A DNA stretch of 64,000 nt. It comes from Gordonia sp. PDNC005 (GTDB taxonomy: Bacteria; Actinomycetota; Actinomycetes; Mycobacteriales; Mycobacteriaceae). The notes under the pieces are model-generated. The model searched no databases, was not told where the DNA came from, and worked only from the letters and a program-made list of their open reading frames with translations. The translations under genes were made by a program, and so were the position numbers. The DNA is taken from the NCBI RefSeq assembly GCF_016919385.1, contig NZ_CP070351.1:2976001-3040000 (forward strand), read 5' to 3'. Shown here piece after piece: positions 1 to 64,000 of the stretch (positions are counted from its first letter, which is position 1; each line of letters begins with the position of its first letter).

Positions 1-3000
1 CCGGACGTGGTCGATCCATTGGAAGGTCGAGTGAGGCCGGCAGCGAGGCGAGTTGCGTGCGCCAGTAGGCGGACTGCCGACCGAGCGGCGACGTCAGATC
101 ATCGAGCGAACCGAGTGTGCGGTGCTGCCACAGGGCGTAGTCCGCGTACTGGACGTCGAGGGAGTCGTCCGCCGACGTGCCGGTGGCCCTCGCCGCGTAC
201 GCGGCGAGGAGATCACGGGCCAGGACGTCGACGGACTCGCCGTCGAATGCGATGTGGTGCACGGTGATCGCGATGGCGACGCCGTCGTCGCCGACCAGGA
301 CACGACCGCGGATCGGCAGATCGACGGCGACGTCGAAGCCTGCAGTCGTCGACTCGAGCAGAGCCGAGTAGTCACTTGCGGTGGCCCAGTCGAGGGCGGC
401 CGACGCGTCGGCCGCAGTCCGGACATCCTGAACGGGGCGACCGTCGACGGCCGGGTACACCGTGCGGAGCACCTCGTGCCTGCGCACGACGTCCCGCACG
501 GCCTCGGTGAGCGCCGTGAGGTCGACGTCGCCGGTGAGGCGGAGCGCAAGAGGGATGTTGTAGGCGCCAGACGCCGGATCGAACTGGTTGAGGAACCACA
601 TCCGTTGCTGTGCACGTGAGACGGGCACGGGTACCGGCCGAGGATCGACACGAGTCACCGGTGGCAGGGCCGGCGCGCGATCGGCGAGGCGTGCCGCGAG
701 ATCGCGCACGGAGGGCGCATCGAAGACGTCGCGGACGGTGACGTCGGCGTCGAGCGCCTCTGAGACACGCGCGACGAGCCGCATCGCCGACAACGAGTTG
801 CCGCCGAGTTCGAAGAAGGACGCTGTGGCCGACACCTCGGCCTCGTCGAGGCCGAGCAGACCGGCGAACACTGCGGCGACGGCTTGTTCCGCGCCCGATG
901 AGGGAGCGACGTGCTCGACGACGGCAGCCGTCGGCGCGGGAAGCGCCTTGCGGTCGACCTTCCCCGAGACGGTGAGCGGAATGGCTGTCATCGGGACCCA
1001 CGCGGTGGGCCGCATGTAGGCCGGAAGCGCCGACGCGACTGCTGCGATCACGTCGTCCACGTCGACCTCGGCAGGCGCGAAGTAGCCGACGAGCTGCTTA
1101 CCCGCCGTCGAGTCGACCACGGTCGCCGCTGAGTGCACCACACCGGGTGCCGTGGCGATCGCGGCTTCGACTTCACCGAGTTCAAGTCGCTGACCGCGCA
1201 GTTTCACCTGGAAGTCGGTGCGTCCGAGGTAGTCGAGCTCACCGGCGCTGTTCCAGCGCACCGCGTCACCCGTGCGGTACAGCCGCGTACCCGGGGCCCC
1301 GAAGGGATCGGCGACGAAGCGTTCCGCCGTGAGGTCGGGACGTCTCGCGTACCCGCGCGCCACCTGCACGCCACCGAGGTACAGCTCGCCCGGCACACCG
1401 ACGGGTGTCGGTCGTAGTCGCGCATCGAGGACGTACGTCGTTGTGCCCGCGACCGGACGCCCGATCGGGATCACGGGCTCCGCGACTGTCACCGTGTGCT
1501 CGGTGACGTCGACGGCGGCCTCGGTCGGCCCGTACAGGTTGTGCAGACCGACTCCCGGCAGGTGCTGCAGGACGGAATCCGCCACGGCGGGCGTGAGCGC
1601 TTCACCGGACGCGAACACGTGTCGCAGGGTCGCCAACGACGACACCCGGTCGCCGAGGACGTCGACGAACGCGGCGAGCATCGACGGGACGAAATGCAGC
1701 ACGGTCACGCCGTGGTGCTCGATGAGGTCGGCGAGGTGTGCGGGATCGCCGTGCCGTCCGGGCTCCGCGATCACCAGCGGAACTCCCTGCACGATCGGCC
1801 AGAACAGTTCCCACACCGACACGTCGAACGTCACCGGAGTCTTGTGGAGCACGCGGTCGTCGGCGCCGATCGGGTAGCCCGCCTGCATCCAGGCGAGTCG
1901 ATTGGCGACGGCCTCGTGCGAGACGGTGACGCCCTTCGGCCTGCCGGTGGAGCCCGATGTGAACAGCGTGTAGAGGGCGTGCGATCCCCGCAACGGCGAT
2001 GTGCGGTCGGCGTCGGTCAGCGGTTGGACGTCGCCTGCAATGGACGCCGTGGCGTCGACGGCGACAACCGCGGCGTCGAGCGCCGCGACAGAATCGGGCA
2101 CCAGATCATCCGCGCGAACCAACACGGTGGTCACGCCGGCCGTCTCCGCCATGTAGGCGGTGCGGTCGGCCGGGGCTTCCGGGTCGAGCGGCACGTACTG
2201 CCCGCCCGCTGCGACGATGGCGTGCACTCCGACGAGGAGTTCAACACTTCGGTCCATGCATATGCCGACCGCGGTGTCGGGGCCGACGCCGTTCGCGACG
2301 AGGGTGCGGGCGAGAACGTTGACGCGGCGGCCGAACTCGTCTCGCGACACGGTGCGGTCGCGGTGGATCACCGCGGGCGCCCCACCCGCGGCCGACGTCG
2401 CGGACACACACATGAGCTGATCCACGCCGTCGAGCGAGGGGCCTGCCGATCGCGCGAGGATCTCGTTGATCTCGTCGTCGGCGGTCACCGGGGCATCGCC
2501 GACTGGTCGGGTCGGATCGGCGACCAGCGACGCGAGCAGATCGACGTAGGTGGACGCCAACGCCTCGACGGTCGCCCTATCGAACAGGTCCGTGGCGTAC
2601 ACCGCCGAACCCGTCCATTCCTCGCCGGAGGAGACCACGATCGTCAGGTCGCGGTGCGCCGGGATCACCGGCGGTGTGAGCTCGGTGAACGAGACGCCCG
2701 CCACCTCGGCGAGGCCACCTCGAACAGAGCCGACCGGGTCGAAGGACAGCATCGTCTGCGCGAGCGGAGCGAACGCCTCGCTCCGCACCGGGTCGAGGGC
2801 GTCGACAACGGCCTCGAACGGGACACGTGCATTGTCGAGCGCCTGCAGGTCGACGTCCCGAACGGTGTCGACCAGGTCCTCGAACGGCGTGCCCGGGGCC
2901 ACCTCGGTCCGGAGGACGAGCGTGTTGACGAACATTCCGACCAGGGCGTCCAACGATTCGTCGCCTCGGCCCGCAGACGGGGTGGCGATCGCGATGTCGG

Positions 3001-6000
3001 TGGTGGCAGACAGTCGCGCGATCAGCACGGCGAGTGCGGAGTGCAGGATCATGAACGGCGTCGCGCCGCGGGCGCTTGCCAGCGCCTCCACGGCACGGAC
3101 GACGCCTGCGGGGACCGTGAAGTCCACCGCGTCTCCCCGACCCGAGGCGGCCTCGGGGCGCGGACGGTCCGATGGAAGGTCGATGACAGCGGGCAGCCCG
3201 GCGAGCGCGGTCCGCCAGTGATCGAGCTGGCCTGCGATGATCGATCCTTCGTCGGCCGGGTCGCCGAGCACCGCACGCTCCCAGAGCGCGACATCCGCGA
3301 ATTGGACGGGCAGCGGCGCGAATTCGGGGGCCTGCCCCTGTGCTCGCGCACCGTAGGCGGTCAGCAGGTCGGAGACGAGCGGACCGAGAGACTCGCCGTC
3401 TGCGACGATGTGGTGGGCGACGATCGCCAGGATGTGCTCGTCGGAGGCGATCGGCACGAGCCTGGCCCTGATGGGCCGATCGGTACGGAGGTCGAATCCG
3501 CGTGCGAGATCGGCTTCGAGGGCGGACCGGTCGTCCAAGACAGCCCAGTCCGGAGTCGGGTCGGACGACACCGACTGGAACGGGACGCCGTCGTTGTCGG
3601 GGAACCGGGTGCGGAGGGTCTCGTGACGCGCGATGACGTCGGTGAAGGCGTCCGACAACGCGCCGACGTCGAGTGGGCCGGTGAGTCGGATGACCGCCGG
3701 GACGTTGTAGGTCGGCGCGGTCGGATCGAAGCGGTTGATGAACCACATCCGCTGCTGTGCGTACGACAGCGGAATCCGGTCGGGTCGTGGCGAGACAGGC
3801 GTCACCGGAGGCAGCGCGGCGCTGTGGCCTGCGATCCGAACGACCAGTTCGCGCACGGTAGGAGCGGAGAACACGTCGTTGATCGACGTCGTGACGCCGA
3901 GAGCATCTTCGACGCGTGCCGCGAGTCGCATCGCCGACAGCGAGTCACCGCCGAGGTCGAAGAAGCTGGCCGTCACCGACACCGTGTCGATGCCGAGGAC
4001 TGCCGCGAACGCCGCCGCGGCGGCGGTCTCTGCGGCGGACTCGGGTTCGACGTGGTCGCCCGCGTCGAGGACGGGTTCGGGGAGCGCGTTCTTGTCGAGT
4101 TTGCCGACCGGGGTCAGCGGCAGCGCGTCGAGGAGGGTGATCGACGCGGGCACCATGTGGGCGGGCAGCCGATCGGCGACGAATCGTCTGAGGTCGGAGC
4201 CGTCGACCGAGCATTCCGCGCCGACGACGACGTAGCCTGCCAGTGCTGTCGTCACCGATTCACCGCCGGCGTCCCCGGATCCCGATCCGACTCCGACCAC
4301 AACCGCGGACGTGACGTCGGGGTGCTCGGCGAGGACGGCCTCGATCTCACCGAGTTCGATCCGAAGACCCCTGAGCTTCACCTGGTCGTCGCTGCGTCCC
4401 GAGTAGTCGAGCACACGGCGTCCGGCCGAGTCGGTGCGCCATCGGACGAGGTCACCGGTCCGGTACATGCGGTCCCCGACGAGGAACGGGTTCGCCACGA
4501 AGCGGTCGGCAGTGAGGCCAGGCCGATCGAGGTACCCGCGTGAGAGCGCCGGGCCGCACACGTACAGCTCTCCGACGACACCGTCCGGCACCTGCCGCAG
4601 TCGGCCGTCGAGCACCGCGAATCCGATGCCGGAGATCGGGCCGCCGAGGGTGACGGGCTCACCGACCGCCATCGGCTCGCCGATCGCCACACCGATGGTC
4701 GTCTCCGTGGGGCCGTAGAGGTTCTGTACACGACGGAACGGCGTCCACGCGTCTTTCAGCGCCTGCGGCACCGCCTCGCCGCCCGCATAGATCACCCGAA
4801 GCGCGGGAAGCGCGAGCGGATCGAGAGTCGACAGGACGGTCGGGGTCAGGAAGGTGTGCGTCACGGCGCTGCGGAGCATCAGCTCGGCGAGTGGTGGGCC
4901 GCCGACAGCGTCGGACGGTCGGTACACGAGTGTGCCGCCGCTGACGGTCGCGAGCAGATACTCCAGCACGGACGCGTCGAAGCTCGGGGACGCGAACCCG
5001 AGAACTCGCGAGTACTCGTCGGCATTCGAGCGCCGGGCCTCTTCTACGGCGAAGTTCTTCAGACCCGAGTGTGTCACCGAGACGCCCTTGGGTCGGCCTG
5101 TCGATCCGGACGTGTAGATGACGTACGCGACGTTGTCGACTCGCGTGGGTCCGACCAGTTCGGCCTCGGCCAGCGGGGACACGTCGTCGGTGGGCGCTTC
5201 CGGCGAGTCGATCACCGTCCAGTCGAACCCGGTCGCCGGCAACGAGCCTGCGGCCGCCACGGTGAGCCCGAGGTGTGCGCCCGAATCCTCGATCATCGCC
5301 GCGACACGCTCGGCGGGATAGTCGGGATCGATCGGGACGTATCCCGCTCCGGTCTTGGCGACCGCCCAGATCGCGGTGAGCAGGGTGGACGAACGTCCGA
5401 TGGCCAGTGCGACGAGTGTCTCGGGTCGGGCTCCGAGTGCCAGGAGTCGTCGGGCGAGTGCGTTCGACCTGGCGTCGAGTTGTGCGTACGTCAGGACGGA
5501 TCCGTCCGGATCGACGACGGCCGAGCGCGGGCCCCACGTGGAGGCCGCGGCGGCGAACATGTCCCGCAGGAGCACCGGCTCGGAGCCGGGGCCGCCGTTG
5601 TCGATCTGTGAGGGCACTGAATCGGCCGGCGTCGGCACGTGTGCGGTGCCGGACGGCGAGCCGGCCTTCGCCGTCGTTGTGAGTGGCACGTCGCCGACGA
5701 CGGTGGTCACATCCGATGTGCACGCGTCGAGGACGTCGACCAGCCAGGTTGTGATGTTCGAGGCCGTCTGCTTGTTGAACAGGTCGGCCGCGTAGATCAG
5801 TTCACCGTGCCACGCGCCCGCTTCCGCGCGCTCCACACGGACGAAGAGGTCGACCTTGGCAGGCGCATCGCCGATCGGCGTGGGCTCGATGGTCAGCCCG
5901 TCGACTGCACCGGACAGCGCACCACGCACCGACGTCTCGTCGAGGGTCAGCCACACCTGCGAGAGCGGTGCGAACGACGGGGAGCGTTCGGCGTCGACGG

Positions 6001-9000
6001 CGTCGACGACGTACTCGAACGGCACGTCGGCGTTGGCGAAGGCGTCGAGGTCGGAGCTCTTGACCGTCTCCAGGACGTCGCGGAACGCAGCGTCGGACGG
6101 CGTTTCGCTCCGCAGCACGAGGGTGTTGACGAACATGCCGACGAGGGGATCGAGGACGGCCTGTCCGCGACCGGCGATCGGGGTGCCGACGGCGACGTCG
6201 TCGTCGCCGGTGATGCGCGCGAGGAGTACAGCGAGCGCCGCGTGGACAACCATGAACGCCGACGCCGACGAAACTGCTGCGACTGCGTCGATCCGGCGAG
6301 CCAGGTCGTCGTCGATCACGAAGTCGACGCGGCCGCTCCGACCTGACGCGACCGCCGCGCGGGGCCGGTCGATCGGCAGGTTCTGCACCGACGGCAGGCC
6401 CGACAGCTGTTCCCGCCAGTAGGCGAGCTGACGTGCACTGATCGATTCGGGTTCGTCCGGTGCTCCGAGGGCGCGGTGTTCCCAGAGCGCGAAGTCGGCG
6501 AAGTGGACGTCGAGTGGTGCGAAGTCGGGCGCCTGCCCGTCCTTGCGCGCCCGGTACGCCGTCAGCAGGTCTGCCACGAAGGGTCCGACGGATTCACCGT
6601 CTGCCGCGATGTGATGCATCACGATGGCCACCACGTGCTCGCCTGGCCGAGTCTCGACCACCCGACCGCGAATCGGCAAGTCGGTGGTGACGTCGAATCC
6701 GGTGCCGAGAAGAGCGGTGATGTCGTCGACGGAGTCGGCGGTCGACCAGTCGAGCAGGTCGGCGACCGTGTCCGGGGATGCGATCTGTTGGACAGGCGCG
6801 CCGGCGACGGTGGGGAACGTGGTCCGCAAAGCGGCCTGCCGAATGACGACGTCGACGACGGCCTCTTGCAGAGCGGCGCGGTCCAGGTCACCGGTCACCG
6901 TCAGCAGTGCCGGAATGTTGTAGGCGGCCGACTCGGGGGAACGTCGGTTCACGAGCCACATCCGTTGCTGCGCGAACGACAGCGGAATCGTGTGCGGTCG
7001 CGGATCCACGGCGACGATCGGCGGCAGTGCCGGTGCATGACCGACAACGGCTGCCGCGAGTTCGCGCACAGTGGGCGCGTCGAAGAGATCGCGGACCGAG
7101 AGTTCAACGTCGAGAGCTTCGCCGACCCGGCCGACGATGCGGGCCGCGGCGAGCGAGTTGCCGCCGAGGTCGAAGAACGACGCGGTGGCGCTGATCGTCT
7201 CCACGCCGAGGACTGCCGCGAACTCGGCCGCGACCCGCCGTTCGGCGTCGGTCTCGGGTTCGACGAACTCCTGTGTCCCGAGCTGGGGTTCGGGCAGTGC
7301 CCTGCGGTCCAGTTTTCCGTTGACGGTGAGCGGAAGTCGGTCGAGTTCAACGATGACGTCGGGGACCATGTAGGCCGGAACGTGGGCGCCGATCGCCGCT
7401 CGCAACGCCGTCTGATCGATGGTCGTGCCGTCTGCGGGCACGACGTAGCCGACGAGGAGGTCGTCGCCGCTCGCGGCCTTGGTGACCATCGCCGCCGCAC
7501 CCGACACCGCGTCGACGCGAAGCATGCCTGCCTCGACTTCACCCATCTCGACGCGGAACCCGCGCAACTGGACCTGGCCGTCGCTGCGGCCGAGGTATTC
7601 GATGGTGTCGCCGCGCCGGATGGCCATGTCGCCACTGCGGTACATGCGGTCGCCCGCCGCGCCGAACGGGTCCGCGACGAACCGGACCGCGGTGAGGTCG
7701 GAGCGGTTCTGGTATCCGCGGGTCACCTGCGGGCCACTGACGTAGATCTCGCCCGGAACGCCGTCAGGGGTGTGCTTGAGACGTTCGTCGAGGACATGGA
7801 CAGTCAGTGCGGGCAGTCCGTCACCCACGTCGGACGCATCCGTGGACTCGACGAGTTCAGCGCTCAGCGCCCGGAAAGTCGTGTGGACGGTCGTCTCGGT
7901 GATGCCGTACATGTTGACCACAACGGTCGCCGAGTCAGGGAAGCTGCGGTACCAGCGACGCATCTGCTCGAAGCTCACGGCTTCGCCCGCGAGAATCACG
8001 TAGCGGATCGTCGGCGCCGCGACAGCCCGCTCTGCGGCTTCCACGTACTGGTAGAACGCTGACGGCGTCTGGCTGAACACGGTGACGCCTTCGGCTGCGA
8101 GCAGCGACACGAGTTGGTTCGGCTCGCGCGCGACGTCGCGGTCGACCACGACCAGACGCCCACCGAACAGGAGCGGCCCCCACAATTCGAACACCGACAC
8201 GTCGAACGCGTGGGAGTGGAACATCGACCAGACGTCGTTCTCATCGAAGCCGTACTGGATCTGGGCTGCCGCCATCAACGCGACGACGTTGCGGTGTTCG
8301 ACCTGGACGCCCTTGGGTCGGCCCGTTGATCCCGAGGTGTAGATGACGTAGGCCGACGACGACGGGTCGATGCGCGACGGCAGTGTGCCGGACGACGCCG
8401 CTCCGGCTTCGAGGAGCTCGTCGACGTCCCAGCGAGGGAGTTCCAGCCCGTCGAGGCGGTCGCCGACCGAGGAGTCGACGAGCAGCCCGCCGGGCCGAGC
8501 GTTGTCGACGATGTAGCCGAGTCGTTCAACCGGGTGCGCCAGATCAAGCGGAATGTATGCTCCGCCCGCCTTCATGATCCCGAGGATCGCCACGGGGAGG
8601 TGCACAGTGCGGTCGACGGCCATCGCGACCGTCGTGTCCGCGCCCACTCCACGGTCGACGAGCGCACGTGCGAGAGCGGTCGATCGTGCGTCGAGTTCAC
8701 GGTACGAGAGCGTCGCACCGTCTCGGTCGACGACTGCGATCCGGTCCGCGAAGCGGCGCGCCGCGGACGCGAACAGACCGGGCAGCGATCCCCAGTCCGA
8801 CGTTCCGAGCACCGCCTCGGCGGCCGCGCGGAGGCCGGCGACGGCTCCCGCCGCTGCCACGATCGCGTCCACGGGCGACATCTCGGGAGTCTTGACAATC
8901 GCGGACACTCCGGCGGTGACTGCTCCGTCGGTGTCGAGGCCTTGTGCGGCCAGGACGCCTGCGGTCGCGGACAGCCGCACATTCAAATCCCCGAACGTGA

Positions 9001-9121
9001 CTGCTCCACCTGGCCCGGCGATCGCCTGGGCAGACGGCTCGACCGCTGCGGCCGCCCCGACCAGCCCGAGGGTGGTCGGCACAGTGCCCCAGTTTGCGCT
9101 CAAGGCCGTCGCGTCAGCCAC
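1..9121 (-). CDS. Non-ribosomal peptide synthetase, second subunit (3' end outside window)
   Basis: One reading frame stays open from a GTG at 9121 to the left edge (about 3040 residues), so the C-terminus is missing. I checked the frame at the A-domain motif [M/L]YR(S/T)GD near 7645, 4468 and 1282. The start follows a GGGAGAAG ribosome site, 27 bases after the previous NRPS. Order: a ~95-residue pseudo-adenylation linker, A-PCP, C-A-PCP, C-A-PCP, then a C domain cut by the edge. C domains carry HHIAADGES, HHIVADGES and HHIAFDGES. PCP sites are GGNSL, GGDSL and GGNSL. Hand-read specificity codes are DVFSIAMVHK (first A), DALFYGLIGK (second) and DVWHFSLVDK (third). The last is the serine code; I do not recognise the first two. 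No epimerase or thioesterase is visible. It continues the assembly line of the upstream NRPS. The product is unknown; a siderophore is possible but unproven. Confidence 0.93.
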   Translation of the reverse strand, partial: MADATALSANWGTVPTTLGLVGAAAAVEPSAQAIAGPGGAVTFGDLNVRLSATAGVLAAQGLDTDGAVTAGVSAIVKTPEMSPVDAIVAAAGAVAGLRAAAEAVLGTSDWGSLPGLFASAARRFADRIAVVDRDGATLSYRELDARSTALARALVDRGVGADTTVAMAVDRTVHLPVAILGIMKAGGAYIPLDLAHPVERLGYIVDNARPGGLLVDSSVGDRLDGLELPRWDVDELLEAGAASSGTLPSRIDPSSSAYVIYTSGSTGRPKGVQVEHRNVVALMAAAQIQYGFDENDVWSMFHSHAFDVSVFELWGPLLFGGRLVVVDRDVAREPNQLVSLLAAEGVTVFSQTPSAFYQYVEAAERAVAAPTIRYVILAGEAVSFEQMRRWYRSFPDSATVVVNMYGITETTVHTTFRALSAELVESTDASDVGDGLPALTVHVLDERLKHTPDGVPGEIYVSGPQVTRGYQNRSDLTAVRFVADPFGAAGDRMYRSGDMAIRRGDTIEYLGRSDGQVQLRGFRVEMGEVEAGMLRVDAVSGAAAMVTKAASGDDLLVGYVVPADGTTIDQTALRAAIGAHVPAYMVPDVIVELDRLPLTVNGKLDRRALPEPQLGTQEFVEPETDAERRVAAEFAAVLGVETISATASFFDLGGNSLAAARIVGRVGEALDVELSVRDLFDAPTVRELAAAVVGHAPALPPIVAVDPRPHTIPLSFAQQRMWLVNRRSPESAAYNIPALLTVTGDLDRAALQEAVVDVVIRQAALRTTFPTVAGAPVQQIASPDTVADLLDWSTADSVDDITALLGTGFDVTTDLPIRGRVVETRPGEHVVAIVMHHIAADGESVGPFVADLLTAYRARKDGQAPDFAPLDVHFADFALWEHRALGAPDEPESISARQLAYWREQLSGLPSVQNLPIDRPRAAVASGRSGRVDFVIDDDLARRIDAVAAVSSASAFMVVHAALAVLLARITGDDDVAVGTPIAGRGQAVLDPLVGMFVNTLVLRSETPSDAAFRDVLETVKSSDLDAFANADVPFEYVVDAVDAERSPSFAPLSQVWLTLDETSVRGALSGAVDGLTIEPTPIGDAPAKVDLFVRVERAEAGAWHGELIYAADLFNKQTASNITTWLVDVLDACTSDVTTVVGDVPLTTTAKAGSPSGTAHVPTPADSVPSQIDNGGPGSEPVLLRDMFAAAASTWGPRSAVVDPDGSVLTYAQLDARSNALARRLLALGARPETLVALAIGRSSTLLTAIWAVAKTGAGYVPIDPDYPAERVAAMIEDSGAHLGLTVAAAGSLPATGFDWTVIDSPEAPTDDVSPLAEAELVGPTRVDNVAYVIYTSGSTGRPKGVSVTHSGLKNFAVEEARRSNADEYSRVLGFASPSFDASVLEYLLATVSGGTLVYRPSDAVGGPPLAELMLRSAVTHTFLTPTVLSTLDPLALPALRVIYAGGEAVPQALKDAWTPFRRVQNLYGPTETTIGVAIGEPMAVGEPVTLGGPISGIGFAVLDGRLRQVPDGVVGELYVCGPALSRGYLDRPGLTADRFVANPFLVGDRMYRTGDLVRWRTDSAGRRVLDYSGRSDDQVKLRGLRIELGEIEAVLAEHPDVTSAVVVGVGSGSGDAGGESVTTALAGYVVVGAECSVDGSDLRRFVADRLPAHMVPASITLLDALPLTPVGKLDKNALPEPVLDAGDHVEPESAAETAAAAAFAAVLGIDTVSVTASFFDLGGDSLSAMRLAARVEDALGVTTSINDVFSAPTVRELVVRIAGHSAALPPVTPVSPRPDRIPLSYAQQRMWFINRFDPTAPTYNVPAVIRLTGPLDVGALSDAFTDVIARHETLRTRFPDNDGVPFQSVSSDPTPDWAVLDDRSALEADLARGFDLRTDRPIRARLVPIASDEHILAIVAHHIVADGESLGPLVSDLLTAYGARAQGQAPEFAPLPVQFADVALWERAVLGDPADEGSIIAGQLDHWRTALAGLPAVIDLPSDRPRPEAASGRGDAVDFTVPAGVVRAVEALASARGATPFMILHSALAVLIARLSATTDIAIATPSAGRGDESLDALVGMFVNTLVLRTEVAPGTPFEDLVDTVRDVDLQALDNARVPFEAVVDALDPVRSEAFAPLAQTMLSFDPVGSVRGGLAEVAGVSFTELTPPVIPAHRDLTIVVSSGEEWTGSAVYATDLFDRATVEALASTYVDLLASLVADPTRPVGDAPVTADDEINEILARSAGPSLDGVDQLMCVSATSAAGGAPAVIHRDRTVSRDEFGRRVNVLARTLVANGVGPDTAVGICMDRSVELLVGVHAIVAAGGQYVPLDPEAPADRTAYMAETAGVTTVLVRADDLVPDSVAALDAAVVAVDATASIAGDVQPLTDADRTSPLRGSHALYTLFTSGSTGRPKGVTVSHEAVANRLAWMQAGYPIGADDRVLHKTPVTFDVSVWELFWPIVQGVPLVIAEPGRHGDPAHLADLIEHHGVTVLHFVPSMLAAFVDVLGDRVSSLATLRHVFASGEALTPAVADSVLQHLPGVGLHNLYGPTEAAVDVTEHTVTVAEPVIPIGRPVAGTTTYVLDARLRPTPVGVPGELYLGGVQVARGYARRPDLTAERFVADPFGAPGTRLYRTGDAVRWNSAGELDYLGRTDFQVKLRGQRLELGEVEAAIATAPGVVHSAATVVDSTAGKQLVGYFAPAEVDVDDVIAAVASALPAYMRPTAWVPMTAIPLTVSGKVDRKALPAPTAAVVEHVAPSSGAEQAVAAVFAGLLGLDEAEVSATASFFELGGNSLSAMRLVARVSEALDADVTVRDVFDAPSVRDLAARLADRAPALPPVTRVDPRPVPVPVSRAQQRMWFLNQFDPASGAYNIPLALRLTGDVDLTALTEAVRDVVRRHEVLRTVYPAVDGRPVQDVRTAADASAALDWATASDYSALLESTTAGFDVAVDLPIRGRVLVGDDGVAIAITVHHIAFDGESVDVLARDLLAAYAARATGTSADDSLDVQYADYALWQHRTLGSLDDLTSPLGRQSAYWRTQLASLPASLDLPMDRPRP

Positions 9122-9148
9122 AGTGTTCTTCTCCCATTCGTCGTACAA

Positions 9149-12100
9149 CTATCGTGCGTCTGCGGGTGCGGCGTTCTCACGGAGCATCGCGAGCACACCA
9201 CCGAGCGCGTCCGGACCGCCCGCAGAGACCGTCGGCAGCAGGCTCATCACGGTCATCGTCAGCAGCGAGTCGCGGTCCGTGCCCGGCATCGCGCCCTCCA
9301 GCGCCTCGATCGTGGACCCGATGTCGCCGAACGTGACCGCGGTGCCGTCGAGTTCGGCGGCGACTGCGCTCGGCGTCGCAGTTGCGGCCTCCGCAACCAG
9401 TTCGGCCAGGCTCCGCTGCGACTCCTCCTCGACCACGGGCTCCGGTCGGTCGTCGAGCTCGATGTCGCCGACGATCACCTCCGGATCCGCGGCGACCGCC
9501 GCAACGACGTGCAGGAACCGATCGACCATCGATTCCGCGGTCGCCTCGTCGAAGAGCTCGGTGGCGTAGATCAGCTGACCGCGGACACCGTCGGCCTCCT
9601 CATGATGCTTCGGGTCACTGGGAAGCTTCGGGTCACTGGGGAACAGTGTCAGCTGAACGTCGACCTTCGCCGACGTGAGCCGTTCGTCCTCGGGACTCAC
9701 AGTCACACCGGCCATCTCCACGACCGGGAACTGCAGATTCTGAAAGACGAACATCGCCTGGAACAGCGACGTGCGCCCGCCGGCCCGGTCGACCGACAGT
9801 CGTTCGACGATGTCGTCGAACGCGACGTCGGAGTTTGCCATGGCCGCGAGATCAGCGACCCGCACCCTGTCGAGAACGTCGATGAAACGCTCCCCCGGCT
9901 CCACTCGGGTGCGGAGCGCGAGAGTGTTGACGAACATGCCGACCAGCCGTTCGACGAGCGGATGGTTCCGGCCCGCGTACGGGGTGCCGATGACGACGTC
10001 GTGCTGCCCGGCCAGTCGCGACAAGAGCACCGCGAATGCGGCGTGCGCGACCATGAAAACCGAGGCGCCTCGCGCCGCAGCGATGTCGTCTAGTGCGCGC
10101 ATCACCCTGTGGTCGATGCTGAAGTCGACGGCCGAACCGGCGAACGACGGCTGCGTCGGCCTGGTCCGGTCAGTCGGCAGGTCCAGACTCGCCGGCGCGT
10201 CGTCGAGCGCATCCTGCCAGAAGTCGAGCTGACGGTCCGCCAGGGTCCGTCCGTCCGCACCGACCGCCGCGAGACGTTCGGCCTGCCAGGCGGCGAAGTC
10301 CGTGTACTGAACGGGCAGCTCGGTCCATGTGGGCTCCGCGCCGTCGACGTGGGAGGCGTACGCCGACATCATGTCGGTGGCGAGCGGTGCGATCGACGCA
10401 CCATCCGCGCTGATGTGATGGATCGACAGCACCAACACGTGGTGCGCGTCGTCCAGACGCAACAGAGCTGCGCGGACGGGGAGGTCGTGCACCACGTCGA
10501 ACCCGCGACCGGTCACCCCGGCGACGGCATCGCCCAGGTCGCCGACAACGTCGACGACTGTCATCTCGATGCGCGCCACCGCCGTCTCCGCGTCGACGAC
10601 AACTTGGACCGGACCGTCACCGACCAGCGGATACACCGTCCGCAACGCTTCGTGACGTCTCACGACGTCACCGAGCGCGGCGCGCATCGCGGATACGTCG
10701 AGAAGCCCGTCTAGACGCAGTGCCATCGCGATGTTGTACGCGGCGGACTCGGGGTCGTTCTGGTTGACGAGCCACATCGAGCGTTGGGTGCCCGAGGTCG
10801 GGACCGGTGCGGTGTCGGTCCTTCGCCGCAGCGGTTCGTCTGTCCCGAACTCGGCACCCGCGAGGAAGGCCGCAAGCTGAGCGGCCGTCGGGTTGTCGAA
10901 TACGTCGCGGAGCGCGATTCTGCGTCCGCGGAGGGAGCCGAGTCGCCCGCTGACGGCGACAGCGGACAACGACGTTCCACCGATGTCGAAGAAACTCTCG
11001 GTGACACTCACACGATCGACGCCGAGTTCAGTCGCGAACACCTCGGCGACCAGCCGTTCGGCGTCGTCCCGTGGCGCGACGAATTCACGCCCCGCAGAGA
11101 AGTCGACCGCAGGAAGAGCCGCGCGGTCGACCTTACCGACCGCGTTTGTCGCAAAAGCGTCGACCGGGACGACGGTGTGCGGAACCAGGTGGGAAGGAAG
11201 CACATCCGTGGCGTGTGCGCGCAGTCCTTCCAGATCGAGGTCGACGCCGTCCCGTGGAGCGACGTACGACACCAGCACGGTGCCACCGGACGGCCCGTCC
11301 ATTCCGACGGTCAATGCCGCGGCGACGTCCGGATGAGAGGTCAGAGCGCCGTCGACCTCGCCCGGTTCGACGCGCATGCCGCGGAGTTTCAGCTGGAAGT
11401 CGGTACGTCCGAGGTACCGTAGGCTTCCGTCGGACAGTCGCGTGACTCGATCACCCGTCCGGTACATCCTGGTGCCCGGTTGTCCGAACGGCGCGGCGAC
11501 GAACCTGCTGGTGGTGAGGTCCGGGCGATCGAGGTAGCCCAGGGCCAGCTGGTCGCCCGTCAGGTAGAGCTCGCCGGAGACTCCTACCGGGACCGGCCGA
11601 AGTCCCCCGTCGAGCACTAGCGCGCCGACGCCGGGGACGACATCGCCGATCGTCACCTCGTCACCGCCGCGCAGCGGCCCCGCGGCCGTCGCCCAGATCG
11701 TCGACTCCGTCGGACCGTACAGGTTGAAGAACCGCCGCCCCGCGGACGCCCAGCGTTCCACCAGGTCCGGGGGGCATGCCTCCCCCACGCTGATCACCGT
11801 CTGCAGGCTGGGAAGCGTCGCGGGGTCGAGGCCCGCCATCACCGACGGCGTCATCACCGCGTGAGTGACTGCGCCTCGGGAGATCACGTCGACGAGTTCG
11901 TCGCCCGCGAACACTTCCGGAGGGCTCACAACGAGGGCCGCTCCGGAGCACAGAGCCATCGTGATCTCGAATACCGACGCATCGAAACTCTGCGCCGCGA
12001 CCTGCAACACCGAACTCGCCTGGTCGAGGCCGAGGATCGCACGCTGGTTCTCGATCAGGTTGGCCAGACCCCGATGACTGACGACCGCCGCCTTCGGTTT

Positions 12101-15100
12101 GCCCGTCGATCCGGACGTGTAGATGAGGTATGCGACATCGTCTGCCCGGACTGCGCGACGCAACTCGCCCGGTGCGACCGCAGCGTCGGGTCCGGTGATG
12201 TCCGGGCCCATGATCGGGAGCCAGTCGACGGTACCGACCGGGGACGAACCAAGCCCGAGGATCGCACCCGAGTCGGCGAGTATCTCCACTCGACGTTCAT
12301 CGGGCAGTGCCGGATCGACGCTCACGAAAGCGGCGCCGGTCCGCGTCACCGCGACCAATCCGACCACCGCTGCGACACTGCGCGGCTCGCTGACGGCGAT
12401 CACATCTCCCGGTCCGACGCCCCGGTCGAGAAGTGTCCGTGCCAGACGATGTGATGCCGCGTCGAACTCAGCGCGAGTCAGGCTCACTGTCCCGTCCGAC
12501 ACCGCGCCCGGTGTCGTGGCCCCGTGAAGATCCCAGAGTTCCCCGAGCGGGACCGCGGCGACTGCCGGGCTCGCCGACCGGGTGAGCGCAGCGAAGGACC
12601 GCTGGTCGACGATGTCGAACGCGCCGACCGGCACCTCGAGCGAGGCGTCGACGAACTGACCGAGCACCCGCAGTACTGCTCTGCCGAACCACCGGGCGGT
12701 GGCCTCATCGAACAGGTCCGTCGCGTAGGAGATCTCGAATGCGAGTTCGTCGGCCCTCTCGACGACGGTCACGGACACGTCGTACTTGGCCGCAGGCACT
12801 CGGGCGTCGAGGATCTCGAATCCCGTGGTGTCGCCGGCGAAAGCAGACGCCGTGTCGGTGAGCATCGTCAGACCGACCTGGAAGAGCGGGGTGTGCGCGG
12901 CGGATCGTGCCGGCGCGAGCGCCTCCACCACTTTTTCGAAGGGCACCGTCGCCCGGGCCATCGCGCGGGCACGGACTCGGTGCGCATCGCGTAGGAAGTC
13001 GCCGAGCACTGTTCGTTCGGAGACTCGTGTGCGCAGCACCACGGTGTCGATGAACATGCCGACGAGCCTGTTCAGCCTGTCGTCTCGCCGGCCGTCTACG
13101 GCGACGCCGACGGCGATGTCCGATGTTCCGCTGCATCGGGCGAGTACAACCGCTATCGCGGCGTGGATCACCGAGAAAGGGGTGACGCCCGCGGTCTTCG
13201 CGAGGTCTCGGACGCCGTTCGTCAAGACTCCGTCGGAGATGAGGTCGACGTAGCCGCCGCGTCCGCTGGCGACCGCAGGTCGCGGACGATCGGTCGGGAG
13301 CGGCAGCAATTCGGGTAGGTCGGCGAGTTCGACGCGCCAGAAGTCGAGGTCGTCGGCGACGGTCGTCGAGCCCACCCCGGCGAGATGCTCCTCCTGCCAC
13401 AGCGCATAGTCGGCGTACTGGAGGCCATCCGCGTCGAGATCGGGCGCATGACCGGCCCGCCGGGCGGCGTAAGCGGCCCCGAGGTCGCTGATCAGCGGAA
13501 TCAACGACTGTCCGTCTGCCGCGATGTGATGGACGACGACGACGAGCACGTACCCGCGGTCGTCACGGATCAGTCGCGCTCGAAACCCGGCTTCTACCGT
13601 GAGGTCGAATCCGGCGTCGGCGATCGCCCTGATCGCGACGTCGATGTCGTCGACCTCGGTCGGCCGCATGTCGATCGCCCGGCGGACGCTCGAGACGTCG
13701 TCGATCACTTGGACCTGTGTCCCGTCGTCGACGGTCACGAACCGCGTCCGAAGAATTTCGTGGCGGCTCACGACATCGCGGACCGCCTCGGCGAGCGCGT
13801 CGACTGCGACGTCGTTTCCGAGTCGAACGGCTCCGGGCATGTTGTAGGTCGCCGACGTCGGATCGATCTGGTTGACCAACCACAGTCGAGACTGCGCCGT
13901 CGACAGCGGGATCCGACTCGGTCGGGGATCGATTCGCACGAGCGGTGAGTCGGCGTCGTGGTCCGTGTGGATCGCACCAGCGGCCAGTTCTGCGAGATCC
14001 GCGGCCTCGAACACGTCGGTCAGTCGGAGGTCCACACCGAGACCGTCACGCGCCCGCGTGACGAGCCGTGCGGCGACGAGCGAATTGCCGCCCAATTCGA
14101 AGAGGTTGTCACGACGGCCCACTTGATCGACCCCGAGGACGTCCGCGATGATTCCCGCGAGTTCCATCTCTATCTCGGTCTGGGGCGGCTCGTACGCCGC
14201 CGTCCTCAGCACTGGCGCCGGGAGTGCACGTCGGTCGGTCTTACCGGACGAGTTGAGTGGGAAATCGTCGAGCACCACTACCGCGGTGGGCACCATGTGC
14301 GACGGCAGCCTCCGCCGACTCCACGCGAGGAGCTCGGGCTCCGCGGTGGTCGCCGAACCGACCTTCACGTAACCGACGAGCGTCGGTGTGGCCGCGACGT
14401 CGGCTCGGACGACTGCGACGGCCGCGTCGACGGCCGGGTGATCGACGAGGACGGCCTCGACTTCACCGAGTTCAACACGCTGGCCTCGGATCTTCACCTG
14501 GAAGTCGGTACGGCCGAGATAGTCCAGGCCGCCTTCCGCGTTCCACCGAACGAGGTCGCCCGTCCGATACATCCGAGTCCCGGACGGTCCCGTCGGGCAC
14601 GCGACGAACCGTTCACTCGTGAGTCCCGTGCGCCCCACGTACCCGTGTGCGAGTTGTACGCCGGTCAGATACAGCTCACCGGGCACCCCCGGCGGAACCG
14701 GAACCAAGCGGTCGTCGAGGACGAGCGCCCCGGTGTTGGGCACCGGGGTCCCGATCGGCGGCATCGTCACACCGTGTGCCACACGGTGTTCGGTGACGTC
14801 GACGGCCGCCTCCGTCGGGCCGTACAGATTGACGAGGTCGACGGTTCCGCCGCTGAGCACCTGGTCGGCCGTGTTTCCGGTAAGTGCTTCGCCCGAAGTG
14901 AAGATCCGTCGAACGGTGTCGGGAAACAGCGTCTCGTCCATCGGCCTGGATGCGCGGTCGTCGAGATAAACGTCGAGCATCGACGGCACGAAGTGCAGCA
15001 CCGTCACACTCTCCTCCGACATCACCCGATTGAGATAGATCGGGTCGCGATGCCCGTCCGGCTTCGCGATCACGATCGTCGCGCCCACTGCAAGCGGCCA

Positions 15101-17059
15101 GAACAGCTCCCATACGGACACGTCGAACGTGTACGGCGTCTTGTACAGAACGTTGTCGTCCGCTGTCAGCGGGTAATGCTCTTCGGTCCAGGCGAGGCGG
15201 TTGATCACCGCGTCGTGTGGCACCTGCACGCCCTTCGGGACACCGGTTGAGCCCGAGGTGAAGATGACGTACGCGGCGGCGTTCCCCGGAACCGACACCG
15301 TGTCGACGGGTCGGTGCCGTCGACTCCCGAGGACGAAGTCCGGATCGATGACGATCACCGCTTCGGATGCGTTGGTGACGAGGTCTCGGCGGTCCTGAGG
15401 ATGTGTCGGATCGACGGGAACGTACGCTGCGCCGACGGTGACCACTGCGTACACGGCTGCGAGTTGGTCGATTCCGCGGTCGAGCGACACGACCACCCGA
15501 TCGCCAGGTCGCACGCCGTCGGCGACCAGCCTTCCGGCGAGCCGTCGCCGACGAAGGTCGAACTCCGCGTAAGTCAGCTGGGTACCGTCGAACCTCAATG
15601 CGACGGCGTCCGGGTTCTCGGCGACCCGGCGTTCGAATCGCTCGAGGAGATTCCTGCCCGCCGAGGAGTAGTCGACTGCCGGCCCGGAACTGTTCCTCTC
15701 GAGAGCGGCGACGTCGGCGGGCAGCAGCAAGTCGACCTCGCCGATGCTCGTCTCCGGACATGCGACGGCCCGTTCGAAGAACGCGAGGAAACGATCGACG
15801 TGTACGGCCAGTTCCGATTCCGTGTACAGGTGCGGATTGCCGTGCAGATCCACAAAGACCGGGGCAGTCGGGCTCGCTTGATAGAAGTTGACTCGCAGGT
15901 CTTCGAGGATTCCTGACGAGAGAATGTGGTACTCGACGTCGGCGCCCGTGATGGCGATCGGTTTGTCGAAGAACACCATGTTGACGATCGGCCCGAACGA
16001 CGCCGTCGCCGCATCACGCATCCCCGCGTCGAGACGGATGTCCTCGAAGCGATAGCGCTGATGCCTCAAGACACCGGTCAACTCGAGTTGAATCTGTGCG
16101 ATCAGTTCATGGAGGGAGGCGTCTGCCGCGGCGCTGGCACGAACGGGGAGCATGTTCGACACCATGCCGCTGGCCCGCTTGGTCTTGGCTGTCGAACGTC
16201 CGGTCACCGGGACGCTCAGCACAACTTCGTCCGTCCCCGTCATCCGGGCGAGGTAGGCGGAGAAGCCCGCCGTGAGAAGCACCGCAAGCGAACTGGACTG
16301 CTCGGCGGCGAGTTCGGCGAGGCGTTGTTGGAAGGTCTCGTTGATCATTCGGCCCGCCACCAGATTGATCGGCGACAGGGGCGCGGTGGCGGCATGCTGG
16401 GCCAGCGTGACCCGTTCGGGCAGATCGGCGGCGCGCTCCACCCAGTACGCGCGGTCGCGGTCGCGTCGAGACCCGGTCGAATAGGCGATGTCGTCGTCGA
16501 CGAGTTCCGCGAGATCAGCGTGGGGTTTCGGCTGGAAATCCTCGCCCGCCACTGACGCGTTGTAGCGCTCGACCATGCGCAGCGTGCTGTTGAGAGCTGC
16601 GTAGCCGTCGAGCAGCACGTGATGGCCGCGGAGATACCAGAAGGCACGTCCGTCTTCGATACGGATGAGGACGGACCTGGCCAACGACGTTGTGGCGAGC
16701 AACTCCACTGGACGCCGATAGTCGGTGTTCATCCATTCCAGTGCTTCGGCGACCGGGTCCTCGGCCGTGCGCATGTCGAGCACTTCGAGCGTGAAATGCA
16801 TCGAGTAGTCGACAGTCTGCATCGGCGTTCCGTCGATGTCGACGATACGGGTGTACGCACTCTGGAGTTCACGCGCGGACTCGTCGTGAATTCGGATGAG
16901 CAGCTCGATGTCGAGGGAGCGGTCACGATCGCGGATGTCGAGGTACTGGCAGACGTTCACCGAGTAGTCGGGCGACATGTTCTCGGCGAACCACATGCCG
17001 CGTTGCGCAGCAGTCAGCGGCAACATCGGGCCGGCGGCCCCGCTGCTCGTCTCACTCAT
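9149..17059 (-). CDS. Non-ribosomal peptide synthetase, first subunit
   Basis: A 2636-residue cytoplasmic megasynthase. I start it at the ATG at 17059 (MSETSSG), which has an AGAGGTGAAGGA ribosome site, rather than the upstream ATG at 17128. Rough domain order: C 10-450 with HHVLLDG; A 470-990; PCP 1005-1075 with GGNSL; C 1090-1520 with HHIAADGQS; A 1540-2030; PCP 2045-2120 with GGTSL; C 2130-2550 with HHISADGAS; then an ~80-residue tail. The first A domain reads DVWHFSLVDK, the classical serine code. The second reads about DAFVIVLIWK, which I cannot assign. The N-terminal C domain with no A-PCP before it suggests a starter condensation (N-acylation) or an acceptor of an upstream carrier. The protein ends after a C domain, so module three is completed by the A-PCP at the start of the next gene. 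The ABC exporter just upstream on the same strand probably exports the product. Confidence 0.95.
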   Translation of the reverse strand: MSETSSGAAGPMLPLTAAQRGMWFAENMSPDYSVNVCQYLDIRDRDRSLDIELLIRIHDESARELQSAYTRIVDIDGTPMQTVDYSMHFTLEVLDMRTAEDPVAEALEWMNTDYRRPVELLATTSLARSVLIRIEDGRAFWYLRGHHVLLDGYAALNSTLRMVERYNASVAGEDFQPKPHADLAELVDDDIAYSTGSRRDRDRAYWVERAADLPERVTLAQHAATAPLSPINLVAGRMINETFQQRLAELAAEQSSSLAVLLTAGFSAYLARMTGTDEVVLSVPVTGRSTAKTKRASGMVSNMLPVRASAAADASLHELIAQIQLELTGVLRHQRYRFEDIRLDAGMRDAATASFGPIVNMVFFDKPIAITGADVEYHILSSGILEDLRVNFYQASPTAPVFVDLHGNPHLYTESELAVHVDRFLAFFERAVACPETSIGEVDLLLPADVAALERNSSGPAVDYSSAGRNLLERFERRVAENPDAVALRFDGTQLTYAEFDLRRRRLAGRLVADGVRPGDRVVVSLDRGIDQLAAVYAVVTVGAAYVPVDPTHPQDRRDLVTNASEAVIVIDPDFVLGSRRHRPVDTVSVPGNAAAYVIFTSGSTGVPKGVQVPHDAVINRLAWTEEHYPLTADDNVLYKTPYTFDVSVWELFWPLAVGATIVIAKPDGHRDPIYLNRVMSEESVTVLHFVPSMLDVYLDDRASRPMDETLFPDTVRRIFTSGEALTGNTADQVLSGGTVDLVNLYGPTEAAVDVTEHRVAHGVTMPPIGTPVPNTGALVLDDRLVPVPPGVPGELYLTGVQLAHGYVGRTGLTSERFVACPTGPSGTRMYRTGDLVRWNAEGGLDYLGRTDFQVKIRGQRVELGEVEAVLVDHPAVDAAVAVVRADVAATPTLVGYVKVGSATTAEPELLAWSRRRLPSHMVPTAVVVLDDFPLNSSGKTDRRALPAPVLRTAAYEPPQTEIEMELAGIIADVLGVDQVGRRDNLFELGGNSLVAARLVTRARDGLGVDLRLTDVFEAADLAELAAGAIHTDHDADSPLVRIDPRPSRIPLSTAQSRLWLVNQIDPTSATYNMPGAVRLGNDVAVDALAEAVRDVVSRHEILRTRFVTVDDGTQVQVIDDVSSVRRAIDMRPTEVDDIDVAIRAIADAGFDLTVEAGFRARLIRDDRGYVLVVVVHHIAADGQSLIPLISDLGAAYAARRAGHAPDLDADGLQYADYALWQEEHLAGVGSTTVADDLDFWRVELADLPELLPLPTDRPRPAVASGRGGYVDLISDGVLTNGVRDLAKTAGVTPFSVIHAAIAVVLARCSGTSDIAVGVAVDGRRDDRLNRLVGMFIDTVVLRTRVSERTVLGDFLRDAHRVRARAMARATVPFEKVVEALAPARSAAHTPLFQVGLTMLTDTASAFAGDTTGFEILDARVPAAKYDVSVTVVERADELAFEISYATDLFDEATARWFGRAVLRVLGQFVDASLEVPVGAFDIVDQRSFAALTRSASPAVAAVPLGELWDLHGATTPGAVSDGTVSLTRAEFDAASHRLARTLLDRGVGPGDVIAVSEPRSVAAVVGLVAVTRTGAAFVSVDPALPDERRVEILADSGAILGLGSSPVGTVDWLPIMGPDITGPDAAVAPGELRRAVRADDVAYLIYTSGSTGKPKAAVVSHRGLANLIENQRAILGLDQASSVLQVAAQSFDASVFEITMALCSGAALVVSPPEVFAGDELVDVISRGAVTHAVMTPSVMAGLDPATLPSLQTVISVGEACPPDLVERWASAGRRFFNLYGPTESTIWATAAGPLRGGDEVTIGDVVPGVGALVLDGGLRPVPVGVSGELYLTGDQLALGYLDRPDLTTSRFVAAPFGQPGTRMYRTGDRVTRLSDGSLRYLGRTDFQLKLRGMRVEPGEVDGALTSHPDVAAALTVGMDGPSGGTVLVSYVAPRDGVDLDLEGLRAHATDVLPSHLVPHTVVPVDAFATNAVGKVDRAALPAVDFSAGREFVAPRDDAERLVAEVFATELGVDRVSVTESFFDIGGTSLSAVAVSGRLGSLRGRRIALRDVFDNPTAAQLAAFLAGAEFGTDEPLRRRTDTAPVPTSGTQRSMWLVNQNDPESAAYNIAMALRLDGLLDVSAMRAALGDVVRRHEALRTVYPLVGDGPVQVVVDAETAVARIEMTVVDVVGDLGDAVAGVTGRGFDVVHDLPVRAALLRLDDAHHVLVLSIHHISADGASIAPLATDMMSAYASHVDGAEPTWTELPVQYTDFAAWQAERLAAVGADGRTLADRQLDFWQDALDDAPASLDLPTDRTRPTQPSFAGSAVDFSIDHRVMRALDDIAAARGASVFMVAHAAFAVLLSRLAGQHDVVIGTPYAGRNHPLVERLVGMFVNTLALRTRVEPGERFIDVLDRVRVADLAAMANSDVAFDDIVERLSVDRAGGRTSLFQAMFVFQNLQFPVVEMAGVTVSPEDERLTSAKVDVQLTLFPSDPKLPSDPKHHEEADGVRGQLIYATELFDEATAESMVDRFLHVVAAVAADPEVIVGDIELDDRPEPVVEEESQRSLAELVAEAATATPSAVAAELDGTAVTFGDIGSTIEALEGAMPGTDRDSLLTMTVMSLLPTVSAGGPDALGGVLAMLRENAAPADAR

Positions 17060-17238
17060 CTGTCCTTCACCTCTCCGCTTGTGCGCCGTCTGCACTGCCT
17101 GTGCCCGATCATCTGACCGGACCACCATCGCCTTCTCTCCTGCTCACTCGATCGGAGGACCAGTTCCTCTCCATCCAGCTAATTCCATCGTGACCGTTGC
17201 ATACCCCGAAACGCTCAGAATCACGCCGCCTCGCCATG

Positions 17239-18063
17239 TCATCTGTTCGTGGCCGCCTTCCGGTAACCGACAAGTGCCGGATAGAGACTCAATCCAACAA
17301 AAAGGGCGGCCCACACCGTGAGTTTGATCAGCGGAGCTGTTATCTCACCACCCGCGGCGAGAGCGCGCATCAACTCGATTCCCGGAGTCATCGGCTGATT
17401 CGCAACGATCGGCTGCAGCCACCCGGGGTATCCCTCTACCGGCGAGAATCCGGAATTGAAGAACATCAAGACGCTCATGAACAGCCCCAGGAACTGCACC
17501 AATGGCGCACCGGGCGGCGAGTTCACAGCGAGCGCGAGGACAAAGACCGCGTATGCCGCTCCGAAGACGATGGGCACGCAGATCAGTCCGATCGCCGCCA
17601 CCGGGCCTTGGGTGAACCTGAATCCCATCGCGTATCCGACTGCGAGCAGCACCAGGGTGAGAACGAAGATCCGCACCATCTCGGAGGCCACTCGCGAGGT
17701 CAGGTCGGCTGCGCGGTGAATGGGAAGCACGTACAGGCGAGCGAGCAGCCCGGTCGCGCCCTCCTTGTTCAGACGGACCGCCGACACCATCGACCCGCCC
17801 ATCGCGCCGATGAGAATCATCAGAGGCACCGTGCCGTAGAGACTGTTCTGGCCGGTAGCGTCGCCGACAGCGTCGCCGAGGACCACTTTCATCAACACCA
17901 TGGAGAGACCGGGAACGATCACGGACTGCAGAACGGTCGGCACGTCTCGCACGTACACGAGCAACTGACGCCAGGTCAGCACCGCACTGTGGGTGAGCCA
18001 GGCGCGTACAGAGGACTCTCTCGCCACTGGTTTCGTCTGGACGATCTCGTCGACGGCGGTCAT
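17239..18063 (-). CDS. ABC-2 type export permease, DrrC-like
   Basis: A 274-residue inner-membrane permease with about six hydrophobic segments (first near 45-65, last near 243-265). The cytoplasmic N-terminus starts MTAVDEIVQTKPV. It belongs to the ABC-2 permease family of daunorubicin/PDIM-type exporters, which move lipophilic products with a separate ATPase. I use the ATG at 18063 because it overlaps the stop of the previous permease (ATGA), the usual sign of translational coupling; a longer frame to 18240 would run into that gene. The NRPS start is 179 bases downstream on the same strand, so export of the NRPS product is the likely role. This is inferred from context, not substrate evidence. 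Confidence 0.88.
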   Translation of the reverse strand: MTAVDEIVQTKPVARESSVRAWLTHSAVLTWRQLLVYVRDVPTVLQSVIVPGLSMVLMKVVLGDAVGDATGQNSLYGTVPLMILIGAMGGSMVSAVRLNKEGATGLLARLYVLPIHRAADLTSRVASEMVRIFVLTLVLLAVGYAMGFRFTQGPVAAIGLICVPIVFGAAYAVFVLALAVNSPPGAPLVQFLGLFMSVLMFFNSGFSPVEGYPGWLQPIVANQPMTPGIELMRALAAGGEITAPLIKLTVWAALFVGLSLYPALVGYRKAATNR

Positions 18064-18878
18064 CCGCGGGCCTTCCTGACACCCGCTCGGATCATCAGGA
18101 CCGCGGCGATCGCAATGCCGACGCACCAGAAGACGGTGGGCGCGGCGACCGACCAGGTGAGGGGATCGGGCGAGTCCGCGACGCGCATCACCTGGACGAA
18201 CTGCGAGATGGGCTGATTTCGCGCGAACGGTTGGATCCATTCGGGAAACCGCGACTCGGGGACGAAGCCGGTCGATGCCATGCCGAGGATCATCGTGGGG
18301 AATCCGAGTATCTGGCTGGTGGCCTCAGGACTGTTGGCCACCAGACCGAGCCCGTCGGACAGCAGTGCCAAGAGCATTCCGATTCCGAGCGTCAGAATGA
18401 AGAGCGTCGCCGTGCCGGTGAACCCACCATTGGGACGCCAGCCGATCAGAAGGCACGCGACCACGCCGCAGATCATGGAGACGAGAAGCAACGCGACGTT
18501 GGTGACGACTCGCGCGGCGAGAGGCACCCAGCCGGGCATCGGCAACACCCGGAAGCGGGTGTTGATGCCCTGGCTGACGTCGAAAGCCGCCCGCATCGCG
18601 GCCGACGTCGCCGCGAAACTCATCGCCTGCAACAGGATGATGGGCATGAGGAACGTGCCGTAGTCCATCCCCGGAGTCGAGTCCATGACCTTGCGCAGAG
18701 GCAGATAGAAGCAGAGCGCCAGAAAGGCGGGCGCCACGAAGGCGAAGACGAACTCGCCGTTGCGCAGCACCTTGAGCAGACCACGACTGGTCAGGGTCTG
18801 CCACTGTCGAAGAGTTCGCGTGCCGGTCGACAGCGGGACGGAATCGGTGATCGCAGGAGGATCAGCCTGTGCGGTCAC
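18060..18878 (-). CDS. ABC-2 type export permease, DrrB-like
   Basis: A 272-residue membrane protein of the ABC-2 permease family. A ~45-residue cytoplasmic lead (TLTSRGLLKVLRNGE) is followed by about six hydrophobic stretches, the last near the C-terminus (VFWCVGIAIAAVLMIRAG). It starts 4 bases inside the end of the ATPase gene and its own stop overlaps the next permease, so the three exporter genes form a tightly coupled operon. Two different permease subunits with one ATPase is the DrrA-DrrB-DrrC layout found next to polyketide and NRPS lipid loci in mycobacteria. Confidence 0.88.
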   Translation of the reverse strand: MTAQADPPAITDSVPLSTGTRTLRQWQTLTSRGLLKVLRNGEFVFAFVAPAFLALCFYLPLRKVMDSTPGMDYGTFLMPIILLQAMSFAATSAAMRAAFDVSQGINTRFRVLPMPGWVPLAARVVTNVALLLVSMICGVVACLLIGWRPNGGFTGTATLFILTLGIGMLLALLSDGLGLVANSPEATSQILGFPTMILGMASTGFVPESRFPEWIQPFARNQPISQFVQVMRVADSPDPLTWSVAAPTVFWCVGIAIAAVLMIRAGVRKARG

Positions 18879-20326
18879 TGGGCGTCGCTCCCCCCGACAT
18901 GCGGATCTCCGGCCGCGCGCTCTGCGGTCAATGCGAGGAACACCTCATCGAGCGAGGGGCGGCGCAGCGCGATGTCGGCGAGCGGGATCTTCGCGGCTTC
19001 GGTCCGGCGCATCACCTCGGCGAGAGTCTCCGGGCCGTTGGGTGCGGGCACGGACACTGTCCGCTCGTCGAGGTCGGAGTCGTCGACGTCGGTGGGGCCG
19101 ATGAGGTCGCGCAGGCGTGCACGGAGGCGCGGAAGGTAGGCGGGGTGCGCCGGTGTCACTTCGCAGTACGCGGCGCCGGTCTCCGCCTTCAGCTCGTCAG
19201 ACGTGCCCTCGGCGATCACACGCCCCTTGTCGATGACGACGATGTTGTCCGACAACATGTCGGCCTCTTCGAGGTACTGCGTGGTCAGCAGGATGGTGAC
19301 ACCGCTGTCGCGAAGCTGCTCGACGAGCGTCCACACGTCCTGGCGACTCCGCGGGTCGAGACCGGTGGTCGGCTCGTCGAGGAACACCACCTCCGGCGAG
19401 GTGACGAGTCCGCAGGCGATGTCGATCCGTCGGCGCATACCACCGGAGTACTGTCCGACTCGGCGTCCGGCCGCCTCGGTCAGTGCGAACTCGTCGAGCA
19501 GCTCGTCCGCACGCTCCTGCGCCTTCTTCTTGGTGAGGCCGAGCAGCCTCCCGAAGAGGATCAAGTTCTCTCGCCCGGTCAGTGCTTCGTCGAGCGCAGC
19601 GAACTGACCGGTGAGCATGATCGACGAGCGGACACCAGACGGATCGTCGACCACATCGTGGCCCGCCACGGTCGCACTGCCGCCGTCCGGCGGAAGAAGT
19701 GTGCACAGCATGTTGACCGTGGTGGTCTTACCGGCGCCGTTCGGCCCGAGGATGGCCACGATGGTGCCTTTGGGCACCTGGAAGCTCACGTCGTGCACCG
19801 CGGTGAAGTCACCGAACGACTTCTTGAGGTTCTTGGCGACGATCGCATTCGGCACGTCACGGGGAACATCGAGCGAGGCGGGGTCGATCGACGGGAATGC
19901 GACGGTCCGCTCGTTGGCCAGGCGCAGCTCGGCCGCCGACTCGATCGGGGCGGGCGGGGTGGCGGACATGACGTTCCATGCAGCATGCCGTGCCCGACGA
20001 GGACGCGCCGGAGCGGGCGGCGCGACGGGGACCACCGGCGTCTGCGGCGTGTAGTCAGCGGGTGCGGACACCGCGGAGTAGGCGAGGTTCGGCGCATCCG
20101 CGCGGGAAGCCGCCGACACCGGGGACTCGCCGTCGGTCTCGACCGGAGCAGAGTCGGGGGCGGCGGGCTCACGAGTCGCGAGGTCATCTCGCCAGGCACG
20201 CAGCTGTCGCAGGATCGGGTCGTCCTCCGGGACCCACGGCATCGTCTGCTCGAGGGGCCCCGAGTCCGGACGCGGTGCTGCCGAGTGACCGGCCCTGCCG
20301 GCCGGACGGCCGCCTGCGTCTGACAT
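18875..20326 (-). CDS. ABC transporter ATP-binding protein, DrrA-like, with long N-terminal extension
   Basis: A 483-residue ATPase of the daunorubicin-resistance exporter type. The nucleotide-binding domain starts near residue 162. Walker A is GPNGAGKTT (~194-202), the ABC signature YSGGMRRRID (~293-302), and Walker B VVFLDEPTTGLD (~313-324). The C-terminal ~110 residues match the usual tail of this family. The first ~160 residues are unusual: rich in Ala, Pro and Asp, with one ordered-looking piece (MPWVPEDDPILRQLRAWRDD) and a proline stretch near 95-110. Family members normally begin directly at the ATPase domain. I choose the ATG at 20326 (MSDAGGRP) over the upstream frame to 20398 because GGGGA lies about 8 bases before it. 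It is the first gene of the exporter-NRPS set. Confidence 0.88.
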   Translation of the reverse strand: MSDAGGRPAGRAGHSAAPRPDSGPLEQTMPWVPEDDPILRQLRAWRDDLATREPAAPDSAPVETDGESPVSAASRADAPNLAYSAVSAPADYTPQTPVVPVAPPAPARPRRARHAAWNVMSATPPAPIESAAELRLANERTVAFPSIDPASLDVPRDVPNAIVAKNLKKSFGDFTAVHDVSFQVPKGTIVAILGPNGAGKTTTVNMLCTLLPPDGGSATVAGHDVVDDPSGVRSSIMLTGQFAALDEALTGRENLILFGRLLGLTKKKAQERADELLDEFALTEAAGRRVGQYSGGMRRRIDIACGLVTSPEVVFLDEPTTGLDPRSRQDVWTLVEQLRDSGVTILLTTQYLEEADMLSDNIVVIDKGRVIAEGTSDELKAETGAAYCEVTPAHPAYLPRLRARLRDLIGPTDVDDSDLDERTVSVPAPNGPETLAEVMRRTEAAKIPLADIALRRPSLDEVFLALTAERAAGDPHVGGSDAQ

Positions 20327-20718
20327 CGAGTGATCCCCGTCCTGATGATGATTCGTAGTTCTTATGACCCTAGTAAAGATCCCTATGACTATCGCCAACG
20401 ACCACGTCAGCGTTTCGCAACCCGCGAAGGCTCACATGCCTCGCCTCCCGGTACAGCCATTGGCCCGTCCTCGCCGGACAACCCTGACCAGGAGCGGATT
20501 CCTTGCAGCCCAAACACATTCGCTCACACGACACGCGCGAGAAGCAACACGCCGATATTAGCGTGTGCCCTCTCGGGGTAAGCGTGATCGTCGGCATTGA
20601 GATCGCATTGGAGAATATGGACCCACTTGCGCCGGACCTATTGTCGGAAACAGGAGAATCGCCCCTTCCCGTTTGGGAAGGGGCGATTCGTCTCGTCATC
20701 GCAGAGGATGAGAGGAGG
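20327..20718. other. Intergenic spacer between S10 operon and exporter/NRPS locus
   Basis: No credible gene is seen here. On the minus strand it holds the S10 operon terminator near 20656-20689 and then the upstream region of the exporter ATPase. The stretch near 20350-20390 is AT-richer than its surroundings and contains TAGGGATC and TAGGGTC on the minus strand, a possible promoter. No iron-box (IdeR/DmdR type) palindrome is evident, which leaves a siderophore role unsupported. Confidence 0.6.
20656..20689 (-). terminator. S10 operon terminator hairpin
   Basis: A perfect 15-bp stem (GAATCGCCCCTTCCC with its complement) around a 4-base loop lies 30 bases after the rpsQ stop codon. It is followed on the minus strand by a short T-containing stretch. 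It isolates the ribosomal operon from the exporter genes beyond. Confidence 0.9.
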
Positions 20719-21000
20719 CTACTTGGCCTTCTCCAGGACCTCGACCAGACGCCAGCGCTTGGTGGCCGACAGCGGGCGGGTCTCCATGATGCGAACGCGG
20801 TCGCCGACTCCGGCGGTCTCGTTCTCGTCATGCGCCTTGACCTTGCTGGTCGTGCGGATGATCTTGCCGTAGAGCTTGTGGCTCTTGCGATCTTCCAGCT
20901 CGACCGTGATGGTCTTGGTCATCTTGTCACTGACGACGTAGCCGATCCGCTCTTTGCGGCTGGCACGCTCTTCGACGTTCACGTTCTGGTCCTCACTCAT
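20719..21000 (-). CDS. rpsQ: 30S ribosomal protein S17
   Basis: A 93-residue ribosomal protein that binds 16S rRNA in the small-subunit body. The conserved core ([22 protein letters not shown] ... [16 protein letters not shown]) is intact. It has the ~15-residue acidic N-terminal extension seen in actinobacterial S17. The start overlaps the end of rpmC by 4 bases. Last gene of the S10 operon, followed at once by a strong terminator, so the spc genes (rplN onward) are not contiguous here. Confidence 0.98.
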
Positions 21001-21230
21001 GCGTCTTCACCTTCCGGTCCGGACGCCAAGCCCAGTTCACGCTCGCGCATGACGGTGTACACACGTGCGATCTCGCGACGCACGGTGCGCAGACGTCGAT
21101 TGTTGTCGAGCTGGCCGGTTGCCATCTGGAAGCGAAGGTTGAAGAGCTCTTCCTTCGACTCCTTCAGGCGGTCGACCAGATCGGTGTCGCTGAGCTCGCG
21201 GAGCTCAGCAGCAGCGATTCCGAGTGCCAT
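20997..21230 (-). CDS. rpmC: 50S ribosomal protein L29
   Basis: A 77-residue two-helix protein near the peptide exit tunnel. The core [20 protein letters not shown] and the [12 protein letters not shown] motif match the L29 family, and the length is normal. It shares bases with the stops and starts of rplP (before) and rpsQ (after), so it is translated as part of the coupled S10 operon. Confidence 0.98.
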
Positions 21231-21646
21231 CAGAACTGCTCCTCTCTGGTCACGATCCGGGTCTTCATGGGGAGCTTGTGCTGTGCGCGACGCAGGGCCT
21301 CGCGAGCGGTCTCCTCATTGGGGTAGGTCATCTCGAACAGCACGCGGCCCGGCTTGACCGGGGCCACCCACCACTCGGGCGAACCCTTACCGGAACCCAT
21401 GCGGGTCTCGGCGGGCTTCTTCGTGATCGGACGGTCCGGGAAGATGTTGATCCAGACCTTGCCGCCACGCTTGATGTGGCGGTTGATCGCGATACGAGCG
21501 GACTCGATCTGACGGTTGGTGATGTATGCACCTTCGAGCGCCTGGATGCCGTAGTCACCGAAGGTGACCTTGGTTCCGCCCGACGCCTGACCCTTCAGGC
21601 TGGGGTGGTGCTGCTTGCGGTGCTTGACCCGACGAGGGATCAACAT
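21230..21646 (-). CDS. rplP: 50S ribosomal protein L16
   Basis: A 138-residue protein of normal length that helps organise the peptidyl-transferase centre and tRNA binding. The start [16 protein letters not shown] is typical of the family, and [22 protein letters not shown] is conserved. It lies 3 bases after rpsC in the S10 operon and overlaps the rpmC start by one base. Confidence 0.98.
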
Positions 21647-21649
21647 GGG

Positions 21650-22465
<816 letters not shown>

Positions 22466-22873
22466 TTAGGCTCCCTTCTTCTTCTGCTGGCGCGAACGAG
22501 CACGTCCGCCGTTCTCCGCTGCGGACACGACCACGGTGATGTGGCTGGTGCGCTTACGGATGCGGAACGCACGGCCCTGGGCGCGCGGCTGGAACCGCTT
22601 CAGGGTCGGGCCCTCGTCGGCGAATGCCTCCGAGACGATCAGGGTGCGACGATCCTGGCCCTGGTTGTTCTCCGCGTTGGCGATCGCACTGGCGAGCACC
22701 TTGTACACGGGCTCGCTGGCAGCCTGCGGTGCGAACCGCAGGATGTCCAGAGCCTCGTCGACGTTCTTGCCGCGGACGAGGTCGATGACTCGACGAGCCT
22801 TCATCGGCGTGACGCGAACGAACTTCGCTGTCGCGCGAGCGGTCTGCACTGCGTTATCGGTTTCAGTAGTCAT
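22466..22873 (-). CDS. rplV: 50S ribosomal protein L22
   Basis: A 135-residue L22 with the family hallmark [20 protein letters not shown] at the N-terminus and the tunnel-lining loop region [19 protein letters not shown]. The basic C-terminus ends [10 protein letters not shown]. It lines the exit tunnel; its loop is the usual site of macrolide-resistance mutations, and none is evident by eye. Confidence 0.98.
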
Positions 22874-22875
22874 GA

Positions 22876-23157
22876 TTACCGGCGCTTCGCTTTCCGGTCA
22901 TCCTTGATGTGACCCTTGAAGGTACGGGTGGGGGCGAACTCGCCCAGCTTGTGACCGACCATCGAGTCCGACACGAACACGGGCACATGCTTGCGACCGT
23001 CGTGGACCGCAAAGGTGTGACCGATGAAGTCGGGGATGATGGTCGAGCGGCGCGACCAGGTCTTGATGACCTGCTTCGTGCCCTTCTCGTTCTGCACATC
23101 CACCTTCTTCAGGAGGTGGTCGTCGACGAACGGGCCCTTCTTGAGGCTGCGTGGCAT
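22876..23157 (-). CDS. rpsS: 30S ribosomal protein S19
   Basis: A 93-residue S19 of normal length. Start [15 protein letters not shown]; core [22 protein letters not shown]. It sits in the small-subunit head with S13. The ATG is preceded by GGAGGTAAAAA, a strong ribosome site, and the gene lies 16 bases after rplB. Confidence 0.98.
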
Positions 23158-23173
23158 TTTTTACCTCCTCCTA

Positions 23174-24010
<837 letters not shown>

Positions 24011-24040
24011 GAGTGTTAGTCCCTAATCCTTCTCGGGCGG

Positions 24041-24346
24041 TCAGCTGACCGCTCCTCCGAAGATCTCGATGGGCTTGCTGTCAGCGGACAGCGTCACGAT
24101 GGCGCGCTTGGTGTTCTTGCGCTTGCCGAAGCCCGAGCGGGTGCGCTTGCGCTTGCCCTGTCGGTTCGCGGTGTTGACGCTGGAGACCTTGACGTCGAAG
24201 ATCTGCTGGACAGCGATCTTGATCTGGGTCTTGTTCGAATCCGGGTGCACCAGGAAGGTGTACACGTTGTCTTCGATCAGCCCGTAGGCCTTCTCCGAGA
24301 TCACCGGCGCCAGGATGATGTCACGCGGGTTTGCGTGCGTAGCCAT
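24041..24346 (-). CDS. rplW: 50S ribosomal protein L23
   Basis: A 101-residue L23 at the tunnel exit, where trigger factor and SRP dock. Conserved [21 protein letters not shown] and the basic loop [20 protein letters not shown] are intact. A slightly longer gap (30 bases) separates it from rplB; it follows rplD by 2 bases. Confidence 0.98.
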
Positions 24347-24348
24347 GC

Positions 24349-25005
24349 CTAGGCCTCCTTCTTGTTCTTGTCGACGAACGCTTCCAGCGTCTCAACGCTG
24401 AACACGACCTCGTCAGAATCGAGGACGTCGTACGTGTTGAGCTGATCAGCAGTGATGCCCAGCACGTTCGGCAGGTTCGCGATGCTCTTCCAGCCGGCCT
24501 GATCCTCACGGGTCAGGACGACGAGGAACTTGCGACGCTCGCTCAGCAGCTCGAGGAAGGCGCGTGCCGACTTGGTCGACGGCGTCTGTCCTGGGACGAG
24601 CTCGGTGATGACGTGGATGCGCTCGCTGCGAGCACGGTCCGACAGGGCGCCACGCAGAGCGGCGACCTTCATCTTCTTGTTGACCTTCTGCGTGTAGTCG
24701 CGCGGCTGCGGACCGTGGACGATGCCACCGCCTGCGAACTGCGGTGCACGGGTCGAGCCCTGGCGTGCGCGGCCGGTGCCCTTCTGGCGGTACGGCTTTG
24801 CGCCGCCGCCCGAGACCTGTGCGCGCGTCTTGGTCGCGTGCGTGCCCTGACGGCCTGCGGCCTGCTGTGCGACGACGACCTGGTGCATCAGTGCGATGTT
24901 GGCGGTCTGATCGAACAGCTCAGCGGGCAGCTCGGCGGTTCCGGCGACGGAACCGTCTGCTGCGCGGACGTCGAGCGTCAACTTGGTTGCGGTTTCGGTG
25001 CTCAC
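24349..25005 (-). CDS. rplD: 50S ribosomal protein L4
   Basis: A 218-residue L4. It has the exit-tunnel extension ([24 protein letters not shown]) and conserved globular ends. In many bacteria L4 also regulates its own S10 operon; no S10 leader structure of that type was identified here. The start overlaps the rplC stop by 4 bases (translational coupling). Confidence 0.98.
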
Positions 25006-25658
25006 TTGCTGCCACCCTTCACTGCCTCGCGGACCACCACGACGCCGCCCTTGCGGCCGGGGATCGCGCCCTTGATCAACAGCAGACCGGCTTCTGCGTC
25101 CACCTTGTGGACGGTCAGGTTCTGCGTGGTCACCTTGTCGCTGCCCATGCGGCCCGCCATGCGCATGCCCTTGAACACGCGACCGGGGGTTGCACAGCCA
25201 CCGATGGAACCCGGCGCACGGTGCACGCGGTGCACACCGTGGCTGGCGCCCAGACCGGCGAAGCCGTGACGCTTCATGACACCGGCGAAGCCCTTGCCCT
25301 TCGAGGTTCCGGTCACGTCCACCTTGATGCCGTCGGCAAAGATGTCAGCGCCCAGCTCCTGGCCGACCTCGAACTCCGAGATGTCGTTGACACGAAGCTC
25401 GGTGAGGTGGCGGCGGGGGGTCACGCCGGCTTTGGTGAACTGGCCCGCGACGGGCTTGGTCACCTTGCGGGGGTCGATGGCGCCGTAGGCGAGCTGGACT
25501 GCCGTGTAGCCGTCGCGCTCCAGAGTGCGGAGCTGGGTGACGACATTGGAGCCGGTCGCGATAACGGTCACCGGGACGACCCGGTTGTTCTCGTCGAAAA
25601 CCTGGGTCATGCCGAGCTTGGTGCCCAGGATGCCCTTGGTTGCGTTCTGCTTGCTCAT
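25002..25658 (-). CDS. rplC: 50S ribosomal protein L3
   Basis: A 218-residue L3 with conserved [13 protein letters not shown] at the N-terminus and the loop that reaches the peptidyl-transferase centre ([21 protein letters not shown] region). It is involved in early 50S assembly. The start (MSKQNATKG) has GGGGGATCGGAAAAA just before it. Lies 16 bases after rpsJ. Confidence 0.98.
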
Positions 25659-25674
25659 TTTTTCCGATCCCCCG

Positions 25675-25980
25675 TCACTGGATGTTGACGTCGACGCTGG
25701 CCGGCAGGTCGATGCGCATCAGCGCGTCAACCGTCTTGGGCGTCGGGTCGAGGATGTCGATGAGTCGCTTGTGTGTACGCATCTCGAAGTGTTCGCGGCT
25801 GTCCTTGTACTTATGCGGCGAACGGATGACGCAGTACACGTTCTTTTCGGTGGGCAACGGCACCGGGCCGACGACGCGTGCACCCGTACGGGTCACGGTC
25901 TCCACGATCTTGCGCGCCGAAGCGTCGATCGCTTCGTGGTCGTAGGCCTTGAGCCTGATGCGGATCTTCTGTCCCGCCAC
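25675..25980 (-). CDS. rpsJ: 30S ribosomal protein S10 / NusE
   Basis: A 101-residue S10, first gene of the S10 operon; also known as transcription elongation factor NusE. I use the GTG at 25980 ([19 protein letters not shown]), which matches the mycobacterial start and has AGAGGA 6 bases upstream. A longer frame from 26034 would add 18 residues not typical of the family. The sequence through [16 protein letters not shown] is fully conserved. Confidence 0.98.
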
Positions 25981-26520
25981 GCTGTGTCCTCTTCCGTCTG
26001 GTTTCTCTCGACAGACGAACACCGCGCGACTCACACCCGTGCATGCACGGGCGGCAACTGGGCCACATGACCACCCCCGATGAGATCGGGTGGATCGACG
26101 CTGTTCTTCTGTCGTTGTACGCTGCCGGACTATTTCGTCCAGCTGCCGACTTTCGTCGGCTTCGCCTCCGGTACCCCGCGGTCGGGCGTGTCAAGACCGT
26201 GTCAATCAGCAAATTGCACGCGTTACACAACCCGGCCCACAGTTGCGGCCCTGGAAGTTTGTGCGCCCCAGTCGGGGCAACCTGACCAGTATGCAGCACC
26301 TCGCCCGTGATCTCAAATCGTTCCCGCAGGTCGGATGCAGTGAGATGCGTCTCCCGGTCGATGCCTGAGACGGCAGCGAGGTTCCCGTTCCGTCGCCTCA
26401 TGGGGTTGTTCGTTTCGACCTACCCGCCTCATCTCGCTCCTACCTGCCTCAATGCGTCCTACCTGCCTGAGCTCAGGCAGGCGAGTCCAGTTGAAGCAGG
26501 GAGGAGCGAGATGAGGCAGG
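25981..26520 (-). promoter_or_regulatory. S10 operon upstream region, probable promoter and leader
   Basis: About 540 bases without a credible gene in front of rpsJ. On the minus strand a plausible promoter is TGGACG (26141-26136), 16 bases, TACAAC (26119-26114), giving a leader of roughly 125 bases. Further up, two TTGACA hexamers lie as a direct repeat 11 bases apart (26205-26189) without an obvious matching -10. The far end (26417-26522) is a nested inverted repeat belonging to the neighbouring gene's 3' end. Confidence 0.4.
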
Positions 26521-26522
26521 TC
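26417..26522. repeat. Nested inverted repeat / cruciform with ACCTGCCTCA motifs
   Basis: Outer arms at about 26417-26440 and 26503-26522 share the inverted sequence ACCTGCCTCATCTCGCTCC (one base differs). Between them, 26462-26481 is a perfect 20-bp palindrome centred on GAGCTC. Several copies of ACCTGCCT(C/G)A occur in both orientations. The right arm includes the stop codon of the gene at 26521. It could be a terminator for that gene or a repeat-family insertion. Confidence 0.75.
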
Positions 26523-27450
26523 AGTCGAGCCATTCCCGCAGGATCGCGGCGACTCTGTGGCTCTCCAGGTCGGCCCATACCCACCGGACCATTACCAGCC
26601 CGGTGGCCCTCCGCAGTCGGTCTTCCCTGCGCTTCTCCCGGATGACAGCACGAGCTGTCGTCTCCCCTGGGCGAAGCAGACGTCCGTATTTGTGAAGACC
26701 GTCGTACTCGGCCATCAAGCGGCCGTGCCACTCGTAGTCGACGACGAAGGTGTCGCCGTCAACAGCATGTTCCACCTGCAGTTCCGGCAACGCGAGGCCG
26801 CCTTCGATCATCTGTGCGCGGCTCCACGACTCCCCGACCGACGCGGAACGGCCGTCAGCTACGACAATCGCCGGCCTCGCCTCGCGGGCACCCTTGGTAC
26901 GACGACGACCGAGCTCGGACTCGATGCTCGCGCGGTCTGCGCCCGCCCGCAATGCGGCGTCGAACACAGTCAAAGCCTGAGCAAATGAGCCGGCCTCAGC
27001 AACGTCGACGGCAGTCCGCACGACGTCGGTGACTCGAATGCCGTCGACGTCGACGAGCTGAGCTTCGTCCAGGTGTCCACCGTGGACGTTTCGCCCACCG
27101 CGGATCAGTCCGCCGCCACGCGTCAACGAGGTCACGTGGATGTTCTCACGATTCGGCTTCAACAGAGGAAGACCGTGAACCGCGGCTGCGGATTGATGAC
27201 TCAGCACCGTCGCACCTCCATCCCGCGCGTTGCTGACCGTTGCGATCGAGCGCAGGCGGTAGAGGCGATCTGCACCTTCGGGCCCGTCGAGGTCGACCCC
27301 AGCGATCGCATACACGCCGGTCGCGACTCGGATGAGTTCTCCCCGCCGAACCGCCGCGGACAACATCGCATCGGTCCATCCGGCTTCAAGCGCGGCCGCG
27401 CGCCTGACCAATCCGAATCGGTCTTGAGGCAACAGCAGTGCAATCGTCAT
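26521..27450 (-). CDS. AbiEi-antitoxin-like / DUF559-type endonuclease-domain protein
   Basis: A 309-residue protein. The N-terminal ~75 residues (FGLVRRAAALEAGWTDAMLSAAVRRGELIRVATGVYA) look like the winged-helix AbiEi-type antitoxin domain. The C-terminal ~100 residues look like a small restriction-endonuclease fold: VVDYEWHGRLMAEYDGLHKYG supplies a D...E-x-D...K pattern. Such single-gene fusions are common in actinobacteria and have no established role; no toxin partner gene is adjacent. I start at the ATG at 27450 because GAGGGGG precedes it; the ORF extends further upstream. It stands alone, pointing toward rpsJ, and ends inside an inverted repeat. Confidence 0.7.
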   Translation of the reverse strand: MTIALLLPQDRFGLVRRAAALEAGWTDAMLSAAVRRGELIRVATGVYAIAGVDLDGPEGADRLYRLRSIATVSNARDGGATVLSHQSAAAVHGLPLLKPNRENIHVTSLTRGGGLIRGGRNVHGGHLDEAQLVDVDGIRVTDVVRTAVDVAEAGSFAQALTVFDAALRAGADRASIESELGRRRTKGAREARPAIVVADGRSASVGESWSRAQMIEGGLALPELQVEHAVDGDTFVVDYEWHGRLMAEYDGLHKYGRLLRPGETTARAVIREKRREDRLRRATGLVMVRWVWADLESHRVAAILREWLD

Positions 27451-27532
27451 GACGACCCCCTCGTCTTTGTCCGACCATGATCGGACAAAGACGAAATTCA
27501 CGCGACCATGTTGTCCACAGGCCGTCGCACGA

Positions 27533-28267
27533 CTACCTCGGTTTCAGGACGTAGGCGGTGTAGCCGAAGTCGGAGGCATTGCGGTCGCGGACACCGATCT
27601 CGGCCGCAGCGGCGTCGAGAACGTCGGGATCGAAGCCGTCGGCGCGGAGAGAGTCGATGCGTGCGGCGAGGGGGCCGTAGTACTCGTCCCAGTCGGCGTC
27701 GGGGAGGACGTAGGTCGCGACCACCCGATAGCCAGCCTCCCACGCCGCAGCGACGTTGCCAGTCGTCGACCGCATGCCTTCGTACTCTGCCCAGAACTCG
27801 CGGGCCTCGTCCGACGGAGTGTCGGTGAGCCATTCGCATTCGGTCAGGACGAGGACGCCACGTTCGGACAGCAGCGGACGCCAGGCGCGGAGCGCTGCGT
27901 CGAAGCCAATGATGTAGGCCGAGCCTTCGGACCAGAGCAGGTCGACGGTCCCCGGTTCGACGGGGAGGTCGTCCATCGATGCGGCGACGCCGGTCACCTG
28001 ATCAGCGACGCCCGCACGCGCAGCTCGCTCTGAGAGTCCGGCGAGGAACGGTTCATGCAGATCAATTCCGGTCACCGTGCCGCCGGTCGCGACGGCCAAC
28101 GGCACCGCCGCCGGACCGGTGCCACACCCCACGTCGAGGATGCGGGGCTGCCCAGGCAGGTCGCCCGCCAATTGCAATAGGAGCCCGAGCGTCGCCTCCG
28201 ACCCCGGAGCCTCCCGGGGAAGACCGGAGTGGACGTGCATGAACTTGTCGAACTGATCATCGGGCAC
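27533..28267 (-). CDS. Class I SAM-dependent methyltransferase
   Basis: A 244-residue cytoplasmic protein with the SAM-binding motif I ILDVGCGTGPAAVPLA (~45-60), an acidic motif II residue in GTVTGIDLHEPF, and motif III-like GVLVLTECEWL. The substrate is not predictable. I place the start at the GTG at 28267 because TAGAGT lies 7 bases before it, the spacing of a leaderless -10 element. Longer starts (ATG at 28315) would overlap the divergent gene. Divergent from the thioesterase with a 46-base shared promoter region. Confidence 0.78.
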   Translation of the reverse strand: MPDDQFDKFMHVHSGLPREAPGSEATLGLLLQLAGDLPGQPRILDVGCGTGPAAVPLAVATGGTVTGIDLHEPFLAGLSERAARAGVADQVTGVAASMDDLPVEPGTVDLLWSEGSAYIIGFDAALRAWRPLLSERGVLVLTECEWLTDTPSDEAREFWAEYEGMRSTTGNVAAAWEAGYRVVATYVLPDADWDEYYGPLAARIDSLRADGFDPDVLDAAAAEIGVRDRNASDFGYTAYVLKPR

Positions 28268-28313
28268 GCCCGACACTCTAGGAGACACGTCCGGCAGGCG
28301 GTAGCCTTCACAC

Positions 28314-28811
28314 ATGAGTGAGACCCCGAGTAACACACACCGCGACAGCGCAACGTACGCGCTTCGCCGCAAGCTGCCCGACAACCGACTCGGAGACGCC
28401 CTGTTCTCCCTCGGGATGATCGCGCGAGTCCCCTACTTCGGGACGATCCTCCCGCTCGTCGAGGAGATGGAGCCCGGATACTGCCGGGTGACCGCGCCGA
28501 AATGGTTCGGCGTCCACAACCACATCGGCACGTTCCACGCCATCGCCGCCTGCAACCTCGCCGAGACCGCGATGGGCATGCTGATGGAGGCGTCCGTCCC
28601 GACATCGCACCGGTGGATACCCAAGGCGATGAACACTCAGTACCTGACGAAGGCGAACACGCGGCTCACCGCGCACGCCGAGTTCGCCGAGCCCGTCGAC
28701 TTCTCGACGATCACCGAGGGAACCGACGTCGTCGTGTCGATCCGCATCCTCGACAAGGAGTCGACCGAGGTGGTCCATTGCGACATCACGACGTGGGTCA
28801 CGCCGGCCTGA
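28314..28811 (+). CDS. Hotdog-fold thioesterase (DUF4442 family)
   Basis: A 165-residue protein matching the hotdog-fold PaaI/YiiD-like DUF4442 group: GYCRVTAPKWFGVHNHIGTFHA carries the N/H...G motif around the long hotdog helix. Probably hydrolyses acyl-CoA or acts as an acyl-binding protein. TAGCCT lies 6 bases before the ATG, so the transcript may be leaderless. Not obviously linked in function to the Dsb genes that follow 18 bases later. Confidence 0.75.
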   Translation: MSETPSNTHRDSATYALRRKLPDNRLGDALFSLGMIARVPYFGTILPLVEEMEPGYCRVTAPKWFGVHNHIGTFHAIAACNLAETAMGMLMEASVPTSHRWIPKAMNTQYLTKANTRLTAHAEFAEPVDFSTITEGTDVVVSIRILDKESTEVVHCDITTWVTPA

Positions 28812-28829
28812 CCAGTAGGATCCGAACTC

Positions 28830-29558
28830 ATGGCCGGAACCTCACGTGCCCGATTGGTCCTCATCCTCGCAGCCGTCGTGTTCCTCAGCTCGTGCTCGAC
28901 AGACGGCAGGCCGGTTCGGGCAGCGAACGAGCCCTTCGGCGGAGACGATCAGACGACGTCGACCACCGACGCCCCAGGCGACGACGAGTCACCGGCAAAG
29001 AACGGCGAGGCCTTCCGGGTCTTCGCCGGCACCGGGGCGCCGAAGGTGACAGTGACGGTGATCGCCGACCTCGCATGCCCGGCATGCAAGGTATTCGAAT
29101 CGACGTTCGGCCCGGTCCTCGACGCCTACCGCGGCGATCCCGACGTTGCCGTCGACTACCGGGTCATCTCGTTTCTCGACCGGATGTCATCGGACAGGTA
29201 CTCCTCGCGTGCCGCGAACGCCTCGCACTGCGTGTGGCACGCCGCGGAGGCGACACCAGCGCACACCCAGGATTGGCGCGAGTTCCAGAGCATCATGTTC
29301 GAGAACCAGCCGCCTGAAGGCGGTCCGGGACTGTCCACCACACAGTTGGCCCAGTTCGCCACGACCGCGGGAATGCCGTCTGCCAATCGTTGCATCCTCG
29401 AGTCGAAGCGTTCCTCCGATGTGTCTGCAGTGACCCGCGCGGTGACGAACGACCCGACTTTCCAGGGCACTCCGACAGTGAAGATCAACGGCGACACATA
29501 CACGCCGACCACACCAACCGCCCTGAAGTCGGCCATCGACCAGGCCAAGCGCAATTGA
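28830..29558 (+). CDS. DsbA-family thioredoxin-like lipoprotein
   Basis: A 242-residue exported protein. A signal sequence ends in the lipobox LSSC (Cys ~22), so it should be lipid-anchored outside the membrane. A ~35-residue Asp/Thr-rich linker follows, then a thioredoxin/DsbA domain with the CPAC active site (~88-91) and a cis-Pro loop (FQGTPTVKING). Role: oxidation of cysteine pairs in exported proteins. First of three folding genes (two DsbA-like proteins and a VKOR). Two further cysteines (C~135 and C~188) could form a structural disulfide. Confidence 0.88.
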   Translation: MAGTSRARLVLILAAVVFLSSCSTDGRPVRAANEPFGGDDQTTSTTDAPGDDESPAKNGEAFRVFAGTGAPKVTVTVIADLACPACKVFESTFGPVLDAYRGDPDVAVDYRVISFLDRMSSDRYSSRAANASHCVWHAAEATPAHTQDWREFQSIMFENQPPEGGPGLSTTQLAQFATTAGMPSANRCILESKRSSDVSAVTRAVTNDPTFQGTPTVKINGDTYTPTTPTALKSAIDQAKRN

Positions 29559-29713
29559 TGTGCCGATCGGACGGGCTCACGGTCGACGCTGAAATCTCCG
29601 CAACCTGTCATCAAGTTCTCAGGATGATGCAAGTAGTCTGACTTCGAAGAACGCCACGTCGCGGACGACGGCCCCATGCCCGGCGCGACACGACCCGTGA
29701 AGGACCGTCTGCC

Positions 29714-30454
29714 GTGACCCAGAATCGCCCCAAGATCGTCGATCCCCGTGAGGCCGAACGACGTCGTTCACTGATGTTCAAGATCGGCGCAGCCGTAGTC
29801 CTGATCGCCATCGCCGCGGGTGTCGCCATCTGGGCGGTTGTGAGCAACCAGGAAGACGACAACGTCAGCGCATCCGGGACCCCGTCAGTCGTGAACCAGG
29901 ACGGCGCGATCCGCATCACCACCGCGCCGAAGGGCTCCACCCCCAAGGCAGTCTTGACCATCGTCGAGGACTTCCAGTGCCCCGCCTGCAACTCATTCGA
30001 GCAGAATTTCGGCTCCACGGTGAACGAGCTCGCGAAGAATCCGAACGTCGCGATCGACTATAAGCCGATCATCTTCCTCGACCGTGGACGCGATACGAAC
30101 TACTCGGCGAACACCGCGAACGCCTCCATGTGTGTCGCTGAAGCCACGGGCAAGAACGGCGACATGGCGTCCTGGAAGAAGTTCCACGACCTCCTGTTCG
30201 CGAACCAGTCCGAAGAGGGCGGCCCGGGACCGAGCGCAGACTCGCTGAAGAGCTGGGCTAAGGACGCGGGTGCGGGCGGCGCGGGTCAGTGCATCGATGA
30301 CAACCGGTTCGGCGCATGGCTGAACGCTCGCAGCACCGAGATCCTGAAGGACCCGGGCTTCAAGGGCACGCCGTGGGTGCGACTCAACGGCACCACCGTC
30401 GAGCTCTCGACGCCGGACGCGCTGTCGGCAGCTGTCCTCGCCGCAGCCAAGTAG
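29714..30454 (+). CDS. Membrane-anchored DsbA-family protein
   Basis: A 246-residue protein. One transmembrane segment lies near 22-45 (MFKIGAAVVLIAIAAGVAIWAVV), then an extracytoplasmic DsbA-like domain with CPAC (~92-95) and a cis-Pro loop (FKGTPWVRLNG). It is similar to actinobacterial DsbA partners of VKOR. GTG start at 29714 with GAAGGA about 10 bases before. Its stop is 6 bases before the VKOR gene, so the two are co-transcribed and should work as an oxidase pair. Confidence 0.9.
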   Translation: MTQNRPKIVDPREAERRRSLMFKIGAAVVLIAIAAGVAIWAVVSNQEDDNVSASGTPSVVNQDGAIRITTAPKGSTPKAVLTIVEDFQCPACNSFEQNFGSTVNELAKNPNVAIDYKPIIFLDRGRDTNYSANTANASMCVAEATGKNGDMASWKKFHDLLFANQSEEGGPGPSADSLKSWAKDAGAGGAGQCIDDNRFGAWLNARSTEILKDPGFKGTPWVRLNGTTVELSTPDALSAAVLAAAK

Positions 30455-30460
30455 CCCGAC

Positions 30461-31117
30461 ATGACTGATCAGGAGGCGGCCGCCGCCCCGGAGCCGAGCA
30501 CAACGGACGTCGCGCCGGCCGAGGACCACAACAACACTGCTTCGCTCACCGAGCGGCGGTCGGTGTCGACCGTCGCCGCGTGGGCCCTGTTGGTCCTGGG
30601 AGTCCTCGGACTCGCCGCGGCCGCGATGCTGACGATCGAACGCATCGAACTGCTGATCAACCCGCAGGCCGATCTTTCCTGCAACTTCAACCCGATCATC
30701 TCCTGCGGATCGGTGATGGAGACCGCTCAGGCGCGATTCTTCGGGTTCCCCAACCCGATCCTCGGTCTGCCCGCGTTCGCCGTCATCATCACCACCGCGG
30801 TCCTGTCGATCGGCCGAGTGAAGCTGCCGCGCTGGTACTGGATCGGTCAGACGATCGGTGCGTCGCTCGGATGGATCTTCGTCCACTACCTGATCTTCCA
30901 GAGCGCCTTCCGCATCGGCGCGCTGTGCCCGTACTGCATGGTGGTCTGGACGATCGTCCCGATCATCTGGGCGATCAGCCTGTCGCGTTCACTTCCGGAC
31001 TCCACACTCGGACGTTCGGTCCGTGAATGGCTCGTCGTGCTGTTGCCTGTCTGGTACGTCGGTGTCCTGTGTGTCATCGGCGTCAAGTTCTGGGACTACT
31101 GGAGCACGCTCTTCTGA
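30461..31117 (+). CDS. Vitamin K epoxide reductase (VKOR) homologue, DsbB functional equivalent
   Basis: A 218-residue membrane protein with about five transmembrane segments. The loop cysteines are in LSCNFNPIISCGSVM and the catalytic pair is CPYC (~165-168). Bacterial VKOR reoxidises DsbA and passes electrons to menaquinone. The gene directly follows the membrane DsbA gene. The hairpin at 31137-31181 ends the operon. Confidence 0.93.
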   Translation: MTDQEAAAAPEPSTTDVAPAEDHNNTASLTERRSVSTVAAWALLVLGVLGLAAAAMLTIERIELLINPQADLSCNFNPIISCGSVMETAQARFFGFPNPILGLPAFAVIITTAVLSIGRVKLPRWYWIGQTIGASLGWIFVHYLIFQSAFRIGALCPYCMVVWTIVPIIWAISLSRSLPDSTLGRSVREWLVVLLPVWYVGVLCVIGVKFWDYWSTLF

Positions 31118-31136
31118 GCTGCAGACGCATCAGTTT

Positions 31137-31181
31137 CTCGCCCCGGTCACCCGCGCGATTCGCTCAGGTGACCGGGGCGAG
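31137..31181. terminator. Bidirectional terminator between VKOR and mftG
   Basis: A perfect 15-bp stem (CTCGCCCCGGTCACC and its complement) with a 15-base loop sits between two convergent genes. It is flanked by TTT on both sides, so it can stop transcription in both directions. Confidence 0.88.
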
Positions 31182-31194
31182 TTTGCGTTGTGGG

Positions 31195-32409
31195 TCAGTT
31201 CCAGCGGGCCGCTATGAGAGCGGCGAGCATGACGATTGTGGCGTGCGGGCCGCTGGAGAGCGGGCCTGGCAGGATCGAACCGTCGATCACACGGAGTCCG
31301 AGTACCCCGTCGACGCGACCGTCCGCGTCGACTGCGGAGCCCGCCGGCAGCGTCCCCCACGCGTGCTGAGACATCCCGACTGTCGGGTCCACCCGAACCG
31401 ATCCGGGCTCGACAAGGTCGGCGAACTCCGCCGATCCGAGCATCCGCACGACTGTCTCGACACCGGCGGACAGTCGGTTCGCTGAATCGGCGTCGGGTTC
31501 GCCCAGGTCGACGATGCCGTTCGCCACCGTGCCCTGAGCTCCGGCCATGTCCGCCACTCCGATCGGGACGCCCGTCGGGTCGAGCGAGGTGAACTCGGCG
31601 AAGTCGTTGGAGTACGGCCTGATCTCCAGACCTTCGGGAGTGTGAATCACCGTCTGCAGCAGCGCGGTCGACGTCAGGACTCGTCGGGGTGTGAACCGGA
31701 CGATGCGCTCAGCGTGTTCGTGCAACGGCATAGGTCCGATGATCGGCGCCATCAACGACGACGTCCCGATCGTCCCTGCGCACATCACGACCTCGCCGGC
31801 ACTGATCGTCTCTCCCGCATCGGTCAGGACGCCAACCGTCTTTCCTGCTCGGACGAGCAGACGAGCGGCCGAGGTGTCCGCGCGGACGGCGAGGTTCGGG
31901 CGGCCGGTCACGAGCAGGTTCGCCGTCGTCCATCGGTTCCCGTTGATGCTGTTGGTCCGCACTCGGTTGACCCCGATCCGAGGCCACACGCTGTCCTGTT
32001 GGGGACCCGCCCACGCTTCGATCGCCCGTGGAACCTCGCCCAACTCCGTGTCGCTGAACCGCCGGACTCGCATGATTCGCTCGGTCTCGGCGAACGCGGC
32101 CTCGATCTCCTGGAGCGTCCACGGCCAGTCGGTGTAGTCCGTTCGATGGCCGCGGAGAAAGTAGCCGCCGTTGATCGCCGACGACCCGCCGAGCCCCCGA
32201 CCGCGGACCATCGGCCGCCCACGTCGCTCGACGATCTGCACCGCGCGCACCGGATGGTCGATCGGAAGCCGGTTCATGCTGGACTCGAACACAGCGCCCG
32301 GGCCCGACTCCACCATCAACACCTGGCGAGACGGGTCACGCGAGAGATACTCGGCGACAACACATCCCGCCGATCCCGCACCGACGACCAGTACGTCGGG
32401 CGTTGTCAT
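31195..32409 (-). CDS. mftG: Mycofactocin system GMC-family oxidoreductase MftG
   Basis: A 404-residue FAD-dependent GMC oxidoreductase. Dinucleotide-binding motif VVGAGSAGCVVAE at the N-terminus, GMC signature GRGLGGSSAINGG (~70-82), and C-terminal catalytic-type histidines in SQHAWGTLP and SSGPHATIVM. It is shorter than typical choline/glucose dehydrogenases, as MftG is. Known role of the family: moves electrons from reduced mycofactocin toward the respiratory chain. Its start overlaps the end of mftF by 4 bases; last gene of the mftEFG operon. Confidence 0.92.
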   Translation of the reverse strand: MTTPDVLVVGAGSAGCVVAEYLSRDPSRQVLMVESGPGAVFESSMNRLPIDHPVRAVQIVERRGRPMVRGRGLGGSSAINGGYFLRGHRTDYTDWPWTLQEIEAAFAETERIMRVRRFSDTELGEVPRAIEAWAGPQQDSVWPRIGVNRVRTNSINGNRWTTANLLVTGRPNLAVRADTSAARLLVRAGKTVGVLTDAGETISAGEVVMCAGTIGTSSLMAPIIGPMPLHEHAERIVRFTPRRVLTSTALLQTVIHTPEGLEIRPYSNDFAEFTSLDPTGVPIGVADMAGAQGTVANGIVDLGEPDADSANRLSAGVETVVRMLGSAEFADLVEPGSVRVDPTVGMSQHAWGTLPAGSAVDADGRVDGVLGLRVIDGSILPGPLSSGPHATIVMLAALIAARWN

Positions 32410-33833
32410 CGGCGCGAGATCACCGGGCGTAGAGCACCGACGTCACGGCGGGCGATCACACCCTGCCACAGGCCTGCCCCATACGCGAGATCATCGAGGC
32501 GACGGAACACGATGTAGTGCAGTGGGCTCATCACCGGCGTCTCCGGGTCGACCAGCTGATTCCGCACCCACATCGCCAGCGCCTCGACCACTGCGACCCA
32601 TCCGAACCACACTCGGAACCGGCGACTCACCGCACACGCGACCAACGACACCGGCCAGTAATGACGCAGCACCGCCGCCGCCACCTGGAGAAGTCCGAAA
32701 CCGAACGCCCGACCCGTGTTGACCGCCGCGATCCTCTCCCGGTGCGGGACGTGTGCCACCGCGCGCGTCGTGTTGCGGCAGACGATCGCCGCGATCACCA
32801 CCGCGACCAACATGCCGATGCGAGTTCGAGTCGCGAGTGCGACGACGCCCGCCGCGATCGGCGCAGTCATCACGAGGGGCGCCGCGAGTTCTCCGTGTCG
32901 GAGTGCGAGCTCGGCGGCACCGGTTCCGTAGAAACGTCGCCGATTGAGCATGCCCGACAACGACTCTCGGTGGTCGTGTGCCACTTCGGCGATGGGGTCG
33001 TAGCGGATGCGCCATCCAGCCTGGTGCGTCCGCCAGCAGAGGTCGACGTCTTCGGCGACACGAAGCGACTCGTCGAACGACAGGAAACCCGCACGGCGCA
33101 CCACCATCGCCGCGCTCGGCACGTATGCGAGCGGCGTCCCAGGAGCGACCAGCGCTTCCCGCGGTCCCATGTCGAGCGAGGAGAACCGGTTGGCGTAGTC
33201 CGCGACGGACGACGTCGAGTCGCTCCCCGCCGCCACCGTCTGCAGTCCCACGATTCGGGGCGCGACTATTGCGACGGTGGGATCGGCGAAGTGCCCGAGC
33301 AGCATCGTCAGCCAGTCTCCGGTCGGCACGGTGTCGGAGTCGAGGAAGGCGACGAACTCAGTCGATGCCGCTGCGACTCCGGCGTTGCGGGCAGCCGCCG
33401 GACCACGATTCTCGTCGAATCGGATCAGTCCCACCTGTCCGCCGACCTCGATCGGGATGTCGGAACCGTCGTCGACGACGATGACCGACGCCTCCTGGTC
33501 TGACAATGCGTTGAGCAGTCTGTCGACTCCGGACTGGTTGCCGCGCACCGGAATCACCACGGTCACGTCGCCGACGCACGGTCCGGACATCGGACGCGGA
33601 TGAGCGATGCCCGCATCGAGGAGACGGCGGGCCAGCACCTGAGTCCCGACATCAGCGACCGCGATCCGACCGTCCACGGACGTCATTCCGAGCGCTGGAT
33701 CGGACAGTTTCATCACCCTCATCGGTGACCCGCCGACGAGGTAGCGGAGGTTTCCGCGCCGTGCGCACCGCGGATCGATCTGCACCTGGAAGCCGCTCGG
33801 CAGCACGGTGCTCGTCGGACCTGACGTCTTCAC
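32406..33833 (-). CDS. mftF: Mycofactocin glycosyltransferase MftF
   Basis: A 475-residue family-2 glycosyltransferase with a membrane C-terminal region. Catalytic part: VIVVDDGSD (~125), NRGPAAARN, and DxD-type FLDSDTVPTGDW (~170). Hydrophobic segments follow near 300-345 and 385-430. In mycobacteria MftF adds beta-1,4-glucose chains to the cofactor. I use the GTG at 33833, which overlaps the mftE stop (GTGA); the alternative start at 33863 lies inside mftE. The length matches the family (~470). Confidence 0.92.
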   Translation of the reverse strand: MKTSGPTSTVLPSGFQVQIDPRCARRGNLRYLVGGSPMRVMKLSDPALGMTSVDGRIAVADVGTQVLARRLLDAGIAHPRPMSGPCVGDVTVVIPVRGNQSGVDRLLNALSDQEASVIVVDDGSDIPIEVGGQVGLIRFDENRGPAAARNAGVAAASTEFVAFLDSDTVPTGDWLTMLLGHFADPTVAIVAPRIVGLQTVAAGSDSTSSVADYANRFSSLDMGPREALVAPGTPLAYVPSAAMVVRRAGFLSFDESLRVAEDVDLCWRTHQAGWRIRYDPIAEVAHDHRESLSGMLNRRRFYGTGAAELALRHGELAAPLVMTAPIAAGVVALATRTRIGMLVAVVIAAIVCRNTTRAVAHVPHRERIAAVNTGRAFGFGLLQVAAAVLRHYWPVSLVACAVSRRFRVWFGWVAVVEALAMWVRNQLVDPETPVMSPLHYIVFRRLDDLAYGAGLWQGVIARRDVGALRPVISRR

Positions 33834-34543
33834 ATCAGCCGCCCGTCGTCGCCGACAATCCACGACACCACCGACGCGGCGAGTGCACGCGACCGATCGT
33901 CGAGCATGTGCTCGCCCCGGGCGGCGTCGGCTCGCGTGGGGTCGCCGAGCACTCCCGTCGGGGCCACCGCGGCCACTCCGCCCTCACGCAGCGCCGTCAT
34001 CAACGTGGCGATCGGCTCGGTGTTTCCGGGCGCGAGTTCGGACGTCCGGACCGCATCCGGGTCCACTGCCAGGAGGACAGAGGTCTCGGTGTCCCCGGCG
34101 TGTGCGTCGGCGCCGCGGAACGCGCACGGCCACCATGCGACGTCTCGCCCCTCGTATCGCAGGAGACGCACCGCGGCGGCCAACGCCGTCGCGTTGCCGC
34201 CGTGTCCGTTGACGAAGACGATTCGCTTGGCCCATCGACACGCACTGCGGCCGTACTCGACGATCAGTCGTTCCATCACGTCCCCGCCGATCGAGACGGT
34301 GCCGGGGAATCCCTCGTGCTCGCCGGAGGCGCCGTACGCGATCGCGGGGGCGATCATCGCGTCGAGGACGACTTCGGTCAGTGTCAGCGCGCGGATCGCG
34401 ACCTCACTGGCGATTCGCCCGTCCGTGTCCATCGGGAGATGGGGTCCATGCTGTTCGACGGCCCCGACGGGGACGAGGATCGTCAGTTCCCTGTCGATCA
34501 CGTCAGTCCACGTCGACGACCCCAATTCACGCACTGGCGTCAT
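33830..34543 (-). CDS. mftE: Mycofactocin precursor peptidase MftE (creatininase family)
   Basis: A 237-residue metal-dependent peptidase of the creatininase family. It has the metal ligand region VEQHGPHLPMDTD (~30-42), FVNGHGGN, and DTETS. MftE cleaves the MftC-modified peptide to release the C-terminal Val-Tyr-derived product. I start at the ATG at 34543 (MTPVRELGSS) because TAGGGT lies 7 bases before it (leaderless pattern); the ORF extends to 34609. It begins the mftEFG operon and is separated from mftA-D by about 8.6 kb, unlike the compact mycobacterial cluster. Confidence 0.92.
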   Translation of the reverse strand: MTPVRELGSSTWTDVIDRELTILVPVGAVEQHGPHLPMDTDGRIASEVAIRALTLTEVVLDAMIAPAIAYGASGEHEGFPGTVSIGGDVMERLIVEYGRSACRWAKRIVFVNGHGGNATALAAAVRLLRYEGRDVAWWPCAFRGADAHAGDTETSVLLAVDPDAVRTSELAPGNTEPIATLMTALREGGVAAVAPTGVLGDPTRADAARGEHMLDDRSRALAASVVSWIVGDDGRLM

Positions 34544-34698
34544 TCGGACAACCCTACCGATCACAACGCGTCTCGTCAGTACCCGAGTCGGACGAGATCG
34601 GTGACCCACGCCCGGACAAGTCCACTTATGCGGCGTGTGTAATGCTGAGTGAAACCAGGTGATTCACAGCACTCACCCGACTTCATCGGAGGCACTGC
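34544..34698. promoter_or_regulatory. Divergent promoter region mftE / racemase
   Basis: A 155-base region. Toward mftE there is a TAGGGT -10 element 7 bases from the ATG. Toward the racemase there is a GGAGG ribosome site. In the middle, about 34634-34651, GCTGAGTGAA and TTCACAGC form an imperfect inverted repeat with a GTGAA/TTCAC core, a candidate operator of unknown owner. Confidence 0.45.
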
Positions 34699-35814
34699 AT
34701 GACCCCTACGACGAACCGCGCGCCCTCGGGCCGTTCCGGCCCGCTCGCGAACATTCGTGTCATCGAATTCGCAGGCATCGGCCCCGGCCCCCATGCCGCC
34801 ATGCTCCTCGCCGACCTCGGCGCCGACGTCGTCCGCGTCCAGCGCCCCGGTGAACTGCCCGACCCCAACCGCAACGCCGACGCACTGCTCCGCGGACGCC
34901 GCGTCGTCGAAGCGAATCTGAAGAACCCTGCCGACCGAGAGACGATCCTCAACCTCGTCGCTAAGGCCGATGTTGTGATCGAGGGCTTCCGCCCGGGCGT
35001 CATGGAACGCCTCGGGTTCGGCCCCGACGACCTCGCGCAGGTCAACAGCAGTCTCGTCTACGGCCGCATGACCGGGTGGGGACAGGAGGGCCCGCGAGCG
35101 AATCTCGCAGGCCACGACATGAACTACATCTCGCTCACCGGCATGCTCCACGCGATCGGCCGCCCGGACGAGAAGCCCACTCCCCCGCTCAACCTCGTCG
35201 GCGACTTCGGCGGCGGTTCGATGTTCCTGGTCATGGGCATCCTCGCAGCACTGGTCGAGCGCAGCGTCTCGGGCAAGGGTGAGGTGATCGACGCCGCGAT
35301 GTGCGACGGCGCATCGGTGCTCGGCCAGATGATGTGGGCCTTCCGCGGCACCGGACTGTGGCAGGACCGCCGCGGTGTGAACCTCCTCGACACCGGCGCC
35401 CCGTTCTACGAGGTGTACGAGACCTCCGACGGCAAGTGGATGGCCGTCGGCGCCATCGAACCGCAGTTCTACGCCGAGCTCATCAAGGGCCTCGGGCTCG
35501 ACCCGGAAGCCATTCCGCACCAGATGGACTTCTCGAAGTGGCCCGAGCAGCGTGCGATCTTCGAGGAGACGTTCAAGACCAAGACCCGCGACGAATGGGC
35601 TGCGATCTTCGAGGGCACCGACGCGTGCACGTCGCCGATCCTGGACTTCCTCGAAGCCCCGAACGACCCGCATCTCGCAGCCCGCGGCTCTCTCGTGGAG
35701 ATCGACGGCGTGATGCAGGCTCAGGTAGCTCCCCGATTCGCGCGCTCGGTGACCGAGACGCCCACCGGCCCGCACCGCACCGCGACCGACCCCGCCACCC
35801 TCTGGCAGGACTGA
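34699..35814 (+). CDS. mcr: Alpha-methylacyl-CoA racemase (CoA-transferase family III)
   Basis: A 371-residue protein of the CaiB/BaiF fold. The N-terminus IRVIEFAGIGPGPHAAMLLADLGADVV matches alpha-methylacyl-CoA racemases closely. The catalytic His (LAGHDMNYISLTG) and Asp (NLVGDFGGG) pair of the racemase is present. Family role: interconverts 2R/2S-methylacyl-CoA epimers so that methyl-branched chains and sterol side chains can enter beta-oxidation. The ATG has GGAGG 8 bases upstream. It is monocistronic, with a strong terminator behind it. I infer sterol or branched-lipid use from its neighbours. Confidence 0.87.
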   Translation: MTPTTNRAPSGRSGPLANIRVIEFAGIGPGPHAAMLLADLGADVVRVQRPGELPDPNRNADALLRGRRVVEANLKNPADRETILNLVAKADVVIEGFRPGVMERLGFGPDDLAQVNSSLVYGRMTGWGQEGPRANLAGHDMNYISLTGMLHAIGRPDEKPTPPLNLVGDFGGGSMFLVMGILAALVERSVSGKGEVIDAAMCDGASVLGQMMWAFRGTGLWQDRRGVNLLDTGAPFYEVYETSDGKWMAVGAIEPQFYAELIKGLGLDPEAIPHQMDFSKWPEQRAIFEETFKTKTRDEWAAIFEGTDACTSPILDFLEAPNDPHLAARGSLVEIDGVMQAQVAPRFARSVTETPTGPHRTATDPATLWQD

Positions 35815-35819
35815 AATTC

Positions 35820-35865
35820 ACAACGACTGCGGCCCACCGGAAATCCGGTGGGCCGCAGTCGTTGT
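35820..35865. terminator. Bidirectional terminator, 21-bp perfect stem
   Basis: ACAACGACTGCGGCCCACCGG pairs perfectly with 35845-35865 around an AAAT loop. It lies between the convergent racemase and SDR genes, 6 bases after one stop and 14 bases from the other. Confidence 0.92.
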
Positions 35866-35878
35866 TTCGAGCCAGTTG

Positions 35879-36679
35879 TCAGACCTTCGTCGCGCCCATG
35901 TCGATCTGGAACTCGGCGCCGGTGACCGCGGCCGCCGTCGACAGGTACAGGACTGCGTCGGTGAGGTCGTCGACGCTGGCGACCGGGTAGTGGTCCATCA
36001 TCGACGGGAAGTGGCGGCCCCACTTCTCGAACGCGGCGAACGCCGACGGATCTTCGAGGCCCATCGGGGTGTGGACCGCGTAAGGGTGGACCGTGTTGAC
36101 CCGGATCCTCTGGTCGCCGAGTTCCTTGGCTGCGGTCTGTGCGAGGCCGCGGAGTCCGAACTTCGACGCCGAGTACGACGCCTGCGCCGGCATCGCCTTG
36201 ATGCCCGCACACGACGAGACGATGACGATGCTTCCGCCGTTGCCTGCCGCGATCATCGCGGGAATCGACGCCTTGAGCGTCTTCCATGTGCCGACGAGGT
36301 TGACGTCGACGACGTCGGTGAACTGATCTTCGGTCATCTCCCAGGTGAGGCCCCAGGTGAGGATGCCCGCGTTGGCGACGACATGGTCGAGGCGACCGAA
36401 TTGCTCAACACCGTCGGCTACGAGCTGCTGCTGGAATTCGAGGTCGCGAGTGTCGCCCTGGCGAGCGAGGATCTTGCCACCGGTCTCTTCGACGAGGCGG
36501 ATCGTCTCGGCGAAATCGTCGGCCGTCGCAGGAGGGTACGTGGTGTGGTCGGCGACGCGGTCGGCGATGTCCATGCCGATGATCGATGCGCCTTCCTTCG
36601 CAAAGCGAATGGCGTGGTTGCGCCCCTGACCACGAGCGATACCCGTGATGTACACGACCTGACCGTCGAGATTCCCCAT
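35879..36679 (-). CDS. Mycofactocin-coupled SDR family oxidoreductase
   Basis: A 266-residue short-chain dehydrogenase. The cofactor motif is TGIARGQG, catalytic residues are Ser in VSSCAGIKA and YSASK. It carries the ~15-20-residue insertion typical of the mycofactocin-dependent SDR subfamily (ADHTTYPPATADDFAETI, ~44-61), as in carveol-dehydrogenase-like enzymes and Rv0687. These hold NAD tightly and pass electrons to mycofactocin. A KstR-type box sits 42-55 bases before the ATG, so expression is probably sterol-linked. Substrate unknown; likely a secondary alcohol. Confidence 0.9.
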   Translation of the reverse strand: MGNLDGQVVYITGIARGQGRNHAIRFAKEGASIIGMDIADRVADHTTYPPATADDFAETIRLVEETGGKILARQGDTRDLEFQQQLVADGVEQFGRLDHVVANAGILTWGLTWEMTEDQFTDVVDVNLVGTWKTLKASIPAMIAAGNGGSIVIVSSCAGIKAMPAQASYSASKFGLRGLAQTAAKELGDQRIRVNTVHPYAVHTPMGLEDPSAFAAFEKWGRHFPSMMDHYPVASVDDLTDAVLYLSTAAAVTGAEFQIDMGATKV

Positions 36680-36720
36680 TTGCCGTCACACCTTCCAGTT
36701 ACACGTACGAATGGCCGAAC

Positions 36721-36734
36721 TGTAACACGTTCTA
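36721..36734. promoter_or_regulatory. KstR-type operator before the mycofactocin SDR
   Basis: TGTAACACGTTCTA fits TNNAACNNGTTNNA, the pattern of the TetR-family sterol repressor KstR. It lies 42-55 bases upstream of the SDR start and between it and the PucR stop. The repressor gene itself is not in the window. Confidence 0.7.
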
Positions 36735-36791
36735 CTTGTCCTGATCGGGGTTCACCGGGCACCGGCACTTCGACAGCGAACGATCACGCGT

Positions 36792-37922
36792 TCAGCCGTC
36801 GACTGTCGACCCGACCGTCGCCAGAGCCGCCCAGATCTCGGCCTGAGCGCTCGGCGCGCGCCACCCGCCACCCAACAGGGCATCGACCCGGGACAGCCTG
36901 TTGCGCACCGTGTTCGGATGGACTGAAAGCCGCCGTCCGGCCCCGTCGATCGACCAGCCGCTCCCTTGCCATTGTCGGACCGTGTCAACCAAGTCGTGGC
37001 GGTCGTCAGCACGCAGCGGGTCGAGCCAACGGCGGCGCAACCGCTCTCCGAGGAGCGGGTCTTCGAACATCGGCACAAGCAAGCCGAGATCATCGAGCGA
37101 ATGAACTCCGGGTCCACTCAGCTTCACGGCCACCCGGCAAGCGCGCTCGGCATCGGAGAGGGCGTCGGCGAGGTCGGATAACGTTCCGGGCCGAGACGAG
37201 CCGATGACCAGTGCGCCGACCGGTCGGGGCCTGCTGTTGACGAGACCGACCAGCACGTCCTGTTCACCGACCCACACGCCCGCCCCGGAATGACTGAAGC
37301 GAAGCGTTGCGGCGTCGACAACAAATCCACCCCCCGCACTGCGCGCCACCACGGCGAACCACCGCGCGCTCAGGTCGACCCCCGCACGGTCGCCGAGCGC
37401 GCGGATCAAACCTGGGTCGCGACGTTCGCGCAAGGCCGTCAGCAGCTCCGCTGCGGCCTGGTCTGCATCCGCGGCACGACGAGCAGCCTTCCCCAGCCCC
37501 TCCGCCGCCCAGACTGCGATCTGTTCCGCCCAGGCACGCGCCCGAACCATCGCCTCGAGCCGGGTCTCCGCATCCACACCCGCCTGAGCAGCTCGTTCCA
37601 TGACTGACGCCTCAACCACACGCGCACCCAGCAGAACGGCGGCAGTCAGATCCTCCGTCGCGATTCCCGCCGCGGCACCCTGCACTCCTGTGCCATACGC
37701 GGCATCCCGATCCGCCTCCGTCGGGACCCCGAAGGAATCACCGAGAATACTGCGCTCAAGAATGCGGTTCATTCCGATCCAGACCTCGCTCGACGGGCTC
37801 GCCCCGTACGACACCAGCCTGGTGGTGACAGTCGCCGCGACTGCGCGCACAAGATCGTCGCGATCGTTCCAGACCGCTTCAACAAACGGCCGCATCACTG
37901 CCGAGACGTCCATGGCCAACAT
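36792..37922 (-). CDS. PucR/CdaR-family transcriptional regulator
   Basis: A 376-residue protein. The C-terminus holds the PucR-type helix-turn-helix (WSIDGAGRRLSVHPNTVRNRLSRVDALLG). The central part resembles the GGDEF-like sensor region of CdaR proteins, and the N-terminus is a helical domain with many Ala and Arg. Such regulators usually activate nearby catabolic genes in response to a metabolite. I choose the ATG at 37922 (another lies at 37913); the ORF runs on to 38282 but would cross the divergent gene's operator. Divergent from the unknown envelope operon, with about 97 bases between starts, so it may also control it. Confidence 0.85.
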   Translation of the reverse strand: MLAMDVSAVMRPFVEAVWNDRDDLVRAVAATVTTRLVSYGASPSSEVWIGMNRILERSILGDSFGVPTEADRDAAYGTGVQGAAAGIATEDLTAAVLLGARVVEASVMERAAQAGVDAETRLEAMVRARAWAEQIAVWAAEGLGKAARRAADADQAAAELLTALRERRDPGLIRALGDRAGVDLSARWFAVVARSAGGGFVVDAATLRFSHSGAGVWVGEQDVLVGLVNSRPRPVGALVIGSSRPGTLSDLADALSDAERACRVAVKLSGPGVHSLDDLGLLVPMFEDPLLGERLRRRWLDPLRADDRHDLVDTVRQWQGSGWSIDGAGRRLSVHPNTVRNRLSRVDALLGGGWRAPSAQAEIWAALATVGSTVDG

Positions 37923-37992
37923 CCAAGCAGATCTCGTGTGAACAGCCACAAGAATGTCAGCAAATCCATGTGAAATTCTCCAAGATGAGGCC

Positions 37993-38008
37993 CTAGAACG
38001 CGTTCTAG
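37993..38008. promoter_or_regulatory. KstR-type operator, perfect 16-bp palindrome
   Basis: CTAGAACGCGTTCTAG is fully palindromic and contains TNNAACNNGTTNNA. It overlaps a possible -10 element (TAGCGT, 38006-38011) of the leaderless gene starting at 38020. A bound repressor would therefore block transcription directly. It is also 71 bases in front of the divergent PucR gene. Confidence 0.72.
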
Positions 38009-38019
38009 CGTTTTCTACT

Positions 38020-39552
38020 GTGAAAACTCTTGTTGCTTTCGGGGCCCGTTCCACGGTAGCCGCCGCGGGTGTCGGGCTGATCCTCCTCTCGGCAGCCTCT
38101 CCGGCACCTGCAGTCGCCCGCCCCGGCGAACCCAGCACGACGTGTGTGCCCGTCGGCACCGCACAGCTTCCGCCCGGCCTACCGCCGAACACCTCGACGG
38201 CGGGCTTGCAGAAGCTGCGGCCGACCAATCGACCTGGCCTCCCTCGCACCGTGGAGCTCCGCACGCCGAAGCAGAGCTTCAATCAGCGGTGGGAGTTCAC
38301 ATTGGCGGGAGGCGATCTGTTGACTCGACAACGAGGCGGGAGCACGTGGCGGGTGCTCGGACTGCCCGGATGCCTGCGCGATCGACTGACCACGATCTCT
38401 GTCGACGACGACGAGATGCTCGCCGCCGATCGTCATGGCCGGGTGTTCACCCTCGACAACCTCCTGCGCGAGCCCGCGACCTGGAATTGGACGCGAGCGT
38501 GGGGAGCGCCGCTGTGGCAAGGAGACGGCACCCGGCTCCCAGCAACCACCGGCGACCGATGGTCCTGGTCGGTCTCGTCGCCATGGACGACTAAGACCTT
38601 CTCGGACGATGCGGGCACCAATCACCCACTCGGCCAGGGGAAGGTCTCGCACATCATCGCACTCGTCGGCGACGGAAGCAGGATCGTCACACAAGACCCA
38701 TGGCTGGCAGACGACTACAGCTACGAGATCGGTTCCCCGCACAACGGCCGATTCCAGTCGGAGGCGCTGTCGGCGTCAGGATCGACGACGTTCATCATCA
38801 ACAAATACGGCGACATGTACACGCGCCTCTACGACTTCGACAATTCCGGCTCTGACATCGTGTTCTACCGCTACTCGTGGGCCGACCAGCGAGGTAAGCC
38901 CGATGCCCCCGATCTCGGCTCGCAGCGTTTGAACCCGACGTATGCAGCCGTCCAACTGCCGTCGCCGGGTTGGCGTCAGCAGCCGAAGATTCCGGGCGAG
39001 ATCACCTCGTCGATCTCGATCCACCAGACCGGCAGCGGTTCGCAGTCACGTGAACTCCGTGTCGAGGGCCGGAACTACGGCTTTACCGGTTTCTGGCACA
39101 AGCCGATCTACGGCAGCTCGTGGTCATTCACCCAGAGCGGTCGCCCGCTGCGCAAGCCACTTCTGGACAACTCTCCCGAGGATCGCAGTCTGCAGACTCT
39201 TGCCGCTCCATCGACCAAGTCGTTCACCGCGGCACTGCCCGTCCGTGGCAACGCCTCGGGGTACAAGCTCGAGGTCGATGAGTTCAACTGGGCCGCCTCC
39301 GCTCGTACCGCCACGGTGACCGCACCGACCGGCACGACCTTCACGGTTGTCCTGCACACGGTCGACGGGCTGCGTCAGCTCCCCATCCCGCAGGGCCTCT
39401 CGTCCACCCCGCGCGACATGTACGGTGCGATCGAACTCGCACCGGGTCAGAGCTCAACGGCGGCGAAGACGTTCAAGAAGCGCTGGCTCGGCGGAGCCGC
39501 GGTCTCACCGATCCAGATGACAATCACCAACCGATCGATGGTCATCCGATGA
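38020..39552 (+). CDS. Exported protein of unknown function
   Basis: A 510-residue protein I do not recognise. From the GTG at 38020 (VKTLVAFGARSTVAAAG) it has a clear signal peptide: basic start, hydrophobic core to about residue 30, then an Ala-x-Ala site (PAPAVARP). An ATG at 37954 would place non-signal residues in front and would include the operator, so I reject it. The mature part is rich in Trp, Ser, Thr and Gly, with repeated Trp/Tyr-containing strands (WRVLGLPG, WSWSVSSPW, WSFTQSG), suggesting an all-beta, perhaps propeller or lectin-like, fold. Only two cysteines follow the signal. Its end overlaps the next gene by 4 bases. A KstR-type palindrome covers its promoter. Confidence 0.8.
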   Translation: MKTLVAFGARSTVAAAGVGLILLSAASPAPAVARPGEPSTTCVPVGTAQLPPGLPPNTSTAGLQKLRPTNRPGLPRTVELRTPKQSFNQRWEFTLAGGDLLTRQRGGSTWRVLGLPGCLRDRLTTISVDDDEMLAADRHGRVFTLDNLLREPATWNWTRAWGAPLWQGDGTRLPATTGDRWSWSVSSPWTTKTFSDDAGTNHPLGQGKVSHIIALVGDGSRIVTQDPWLADDYSYEIGSPHNGRFQSEALSASGSTTFIINKYGDMYTRLYDFDNSGSDIVFYRYSWADQRGKPDAPDLGSQRLNPTYAAVQLPSPGWRQQPKIPGEITSSISIHQTGSGSQSRELRVEGRNYGFTGFWHKPIYGSSWSFTQSGRPLRKPLLDNSPEDRSLQTLAAPSTKSFTAALPVRGNASGYKLEVDEFNWAASARTATVTAPTGTTFTVVLHTVDGLRQLPIPQGLSSTPRDMYGAIELAPGQSSTAAKTFKKRWLGGAAVSPIQMTITNRSMVIR

Positions 39553-40178
39553 CGCAGAATGCCCTCGACGCGCTCGAGACACTGCGGAGTGCAGCGAACT
39601 TCCAGTGGTCGATCGTCCCGATCATGGTGATCGTGATCTGGCTGTACGCCAACGAAGTGGAGAAGCGGAACTGGGGCGTCGTGTTCGGCGGTCTCGCGCT
39701 GCTCGCCGCCGACACGTTCAACGAACTGTGGAACTCGGCGTTCTTCCATATCACCGACCGCGCACCCGTGTGGGGTGCGCCCGGACACTCGTCGTTCCAG
39801 ATCCTCATCGGATGGAACATCGAGATCGTCCTCATGTTCGCGACGCTCGGTCTTGCTGCAGCGAAGATGCTGCCGAAGGACCAGTCGATGCGCATCGCGG
39901 GTGTGCCGAATCGGTGGGTGCTCATCGCGGTCAATGCAGCGCTCGCCGTCGGCATCGAGGTGGTGCTCAACAGGATGGGTGTACTGACCTGGGACTGGTC
40001 ATGGTGGTCGCCGCAGTTCCCGTTCATCGTGTGGCTCGTCGGCTACGTACCGTTCTTCGCCGCCTGCTTCTGGGTTCACGACATGTCGAACAACCGCAAG
40101 CGCGCCATCGCCGTCGGTTCGATGCTCGGAGCCAACGCCGCGTTCGCAACCGTCCTCGGCGCGGTCGGCTGGCTCTGA
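39549..40178 (+). CDS. Multi-pass membrane protein of unknown function
   Basis: A 209-residue protein with about six hydrophobic segments: ~20-38, 45-60, 83-105, 125-142, 158-175 and 187-207. A conserved-looking loop FNELWNSAFFHITDRAPVWGAPGHSSFQ, with charged residues and His, lies between helices two and three. I cannot assign a family. It starts inside the stop of the exported protein (ATGA), so the two are translated together and probably act together at the envelope. Confidence 0.82.
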   Translation: MTQNALDALETLRSAANFQWSIVPIMVIVIWLYANEVEKRNWGVVFGGLALLAADTFNELWNSAFFHITDRAPVWGAPGHSSFQILIGWNIEIVLMFATLGLAAAKMLPKDQSMRIAGVPNRWVLIAVNAALAVGIEVVLNRMGVLTWDWSWWSPQFPFIVWLVGYVPFFAACFWVHDMSNNRKRAIAVGSMLGANAAFATVLGAVGWL

Positions 40179-40250
40179 TCCCAGAATGACGACAAGTGAC
40201 CGTCCCGGACGGATTGCGTCACTAACAGTCGGCCCGAACGTCCGTCGTGA

Positions 40251-41357
40251 TCACGCTACGGCAACGGCGAGGACAAGCAGGAGGAAACAAAGCGCGGCAC
40301 ATCCGACCATGACGACGCCCCTCGTCGGTAGCGGCTGCCCGGGCGGCGGAGGCGACAACACCGGCTCGGGCGACCCGTTCACGCCGGCCGCTGTCGCTAA
40401 TTCAGGATCGATGCGAGTCTTCCTGAGTACGTCGGCGCTGTTCAGACGGTGCAGGCGCGCCGCGACGACGCCTTGCCGGGAAGAGTCTGCCTGCCGGAGC
40501 CCACGGGTGAATGTCAATGCGGCAGCGAGATCAGCAGCGAATGCGCGACAGTCGGGGTAGCGGTCGACCGGATTCTTGCTCATCACCTTCCGGAGCACCT
40601 GATCGACGACGGGGGCCAATTCCCGGTTGTGCATCGCCACTGAGGGAACTGGATGAGAAAGATGCCCGGAGACCACGTCCGGCAGATCGTCGAAGTTGTA
40701 TGGCGGCCTACCTGTCAGCAGGTGGTAGGCGGTGCAGCCGAGAGCGTACTGGTCGGTCGCGGGGACCAGAGGCCCGTCCAGGAGTCGCTCAGGCGCGGTG
40801 TAGTCGACCGATCCGACGAGGGAGTCGACAGTGGTGATCCGCGTCGCGTCGTCGATGGGTCGAGCGATTCCGAGATCGGTGAGGTGGACCGAGGTGACCG
40901 TGCCTTCCCCACTGCCGAGGAGGATGTTGGCGGGCTTCACATCTCGGTGGATCACGCCCTCACTGTGAGCATAGTCGAGTGCGCTCGCGACGATCTGGAC
41001 GATCTGAGCGACTGCGTTCGGGCGGAGCGGGCCGAACTCACGCACCCGGCGGAGCGCGTCGTCACCCTCGACGTATCGCAGCGAAATCCACAGCCGCCCT
41101 CGGTCCTCCCCTCGATCGTGGACGCCGACGATCGCCGGATGATCCAACCGCGCCGCCAGATCTGCTTCGCGTTCGAATCTCCTCCGGAACTCCCGGTTGT
41201 CGACGTGTTCGGGACTCAGGACCTTGAGCGCGACGACCCTGGGGAGACGTGGGTGCTGCGCCTGGTAGACCTCGCCCATACCTCCCCTCCCGACGATCCG
41301 CACGATCCTATGCCCGGCGAACAGATCGTCGGGTGCCAGCTCCGTGGTCGATGTCAT
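40251..41357 (-). CDS. Eukaryotic-type Ser/Thr protein kinase
   Basis: A 368-residue kinase. Gly-rich loop VGRGGMGEVY (~22-31), VALKVL lysine, catalytic HRDVKPANIL (~137-146), DLG in place of the usual DFG (LTDLGIAR), and YTAPERL. The kinase domain spans ~15-275. A proline-rich stretch (SPPPPGQPLPT) and one transmembrane helix at the very C-terminus follow, with almost nothing outside, so the kinase lacks a real sensor domain. GGAAGGG lies 8 bases before the ATG. It is 15 bases after the frameshifted kinase gene; both sit between the two mft blocks. Confidence 0.92.
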   Translation of the reverse strand: MTSTTELAPDDLFAGHRIVRIVGRGGMGEVYQAQHPRLPRVVALKVLSPEHVDNREFRRRFEREADLAARLDHPAIVGVHDRGEDRGRLWISLRYVEGDDALRRVREFGPLRPNAVAQIVQIVASALDYAHSEGVIHRDVKPANILLGSGEGTVTSVHLTDLGIARPIDDATRITTVDSLVGSVDYTAPERLLDGPLVPATDQYALGCTAYHLLTGRPPYNFDDLPDVVSGHLSHPVPSVAMHNRELAPVVDQVLRKVMSKNPVDRYPDCRAFAADLAAALTFTRGLRQADSSRQGVVAARLHRLNSADVLRKTRIDPELATAAGVNGSPEPVLSPPPPGQPLPTRGVVMVGCAALCFLLLVLAVAVA

Positions 41358-41372
41358 GACTTCGGGCCCTTC

Positions 41373-42795
41373 CTACTTGATGTAATCGCCGACGCAGAGT
41401 GTGTCGACGGAATGGCTCGGCAATCCGCTTCGTTGCTCGGCCTGTCCGATCGCAGCCTGCTGTGCCGATGGTCGGTCGAAGCTCGTAGCGGCGACATAGC
41501 CGGGGGCAACCGGATCAGGGGCGGACATGGGTGCCGCAATCGCTGCACAGCCGGACGTGAACGATACGAGCACCCACGACCGAGGGTCATATCCCCAGCG
41601 ACTCTGCGCCGAGGCGGAGAGTGATGCCGCGGTTCGATAGTCGCGAAACGCATAGCTTCGCCCCTGCGGGTCGACTGCGAGGCCCCAGGTCGAGCCCACG
41701 TCTTCCGCCGACCCCGAATCCGGTGATGTCATTTCACGGCGGAAGGAGTCCCCGGTTATCGTCTGCTCCTGCACGCTCCGAGTGGGATCGTGGGCGACCA
41801 GGTACCCGACTCCGGCTGCGGCCAGGACCGCGGACACTGCGATTCCAGCGGCAGCTCGCCGTCGAATGTAAGTGCGCCGAATAGGACGACGTTGCCGCTG
41901 ATTAGGAGAGTGATGACGCTGGTCGTCCTGCCCTTTGACCTCGACTCCGAAGTCTCCCGATCTTCTCTGGGACTGGGGACGCAACGCCCGGGCCAACGCC
42001 TGCGCGAACTCGCCACACGACGGGTAACGGTCACCGGGATTCTTGGCCAGTGCTCGAGCGAACACTGGATCCGCGGCGAGATATCGAGGATAGGTCTCGG
42101 ATATTCGAGGAATCGGCGCATTCGTGTGTGCTGCGATAAGGGCCGCCAGTGTCGCATGAGGATAGGGGAGCTCGCCTGTGAGGAGTTCGAACATTGTGCA
42201 TGCGAAGGAGTACTGGTCAACTGCCGAATGGGATGCGTCACCGGCTATCGATTCGGGCGATGCATATCCGAGGGTTCCCACGAACGAACTGATTTCCGTC
42301 AATCCGGTAGCGGATATGACTTTCGCGACGCCGAAGTCGAGTATCGTCGCCTTCTCGACGCGGCCGTCGCGCGTCATCGCGATATGAATGTTCGCCGGTT
42401 TCACATCGCGATGAATCACTCCCTGCGCGTGCGCGTAGTCCAGTGCAGCCCCCACGTCGAGCGCGACCGTGCACAGGTCCGCGATCGACAATCGTTCAGC
42501 CTTGTCGAGGTCTGCCCCCCGGCAGGAACTGCATGAGAAACCAACTGAGGCCGTCATCGATCCCCGCCTCGTACACCGTCGCGATGCTCGGGTGATCGAG
42601 TGCAGCCATCACGGCGGCTTCCGCAGCGAATCGGTCCGCCGACAAGGCGCCGGCGACGAAAGGTGCGACTTTCAGCGCTTCCAAACGATTGAGTTGTGCA
42701 TTTCGAACCAGGTAGACCTCCCCCATCCCACCTGAGCCCAAGAGCTTGATGATCTCTCGGCCAGCGAAGCTGGCCCCGATGCGCACACTGAGCAT
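41373..42795 (-). pseudogene. Ser/Thr protein kinase gene interrupted by a frameshift
   Basis: The kinase N-lobe (from ATG 42795: LGSGGMGEVYLV, EALKVA, FLMQFLPGG) stops at 42496. The C-lobe (YAHAQGVIHRDVKPANI, LDFGVAKV, GYASPESI, DQYSFACTMFELLTGELPYP) continues in another frame to 41373. The join is at a run of six C on the plus strand (42515-42520); one base fewer there would restore a single ~474-residue protein. The full product would have a kinase domain, a basic linker, one transmembrane helix (~AGIAVSAVLAAAGVGYLV) and an outside domain of ~130 residues. Either a recent null allele, phase variation in the homopolymer, or a sequencing error. Confidence 0.8.
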
Positions 42796-43137
42796 GCCTT
42801 CCCAACGCCTCCTGTCGCAGCCCTGTTTGCCGCTGCTGCAAGCGTAGGAGGGACCGGAAGCACGCCTTCGGATTACCAGTCGAACGCGATCAAATGTCAT
42901 TACCGAGACATAAGGGATATGCGTAACGACGCGTTGTCAGATCAAATATCGACTGATCGGAGGATACACATAGTTGGTCCAGACGATAGGGCTGCGAAAA
43001 CAGCGTCGAACACCTAGACGTTCGATGTGCGTAGCGGCTGGTTCGACCGCCGGCATTCGTCAACGATCGCCGTATAGAACAGCGAGCGGAGTCGAGAACT
43101 GGTCTCGACTCCGCTCGCTGGGATTCAGCTCAGAGAC
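42796..43137. other. AT-richer intergenic region between kinase and mftD
   Basis: About 340 bases with no supported gene. The part at 42890-42990 is visibly lower in GC than the rest of the window (many A/T runs such as ATCAAATATCGACTGATC). The kinase promoter should lie here on the minus strand, and the mftD terminator closes the right end. Confidence 0.6.
43081..43119 (-). terminator. Terminator after mftD
   Basis: A perfect 17-bp stem (AGCGAGCGGAGTCGAGA and its complement) with a 5-base loop lies 19 bases past the mftD stop codon. It ends the mftABCD transcript before the kinase genes. Confidence 0.9.
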
Positions 43138-44355
43138 TCAGGCGCCGAACGTGCGCTCGAACCCTTCAGGAATGATCAGATCGTCACGGGAGAGATCCGC
43201 GACGTCCGACTTGCCGAGGCCCATGAGCGACGAGTCGACGCCCATGCGGAGCAGGTCGAGGACGTTCTCGACACCGGTCTGGCCGTTGGCGGCGAGCCCC
43301 CAGAGGTAGGCGCGCCCGATCATGACGGCCTTCGCACCGAACGCGAGTGCCTTCGTGACGTCGCTGCCGCGGCGAATGCCGCCGTCGAGCAGCACGTCGA
43401 GGTCGCCTCCCACCTCGTCGGCGATCGGTCCGAGGACGCGGATCGTCGCGGGCGTTCCGTCGAGATTGTTGCCGCCGTGGTTCGAGACCGAGATCGCGGT
43501 CGCGCCGATGTCGCGGGCACGCTTCGCGTCGTCGATCCGAGTGATGCCCTTGACCATGAACTCACCGCCCCACTGCTCGCGCAGCCACTCCAGGTCCTCC
43601 CACGTGGGAGGGGGCGTGTTCATCCACGTGCCGTAGACGTCGAAGAACGTCGGACCCGGCTCGCCTTTGTGGGCGATGTTCGGCGCCGACAGGTCGGGAA
43701 TGATCAGCTTTCCGTCGCGGAACCAGCTCATCGCGTAGGCGGGCTTGGTGACCATCTCGGGTGCCAGCTTGGCGACCGCGCGCAGATCGACTTGCTCGGG
43801 GATCTCCGGGCTGCCCCAGTCGCGGCCGACGTTGAACACCCAGTCAGTGGTGACGATCAAACCCTTGCAGCCGGCTTCCCGGGCACGGTTCGCGCGAGCG
43901 AGGATGTCCTCCTTGCTGCCCAGCCAATAGATCTGGAAGAACACTTTGTCGTTGACTGCGGTGACTTCCTCGACCGGCTTGGAAGCGAAGCTCGACAGAC
44001 CCATCGCGGTGCCGCGGTTGGCTGCGGCTCGTGCCACGGCCACTTCCCCGTCCGGATTGACGGCCTGCACCCCGGTCGGACTGATCATGACGGGGAACGG
44101 CAGTTCCTGACCCATCACCGTGGTCGTCAGATTGCGCTCCGGCGTCGCACCGACGACGTGCGGGGCGAAGCCGAGTTCGTTGAACGCCTCGACGTTGTCG
44201 TTGACCGTGATGCCTGCCTGAGTGCCCGCCACGAGCGACGAGTAGACGGTCTTGGGCAGACGCTTCTGCGCTCGACGCTGGGCTTCACCGACGGTCTCGA
44301 ACCAAGGGTTCCGACGCCAGGGGTTCTTCTCCATCAGTTCGGAGAACTTCGACAT
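43138..44355 (-). CDS. mftD: Mycofactocin biosynthesis FMN-dependent deaminase MftD
   Basis: A 405-residue enzyme of the FMN-dependent alpha-hydroxy-acid dehydrogenase fold. FMN and substrate residues are visible in SPTGVQAVNPDGEVAVARAA, the catalytic-type region AISVSNHGGNNLDG (His), and LLDGGIRRGSDV. In the pathway MftD oxidatively deaminates the released AHDP to premycofactocin, which carries the redox-active keto-amide. The ATG has AGGAACC 7 bases upstream. It follows mftC by 26 bases. Confidence 0.95.
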   Translation of the reverse strand: MSKFSELMEKNPWRRNPWFETVGEAQRRAQKRLPKTVYSSLVAGTQAGITVNDNVEAFNELGFAPHVVGATPERNLTTTVMGQELPFPVMISPTGVQAVNPDGEVAVARAAANRGTAMGLSSFASKPVEEVTAVNDKVFFQIYWLGSKEDILARANRAREAGCKGLIVTTDWVFNVGRDWGSPEIPEQVDLRAVAKLAPEMVTKPAYAMSWFRDGKLIIPDLSAPNIAHKGEPGPTFFDVYGTWMNTPPPTWEDLEWLREQWGGEFMVKGITRIDDAKRARDIGATAISVSNHGGNNLDGTPATIRVLGPIADEVGGDLDVLLDGGIRRGSDVTKALAFGAKAVMIGRAYLWGLAANGQTGVENVLDLLRMGVDSSLMGLGKSDVADLSRDDLIIPEGFERTFGA

Positions 44356-44381
44356 TGTGTGGTTCCTATTCGTGAGCGCGG

Positions 44382-45650
44382 TCAGCAGGACGAACAGCCC
44401 GTGGCTGATGTCGGAGCGAAACCGGCGAGGGGGTTCTCATCGCAGTCGCGCGACGGAGGTCGGGTCATCAGCGTCAGCGGTACACCGCGCGAGTGATCCT
44501 TGTTGGCGGTCGGCTTCGACCGCTCACCTGCGAGCAGCTCTTCGCCATAGCCCTGCACACACTCCGGGTCGGGGCCGTCGAGCGGGAGCCCGGTGAAGAA
44601 CTTGGCCGCCATGCAACCACCTCGGCACGCGTCGAAATGCTGACACTTCGTGCAGGCGCCGGCGTTCTGCGGCTCACGGAGCTCAGTGAAGAGGTCACTG
44701 CGCTGCCAGATCTCCTGGAAGCCGCCGTCGGTGGTGATGTTGCCCGCTAGGAAGTTCTCGTGGATCGCGAACGGGCATGCGTACACGTCGCCGACCGGGT
44801 CGATGAGGCACACGACGCGTCCGGCGCCGCACAGGTTGAGTCCGGGCAGACCACTCCCGCCGGAACCGGCGAACGCCGAGAGGTGGAAGAACGAGTCGCC
44901 GGTGAGGACGCGGTCTCCGTGGTCGACGAGCCAGTCGTACAGTTCGCGCTGCTGCTCGGGCAGCGGATGCAGATCGTCCCACACGTCGGCGCCACGGCCT
45001 GACGGACGCAGGCGCGTGATGCGCAGAGTCGCGTCATAGGTGTCGGCGAGGGCCTTGAACTCGTCGAGCTGCGCCACGTTCTGGCGGGTCATGACAACGC
45101 TGATCTTGGCGTCTTTGAAACCTGCGTTCTTCAGGTTCTCGAGCGCCCGAACGGCCATGTCGAACGATCCCTTGCCGCGGACCGCGTCGTTGACCTCGGC
45201 GGTGGCGCCGTCGAGCGAGATCTGGACGTCCACGTAGTCGGACGCGGCGAGGCGCTGCGCGACCTTCTCGTCGATCCGGAGTCCGTTGGTGGAGAACTTC
45301 ACGCCCACCTGGTGGCTGGTGGCGTAATCGACCAGCTCCCAGAAGTCAGGGCGCACCGTCGGCTCGCCGCCGCCGATGTTCACGTAGAACACCTGCATAC
45401 GCTGCAATTCGTCGATGATCGCCTTGCACTGTTCGGTGTTCAGCTCACGCGGGTCGCGCTTGCCCGAACTCGACAGGCAATGAACACACGACAGATTGCA
45501 CGCGTAGGTGAGCTCCCAGGTCAGACAGATCGGGGCGTCGAGACCCTTCTCGAACTGATCGACGAGACGTCCCACCTTCGGCGTAGTGGGCGCGAGATCC
45601 AGTGGCGGCGTCGTGGTCGGAAGGGTCGAGGGCCGTTCGATTGTGGTCAC
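44382..45650 (-). CDS. mftC: Mycofactocin radical SAM maturase MftC
   Basis: A 422-residue radical SAM/SPASM enzyme. The SAM cluster motif is CNLSCVHC (Cys 51, 55, 58). C-terminal SPASM cysteines lie in LNLCGAGRVVCLID, VYACPFA and CTKCQHFDACRGGC, enough for two extra clusters. MftC decarboxylates the C-terminal tyrosine of MftA and then forms the lactam ring with valine. GTG start at 45650 overlaps the mftB stop (GTGA). The tail ends GCSSC. Confidence 0.97.
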   Translation of the reverse strand: MTTIERPSTLPTTTPPLDLAPTTPKVGRLVDQFEKGLDAPICLTWELTYACNLSCVHCLSSSGKRDPRELNTEQCKAIIDELQRMQVFYVNIGGGEPTVRPDFWELVDYATSHQVGVKFSTNGLRIDEKVAQRLAASDYVDVQISLDGATAEVNDAVRGKGSFDMAVRALENLKNAGFKDAKISVVMTRQNVAQLDEFKALADTYDATLRITRLRPSGRGADVWDDLHPLPEQQRELYDWLVDHGDRVLTGDSFFHLSAFAGSGGSGLPGLNLCGAGRVVCLIDPVGDVYACPFAIHENFLAGNITTDGGFQEIWQRSDLFTELREPQNAGACTKCQHFDACRGGCMAAKFFTGLPLDGPDPECVQGYGEELLAGERSKPTANKDHSRGVPLTLMTRPPSRDCDENPLAGFAPTSATGCSSC

Positions 45651-45988
45651 GGGTTCACTCCTGAGGTGTCGCCTTCGATGATCATTCCCGACTCGGCGAG
45701 CGCGGAGAGTGCCTGAAGGTAGAGCGGACGGTCGGCGTCGGTGATGCCTGCGGACTGCAGCGCCGCATCGGCGCTCGGATGCTCGGCGAGGCTTCGGACC
45801 AGATCGACGACGGTCAGGTTCTTGAGGAACGACAGCTTGCGCGTTCCGAAGTGATACAGCAGGGCGCCGAACGGTTCGGGTCGCAGTGCGACCTTGGGGT
45901 TGAGCGTCCAGGCTGCGGCGGTGTCGAAGGCGGGACCGCTCCCGGCGGCAGCGGTGCCGCCGGGAACAGTGGTCGTTGCGGTTGTCAT
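45647..45988 (-). CDS. mftB: Mycofactocin precursor-binding chaperone MftB
   Basis: A 113-residue PqqD-like RRE protein. Core LNPKVALRPEPFGALLYHFGTRKLSFLKNLTVVDLVRSL is typical. It binds the MftA leader and presents it to MftC. The ATG shares a base with the mftA stop (TGATG), so it is coupled to it. The first ~25 residues are Thr/Ala/Gly-rich and appear flexible. Confidence 0.95.
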   Translation of the reverse strand: MTTATTTVPGGTAAAGSGPAFDTAAAWTLNPKVALRPEPFGALLYHFGTRKLSFLKNLTVVDLVRSLAEHPSADAALQSAGITDADRPLYLQALSALAESGMIIEGDTSGVNP

Positions 45989-46080
45989 CAGTAGACGCCG
46001 CACATCCCGTCGATGGACACTTCTTCCACCAGCGACTCGGCGACGAGCTCGTCGTGAGTCTGGGCTGCCTGTTCGGCCAT
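45988..46080 (-). CDS. mftA: Mycofactocin precursor peptide MftA
   Basis: A 30-residue peptide, too short for most ORF searches. It starts at the ATG at 46080 with an excellent ribosome site (AGGAGG, 9 bases upstream). It begins MAEQAAQTHDELV and ends IDGMCGVY, the invariant mycofactocin core whose last two residues (Val-Tyr) become the cofactor. The acidic leader (EEVSIDG) is the MftB-binding region. It heads the mftABCD operon. Confidence 0.96.
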   Translation of the reverse strand: MAEQAAQTHDELVAESLVEEVSIDGMCGVY

Positions 46081-46220
46081 GTGAACCAACCTCCTGAAGT
46101 AGTTCTGTGTGGTTCGCTTCACACCGTAATGGCACCCAGTGCAGAATTGCTAGTGATTGCCGAGAATTTCTTCGGCGTACCATCGTGACCAGCGACGACA
46201 CCGCCGAAGAAAGGCCAAGA
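46081..46220. promoter_or_regulatory. Divergent mftA / mftR control region
   Basis: A 140-base region between divergent starts, the expected binding place of MftR. A weak -10-like TACGGT on the minus strand lies about 45 bases before mftA. A small palindrome CCGAGAATTTCTTCGG (about 46159-46174) lies closer to mftR. I cannot say which element MftR binds. No KstR-type box is present here. Confidence 0.5.
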
Positions 46221-46856
46221 ATGACGACAGGACGTCCAGGTCCACTCGGCGGGCGCCCTGCGGCGACCACCCGTGGACGCCTGAGCGCCGTCGCGATCGA
46301 ACTGTTCACAACTCGCGGATTCGACGAGACCAGCGTCGACGACATCGCGTCGGCCGCCGGCATCGCACGCCGCACGCTGTTCCGCTACTACCCGTCGAAG
46401 AACTCCCTGGCCTGGGGAGAGTTCGACGAACACCTCCAAGGCCTACGCGCGCTCCTCGCGGCGACCCCCGCCGACACCCCGCTCGGCGAGAGCCTCATCA
46501 ACGCCCTCGTTCAGTTCAACGAAGTGCCGCACGACCTACTCGAGCAGCACCGCAGCCGGATGGCACTGCTGCTCGGCGTCCCAGCTCTCCAGGCGCACTC
46601 GATGATCATGTACGCCGACTGGCGACAGGTGATCGCCGAACACTGCGCGGCCCGCCTGGGCGTGGACGCCGACGGACACGTCCCCCAGACCATCGCCTGG
46701 ATGACCCTCGGGACAGCGCTCGCCGCCTACGATCAGTGGTTGATCGACCCGGCGTCCGACCTCACCGAACTCCTTCAGATGGGCGGTCGCACACTCGTCG
46801 ACGGAGTCGGTTCACTGACAACGTCGACCAGATCAGCCAAGCCACTCCATTCGTAG
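46221..46856 (+). CDS. mftR: Mycofactocin system TetR-family regulator MftR
   Basis: A 211-residue TetR regulator. The DNA-binding helices are AIELFTTRGFDETSVDDIASAAGIARRTLFRYYPSKN (~20-57), followed by a helical ligand domain. MftR of mycobacteria responds to long-chain acyl-CoA and controls mftA-D. I start at the ATG at 46221 with GAAGAAAGG upstream; the frame extends back to 46107 without a good ribosome site. Divergent from mftA, the standard arrangement. Confidence 0.92.
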   Translation: MTTGRPGPLGGRPAATTRGRLSAVAIELFTTRGFDETSVDDIASAAGIARRTLFRYYPSKNSLAWGEFDEHLQGLRALLAATPADTPLGESLINALVQFNEVPHDLLEQHRSRMALLLGVPALQAHSMIMYADWRQVIAEHCAARLGVDADGHVPQTIAWMTLGTALAAYDQWLIDPASDLTELLQMGGRTLVDGVGSLTTSTRSAKPLHS

Positions 46857-46940
46857 GATTCGCCTCGGGCGATGGATCAGATCACTCCCACAGGCCGGAA
46901 CAACGGCTATGACACACTTTCAACCGCTGATATTCTTTTG

Positions 46941-46954
46941 TAGAACACGTTCTA
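46941..46954. promoter_or_regulatory. KstR-type operator before kshB
   Basis: TAGAACACGTTCTA, the classic form of the KstR site, 43-56 bases upstream of the kshB ATG. In mycobacteria the equivalent gene (Rv3571) belongs to the KstR regulon, which supports both the operator and the gene call. Confidence 0.82.
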
Positions 46955-46996
46955 GTTCCGACTGCCGGTCGGACGTCGCCGCACAGAGAGCGCACC

Positions 46997-48055
46997 ATGA
47001 CCGATCTGACCCCGCATAGCACGCGCAGCGCGATCCTCACCGTCGCCGAGGTGATCGACGAGACCGCCGACGCGCGCAGCATCGTCTTCGACATCCCGGA
47101 CGTGCATGCCGAGAAGTTCGCCGACTACCTGCCCGGCCAGTTCCTCACCCTCCGAGTTCCGTCCGATCAGACCGGATCGGTTGCGCGTTGTTACTCACTG
47201 TCATCGGCGCCGAAGCACGACAAGCTGCCGAAGGTGACCGTCAAGCGCACCGTCGACGGGTACGGGTCGAACTGGATCTGCGACAACCTCGCGGCAGGTG
47301 TCCAGATCGAGGCGCTTCCGCCGTCGGGCGTCTTCACGCCGTCCAACATCCACGCGCCGATGCTGCTGCTCGCAGCGGGATCGGGCGTCACGCCGGTGAT
47401 GTCGATCCTCAAGACCGCCCTCGCCACCGGCACCGGTCCGATCACGTTCTTCTACGCCAACCGCAGCGAGAACGACGTCATCTTCGCCGCCGAACTCCGC
47501 GAACTGCAGGACAAGCATCCGGGCCGCCTCACCGTGATCCACTGGCTCGAGACCGTCCAGGGGCTTCCCTCGGAGAAGAAGCTCGCGACGCTGTTCGCAC
47601 CGATGGCGCACACCCACTCCGCGTACATGTGCGGCCCGGCACCGTTCATGGACGCAGTCCATCGTGGCCTCGCGAAGGCGAAGTTCGACCACCACAACGT
47701 CCACTCCGAGGTGTACAACTCCCTGTCGGGCGACCCGTTCGTCGAGGTCGAGCACGCTGAGGTCAGCGCAGAGGAGGCCGCGGACGCCGCACAGGTCGAG
47801 GTGGAACTCGACGGCGAGACCCACGAACTCGCATGGCCGCGCTCGCGCACACTCGTCGACGTCATGCTCGCGGCCGGGCTCGACGCGCCGTACTCCTGCC
47901 AGGAGGGCGAGTGCGGTTCCTGCGCCTGCACCCTGACCGAAGGCACCGTCGAGATGGAGGTGTCGGGCGCCCTCGATCCCGATGACATAGCAGACGGCTA
48001 CATACTGGGCTGCCAGGCGAAGCCGACCTCCGACCGGCTCCGCGTCGAATTCTAG
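46997..48055 (+). CDS. kshB: 3-ketosteroid 9-alpha-hydroxylase reductase component (KshB-type)
   Basis: A 352-residue electron-transfer protein: FAD domain (RCYSLSSAP, ~67), NAD domain (LLLAAGSGVTPVMSIL ~126-141; CGPAPFMD), and a C-terminal plant-type [2Fe-2S] domain with CQEGECGSCACTL and a fourth Cys in ILGCQAK. This order is that of KshB and of PaaE-type reductases. KshB feeds electrons to the oxygenase KshA, which opens the sterol ring; kshA is not in the window. The KstR-type box upstream favours KshB over PaaE. It could serve other oxygenases too. Confidence 0.82.
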   Translation: MTDLTPHSTRSAILTVAEVIDETADARSIVFDIPDVHAEKFADYLPGQFLTLRVPSDQTGSVARCYSLSSAPKHDKLPKVTVKRTVDGYGSNWICDNLAAGVQIEALPPSGVFTPSNIHAPMLLLAAGSGVTPVMSILKTALATGTGPITFFYANRSENDVIFAAELRELQDKHPGRLTVIHWLETVQGLPSEKKLATLFAPMAHTHSAYMCGPAPFMDAVHRGLAKAKFDHHNVHSEVYNSLSGDPFVEVEHAEVSAEEAADAAQVEVELDGETHELAWPRSRTLVDVMLAAGLDAPYSCQEGECGSCACTLTEGTVEMEVSGALDPDDIADGYILGCQAKPTSDRLRVEF

Positions 48056-48081
48056 GGATGCACGGGGCATAGACTCGGGCC

Positions 48082-48480
48082 ATGATCCATGAACGGCTCA
48101 CGCGTGTCCTGTCGGCGATCCTGCTCGTGCCCGGAGTACTTCATTTCCTGGCGCCGAAGCCGTTCGACGAGATCGTTCCCGATGAGGTGCCCGGCGACAA
48201 GCGGATGTGGACGTACGCGTCCGGTGTCGCCGAGGTCGGCCTGGGCGCGGCAGTCCTGATTCCGCGTACCCGCCGCACCGCGGCAGGCCTCGCGGCGGCA
48301 TTGTTCATCGCGGTGTTCCCGGCGAACGTCAACATGATCCGACTCTGGGTGGACAAGAGTGCCCTCATGAAGTCGATCGCGTGGGCCCGGCTCCCCCTGC
48401 AGATCCCGCTGATCGTTCTCGCGCTACTCGTTCGCCGTGGTGCGCCGACTCGCTCGGTCGAGGTCGCCCCCATCGACTGA
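48082..48480 (+). CDS. DoxX-family membrane protein
   Basis: A 132-residue protein with four hydrophobic segments, of the DoxX-like family (LSAILLVPGVLHFLAPKPFDEIVPD; the VLHFLAP...P motif is typical). Function unclear; relatives are linked to redox balance and membrane-bound oxidoreductases. It lies 26 bases after kshB on the same strand and probably shares its transcript. Confidence 0.8.
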   Translation: MIHERLTRVLSAILLVPGVLHFLAPKPFDEIVPDEVPGDKRMWTYASGVAEVGLGAAVLIPRTRRTAAGLAAALFIAVFPANVNMIRLWVDKSALMKSIAWARLPLQIPLIVLALLVRRGAPTRSVEVAPID

Positions 48481-48501
48481 CCTGCGCATCCCGCGGCTCT
48501 C

Positions 48502-48549
48502 GTGAAATGTGCACCGAGCCGCGTCCACCGGCTCAGGTGCACATTTCAC
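48502..48549. terminator. Bidirectional terminator DoxX / AlkD-like
   Basis: Arms 48502-48521 and 48529-48549 pair as GTGAAATGTGCACC plus GAGCCG, with one bulged base and a short loop. It lies between convergent genes, 4 bases from the AlkD-like stop. Confidence 0.85.
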
Positions 48550-48553
48550 AGCA

Positions 48554-49282
48554 TCACCTGAGCGAGCGGTAGTGAGCTCGGTCTTCGGCCGAGAACTTCT
48601 CCACCGCGTACGAAAGCGCGGTCCGTCCCATCTCGTGTGCATGCACGTCGAGGTACCGCGTGAGGATCTCGACGTCGATCCGTTCGCCGGTCTCTCGGAG
48701 CATCCACCCGAACGCCTTCTGAATGAGATCGCGTCGGTCGCCGACGACAAGCGGCGCGACGTCCAACAACGCGTCCGGCTGTCGAGCGCGGATGAACGCA
48801 TAGGTCCCGATGATCCCGACGCGGCGTTGCCACAAGTCGTCGGACGCCGCCCACTCGAGCAGTTCCGCATGATCGGCTTCCGCGACAAGCCACGCACCCA
48901 GGATGTCGGCGGCGGAGCAGTCGACGAGGTCCCAGTTGTTGATCCGGCCGGCCCGCACCGCGTCGCGATACGTCTGAACCCACGCGGCTCGATCCGAGCC
49001 GCGAGCGGCGAAGTTATGCGTCATGGTGAAAAGCGCGAGATGGCGGACCTCGTGGACGCCGGAGGCGAGCAGGTCGACGATCACCGAAGCAGGCAGGCCC
49101 CGCAGAGTCCGGGACATTCTTCGCAGGTCGGGGACGCGGACACCGACGAACTCGTCGCCCTCCCCGTACTCGCCCGCGCCCGTCTTGAAGAACCGCCGCG
49201 CCGATGCGGCCTTGTCGGCGTCACCCATCGCAGTGACGGCCGAGACGATCTCGGCAGCGGACGAGTCCGGACCCGGCGTCAT
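48554..49282 (-). CDS. DNA alkylation repair protein, AlkD-like HEAT repeats
   Basis: A 242-residue all-helical protein resembling AlkD: GVRVPDLRRMSRTL, the WDLVD motif (INNWDLVDCSA, ~115), and LWQRRVGIIGTYAFI, RDLIQKAFGWMLRETG. AlkD removes bulky alkylated purines without base flipping. The start overlaps the stop of the ferredoxin reductase gene (ATGA), an unusual partner for a repair enzyme; the coupling may be accidental. Confidence 0.85.
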   Translation of the reverse strand: MTPGPDSSAAEIVSAVTAMGDADKAASARRFFKTGAGEYGEGDEFVGVRVPDLRRMSRTLRGLPASVIVDLLASGVHEVRHLALFTMTHNFAARGSDRAAWVQTYRDAVRAGRINNWDLVDCSAADILGAWLVAEADHAELLEWAASDDLWQRRVGIIGTYAFIRARQPDALLDVAPLVVGDRRDLIQKAFGWMLRETGERIDVEILTRYLDVHAHEMGRTALSYAVEKFSAEDRAHYRSLR

Positions 49283-50475
49283 TCGCCGAGCAGTGCAGCG
49301 ACGGGTGTGGGAGTCAGCAGATGCGGACGTGTCTTCATCAGCTTGCCGACGCGTCCCGCTCCGACGACCCCCGTGAGAATCCCGTCGCGGCTGTAGTACG
49401 CGAGGAAGCGACGGCCGTCGTCGTCGACCACGTGCACGTCGTCGTCGTTCTGTGGCGCTCCGAGCATCTGGATCTTGAGTCCGTACTGGTCACTCCAGAA
49501 GTACGGCACAGCCTGATGAGTGATCGGGTGGCCGAGGAGCGCGGACGCGACGATCGCCGCCTGATCGACGACGTGGTTCCAATGCTCGACGCGCTTGTGG
49601 TCACCACGCGCGTCCGTCCAGTTCGCCGCATCCCCGAGCGCGTAGACGTCGTCGGCTGCGCGGCCGACGCCATCACAGGCGATGCCGCCGCCTGCCTCGC
49701 GTGGCGCGAGTTCGAGGCCGGATCCGTCGAGGTAGTCGAGGTCAGGGTAGCCGCCGATTCCGACAACTACCAGGTCGGCGTCGACCGTCGTCCCGTCGGA
49801 CAGCAGCACTCCGGACACCGCGCCGTGCGCGACGGTCAGGCTGTCCACTCCTGTTCCGACGCGAAGGTCGACGTCCGCCTCCCGGTGCAGTCTGGTGATC
49901 ATCTCACCGATCGTCGCGCCGACAGCGACGGCGAGGGGCGTCGGCGCGGGTTCGATGAGCGTCACGGGAAGCTCCAGCTTCCGAAGGCTCGCAGCGACCT
50001 CGCAGCCGATGAAGCCGGCACCGATCACCGCGGCCCGGGTGGCCGACGCTGCGTCGGCACGCAGCGCCAGAGCGTCCTCGATCGTCCGGATCACGTGAAC
50101 GCCGCGGACAGCGTCGTCGACGCCGGGGAACCGTCGGGCGACGAGTCCGGTCGCCAGCACGAGGGTTCCGTACGAGACCGCACTCGTCTCGCCGTCACGG
50201 ACGACTGTCACGGTGTGCGCTTCGGGATCAACCGCGACGACGCGGGTTCCGGTGCGCAGGTCGATGTTCTTGTCGGCGTAGAAATCGGCGGGCTTGAGGT
50301 CAACACGTTCGTCGTCGCCGGTGACGACCGTCTTCGACAGCGGCGGGCGATCGTACGGCGGGTGCGACTCCTGCCCCAGGAGCACAACGTCGCCGTCGTA
50401 GCCGCCGTTGCGGAGATTCTCGGCGAGCCGGACGCCGCCGAGGCCTGCACCGACGATAACGATCGGTTCGTTCAT
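49279..50475 (-). CDS. FAD-dependent ferredoxin reductase
   Basis: A 398-residue enzyme of the putidaredoxin/rhodocoxin reductase type. FAD motif VGAGLGGVRLAENLR, second dinucleotide fold VIGAGFIGCEVAASL (~150), FAD-binding YALGDAANW (~275), and the C-terminal reductase domain. It supplies NAD(P)H electrons to a ferredoxin for P450s. The equivalent gene in M. tuberculosis (Rv0688) also lies close to the mft cluster. No ferredoxin gene is adjacent. A KstR-type box lies 46-59 bases upstream, inside the end of the preceding gene. Confidence 0.9.
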   Translation of the reverse strand: MNEPIVIVGAGLGGVRLAENLRNGGYDGDVVLLGQESHPPYDRPPLSKTVVTGDDERVDLKPADFYADKNIDLRTGTRVVAVDPEAHTVTVVRDGETSAVSYGTLVLATGLVARRFPGVDDAVRGVHVIRTIEDALALRADAASATRAAVIGAGFIGCEVAASLRKLELPVTLIEPAPTPLAVAVGATIGEMITRLHREADVDLRVGTGVDSLTVAHGAVSGVLLSDGTTVDADLVVVGIGGYPDLDYLDGSGLELAPREAGGGIACDGVGRAADDVYALGDAANWTDARGDHKRVEHWNHVVDQAAIVASALLGHPITHQAVPYFWSDQYGLKIQMLGAPQNDDDVHVVDDDGRRFLAYYSRDGILTGVVGAGRVGKLMKTRPHLLTPTPVAALLGE

Positions 50476-50511
50476 GGATTCACCTTCATACTTGTGCGCA
50501 GCCCAGGACGA

Positions 50512-51030
50512 TCATTGGGGTGTAACAGGTTCTAGTTTAGCCAGAAGCCACTGGTCACCCACACGCGTCATCCACGCCCAACGCGATACACCCGCCTTCG
50601 ACGGGATGTCCTCGCGTTTTCCGACGACGATCGTCTGATCGGCGAACACGAGCACCCGCGCCGTCCGATCGGTCTGTGTGACCGTCGCCGCGTCGGTCAC
50701 GTCGACGGTCATCGTCACCCTGGACTCGGCAGCCGACGGGAACACGACGTCAGGGCCTCTCAGCGCATAGTCGGCGGCCAGGACACCGGTGAGCCTTGAT
50801 TCGACGTCGTCCCGCCGCCCCGAAGCGTCCGTCGGCGCGAATGTCATCAACTCCGTCACCGCCGACGCGGCCGCCGAGGACACACTTCGATCGGGATCGT
50901 CAGGCACCCGATTCGCCGGCACACTCAGCACTCCGACGACGATCGCCACCACCAGACCTGCGGATACGACGGCGAGCCATGCGGAGAGACGTCGACGGTC
51001 CGACGTCGCCAGTTCAGTCCATCGAGTCAC
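50512..51030 (-). CDS. Mce-associated membrane protein (Mam), copy 4
   Basis: A 172-residue protein with one N-terminal transmembrane helix (LSAWLAVVSAGLVVAIVVGVL, ~14-34) and an extracytoplasmic domain of the Mam/NTF2-like type (ALRGPDVVFPSAAESRVTMTVDVTDAATV; RVLVFADQTIVV; WLLAKLEPV). GTG start at 51030 overlaps the upstream stop (GTGA); the longer frame to 51438 is a shadow of the upstream gene. Mam proteins stabilise or assist Mce lipid importers, but no mce genes are in the window. Confidence 0.82.
   Translation of the reverse strand: MTRWTELATSDRRRLSAWLAVVSAGLVVAIVVGVLSVPANRVPDDPDRSVSSAAASAVTELMTFAPTDASGRRDDVESRLTGVLAADYALRGPDVVFPSAAESRVTMTVDVTDAATVTQTDRTARVLVFADQTIVVGKREDIPSKAGVSRWAWMTRVGDQWLLAKLEPVTPQ
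50521..50534. promoter_or_regulatory. KstR-type operator before ferredoxin reductase
   Basis: TGTAACAGGTTCTA fits TNNAACNNGTTNNA. It lies within the last codons of the upstream Mam gene and 46-59 bases before the reductase start, suggesting an internal promoter in this gene run. Confidence 0.65.
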
Positions 51031-51629
51031 AATCGCTCCGTGTCCGCGACGCGCCAGTCGCCGTCGATTCTGGCCATGGAAACACGAAGGGCAACCCGCT
51101 GCTGCCCTTGCCGACCGCCGACGAGTGTCGGGTCGGTCGCCTGTGCGACGAGGAGCACGTCGACGTCGGCACCGTCGCGTCTGGCCGCACCTGCCGACAC
51201 GATTCGCCCCTCCGGACGGACCGTCAGCGCGCGGACGTACTCGGCGATCGCGCCGTGGTTCTGGTCGAAGCGAGTTCGCTGCGGGCCCGTGCTGACGTCG
51301 GTGATCGCGGCGAGGTAGCCCTCCGCGTTCGCCGGGTCCGGAGTCAACATCGTGACGACGGCCCCAGACGCTGCGGCGACCGCATCGTCGGTGGCCTCCG
51401 AGGTGTCGCGGAGCGACGATGCCGACAGCGTCGCCCACAGTGCGATGCCTGCGGCGACAAGAGTCACGATCAGCGCGGTGGCCATCCCGATCCGCAGCGC
51501 TGCGCGTCGGCGTCGCGCCCGATTCCGCAGGGCCGGCGCCGCCGCGATGCGCGCGAGACGCTCCTGTCGGATCGCGGTATCGAGGGATTCACGCGCCGCG
51601 CGGACACGTTGTGGTTCGAGTGCACTCAT
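51027..51629 (-). CDS. Mce-associated membrane protein (Mam), copy 3
   Basis: A 200-residue protein. A basic cytoplasmic head (RNRARRRRAALRIG) precedes one transmembrane helix (~47-68) and a Mam-type outer domain (FDQNHGAIAEYVRALTVRPEGRIVSAGAARRDGADVDVLLVAQATD). The ending DGDWRVADTERL resembles the usual Mam C-terminus. It overlaps both neighbours by 4 bases. Confidence 0.82.
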   Translation of the reverse strand: MSALEPQRVRAARESLDTAIRQERLARIAAAPALRNRARRRRAALRIGMATALIVTLVAAGIALWATLSASSLRDTSEATDDAVAAASGAVVTMLTPDPANAEGYLAAITDVSTGPQRTRFDQNHGAIAEYVRALTVRPEGRIVSAGAARRDGADVDVLLVAQATDPTLVGGRQGQQRVALRVSMARIDGDWRVADTERL

Positions 51630-52129
51630 GCGAGGTCGTCCAATCCGGACAGTCGCCAGTGGTCGCCGCCGCGAACGAAGTCGGCATGCACCGACTTCTT
51701 CGTCGAGGTCGCGGCACCGGACGTAGGCGTGACTGTCACTCGGACCGTGAGCATGGCCGACCCGATGTCCCCGTCGACGTCGACGACGGCGATGGTCTCA
51801 GGCGCCCACTCGACGCGCTCGACTCCGCGCGGTGGGCCGTCGGCGAGCGCCGGTCGCAGCGTTGCCGCCAGCGGTTCGGCAAGCACCGCCCTCGCGGCCT
51901 CCCTGTCGTGCTGCCACGTCGCTCGGTGAACGGTGAACACGGCCGCGACCGCGACCGGCGCCTGCTCAGCGAGCTCGTCGCGCGCCTCGGTCGCTGAGAC
52001 CTCTGCCGACCGGGACCCGAGCGCGGCGATGCACCAGACGAACACGCCGACGAGCACAACGACAGACGCGATGAGCGCCATCGAGGTCCGACGCGTGACC
52101 GGTGCTTCGAGGCGAGCGACAAGGTTCAC
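51626..52129 (-). CDS. Mce-associated membrane protein (Mam), copy 2
   Basis: A 167-residue protein with one transmembrane helix (SMALIASVVVLVGVFVWCIAAL, ~16-37) and a shorter outer domain (TVHRATWQHDREAARAVLAEP; SAMLTVRVTVTPTSGA; GDHWRLSGLDDLA). Its stop overlaps the next Mam start and its own start overlaps the first Mam stop, so all four are coupled in translation. Confidence 0.8.
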   Translation of the reverse strand: MNLVARLEAPVTRRTSMALIASVVVLVGVFVWCIAALGSRSAEVSATEARDELAEQAPVAVAAVFTVHRATWQHDREAARAVLAEPLAATLRPALADGPPRGVERVEWAPETIAVVDVDGDIGSAMLTVRVTVTPTSGAATSTKKSVHADFVRGGDHWRLSGLDDLA

Positions 52130-52707
52130 GACAGCACCTCGATTCCGGCGATCTTCAACTCGCCCTCCTCTGGCGTCATCTGCACACGCATCCGGAACGC
52201 GGACGCCGCGTCGTCGGTCCCGTCTGCTGTCGTGATGCGGACGCTGGCTGCGACGAGCATCAACGCCGACTCACCGTCGCGTCGAGCGAGCGCGACACCG
52301 TCGACCGCCCCGGAACCCCGGGTTCGCGCGGACTCGATGTACTGGCTGTACGCGTCGGCCGACTGGGCGAACGAGTCGTGGAACTCGCCGGTCGCGCCCG
52401 ACAGGATTCGCCTGGCCCGCGCGGGATCGGAACTGTCCGCCTCCAGCAGCAGGGACACCCTCTGCGTGGTCGCGGCAACGAACTCATCGTCCGAGAAGTG
52501 CTCCGGCGCGGTCGCAAACCGCCACGACGCGACGCCGACGAGAGCCACGACGACAACGGTGATCACCACAACCGCGGCCACCTGGCTGCGTCCGAGCCCG
52601 ATACGACGACCGGCTGTCGCCTCGACGTCGATCAACTCGTCGTGGGCCTCGCGGACCGCACGCCGCGCGGCACGGAGTCGGGCGATTGGTCGGGCGTCGT
52701 CGGGCAC
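52126..52707 (-). CDS. Mce-associated membrane protein (Mam), copy 1
   Basis: A 193-residue protein and first of the four. Basic, helical cytoplasmic head (RLRAARRAVREAHDELIDVEA), one transmembrane helix (VAAVVVITVVVVALVGVASW, ~42-61), and a Mam domain (FHDSFAQSADAYSQYIESARTRGSGAVDGVALARRDGESALMLVAASVRIT). I pick the GTG at 52707 because TAGGGT lies 7 bases ahead (leaderless pattern); GTG 52716 or ATG 52740 are alternatives. It therefore may have its own promoter behind the SDR gene. Confidence 0.8.
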   Translation of the reverse strand: MPDDARPIARLRAARRAVREAHDELIDVEATAGRRIGLGRSQVAAVVVITVVVVALVGVASWRFATAPEHFSDDEFVAATTQRVSLLLEADSSDPARARRILSGATGEFHDSFAQSADAYSQYIESARTRGSGAVDGVALARRDGESALMLVAASVRITTADGTDDAASAFRMRVQMTPEEGELKIAGIEVLS

Positions 52708-52764
52708 GCTAGTCACCCTATGACACCGTCCCGCCCCCACCGCACGTCACAGACTCCGGAACGC

Positions 52765-53670
52765 TCACACGGCGTCGGACGAGCCCTGCCCGATGCGCGC
52801 GCTGTACTCGGCTCGTGCCGATTGATCCGCGTGCAGGAACATGGTGTCGGTCTTCGTCAGGCGGCTCATGCGCCGCTTGAACCCGATGGGCAAGGCCGGG
52901 TTCGCGTCCACCCAGCCGAGTGAGCGGGGAGCCGTCACACGCACACGCGGCGACGCGATCGAGGCGAGGACCTCTCTGGCGACGACATCGGTGTCCACCG
53001 ACCTGACCATCGCGTTCGTCTGCAACCCGTCGATGAGCCCGGTGTTGGTGAACGACGGAAGCACCGTCGACACCCGGACACCTCGACCCATCAGTTCCGC
53101 ATCCGCGGTCTCGGAGAACTCGATGACGCCCGACTTCGCGCCGTTGTAGACCGACAGTCCCGGGGCGGCGAGGCGACCCGCGACCGAGGCGACGTTCAGC
53201 ACCTGCCCGCGCCCGCGTGCCACCATCCGGCGACCGGCGGCACGGGTGCCGAGGATGACGCCGATCAGGTCTATCTCGACGGTGCGCCGGATCAACGCCT
53301 CGTCGTATTCGAGGAATGAGCCGACAGGCATGATGCCCGCGTTGTTGATGAGCACGTCCACCGGCCCGACACGTTCCTCGACACTGTCGAGGAACGATTC
53401 GAACGATGCGCTGTCGGTGACGTCGAGGGCGATGCCTTCCACTCCCAGATCGGCCGCAGCCTTCCCGACGGCGTCGACGTCGATGTCTCCGAGAGCGACG
53501 TGTCCGCCCGCAGCGAGTACCTGACCTGCGATCTCGAATCCGATACCACGAGCACCGCCGGTGATCGCGACGACCTTTCCGGCGACTCCGGCGCGCACCT
53601 GCGCGAGACGGTCGTCGGCCCGAGCCCGACGAGAGAAGCGACTCAGAGGGAGACGGCTGAGCAGGGACAT
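52765..53670 (-). CDS. Short-chain dehydrogenase/reductase
   Basis: A 301-residue classical SDR. NAD(P) motif TGGARGIG (~38-45), NNAG (INNAGIMPVG), catalytic Ser in VASVAG and YNGAK. It has a ~30-residue basic N-terminal lead and a C-terminal tail rich in basic residues. It follows the TetR gene by 26 bases. A P450, TetR and SDR set like this also exists in M. tuberculosis (Rv3057c-Rv3059), although oriented differently. Substrate unknown, perhaps a lipid or sterol alcohol. Confidence 0.88.
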   Translation of the reverse strand: MSLLSRLPLSRFSRRARADDRLAQVRAGVAGKVVAITGGARGIGFEIAGQVLAAGGHVALGDIDVDAVGKAAADLGVEGIALDVTDSASFESFLDSVEERVGPVDVLINNAGIMPVGSFLEYDEALIRRTVEIDLIGVILGTRAAGRRMVARGRGQVLNVASVAGRLAAPGLSVYNGAKSGVIEFSETADAELMGRGVRVSTVLPSFTNTGLIDGLQTNAMVRSVDTDVVAREVLASIASPRVRVTAPRSLGWVDANPALPIGFKRRMSRLTKTDTMFLHADQSARAEYSARIGQGSSDAV

Positions 53671-53696
53671 GAGGAAGCAGCTCCTTCTGGAGGCGG

Positions 53697-54290
53697 TCAG
53701 TAGATCATCGGGGCGAGGAACTTCGCGGCGACATTCCGCGCGTATTCGGGTGTTCGACGTTCAGGTTCGTCGACCGGGACTTCGAGGAACGACGTCACGA
53801 GCCGCACATGCAGTTCCACGGCTTGGCGGAGATCGTCGTCCGGCATCGTCGCCCCGGCCCGGCGCAGAGTGGTCGCGACCCGGTCGGTGATCATCGCGAT
53901 GAACAACGAGCTGACAGTGGCGGTGATACTGCGGATCTCGACGTCCTCGAAGACGACGCGCCGCAACAACGGGTCGTTCTCGACCATGTCCGCGCCGGTC
54001 GCGAACGCCTCGATGACGGCGTCGGACGGCCCGAGACCCGCGACGTTCGCCTCGATCCGCGCCATGCCGTTCTCGAAGGTGCGGTTGGCGACTGCCAGCA
54101 GGAGGTTGTCCTTATTGGGGAAGCGGCGGTACAGCGTCGACCGGCTGACACCGGCGACCCTCGCGACCTCGTCCATGTTGGCGCGGCGGACGCCGACGTC
54201 TGTGAACTCGGCGGCCGCGGCTTCGAGGATCGCCTCCTCCTGCACGGACGGCGGCACTGTGACGCGGGGTTTTCGTGTGGACTGGGCCAT
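53697..54290 (-). CDS. TetR-family transcriptional regulator
   Basis: A 197-residue TetR protein. DNA-binding region AAAAEFTDVGVRRANMDEVARVAGVSRSTLYRRFPNKDNL (~25-64). The ATG at 54290 shares one base with the P450 stop (TGATG), so the regulator is translated with the P450; the longer frame to 54482 lies inside the P450. It is the best candidate for the GAAAC-N14-GTTYC operators found before the P450 and before the DUF2236 oxygenase. Confidence 0.9.
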   Translation of the reverse strand: MAQSTRKPRVTVPPSVQEEAILEAAAAEFTDVGVRRANMDEVARVAGVSRSTLYRRFPNKDNLLLAVANRTFENGMARIEANVAGLGPSDAVIEAFATGADMVENDPLLRRVVFEDVEIRSITATVSSLFIAMITDRVATTLRRAGATMPDDDLRQAVELHVRLVTSFLEVPVDEPERRTPEYARNVAAKFLAPMIY

Positions 54291-55630
54291 CAACGACGCC
54301 GCATCGTGACGGGCAGCTTGTCCTTCGGAACCGGCAGCGCGCTGTAATCCATCGGCATCACGTAGTCGGCCGGAACGGACCACTCGTAGCCGCGGAGCAG
54401 ATGATGCATGATCGTCTTGATCTCCATCTGCCCGAAGTACAGGCCGATGCATTTGTGAACGCCCCCACCGAACGGCATCCATGCCATGCGATGCGCCTTG
54501 TCTTCGGCGCGGTCGGCCGAGAAGCGTTCAGGGTCGAACATGTTCGGGTGCGAGAAGATGTCGCGGCGACGGTGGTTGGCCATCTGCGGGACCACGACCA
54601 TCGTCCCCTTCGGGATGAAGAAGCCTTGGACCTGTGTGTCTTTGATCGCCATCCGCGGCTGCGCCGGAACGGGCGGACACATCCGCAACGATTCCTTCAT
54701 GATCACGTCGATCGCCTCCATCGACGCGAGGTCGTCGTAGGTGAGGTGCTCGCCGAGCGCGAGGGACTCCTCCCGCGCGCGCTGTTGCCACTCCGGGTGC
54801 TTCGCCATGTGGTACGCCATCTGCGACATCGTGATCGTCGAGGTGTCGTGAGCGGCCATCAGGACGAAGATCATGTGATTGACGACGTCCTCGTCGGTGA
54901 ACGTGTCTCCGTCGTCGCTCTCCGCGTGGCAGAGAACCGAGAACAGATCAGGCGTCTGCTCCGCGCGCTTGGCCGGGATGTGCTCGTAGAAGAAGTCTTC
55001 GAGGATCTTGCGGGATCGGACGCCCTTCCACCACCGTCCGCCAGGCACCGGTTTGCGAACGAAGGCGACACCGGCTCGCACGGTCTCGATGAACGCCTTG
55101 TTGAGACGGTCCGCCTCGGACTTCGGTAGTTCGAGACCGAGGAACACCTCCAGCGCGACGTCGAGCGTCAGCTGCTTGAACTCACTGAGCATCAGCACCC
55201 TGCCCGTCGGGAATCGGGTCATGCGCTCGGCGATCATCGGCTGCATCTCGTCCATGTAGCCCTTGAGCACCTTCGGAGTGAAGGCCTGCTGAAGGATGTG
55301 GCGATGGTGCCGGTGCTCGTCGAAGTCGAGGAGCATGACGCCGCGATTGAAGAACGGACCGATGAAGTAACTCCAGGCGGGGGCGTTGGCGAACGCACGG
55401 TCCTTGTTCATCAGGATCTCGTTCGCCGCTTCGGGTCCGCTGCACGTGACCATGCGGATGCCGAGCGCGTTCATGCCCGACACTTCACCGAATCGAAGTC
55501 GCTTCTCGTCGGCGAACGAGAACGGGTCGCGGCGCATCCGCAGGATCTCGAGCACTCCGTTGCGGTTGGTGACCGGCACGGGACGCAGACCGCTGTCGAC
55601 GTCGGGCTGCGCGAGAATTGGTGTCGCCAT
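54290..55630 (-). CDS. Cytochrome P450 (CYP136-like)
   Basis: A 446-residue soluble P450. I-helix MAAHDTST (Ala-His-Asp-Thr in place of the common Gly-x-Asp-Thr), ExxR in MKESLRMCPP, and heme-binding FGGGVHKCIG with the Cys ligand (~392). It needs ferredoxin and a reductase; a ferredoxin reductase gene is 3.8 kb downstream. The resemblance to CYP136 rests on the I-helix and on the TetR/SDR neighbours, so it is tentative. AGGAGG lies 8 bases before the ATG. First gene of the P450-TetR-SDR operon. Confidence 0.9.
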   Translation of the reverse strand: MATPILAQPDVDSGLRPVPVTNRNGVLEILRMRRDPFSFADEKRLRFGEVSGMNALGIRMVTCSGPEAANEILMNKDRAFANAPAWSYFIGPFFNRGVMLLDFDEHRHHRHILQQAFTPKVLKGYMDEMQPMIAERMTRFPTGRVLMLSEFKQLTLDVALEVFLGLELPKSEADRLNKAFIETVRAGVAFVRKPVPGGRWWKGVRSRKILEDFFYEHIPAKRAEQTPDLFSVLCHAESDDGDTFTDEDVVNHMIFVLMAAHDTSTITMSQMAYHMAKHPEWQQRAREESLALGEHLTYDDLASMEAIDVIMKESLRMCPPVPAQPRMAIKDTQVQGFFIPKGTMVVVPQMANHRRRDIFSHPNMFDPERFSADRAEDKAHRMAWMPFGGGVHKCIGLYFGQMEIKTIMHHLLRGYEWSVPADYVMPMDYSALPVPKDKLPVTMRRR

Positions 55631-55681
55631 TGAGATCTCCTCCTACGGGCGCCGTCACCTGTGACGCCGCTCTCATCCATT

Positions 55682-55705
55682 GGAACAGATTCTTGAGATT
55701 GTTTC
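55682..55705. promoter_or_regulatory. Candidate TetR operator before the P450 operon
   Basis: GGAAC-N14-GTTTC, 52 bases upstream of the P450 start. The minus strand reads GAAAC-N14-GTTCC. The same 5-14-5 geometry is repeated at 56859-56882 before the DUF2236 gene, and the spacers agree at 9 of 14 bases. Likely the autoregulatory site of the TetR encoded in this operon. Confidence 0.55.
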
Positions 55706-55741
55706 TAGTACTCGTCTCAGTGCGCCCGCCCGGGGTGCCAC

Positions 55742-56800
55742 TCAAGGATTGACCAGAAGTTCGTGACACCTGCGGAGACGGTCCTCCCACCACTGCCTGC
55801 GGTCGGGTGACGCGAGCGGCGCGTCGTCCGAGGGTGCGACGCTCCGCAGTTCGACGGCGCCCTCGTGCACCCGGAACGGAACTGCAACGTCGCGCGTGAA
55901 CATCGCACCGGTCCCGAGCCCACATGCCCGGTGCAGGTTCGGCAACGCAGCGGCCGCGGCGACACCCGCGGACATCCCGACGGCCGTGTCGAGCGCACTG
56001 GACACCACGACGTCCATCGGCAGTCGAGCAGCCAACTTGATCAGGGAACGCATCCCACCAAGGGGCGCGACCTTGAGGACCGCGATGTCCGCCGCCCCAG
56101 CCTTCGCGACGCGCATCGGATCAGTCGACCGGCGGATCGACTCGTCGGCGGCGATCAACGCCGTGACCGACTTCCGTACCTGCGCCAACTCCTCGACCGT
56201 CTTGCACGGCTGCTCGACGTACTCGACGTCGCCGATGGCGGCGATGGCCTCGATCGCCTCCTCGACGGTCCACGCGCCGTTCGCGTCGATCCGCACCGTG
56301 GAGACGAGTTCCCGTGCGGCCGCGACCCGGTCGACGTCATCGGCAAGGGTCTGACCAGGCTCGGCGACCTTCACCTTCACCGTCGTCACCCCGGGGTAGC
56401 GCGCGATGATCGCTGCCACCTCATCGGCGGGGACTGCGGGCACGGTCGCGTTGACCGCCACGGTGTCGCGCAGCGGCTCGGGGGCACCCAGGAATGCCGC
56501 CTCGATTCCCGCCGCGAGCCACATTCTGGCCTCGGCGTCGTTGTACTCGGGGAACGGCGCGAACTCGCCCCAGCCCGCGGGCCCCTTGAACAGCAGTGCC
56601 TCACGGACTGTGATGCCGCGGAACTTCGTCCGCATCGGCAGGGAGACCACACGCGCGGTGTCGATCAGGTCGTCGGCCGTCGGCATCGACGGCGGAGGCG
56701 TGTCCTTCGGCTTCAACCGGAACGTCGGTGTCGGGTTGCGCTTGTCGGACGAGCCGAACAACGACTCCTTGTTCTTCCCTGAGGGCTGCGAGAACACCAT
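55742..56800 (-). CDS. menC: o-Succinylbenzoate synthase
   Basis: A 352-residue enolase-superfamily enzyme of menaquinone biosynthesis (dehydrates SHCHC to o-succinylbenzoate). The catalytic frame is complete: KVKV Lys (~TTVKVKVAEPG), metal ligands Asp in VRIDANGAW, Glu in YVEQPC, Asp in AADES, and Lys in VLKVAPLGG. The first ~40 residues are a non-conserved lead. I start at the ATG at 56800 with TACCCT 6 bases ahead (leaderless). Some relatives act as N-acylamino-acid racemases. Other men genes are not nearby. Confidence 0.87.
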   Translation of the reverse strand: MVFSQPSGKNKESLFGSSDKRNPTPTFRLKPKDTPPPSMPTADDLIDTARVVSLPMRTKFRGITVREALLFKGPAGWGEFAPFPEYNDAEARMWLAAGIEAAFLGAPEPLRDTVAVNATVPAVPADEVAAIIARYPGVTTVKVKVAEPGQTLADDVDRVAAARELVSTVRIDANGAWTVEEAIEAIAAIGDVEYVEQPCKTVEELAQVRKSVTALIAADESIRRSTDPMRVAKAGAADIAVLKVAPLGGMRSLIKLAARLPMDVVVSSALDTAVGMSAGVAAAAALPNLHRACGLGTGAMFTRDVAVPFRVHEGAVELRSVAPSDDAPLASPDRRQWWEDRLRRCHELLVNP

Positions 56801-56854
56801 GGGCCCAGGGTATCGATCAAGACCTCCACTGCTGCGAAGCGCGCATTTCAGCAC

Positions 56855-56886
56855 GTTTGAAACGAACTCTAGATTTTGTTTCAAAC
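56855..56886. promoter_or_regulatory. Inverted repeat operator before the DUF2236 oxygenase
   Basis: GTTTGAAAC and GTTTCAAAC form a perfect 9-bp inverted repeat with a 14-base spacer, ending 18 bases before the oxygenase start and just upstream of its -10 (TAGTGT). It is also 54 bases from the divergent menC start. It shares the GAAAC-N14-GTTYC design with 55682-55705. Confidence 0.7.
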
Positions 56887-56904
56887 TGGGGATAGTGTCT
56901 CGGC

Positions 56905-57822
56905 ATGACCTCAACCGACTTCGACACACACGTCCGCGAAGCCGAGCCCGCGCCGGTCGACGACGTCGACATCGACTCGCTCGAGCTCCGACTCGGCGCA
57001 GACTCACTGGTGTGGAAGTTCTACGGCGACGTTCGCGGCGTGCTCGGATTCCAGCGACTCGCCGGTACCGAGAACTGCATCGAGCAGCTCGCCCAGGGCG
57101 TTGAGGACCACTCAGTGATCTTCAACGATTTCATCGGTCGCGCCCAGCGCAGCGGGCCACCGATCATGCGGACCATCTACTCCGACGACCCGCACAAGTG
57201 GGGCCGGATGGTTCGCGACTTTCACCGGGACATCAAAGGCACGATCAGCGACGGCTCGCGGTACCACGCACTGAACCCGGAACTGTTCTACTGGGCACAC
57301 GCGACGTTCCTCGACCAGGCGCTCTTCATCACCGACACCTTCATCCGGCGACTCTCGTACGACGAGAAGCTGCAGATCTTCGAAGAGAGCAAGGTCTGGT
57401 ACCAGCTGTACGGAGTGTCTTCGCGGAGCCAACCGCAGACGTACGACGAGTTCGTCGACTACTGGAACTCGATGCTCGACAAGTTCGTGCCGACTCGAAC
57501 GATCGTCTACGCGACGGGCTACATCCGCAAAGGCGTTCCCGGACCGAAATGGATCCCGGCACCGGTGTGGCGGATAGCAAGCGCACCGCTCAACGGATTC
57601 ATTCGGACAGTCATCGTCGGAACACTCCCCCAGCAGATGCGGGACGTCTGCGAGCTGGCGTGGGACGAGCGGAAGCAGCGCAACTTCGATCGTTTCGCGG
57701 GGTTCATGCGGGCGATCAACCCGGTGGTCAACCGGCTCCCGCGGAAGTGGCTGTACCTGTCGTGGGCCAATGAGGGTTGGGATCGAGTCGGCGTCGACCC
57801 GCGCAAGCTTCACAACGGCTAG
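56905..57822 (+). CDS. DUF2236 oxygenase-family protein (MpaB/latex-clearing-like)
   Basis: A 305-residue protein of the DUF2236 family, which includes heme-containing oxygenases. The signature FHRDIKGTISDGSRYHALNPELFYWAHATFLD (~94-125) holds the conserved histidines thought to bind heme. The N-terminus has WKFYGDVRGVLGF. Substrate not predictable; perhaps a lipid or terpenoid. TAGTGT lies 6 bases before the ATG, so it is probably leaderless. Controlled by the inverted repeat just upstream. Confidence 0.85.
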   Translation: MTSTDFDTHVREAEPAPVDDVDIDSLELRLGADSLVWKFYGDVRGVLGFQRLAGTENCIEQLAQGVEDHSVIFNDFIGRAQRSGPPIMRTIYSDDPHKWGRMVRDFHRDIKGTISDGSRYHALNPELFYWAHATFLDQALFITDTFIRRLSYDEKLQIFEESKVWYQLYGVSSRSQPQTYDEFVDYWNSMLDKFVPTRTIVYATGYIRKGVPGPKWIPAPVWRIASAPLNGFIRTVIVGTLPQQMRDVCELAWDERKQRNFDRFAGFMRAINPVVNRLPRKWLYLSWANEGWDRVGVDPRKLHNG

Positions 57823-57902
57823 GACCAAAGATCGGGCCGCTCACCGAGCACCGACGGCATAGTGCCGACGAGCATCGATGAGCGGACCGACTTCAGGAAC
57901 CG

Positions 57903-58136
57903 TCAGCTGCAGCCGCCTCCATCACCGCCGCCTCCGCCGGAGTCGCCGCAGCTTCCGCCGTCGCCGCCCCAGCTGCTGCCGCCGTCACCACCCCAGCCCC
58001 AACCGCTTCCGGAGTCGGACGTCGTCCGACGCGCCCCCAGGCCGAACGACCGCCGCGGCCCGGCACGTCCCGCCGCGGCGCCGGCGATTGCGGCGAAGGC
58101 GAGGATCCCCATCACGACCAGCACCGAAACAAACAT
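57903..58136 (-). CDS. Small membrane protein with Gly/Cys-rich tail
   Basis: A 77-residue protein: one transmembrane helix (VSVLVVMGILAFAAIAGAAAG) followed by a low-complexity tail of Gly, Ser, Trp and Asp, ending GGGGGDGGGCS, with two Cys. Similar tails end actinobacterial TIGR04222-type membrane proteins. I start at the ATG at 58136, preceded by GAAGGTG. Function unknown. It faces the oxygenase gene convergently. Confidence 0.65.
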   Translation of the reverse strand: MFVSVLVVMGILAFAAIAGAAAGRAGPRRSFGLGARRTTSDSGSGWGWGGDGGSSWGGDGGSCGDSGGGGGDGGGCS

Positions 58137-58255
58137 CACACACCTTCTTTCTCCATGTCGGAAGCCGGGTGGCATCCGTCTGCCGTCATTGAATACGACG
58201 GATTGACCGCAGTACCTGAGGCGGAGGTGTGAATATCAAAACCCCAGTTCAGGGC

Positions 58256-58648
58256 TCAATTGTCGCTGACCAACTGAATGAGATTGCCGCACGTGTCATC
58301 GATGACGGCCACCGTGACGGGTCCCGATTCCAGCGGTTCGGTCACTACCGCGACGCCTGCAGCCACCAACTCGGCACAGGCCACCCGAACGTCGTCAACC
58401 TTGAACGACGCACACGGAATACCGTCCGCCACCAAGGCGGCCTGATAGGCCTGCGCGGCCGGATGTTCGTTCGGCTCGAGAAGCAGCTCCGGGCCGTCGG
58501 GGACGTCGCCGCTGACCACCGTGAGCCATCGGAACGCGCCCGCCGGGACATCGTTCTTCACGACGAAGCCCAAATTGTCGGTGTAGAAGGCCTCGGCCTT
58601 CGCCTGATCGTCGACGAAGACGCTTGTCAGTTCGATGCGCGCTTTCAT
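58256..58648 (-). CDS. VOC-superfamily (glyoxalase-like) protein
   Basis: A 130-residue protein with the two beta-alpha-beta-beta-beta units of the glyoxalase/bleomycin-resistance fold (LTSVFVDDQAKAEAFYTDNLGFVVKNDVP ... AVIDDTCGNLIQLV). The metal ligands of active enzymes are partly present (Glu in LLLEPNEHPA). Function is not assignable. Single gene on the minus strand. Confidence 0.88.
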   Translation of the reverse strand: MKARIELTSVFVDDQAKAEAFYTDNLGFVVKNDVPAGAFRWLTVVSGDVPDGPELLLEPNEHPAAQAYQAALVADGIPCASFKVDDVRVACAELVAAGVAVVTEPLESGPVTVAVIDDTCGNLIQLVSDN

Positions 58649-58723
58649 GATGCTCCATTCGAGTTGATCGGCCAGCGCCGTGAGATGACGCCGAGCGGGG
58701 ACGTGTCGAGAGTGTGGCGCACG

Positions 58724-59179
58724 TCAGAGGAGTCCCCGCGCATACTCGCGCGCTGCCGCGAGGTCGGTTTCCGACGGACGCCCCTTGTTGACACCGCCGA
58801 TCAAACCCAACGGCCCCATCGTGTCGAGACCACGGCAGTGGAACACCTCGTCCGCGACCGAGAAGCCGCGACTGGCCAGGAGATCACGCATGTTCGCCGT
58901 GTAACGCCGCAGCGGAGTCTCCGGCATCCCGCTGGTCGCGAATACGAACGCCCGGCCGCGATCGCGCTCCGGTAACGCTTCGACCCTGGCGACCAGTTCC
59001 GGCGCGAACGACATCCAGTAGATGCCCGATCCCCACCCCACCAAATCGGCCTGTTCGATGTCGGAGTCGGTGACCGTCTCAGGCGACACGACCTTCGCGT
59101 CCAACACCGACGCCATCGCGCCGGCGACGCGCATGGTGCTTCCGTTCGACTTGGACGTGCAGATGATTAGCGCAGTCAT
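58724..59179 (-). CDS. Flavodoxin-family protein
   Basis: A 151-residue flavodoxin-like protein. The N-terminal FMN phosphate loop is TALIICTSKSNGSTMRVAGAM; LVGWGSGIYWMSFAPEL and FVFATSGMPETPL fit flavodoxin loops. Start at the ATG at 59179; the frame to 59419 lies inside the hydrolase gene. It is 38 bases after the hydrolase on the same strand, so it may share the KstR-type control. Confidence 0.85.
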   Translation of the reverse strand: MTALIICTSKSNGSTMRVAGAMASVLDAKVVSPETVTDSDIEQADLVGWGSGIYWMSFAPELVARVEALPERDRGRAFVFATSGMPETPLRRYTANMRDLLASRGFSVADEVFHCRGLDTMGPLGLIGGVNKGRPSETDLAAAREYARGLL

Positions 59180-59217
59180 GACTCGATCGTCGCATCCAGG
59201 CAGCCGGACCGCCACCG

Positions 59218-59970
59218 TCAGACGTCGAGGTGCGCGACTGCCGCGCAGGCGAACTCGCGAGGGCGATCTCGATGAACGCTGTGTCCGGCGTCGATCGTCA
59301 TGAAGTCGCCTGCCGGGAGTGCGTAGGCGACGTCGCGAAGGTGCTGCGGTGGCAGGAAACTCCGCTGACCACCGGAGACCACCAGCGTCGGAGCCGTCAC
59401 CCTCGACAGCCCGCACCACCAGTCGGGTTCGGCAACGGCGAACGCATCGGTCACCGGACCGCCGAGCGCACGGTCGAATCGCAGGAAGGGCACCGGATTC
59501 CGCACCAAGGCGCCGACGCCGCGGATCCGTTCCCCGAAGGTCGCCGTAGGCGTGATCGCCTCTGCGAGATCGTCGGCGTCCCGCGGCATCGGTGGGACCT
59601 CCTCGAGCACCATCCTGCGCACTCGATCCGGCTCGGCCATCGCGTACCGGAGCGCCGTGTGCGCTCCGAGCGAGTGACCGACGAGGTCGACTTGCTGCGC
59701 CCCGATGTGGTCGATCACCGCACCGAGGTCGTCACGGAAGTCGCTGAGCAGATACGAGTCACTCCGACCGGTCAGCCCGTGACCACGGAGGTCGAAGCTC
59801 GCGACCGTCCGGCCGCGAGCACGCAGTTCGCGTGCCAGCGGCCGCCATGTCGACCGATCTCCGCCCATGCCGTGAACCATGACCACCGGGATCGACGGAT
59901 CGAGGGGCCCGGACACCGTCACGGCCAAGGGCGGCCGCCCGTGACCCGGCACCTGATGATCGACACGCAT
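59218..59970 (-). CDS. Alpha/beta hydrolase
   Basis: A 250-residue alpha/beta hydrolase. Oxyanion loop MVHGMGGDRSTW, nucleophile elbow GHSLGA (Ser ~98), and C-terminal catalytic His in DAGHSVHRDRP; an Asp is available in the preceding strand region. Lactonase or esterase activity is possible. The -10 element TAGGCT lies 6 bases from the ATG and is covered by a KstR-type operator, so a role in sterol or lipid breakdown is suggested. Confidence 0.87.
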   Translation of the reverse strand: MRVDHQVPGHGRPPLAVTVSGPLDPSIPVVMVHGMGGDRSTWRPLARELRARGRTVASFDLRGHGLTGRSDSYLLSDFRDDLGAVIDHIGAQQVDLVGHSLGAHTALRYAMAEPDRVRRMVLEEVPPMPRDADDLAEAITPTATFGERIRGVGALVRNPVPFLRFDRALGGPVTDAFAVAEPDWWCGLSRVTAPTLVVSGGQRSFLPPQHLRDVAYALPAGDFMTIDAGHSVHRDRPREFACAAVAHLDV

Positions 59971-59980
59971 TCTTCAAGCC

Positions 59981-59994
59981 TAGAACCCGTTCGA
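59981..59994. promoter_or_regulatory. KstR-type operator before the alpha/beta hydrolase
   Basis: TAGAACCCGTTCGA fits TNNAACNNGTTNNA. It lies 11-24 bases before the hydrolase start and overlaps its probable -10 (TAGGCT on the minus strand). It is also 31 bases upstream of the divergent EamA gene. Confidence 0.68.
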
Positions 59995-60025
59995 ACGACA
60001 AGACATCTCGGCATATACTGAGTCA

Positions 60026-60970
60026 ATGCTCAGTTCCGCATCTCGCCTGACAGCAGGCCTGGCGTTCGCCGTCGTCTCGGCCTGTTCGTTCGGACTCTCG
60101 GGATCGATGGCGCGCAGCCTGCTCGACACCGGCTGGACCGCAGGCGCCGCGGTGACCTTGCGCATCACGATCGGCGCAGTGGCTCTGATGATCCCCGCTG
60201 CCGTCGCCATGCGGGGACGTTGGACCGCCCTGCGCGAGCCCCGGGTGATCGGATCCCTCACCGGCTATGGCATCCTGGCCGTCGCGGTGCCGCAGCTCTG
60301 CTACTTCTACGCCGTCCAAACACTGCAGGTCGGCGTTGCACTGCTCATCGAGTACACGGCCCCGGTGGTGGTGATCGCATGGATGTGGATCCGGCATCGA
60401 CAACGCCCGACCCTGCTCACTTTCGTCGGCGCGGTCGTCGCCGCGGCTGGGCTGACGCTCGTCCTCCAGATCTTCGGGTCCGTGTCGCTCGACGCCGCAG
60501 GCGTCGCCTGGGCGCTCGGGGCGATGGTCGGCGCCGCAGGCTACTTCGTGATGTCGGGGAACTCGGCATCGGAGATCCCCGGCATCGCGATGGCTGCGGG
60601 TGGACTGTTGTCGGCTGCCGTCATGCTCGGACTGTCCGGCGCAGTCGGCGTCCTCCCGATGTCGATGTCCACCGACGACGTCCAGCTGGCCGGTAACACC
60701 ACTCCGTGGTGGGTGCCGATGGCGATCCTCGGCCTGGTGACCGCGGCCCTCGCTTACGCGACCGGCATCGCCGCCACCCGGCGCCTGGGTCCGCGTCTCG
60801 CGTCCTTCGTTGCGCTCGCCGAAGTCCTCGCCGCGATCGTCGCCGCCTGGATGTTCCTCGGCGAGGTCCCCGCCGCCATCCAGCTGGCGGGCGGCGCACT
60901 CATCGTCGCCGGTGTTGTGGTCGTGAAACTCGGCGAGCGGCCCGGCGAACCGGAGTCGGTCCCGGTCTAG
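60026..60970 (+). CDS. EamA/DMT-family transporter
   Basis: A 314-residue membrane protein with ten hydrophobic segments, built from two EamA repeats (~12-140 and ~155-305). RhaT/RarD-like exporters of this group move amino acids or other small metabolites. A TATACT element lies 6 bases before the ATG, so the gene is leaderless. Its stop (TAG within GTCTAGAC) overlaps the stop of the convergent gene. Confidence 0.9.
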   Translation: MLSSASRLTAGLAFAVVSACSFGLSGSMARSLLDTGWTAGAAVTLRITIGAVALMIPAAVAMRGRWTALREPRVIGSLTGYGILAVAVPQLCYFYAVQTLQVGVALLIEYTAPVVVIAWMWIRHRQRPTLLTFVGAVVAAAGLTLVLQIFGSVSLDAAGVAWALGAMVGAAGYFVMSGNSASEIPGIAMAAGGLLSAAVMLGLSGAVGVLPMSMSTDDVQLAGNTTPWWVPMAILGLVTAALAYATGIAATRRLGPRLASFVALAEVLAAIVAAWMFLGEVPAAIQLAGGALIVAGVVVVKLGERPGEPESVPV

Positions 60971-61779
60971 ACCGCGTCGATCGCCTTCGCTCGCAGTCGT
61001 TCGTACTCCTCGCGGGTGATGCGGCCGCCGGAGAAGAGCGAATCCAGCTCGGTTAGGCGTTGCGTGAGAGTCCTGGTGTCAGCCTGCGGAGTCGACGGCG
61101 ACGGCACGACAGTCGGGGCATCACCGTACCGGTGGACGATCGCCATCACTTCGTCGCGGACTGCGGGATTGCTTCGGACGTCGATCATCGAGTTCAACGC
61201 GATGCCGTTGCGTCGGAGGACATCGACGATCTGCACCAGCGCCTCGGCGTTGCCGGTCAGATCATATGTGCGGCCGTCTGCGCTCGATTCGAACTTCGCG
61301 GGCATGGTTCCCGTGTACAGGCCAGTCGCGTCCCAGTCGATCGACGCGCTCGCGCCGTCATCGCCGACGAACACTCCGAGCACACCCTTTGCGATGGCGC
61401 CCGATGCGATCACGGGCAGAGCTGCCGACACCTCGGTGGTGAATTCAGAGACCCGCGGTCCGGTGACCCGCAGGGTGAACTTCACGACGCGTCGATCGTT
61501 GATCAGCATCCCCGTCTCGTGCATGCCGACGATGTGCCCCAGGCCCGGGACTCCCGACGCCTGCAGGACGCTGGTCCGTGCAGCGCTGCCCACCGTGAAA
61601 CGCGCAAACACGTACGCGGCGATGACATCGACGGCCGTCCAGCCGATGCCGTTCCACAGCATCCACGACGGACCCTCATCCCCCATCAAGAAGTAGATGA
61701 TCAGAAACGCAGGTCCGACGGCTCCGGCGACGAGCATGAAAGCCAACGACTTGAGGAAAACTCTCAGGAACGGCGACAT
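60967..61779 (-). CDS. Membrane protein with C-terminal SHOCT domain
   Basis: A 270-residue protein. Two N-terminal transmembrane helices (~8-32 and ~42-60) are followed by a soluble region and a C-terminal SHOCT motif (TQRLTELDSLFSGGRITREEYERLRAKAI). SHOCT is a short C-terminal domain thought to bind nucleic acid or oligomerise. I start at the ATG at 61779 with TACACT 6 bases upstream (leaderless). Function unknown. Confidence 0.8.
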   Translation of the reverse strand: MSPFLRVFLKSLAFMLVAGAVGPAFLIIYFLMGDEGPSWMLWNGIGWTAVDVIAAYVFARFTVGSAARTSVLQASGVPGLGHIVGMHETGMLINDRRVVKFTLRVTGPRVSEFTTEVSAALPVIASGAIAKGVLGVFVGDDGASASIDWDATGLYTGTMPAKFESSADGRTYDLTGNAEALVQIVDVLRRNGIALNSMIDVRSNPAVRDEVMAIVHRYGDAPTVVPSPSTPQADTRTLTQRLTELDSLFSGGRITREEYERLRAKAIDAV

Positions 61780-61801
61780 CGTCAAAGTGTAGAACAGCAG
61801 A

Positions 61802-61833
61802 AACCCCGCCCCGACCGAAGTCGAAGCGGGGTT
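61802..61833 (-). terminator. Second hairpin downstream of tuf
   Basis: AACCCCGC pairs with GCGGGGTT around a 16-base loop. It lies between the tuf terminator and the SHOCT gene promoter; a weaker, back-up terminator on the minus strand. Confidence 0.55.
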
Positions 61834-61892
61834 CGGTGTTGCTGACGCTACGTCAGAACAAGATCAGACAATCACTTGACGATCCGTGATGT

Positions 61893-61936
61893 CCCGCTCG
61901 GCTCGTCAGAATCTCTTCCGATCAGGGCCGAGCGGG
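61893..61936 (-). terminator. tuf terminator hairpin
   Basis: CCCGCTCGGC and its complement form a 10-bp stem just 6 bases after the tuf stop codon, with a long 24-base loop. Likely the main end of the fusA-tuf transcript. Confidence 0.65.
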
Positions 61937-61942
61937 ATCGCA

Positions 61943-63133
61943 TCACTTGACGATCTTGGTGACGCGGCCGGCACCAACGGTGCGGCCACCCTCGCGGATA
62001 GCGAAACGCAGGCCCTCGTCCATGGCGACCGGCTGGATGAGCACAACGCTCATCTCGGTGTTGTCGCCCGGCATGACCATCTCGGTGCCCTCGGGGAGGG
62101 TCACGACGCCGGTCACGTCCGTGGTGCGGAAGTAGAACTGCGGGCGGTAGTTGTTGAAGAACGGGGTGTGGCGGCCACCCTCGTCCTTCGACAGGATGTA
62201 CGCCTGGCCCTCGAACTCGGTGTGCGGGGTCGTGGTGCCGGGGGCAACGATGACCTGGCCGCGCTCGACGTCCTCACGCTTCAGACCACGGAGCAGCAGA
62301 CCAGCGTTGTCGCCGGCCTGTGCCGAGTCGAGGAGCTTGTGGAACATCTCGATGCCGGTGACGGTGGTCTTCTGCGACTTCTCGCGGATACCAACGATCT
62401 CGACCTCAGCGTTGACGTTGATCTCGCCACGCTCGACACGACCGGTGACGACGGTGCCACGACCGGTGATCGTGAAGACGTCCTCGACGGGCATGAGGAA
62501 GGGCTTCTCGGTCTCGCGGACGGGGTCCGGAACCGACTCGTCGACAGCAGCCATCAGGTCCTGGATCGACTTGACCCACTTCTCGTCGCCCTCGAGCGCC
62601 TTCAGCGCCGAGATCGGAACGACCGGTGCGTCCTCGTCGAACTCCTGAGCGGCCAGCAGTTCGCGGACCTCCATCTCGACGAGTTCCATGATCTCCTCGT
62701 CGTCGACCATGTCGGCCTTGTTGAGTGCGACGAGGATGTAGGGAACGCCGACCTGGCGGGCCAGGAGGACGTGCTCACGGGTCTGCGGCATCGGGCCGTC
62801 AGTGGCTGCCACGACCAGGATCGCGCCGTCCATCTGGGCAGCACCGGTGATCATGTTCTTGATGTAGTCGGCGTGACCCGGAGCGTCGACGTGAGCGTAG
62901 TGACGCTTCTCCGTCTGGTACTCGACGTGGGAGATGTTGATCGTGATACCACGAGCCTTCTCCTCAGGCGCCTTGTCGATCTGATCGAAAGCGAAGCTCT
63001 CGTTCAGGTCCGGGTACTGGTCCGCCAGAACCTTGGTGATGGCAGCCGTGGTGGTGGTCTTGCCGTGGTCGACGTGACCGATGGTGCCGATGTTCACGTG
63101 CGGCTTGGTCCGCTCGAACTTCGCCTTCGCCAC
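61943..63133 (-). CDS. tuf: Translation elongation factor Tu
   Basis: A 396-residue EF-Tu, the GTPase that delivers aminoacyl-tRNA to the ribosome. GTP motifs GHVDHGKT (~19-26), [15 protein letters not shown] and SALKAL are intact. Normal length for actinobacteria. AGGAGGAC precedes the ATG. It lies 175 bases after fusA on the same strand. Confidence 0.99.
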
Positions 63134-63308
63134 TTTTTGTCCTCCTGGACTGTAAGAGTGCCGGGTGGTTCCCGACAGTCGTATGGGTTCTCCGCAGTGT
63201 GCGGAGAGGCTTTACTTGTCCCCCACCGGCGACGACAGGGCGTCGCCGGCGGAGATTTCTAGATCTTTCACGCCGAGGCGTGGTTCCGCCTAGACGGCAG
63301 ACGAGTGA
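63134..63308 (-). promoter_or_regulatory. fusA-tuf intergenic region with hairpin
   Basis: 175 bases. A small hairpin (CCGGCGAC 63226-63233 with GTCGCCGG 63242-63249) is the clearest structure, and CTCCGCA/TGCGGAG near 63190-63206 forms a second. Long enough to carry a separate tuf promoter, but I see no convincing -35/-10 pair. Confidence 0.45.
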
Positions 63309-64000
63309 CTACTCGCCTGTCGCCTTGGCGATGATCTCCTTCGACACGTTCGCCGGAACTTCAGCGTACGAGTCGAAAACCATGGAGTAGTTTGCACGGC
63401 CCTGAGTCTTCGACCGAAGGTCTCCGATGTAGCCGAACATCTCCGACAGCGGAACCTGAGCCTTGACGACTCGAGCACCGCTGCGCTCCTCCATGGCCTG
63501 GATCTGACCACGGCGGGAGTTCAGGTCGCCGATGACGTCGCCCATGTAGTCCTCCGGAGTCGTGACCTCAACGGCCATGATCGGCTCCAGAATGACGGGC
63601 TGCGCCATGCGTGCGGCTTCTTTCAAAGCCTGCGCACCGGCGATCTTGAAGGCCATCTCAGACGAGTCGACGTCGTGGTACTGACCGTCGATGAGACTGA
63701 ACTTCAGGTTGACCAGCGGGTAGCCGGCGAGAACGCCGTACTGCATCGCGTCCTGCGCACCGGCATCCACCGAAGGGATGTACTCACGCGGAACGCGGCC
63801 ACCGGTGACAGCGTTGTTGAACTCGTAGGTCGCGCCGTCTTCAGCGTCGACCAGCGGCTCAAGCTTGACGATGACCTTGGCGAACTGGCCCGAGCCACCC
63901 GTCTGCTTCTTGTGGGTGTACTCGTGCTTCTCGACGGTCTTGCGGATCGTCTCGCGGTACGCGACCTGCGGCTTGCCGACATTCGCCTCGACCTTGAACT
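63309..64000 (-). CDS. fusA: Translation elongation factor G (5' end outside window)
   Basis: The last ~230 residues of EF-G, in one open frame to the right edge. Domain IV is represented by [13 protein letters not shown] and [16 protein letters not shown], and domain V by [27 protein letters not shown] and [20 protein letters not shown]. It is the ribosomal translocase GTPase. Its place before tuf matches the usual str operon order (rpsL-rpsG-fusA-tuf). Confidence 0.98.

Follow-up and report, generated by a model that had tools for sequence, protein, structure and literature searches.

Organization of the locus

The window (the whole stretch of DNA analysed, 64,000 nucleotides of a Gordonia genome) contains two overlapping genes of the same orientation, designated p1 and p2, and a divergent gene for a PucR-type regulator. 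They are flanked by genes of the mycofactocin (mft) locus, with mftG, mftF, mftE and the gene of a mycofactocin-coupled SDR on the left, and mftD and mftC on the right. The features considered below are as follows (strand is given where assigned).

35879..36679, minus strand: mycofactocin-coupled SDR, a neighbour outside the block
36721..36734: KstR core motif TnnAACnnGTTnnA ahead of the gene for the mycofactocin-coupled SDR; all 30 Gordonia loci inspected, that of this genome among them, have it
36739..40240: 3.5-kb block PucR-p1-p2, replaced by 81 bp in the related genome G606
36792..37922, minus strand: divergent PucR-type regulator (HTH_30), third member of the module, with an ortholog beside p1 and p2 in genome G045
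37993..38008: predicted KstR-type operator CTAGAACGCGTTCTAG (from the palindrome, the motif count in the genome and the motif of PMC1995591)
38006..38011, plus strand: probable -10 sequence TAGCGT overlapping the operator, 8 nt before the GTG at 38020 (placed by eye and by homologous promoters)
38020..39552, plus strand: p1, predicted exported protein of 510 aa, a beta-propeller followed by a C-terminal beta-sandwich; TGA at 39550-39552
39549..40178, plus strand: p2, predicted six-helix membrane protein of 209 aa (PF27271), overlapping p1 by 4 bp
46941..46954: second exact KstR box within the window, ahead of the gene for a ferredoxin-type reductase (46997-48055)

A predicted KstR operator upstream of p1

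The sequence at 37993-38008, CTAGAACGCGTTCTAG, is its own reverse complement and forms a perfect 16-bp palindrome with the published KstR motif. In the available part of Kendall et al. (2007; PMC1995591) this motif is a 14-bp palindrome, TAGAAC(N2)GTTCTA, with the core TnnAACnnGTTnnA, located upstream of the -10 sequence, with which it overlaps in part. The 14-bp core of the box, TAGAACNNGTTCTA, was found at 13 sites in the 4,260,791-bp single-contig Gordonia genome, versus none for the reversed control, and according to our own gene calls all 13 exact sites are intergenic. With up to three mismatches of the 16-mer, the reversed control was as frequent as the pattern (69 versus 57 strand matches), and therefore only near-exact sites were regarded as informative. 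A kstR gene is present (NF033703 equivalog, 331.5 bits against a cut-off of 280) and is itself preceded by an exact box. One-mismatch boxes precede HsaA, and a two-mismatch box precedes 3-oxosteroid 1-dehydrogenase. Of ten proteins scanned with HMMs, five stayed without a match at the strict threshold used, and most genes next to the remaining exact sites received no HMM assignment.

The GTG start codon of p1 (38020) lies 11 nt past the end of the 16-mer. The original prediction placed the palindrome on the probable -10 sequence of a leaderless gene. By eye the overlap looks probable; a sigma-70 consensus scan of 36600-40400 found no promoter. In the p1 paralog of the same genome (L135) and in two Gordonia homologs (L144, L151), GTG is located 6 nt after a TAnnnT-like -10 sequence, which makes a leaderless p1 transcript starting at 38020 plausible. 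The position of the box relative to the probable -10, placed by eye, would agree with the arrangement described in the part of PMC1995591 available to us. Given an exact motif in the right place and an encoded KstR, the sterol-type control that had been predicted is well supported by the sequence, and KstR-type control is the natural reading of the p1-p2 promoter. We consider it very likely that KstR represses the operon.

Several further KstR motifs were observed in the window. The one at 36721-36734 is about 41 bp upstream of the SDR gene, and in a survey of 30 loci (from the 58 Gordonia genomes with the SDR) it reads TAGAACGTGTTACA in 29 and TAGAACATGTTACA in one. We take Rv0687 to be an SDR. 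A near-identical site is given for Rv0687 in the part of Kendall et al. (2007; PMC1995591) that was accessible, and such a motif is thus already in print for mycobacteria. The exact box at 46941-46954 precedes the ferredoxin-type reductase gene, which adjoins mftR and whose region can also be aligned in the six further Gordonia mft loci retrieved. Core motifs were also noted at 50521-50534, before a FAD oxidoreductase-like gene, and at 59981-59994, between hydrolase-like and transporter-like genes (names assigned by eye). The ferredoxin-type reductase is a candidate for a KshB role.

Predicted structures and families of p1 and p2

The p1 product has a hydrophobic N-terminus and 16 Trp residues, and its predicted structure is mostly beta (pLDDT 90.8), in keeping with the large exported, Trp-rich, beta-looking protein described from the sequence. 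The model comprises a beta-propeller, probably six-bladed, at about residues 68-379, followed by a C-terminal beta-sandwich; Cys42 and Cys118 are nearly invariant. We consider it highly likely that p1 is an exported propeller.

The p2 model (pLDDT 86.5, pTM 0.86) contains, besides a short helix at the N-terminus, six long ones, as expected for the six-helix membrane protein whose start codon (ATG at 39549) overlaps the p1 stop codon by four bases in the sequence ATGA. An envelope location of both products is supported by the predicted signal of p1 and the helices of p2. Homologs of p2 among the matches listed are about 210 aa long and 47-78% identical; 132 were retrieved from the single sequence, and 4579 of 8000 scored candidates from an alignment. 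Among the matches listed, p2 and 120 homologs carry the precomputed label PF27271, an accession for which a full-text literature search found no paper. Residues invariant in 49 of 49 p2 sequences include R13, D55, N58, E59, N62, H67, N90, E92, K106, R122, E137 and D178. The presence of conserved charged residues in a membrane protein suggests chemistry or transport rather than scaffolding.

Known membrane protein families were compared with p2. Some UniProt-derived names of p2 homologs use the term lycopene cyclase domain; this domain (CrtYcd, TIGR03462) had no match in the genome studied here (G000), and profile comparison of its 13 members with p2 gave a probability of 0.1. The Pyr4-type membrane terpene cyclase family (PF25129) had no match in G000 or in G107, both of which carry p2, and scored a probability of 0.2 in a profile comparison based on five bacterial members only; the literature search found no paper on a bacterial membrane-bound terpene cyclase of the Pyr4 kind. 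EBP sterol isomerase (PF05241) gave no match in G000 and none in a Pfam scan of p2 up to an E value of 1. Haemolysin III-like proteins (PF03006) matched two of 49 p2 members, at best with 20.7 bits (cut-off 26.2) and over residues 131-206 only. A Foldseek search with the p2 model returned nothing at E values up to 0.001. Overall, the profile and structure comparisons revealed no named family with a function that accounts for p1 or p2.

p1, p2 and the PucR gene as a module

In named genomes, a p2 relative is encoded in at least 563 of at least 590 pattern stretches. According to record titles, the best 80 of these at least 563 loci belong to Actinobacteria, Firmicutes, Deltaproteobacteria, Chloroflexota, Bacteroidales and one Archaeoglobi bin, with many anaerobes that have no visible link to sterols. 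Among the same best 80, p1 follows p2 in 18 of 33 actinobacterial loci and is beside p2 in none of 47 non-actinobacterial ones. Since none of the 47 non-actinobacterial loci has p1 and p2 occurs in many anaerobes without a visible sterol link, a sterol-specific role of the whole p2 family is unlikely.

A more distant second home of the three genes was found in G045, which represents another family of the same class. Here a P450 gene, p2, the PucR gene and p1 are clustered (L252, 8328-13079), and the products are 44% (p2), 48% (PucR) and 43% (p1) identical to those of the window; SDR, PaaI-like thioesterase and PaaX-like regulator genes also lie in the vicinity of p2. The gene order is p1->p2 in the window and p2<-PucR->p1 in G045, and three orders with the same partners were seen overall, which argues that p1 and p2 form a working unit. 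Among 296 sampled genomes (with at most six PucR and five p1 candidates scored per genome), p2 was present in four, p1 (E up to 1e-20) in five, and the PucR ortholog (E up to 1e-40) in two, namely this genome and G045, in both of which it is located beside p1 and p2. The original suggestion that the divergent PucR provides a second input was strengthened by this linkage. No PucR match was obtained in the best 80 of the at least 563 p2 loci, and the regulator therefore belongs to the module in some lineages only. Taken together, p1-p2 looks like a real unit, PucR, p1 and p2 look like a small portable module, and p1 and p2 probably act together.

Apart from p1, 71 operon-like neighbours of p2 (including, in L022, a p2 fragment called in error) were diverse, with no common partner apparent by eye; this analysis covered the 76 of 80 loci in which p2 was called (L020, L026, L034 and L074 were dropped). 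Some neighbours look lipid-related, by names assigned by eye rather than by HMM. A gene for an MMPL-like transporter is directly upstream of p2 in Nocardia (L017, L018, L019) and Actinomadura (L032), at about 5.6-7.9 kb in these loci; FadD- and thiolase-like genes are near p2 in Rhodococcus oryzae; and in two bins of Chloroflexota and one of Bacteroidales (L062, L087, L072) acyl-CoA dehydrogenase-like genes precede p2.

Distribution of the KstR box at p1 and p2 genes

The 539-aa p1 paralog of the same genome is preceded by TAGAACACGTTCGC 14 nt before its GTG, as is its counterpart in G606, and a p1-family gene of G458 has TGAAACATGTTCGC 14 nt before the start. In Gordonia G222 and G514, an exact core site lies 19-20 nt before the ATG of a p1-family gene and is the sole exact-core site in stretches of 19.0 and 19.9 kb, respectively. 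Altogether, 17 Gordonia p1-family starts were examined, a subset of the places found and including the one described here: three have an exact core, three a core with one mismatch, and 11 neither, one of the latter having a one-mismatch site 331 bp away. Outside Gordonia, the 350 bp upstream of 25 p1-family starts (among L093-L121) contain in no case an exact core or a site with two or fewer mismatches.

A box upstream of p2 was found in one of the 33 actinobacterial loci among the best 80 of at least 563, that of N. thailandica. This locus was considered as an independent KstR-controlled p2-p1 operon and was counted as weak, the box being ∼27 bp from a divergent gene for an F420 LLM oxidoreductase versus 142 bp from p2. 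The absence of the box from the 25 non-Gordonia p1 starts and its presence at one of 33 p2 loci indicate that it is not ancestral to the pair but an overlay acquired within Gordonia. No link between KstR and a propeller was visible in the titles or abstract beginnings of the literature search matches.

Position within the mycofactocin locus

In the 59 Gordonia genomes searched, mftD was found in 58 and the SDR gene in 58, versus one for p2, which the remaining 58 lack. Ranked by SDR identity, the closest relative is G606 (SDR 99% and MftD 100% identical), and it has the mft genes without the block: window positions 30550-36738 and 40241-49888 align at 89%, and between them the 3.5 kb are replaced by 81 bp. 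This site contains 17 bp that match the 3' end of p2 exactly and stand in the right order; the longest common string was 17, against at most 15 among 3000 Markov samples. A local alignment of this site with gaps allowed gave 18, which is not above the shuffle maximum of 20. We considered whether the block had recently been inserted into the mft locus, but the 17-bp match favours loss from a block-bearing ancestor, and we tentatively conclude that G606 lost the PucR-p1-p2 block.

When MftC, MftD and MftF were used in tblastn against 82 other p2 loci (with flanks of up to 8-10 kb), neither MftD nor MftF was detected at an E value of 1e-20, and the one weak match was to MftC (28%, in L089). Given the counts of p2 and mftD in Gordonia, the state of G606 and the scarcity of mft genes at other p2 loci, placement in the mft locus is poor evidence for a mycofactocin role of p1-p2, and the argument that had originally been drawn from it is weakened. 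It should be noted that the ethanol used as solvent was identified as the cause of the growth defect that mft mutants of mycobacteria show on cholesterol, according to the accessible part of that report (PMC6529628).

Two other features of the surrounding region were observed. To the right of the block, a gene for a Ser/Thr protein kinase (41373-42900) is split over two reading frames, while G606 has a single 473-aa gene there; the segment 40241-43136, with the kinase genes, gave matches of 23 bp at most when compared with five further Gordonia mft loci. To the left, the mft locus includes, on the opposite strand, a CaiB-type CoA-transferase-like gene (34699-35814, matches below the NCBIfam cut-offs), which can be aligned in each of the six further Gordonia loci retrieved.

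Proposed function and alternative explanations

We propose that p1 and p2 constitute an envelope module that is repressed by KstR, tuned by PucR and used during growth on sterols, a reading to which we assign a probability of roughly 55%, with the molecular function being inferred. In the absence of sterols, a KstR dimer would occupy the promoter-overlapping palindrome and repress p1-p2; during sterol breakdown KstR would be released, and a leaderless mRNA would yield both proteins. p1 would be exported via Sec, its fold being that of a propeller followed by a C-terminal sandwich. p2 would reside in the inner membrane as a six-helix protein whose conserved acidic, Asn and His residues lie within the helices or close to them. 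The two may cooperate at the membrane surface, with p2 serving as an enzyme or carrier in the membrane and p1 as the exported partner of p2. A lipid or sterol-like compound would be the most likely substrate, although for that substrate class we would put the chances a little short of even. The divergent PucR may represent the module's own older control, to which the KstR box would have been added in the Gordonia lineage.

It is also conceivable, though rather unlikely, that p1-p2 is primarily controlled by PucR and serves another substrate (aromatic, terpenoid or a wall component), with the KstR box as a recent and minor side input. In the genomes sampled, the confinement of the PucR ortholog to the two p1-p2 loci would fit such a role, as would the G045 locus, where a 19.9-kb stretch lacks a KstR-like box at up to two mismatches and the neighbours are the P450, SDR, thioesterase and PaaX-like genes listed above; the box is moreover missing from most homologs. 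However, the box in the window is exact and overlaps the probable promoter, and two other Gordonia species also have exact cores at the starts of p1-family genes. The same exactness and overlap, together with 13 sites versus none for the control and their uniformly intergenic location, make it improbable that the palindrome is there by chance or goes unused, with the operon lying outside the sterol response. Points in favour of that view are that in M. smegmatis five of 31 motif instances were thought to be possibly not relevant (PMC1995591, from the part available) and that p2 is confined to one of the 59 Gordonia genomes searched.

Participation of p1 and p2 in mycofactocin chemistry appears very improbable. 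It is suggested by the flanking mft genes and by the KstR-type core motif that the neighbouring mycofactocin-coupled SDR also possesses at all 30 Gordonia loci examined, but mftD is nearly universal in Gordonia where p2 is found once, the closest relative keeps its mft genes without the block, and a single weak MftC match was the yield of the 82 other p2 loci.

The preferred reading, a KstR-repressed and PucR-tuned envelope module, can be extended speculatively to the whole family. PF27271, which is widespread in bacteria and also occurs in an archaeal bin, might comprise small intramembrane enzymes that have so far gone unrecognised as a family. Their substrate would be a lipid or isoprenoid-like, and their site would have the form D-x2-N-E-x2-N...H / N-x-E / E / D; Actinobacteria would have added an exported propeller and in some cases a dedicated PucR sensor, and this Gordonia would have put the pair under KstR control, with its production tied to growth on sterols. 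We regard this extension as unlikely to hold in full. To our knowledge, models of the sterol pathway do not include such an envelope pair. If the proposal is correct, a sterol-degrading actinobacterium makes a dedicated pair of envelope proteins during growth on sterols, and the inducer and the partner would provide the first handle on PF27271, whose thousands of members occur in many phyla and lack a known function.

Comparison with known systems

The propellers set beside p1 were those of AAL-type fucose lectins, the PknD sensor domain and RCC1/UVR8. To the AAL-type lectins, which are six-bladed propellers with conserved sugar sites, the likeness of p1 lies in the fold match alone. The MftR-controlled mycofactocin operon (PMC8728441) shares the genomic neighbourhood and a TetR-type operator, but the MftR palindrome given in the available part of that paper, T-N2-GGCA-N5-TGCC-N2-A, is unlike the p1 box when the two are compared by eye. 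With the KstR regulon the locus shares TAGAAC(N2)GTTCTA in the promoter region, a KstR encoded with its own box, and the same motif before sterol genes; the motif listed for Rv0687 in the accessible part of Kendall et al. (2007) also resembles that at the neighbouring SDR. The locus differs from this regulon in that p1 and p2 match no sterol-pathway enzyme and p2 occurs in no other of the 59 Gordonia genomes. On present evidence, p1-p2 is a probable member of the KstR regulon with two uncharacterised proteins rather than a new kind of system.
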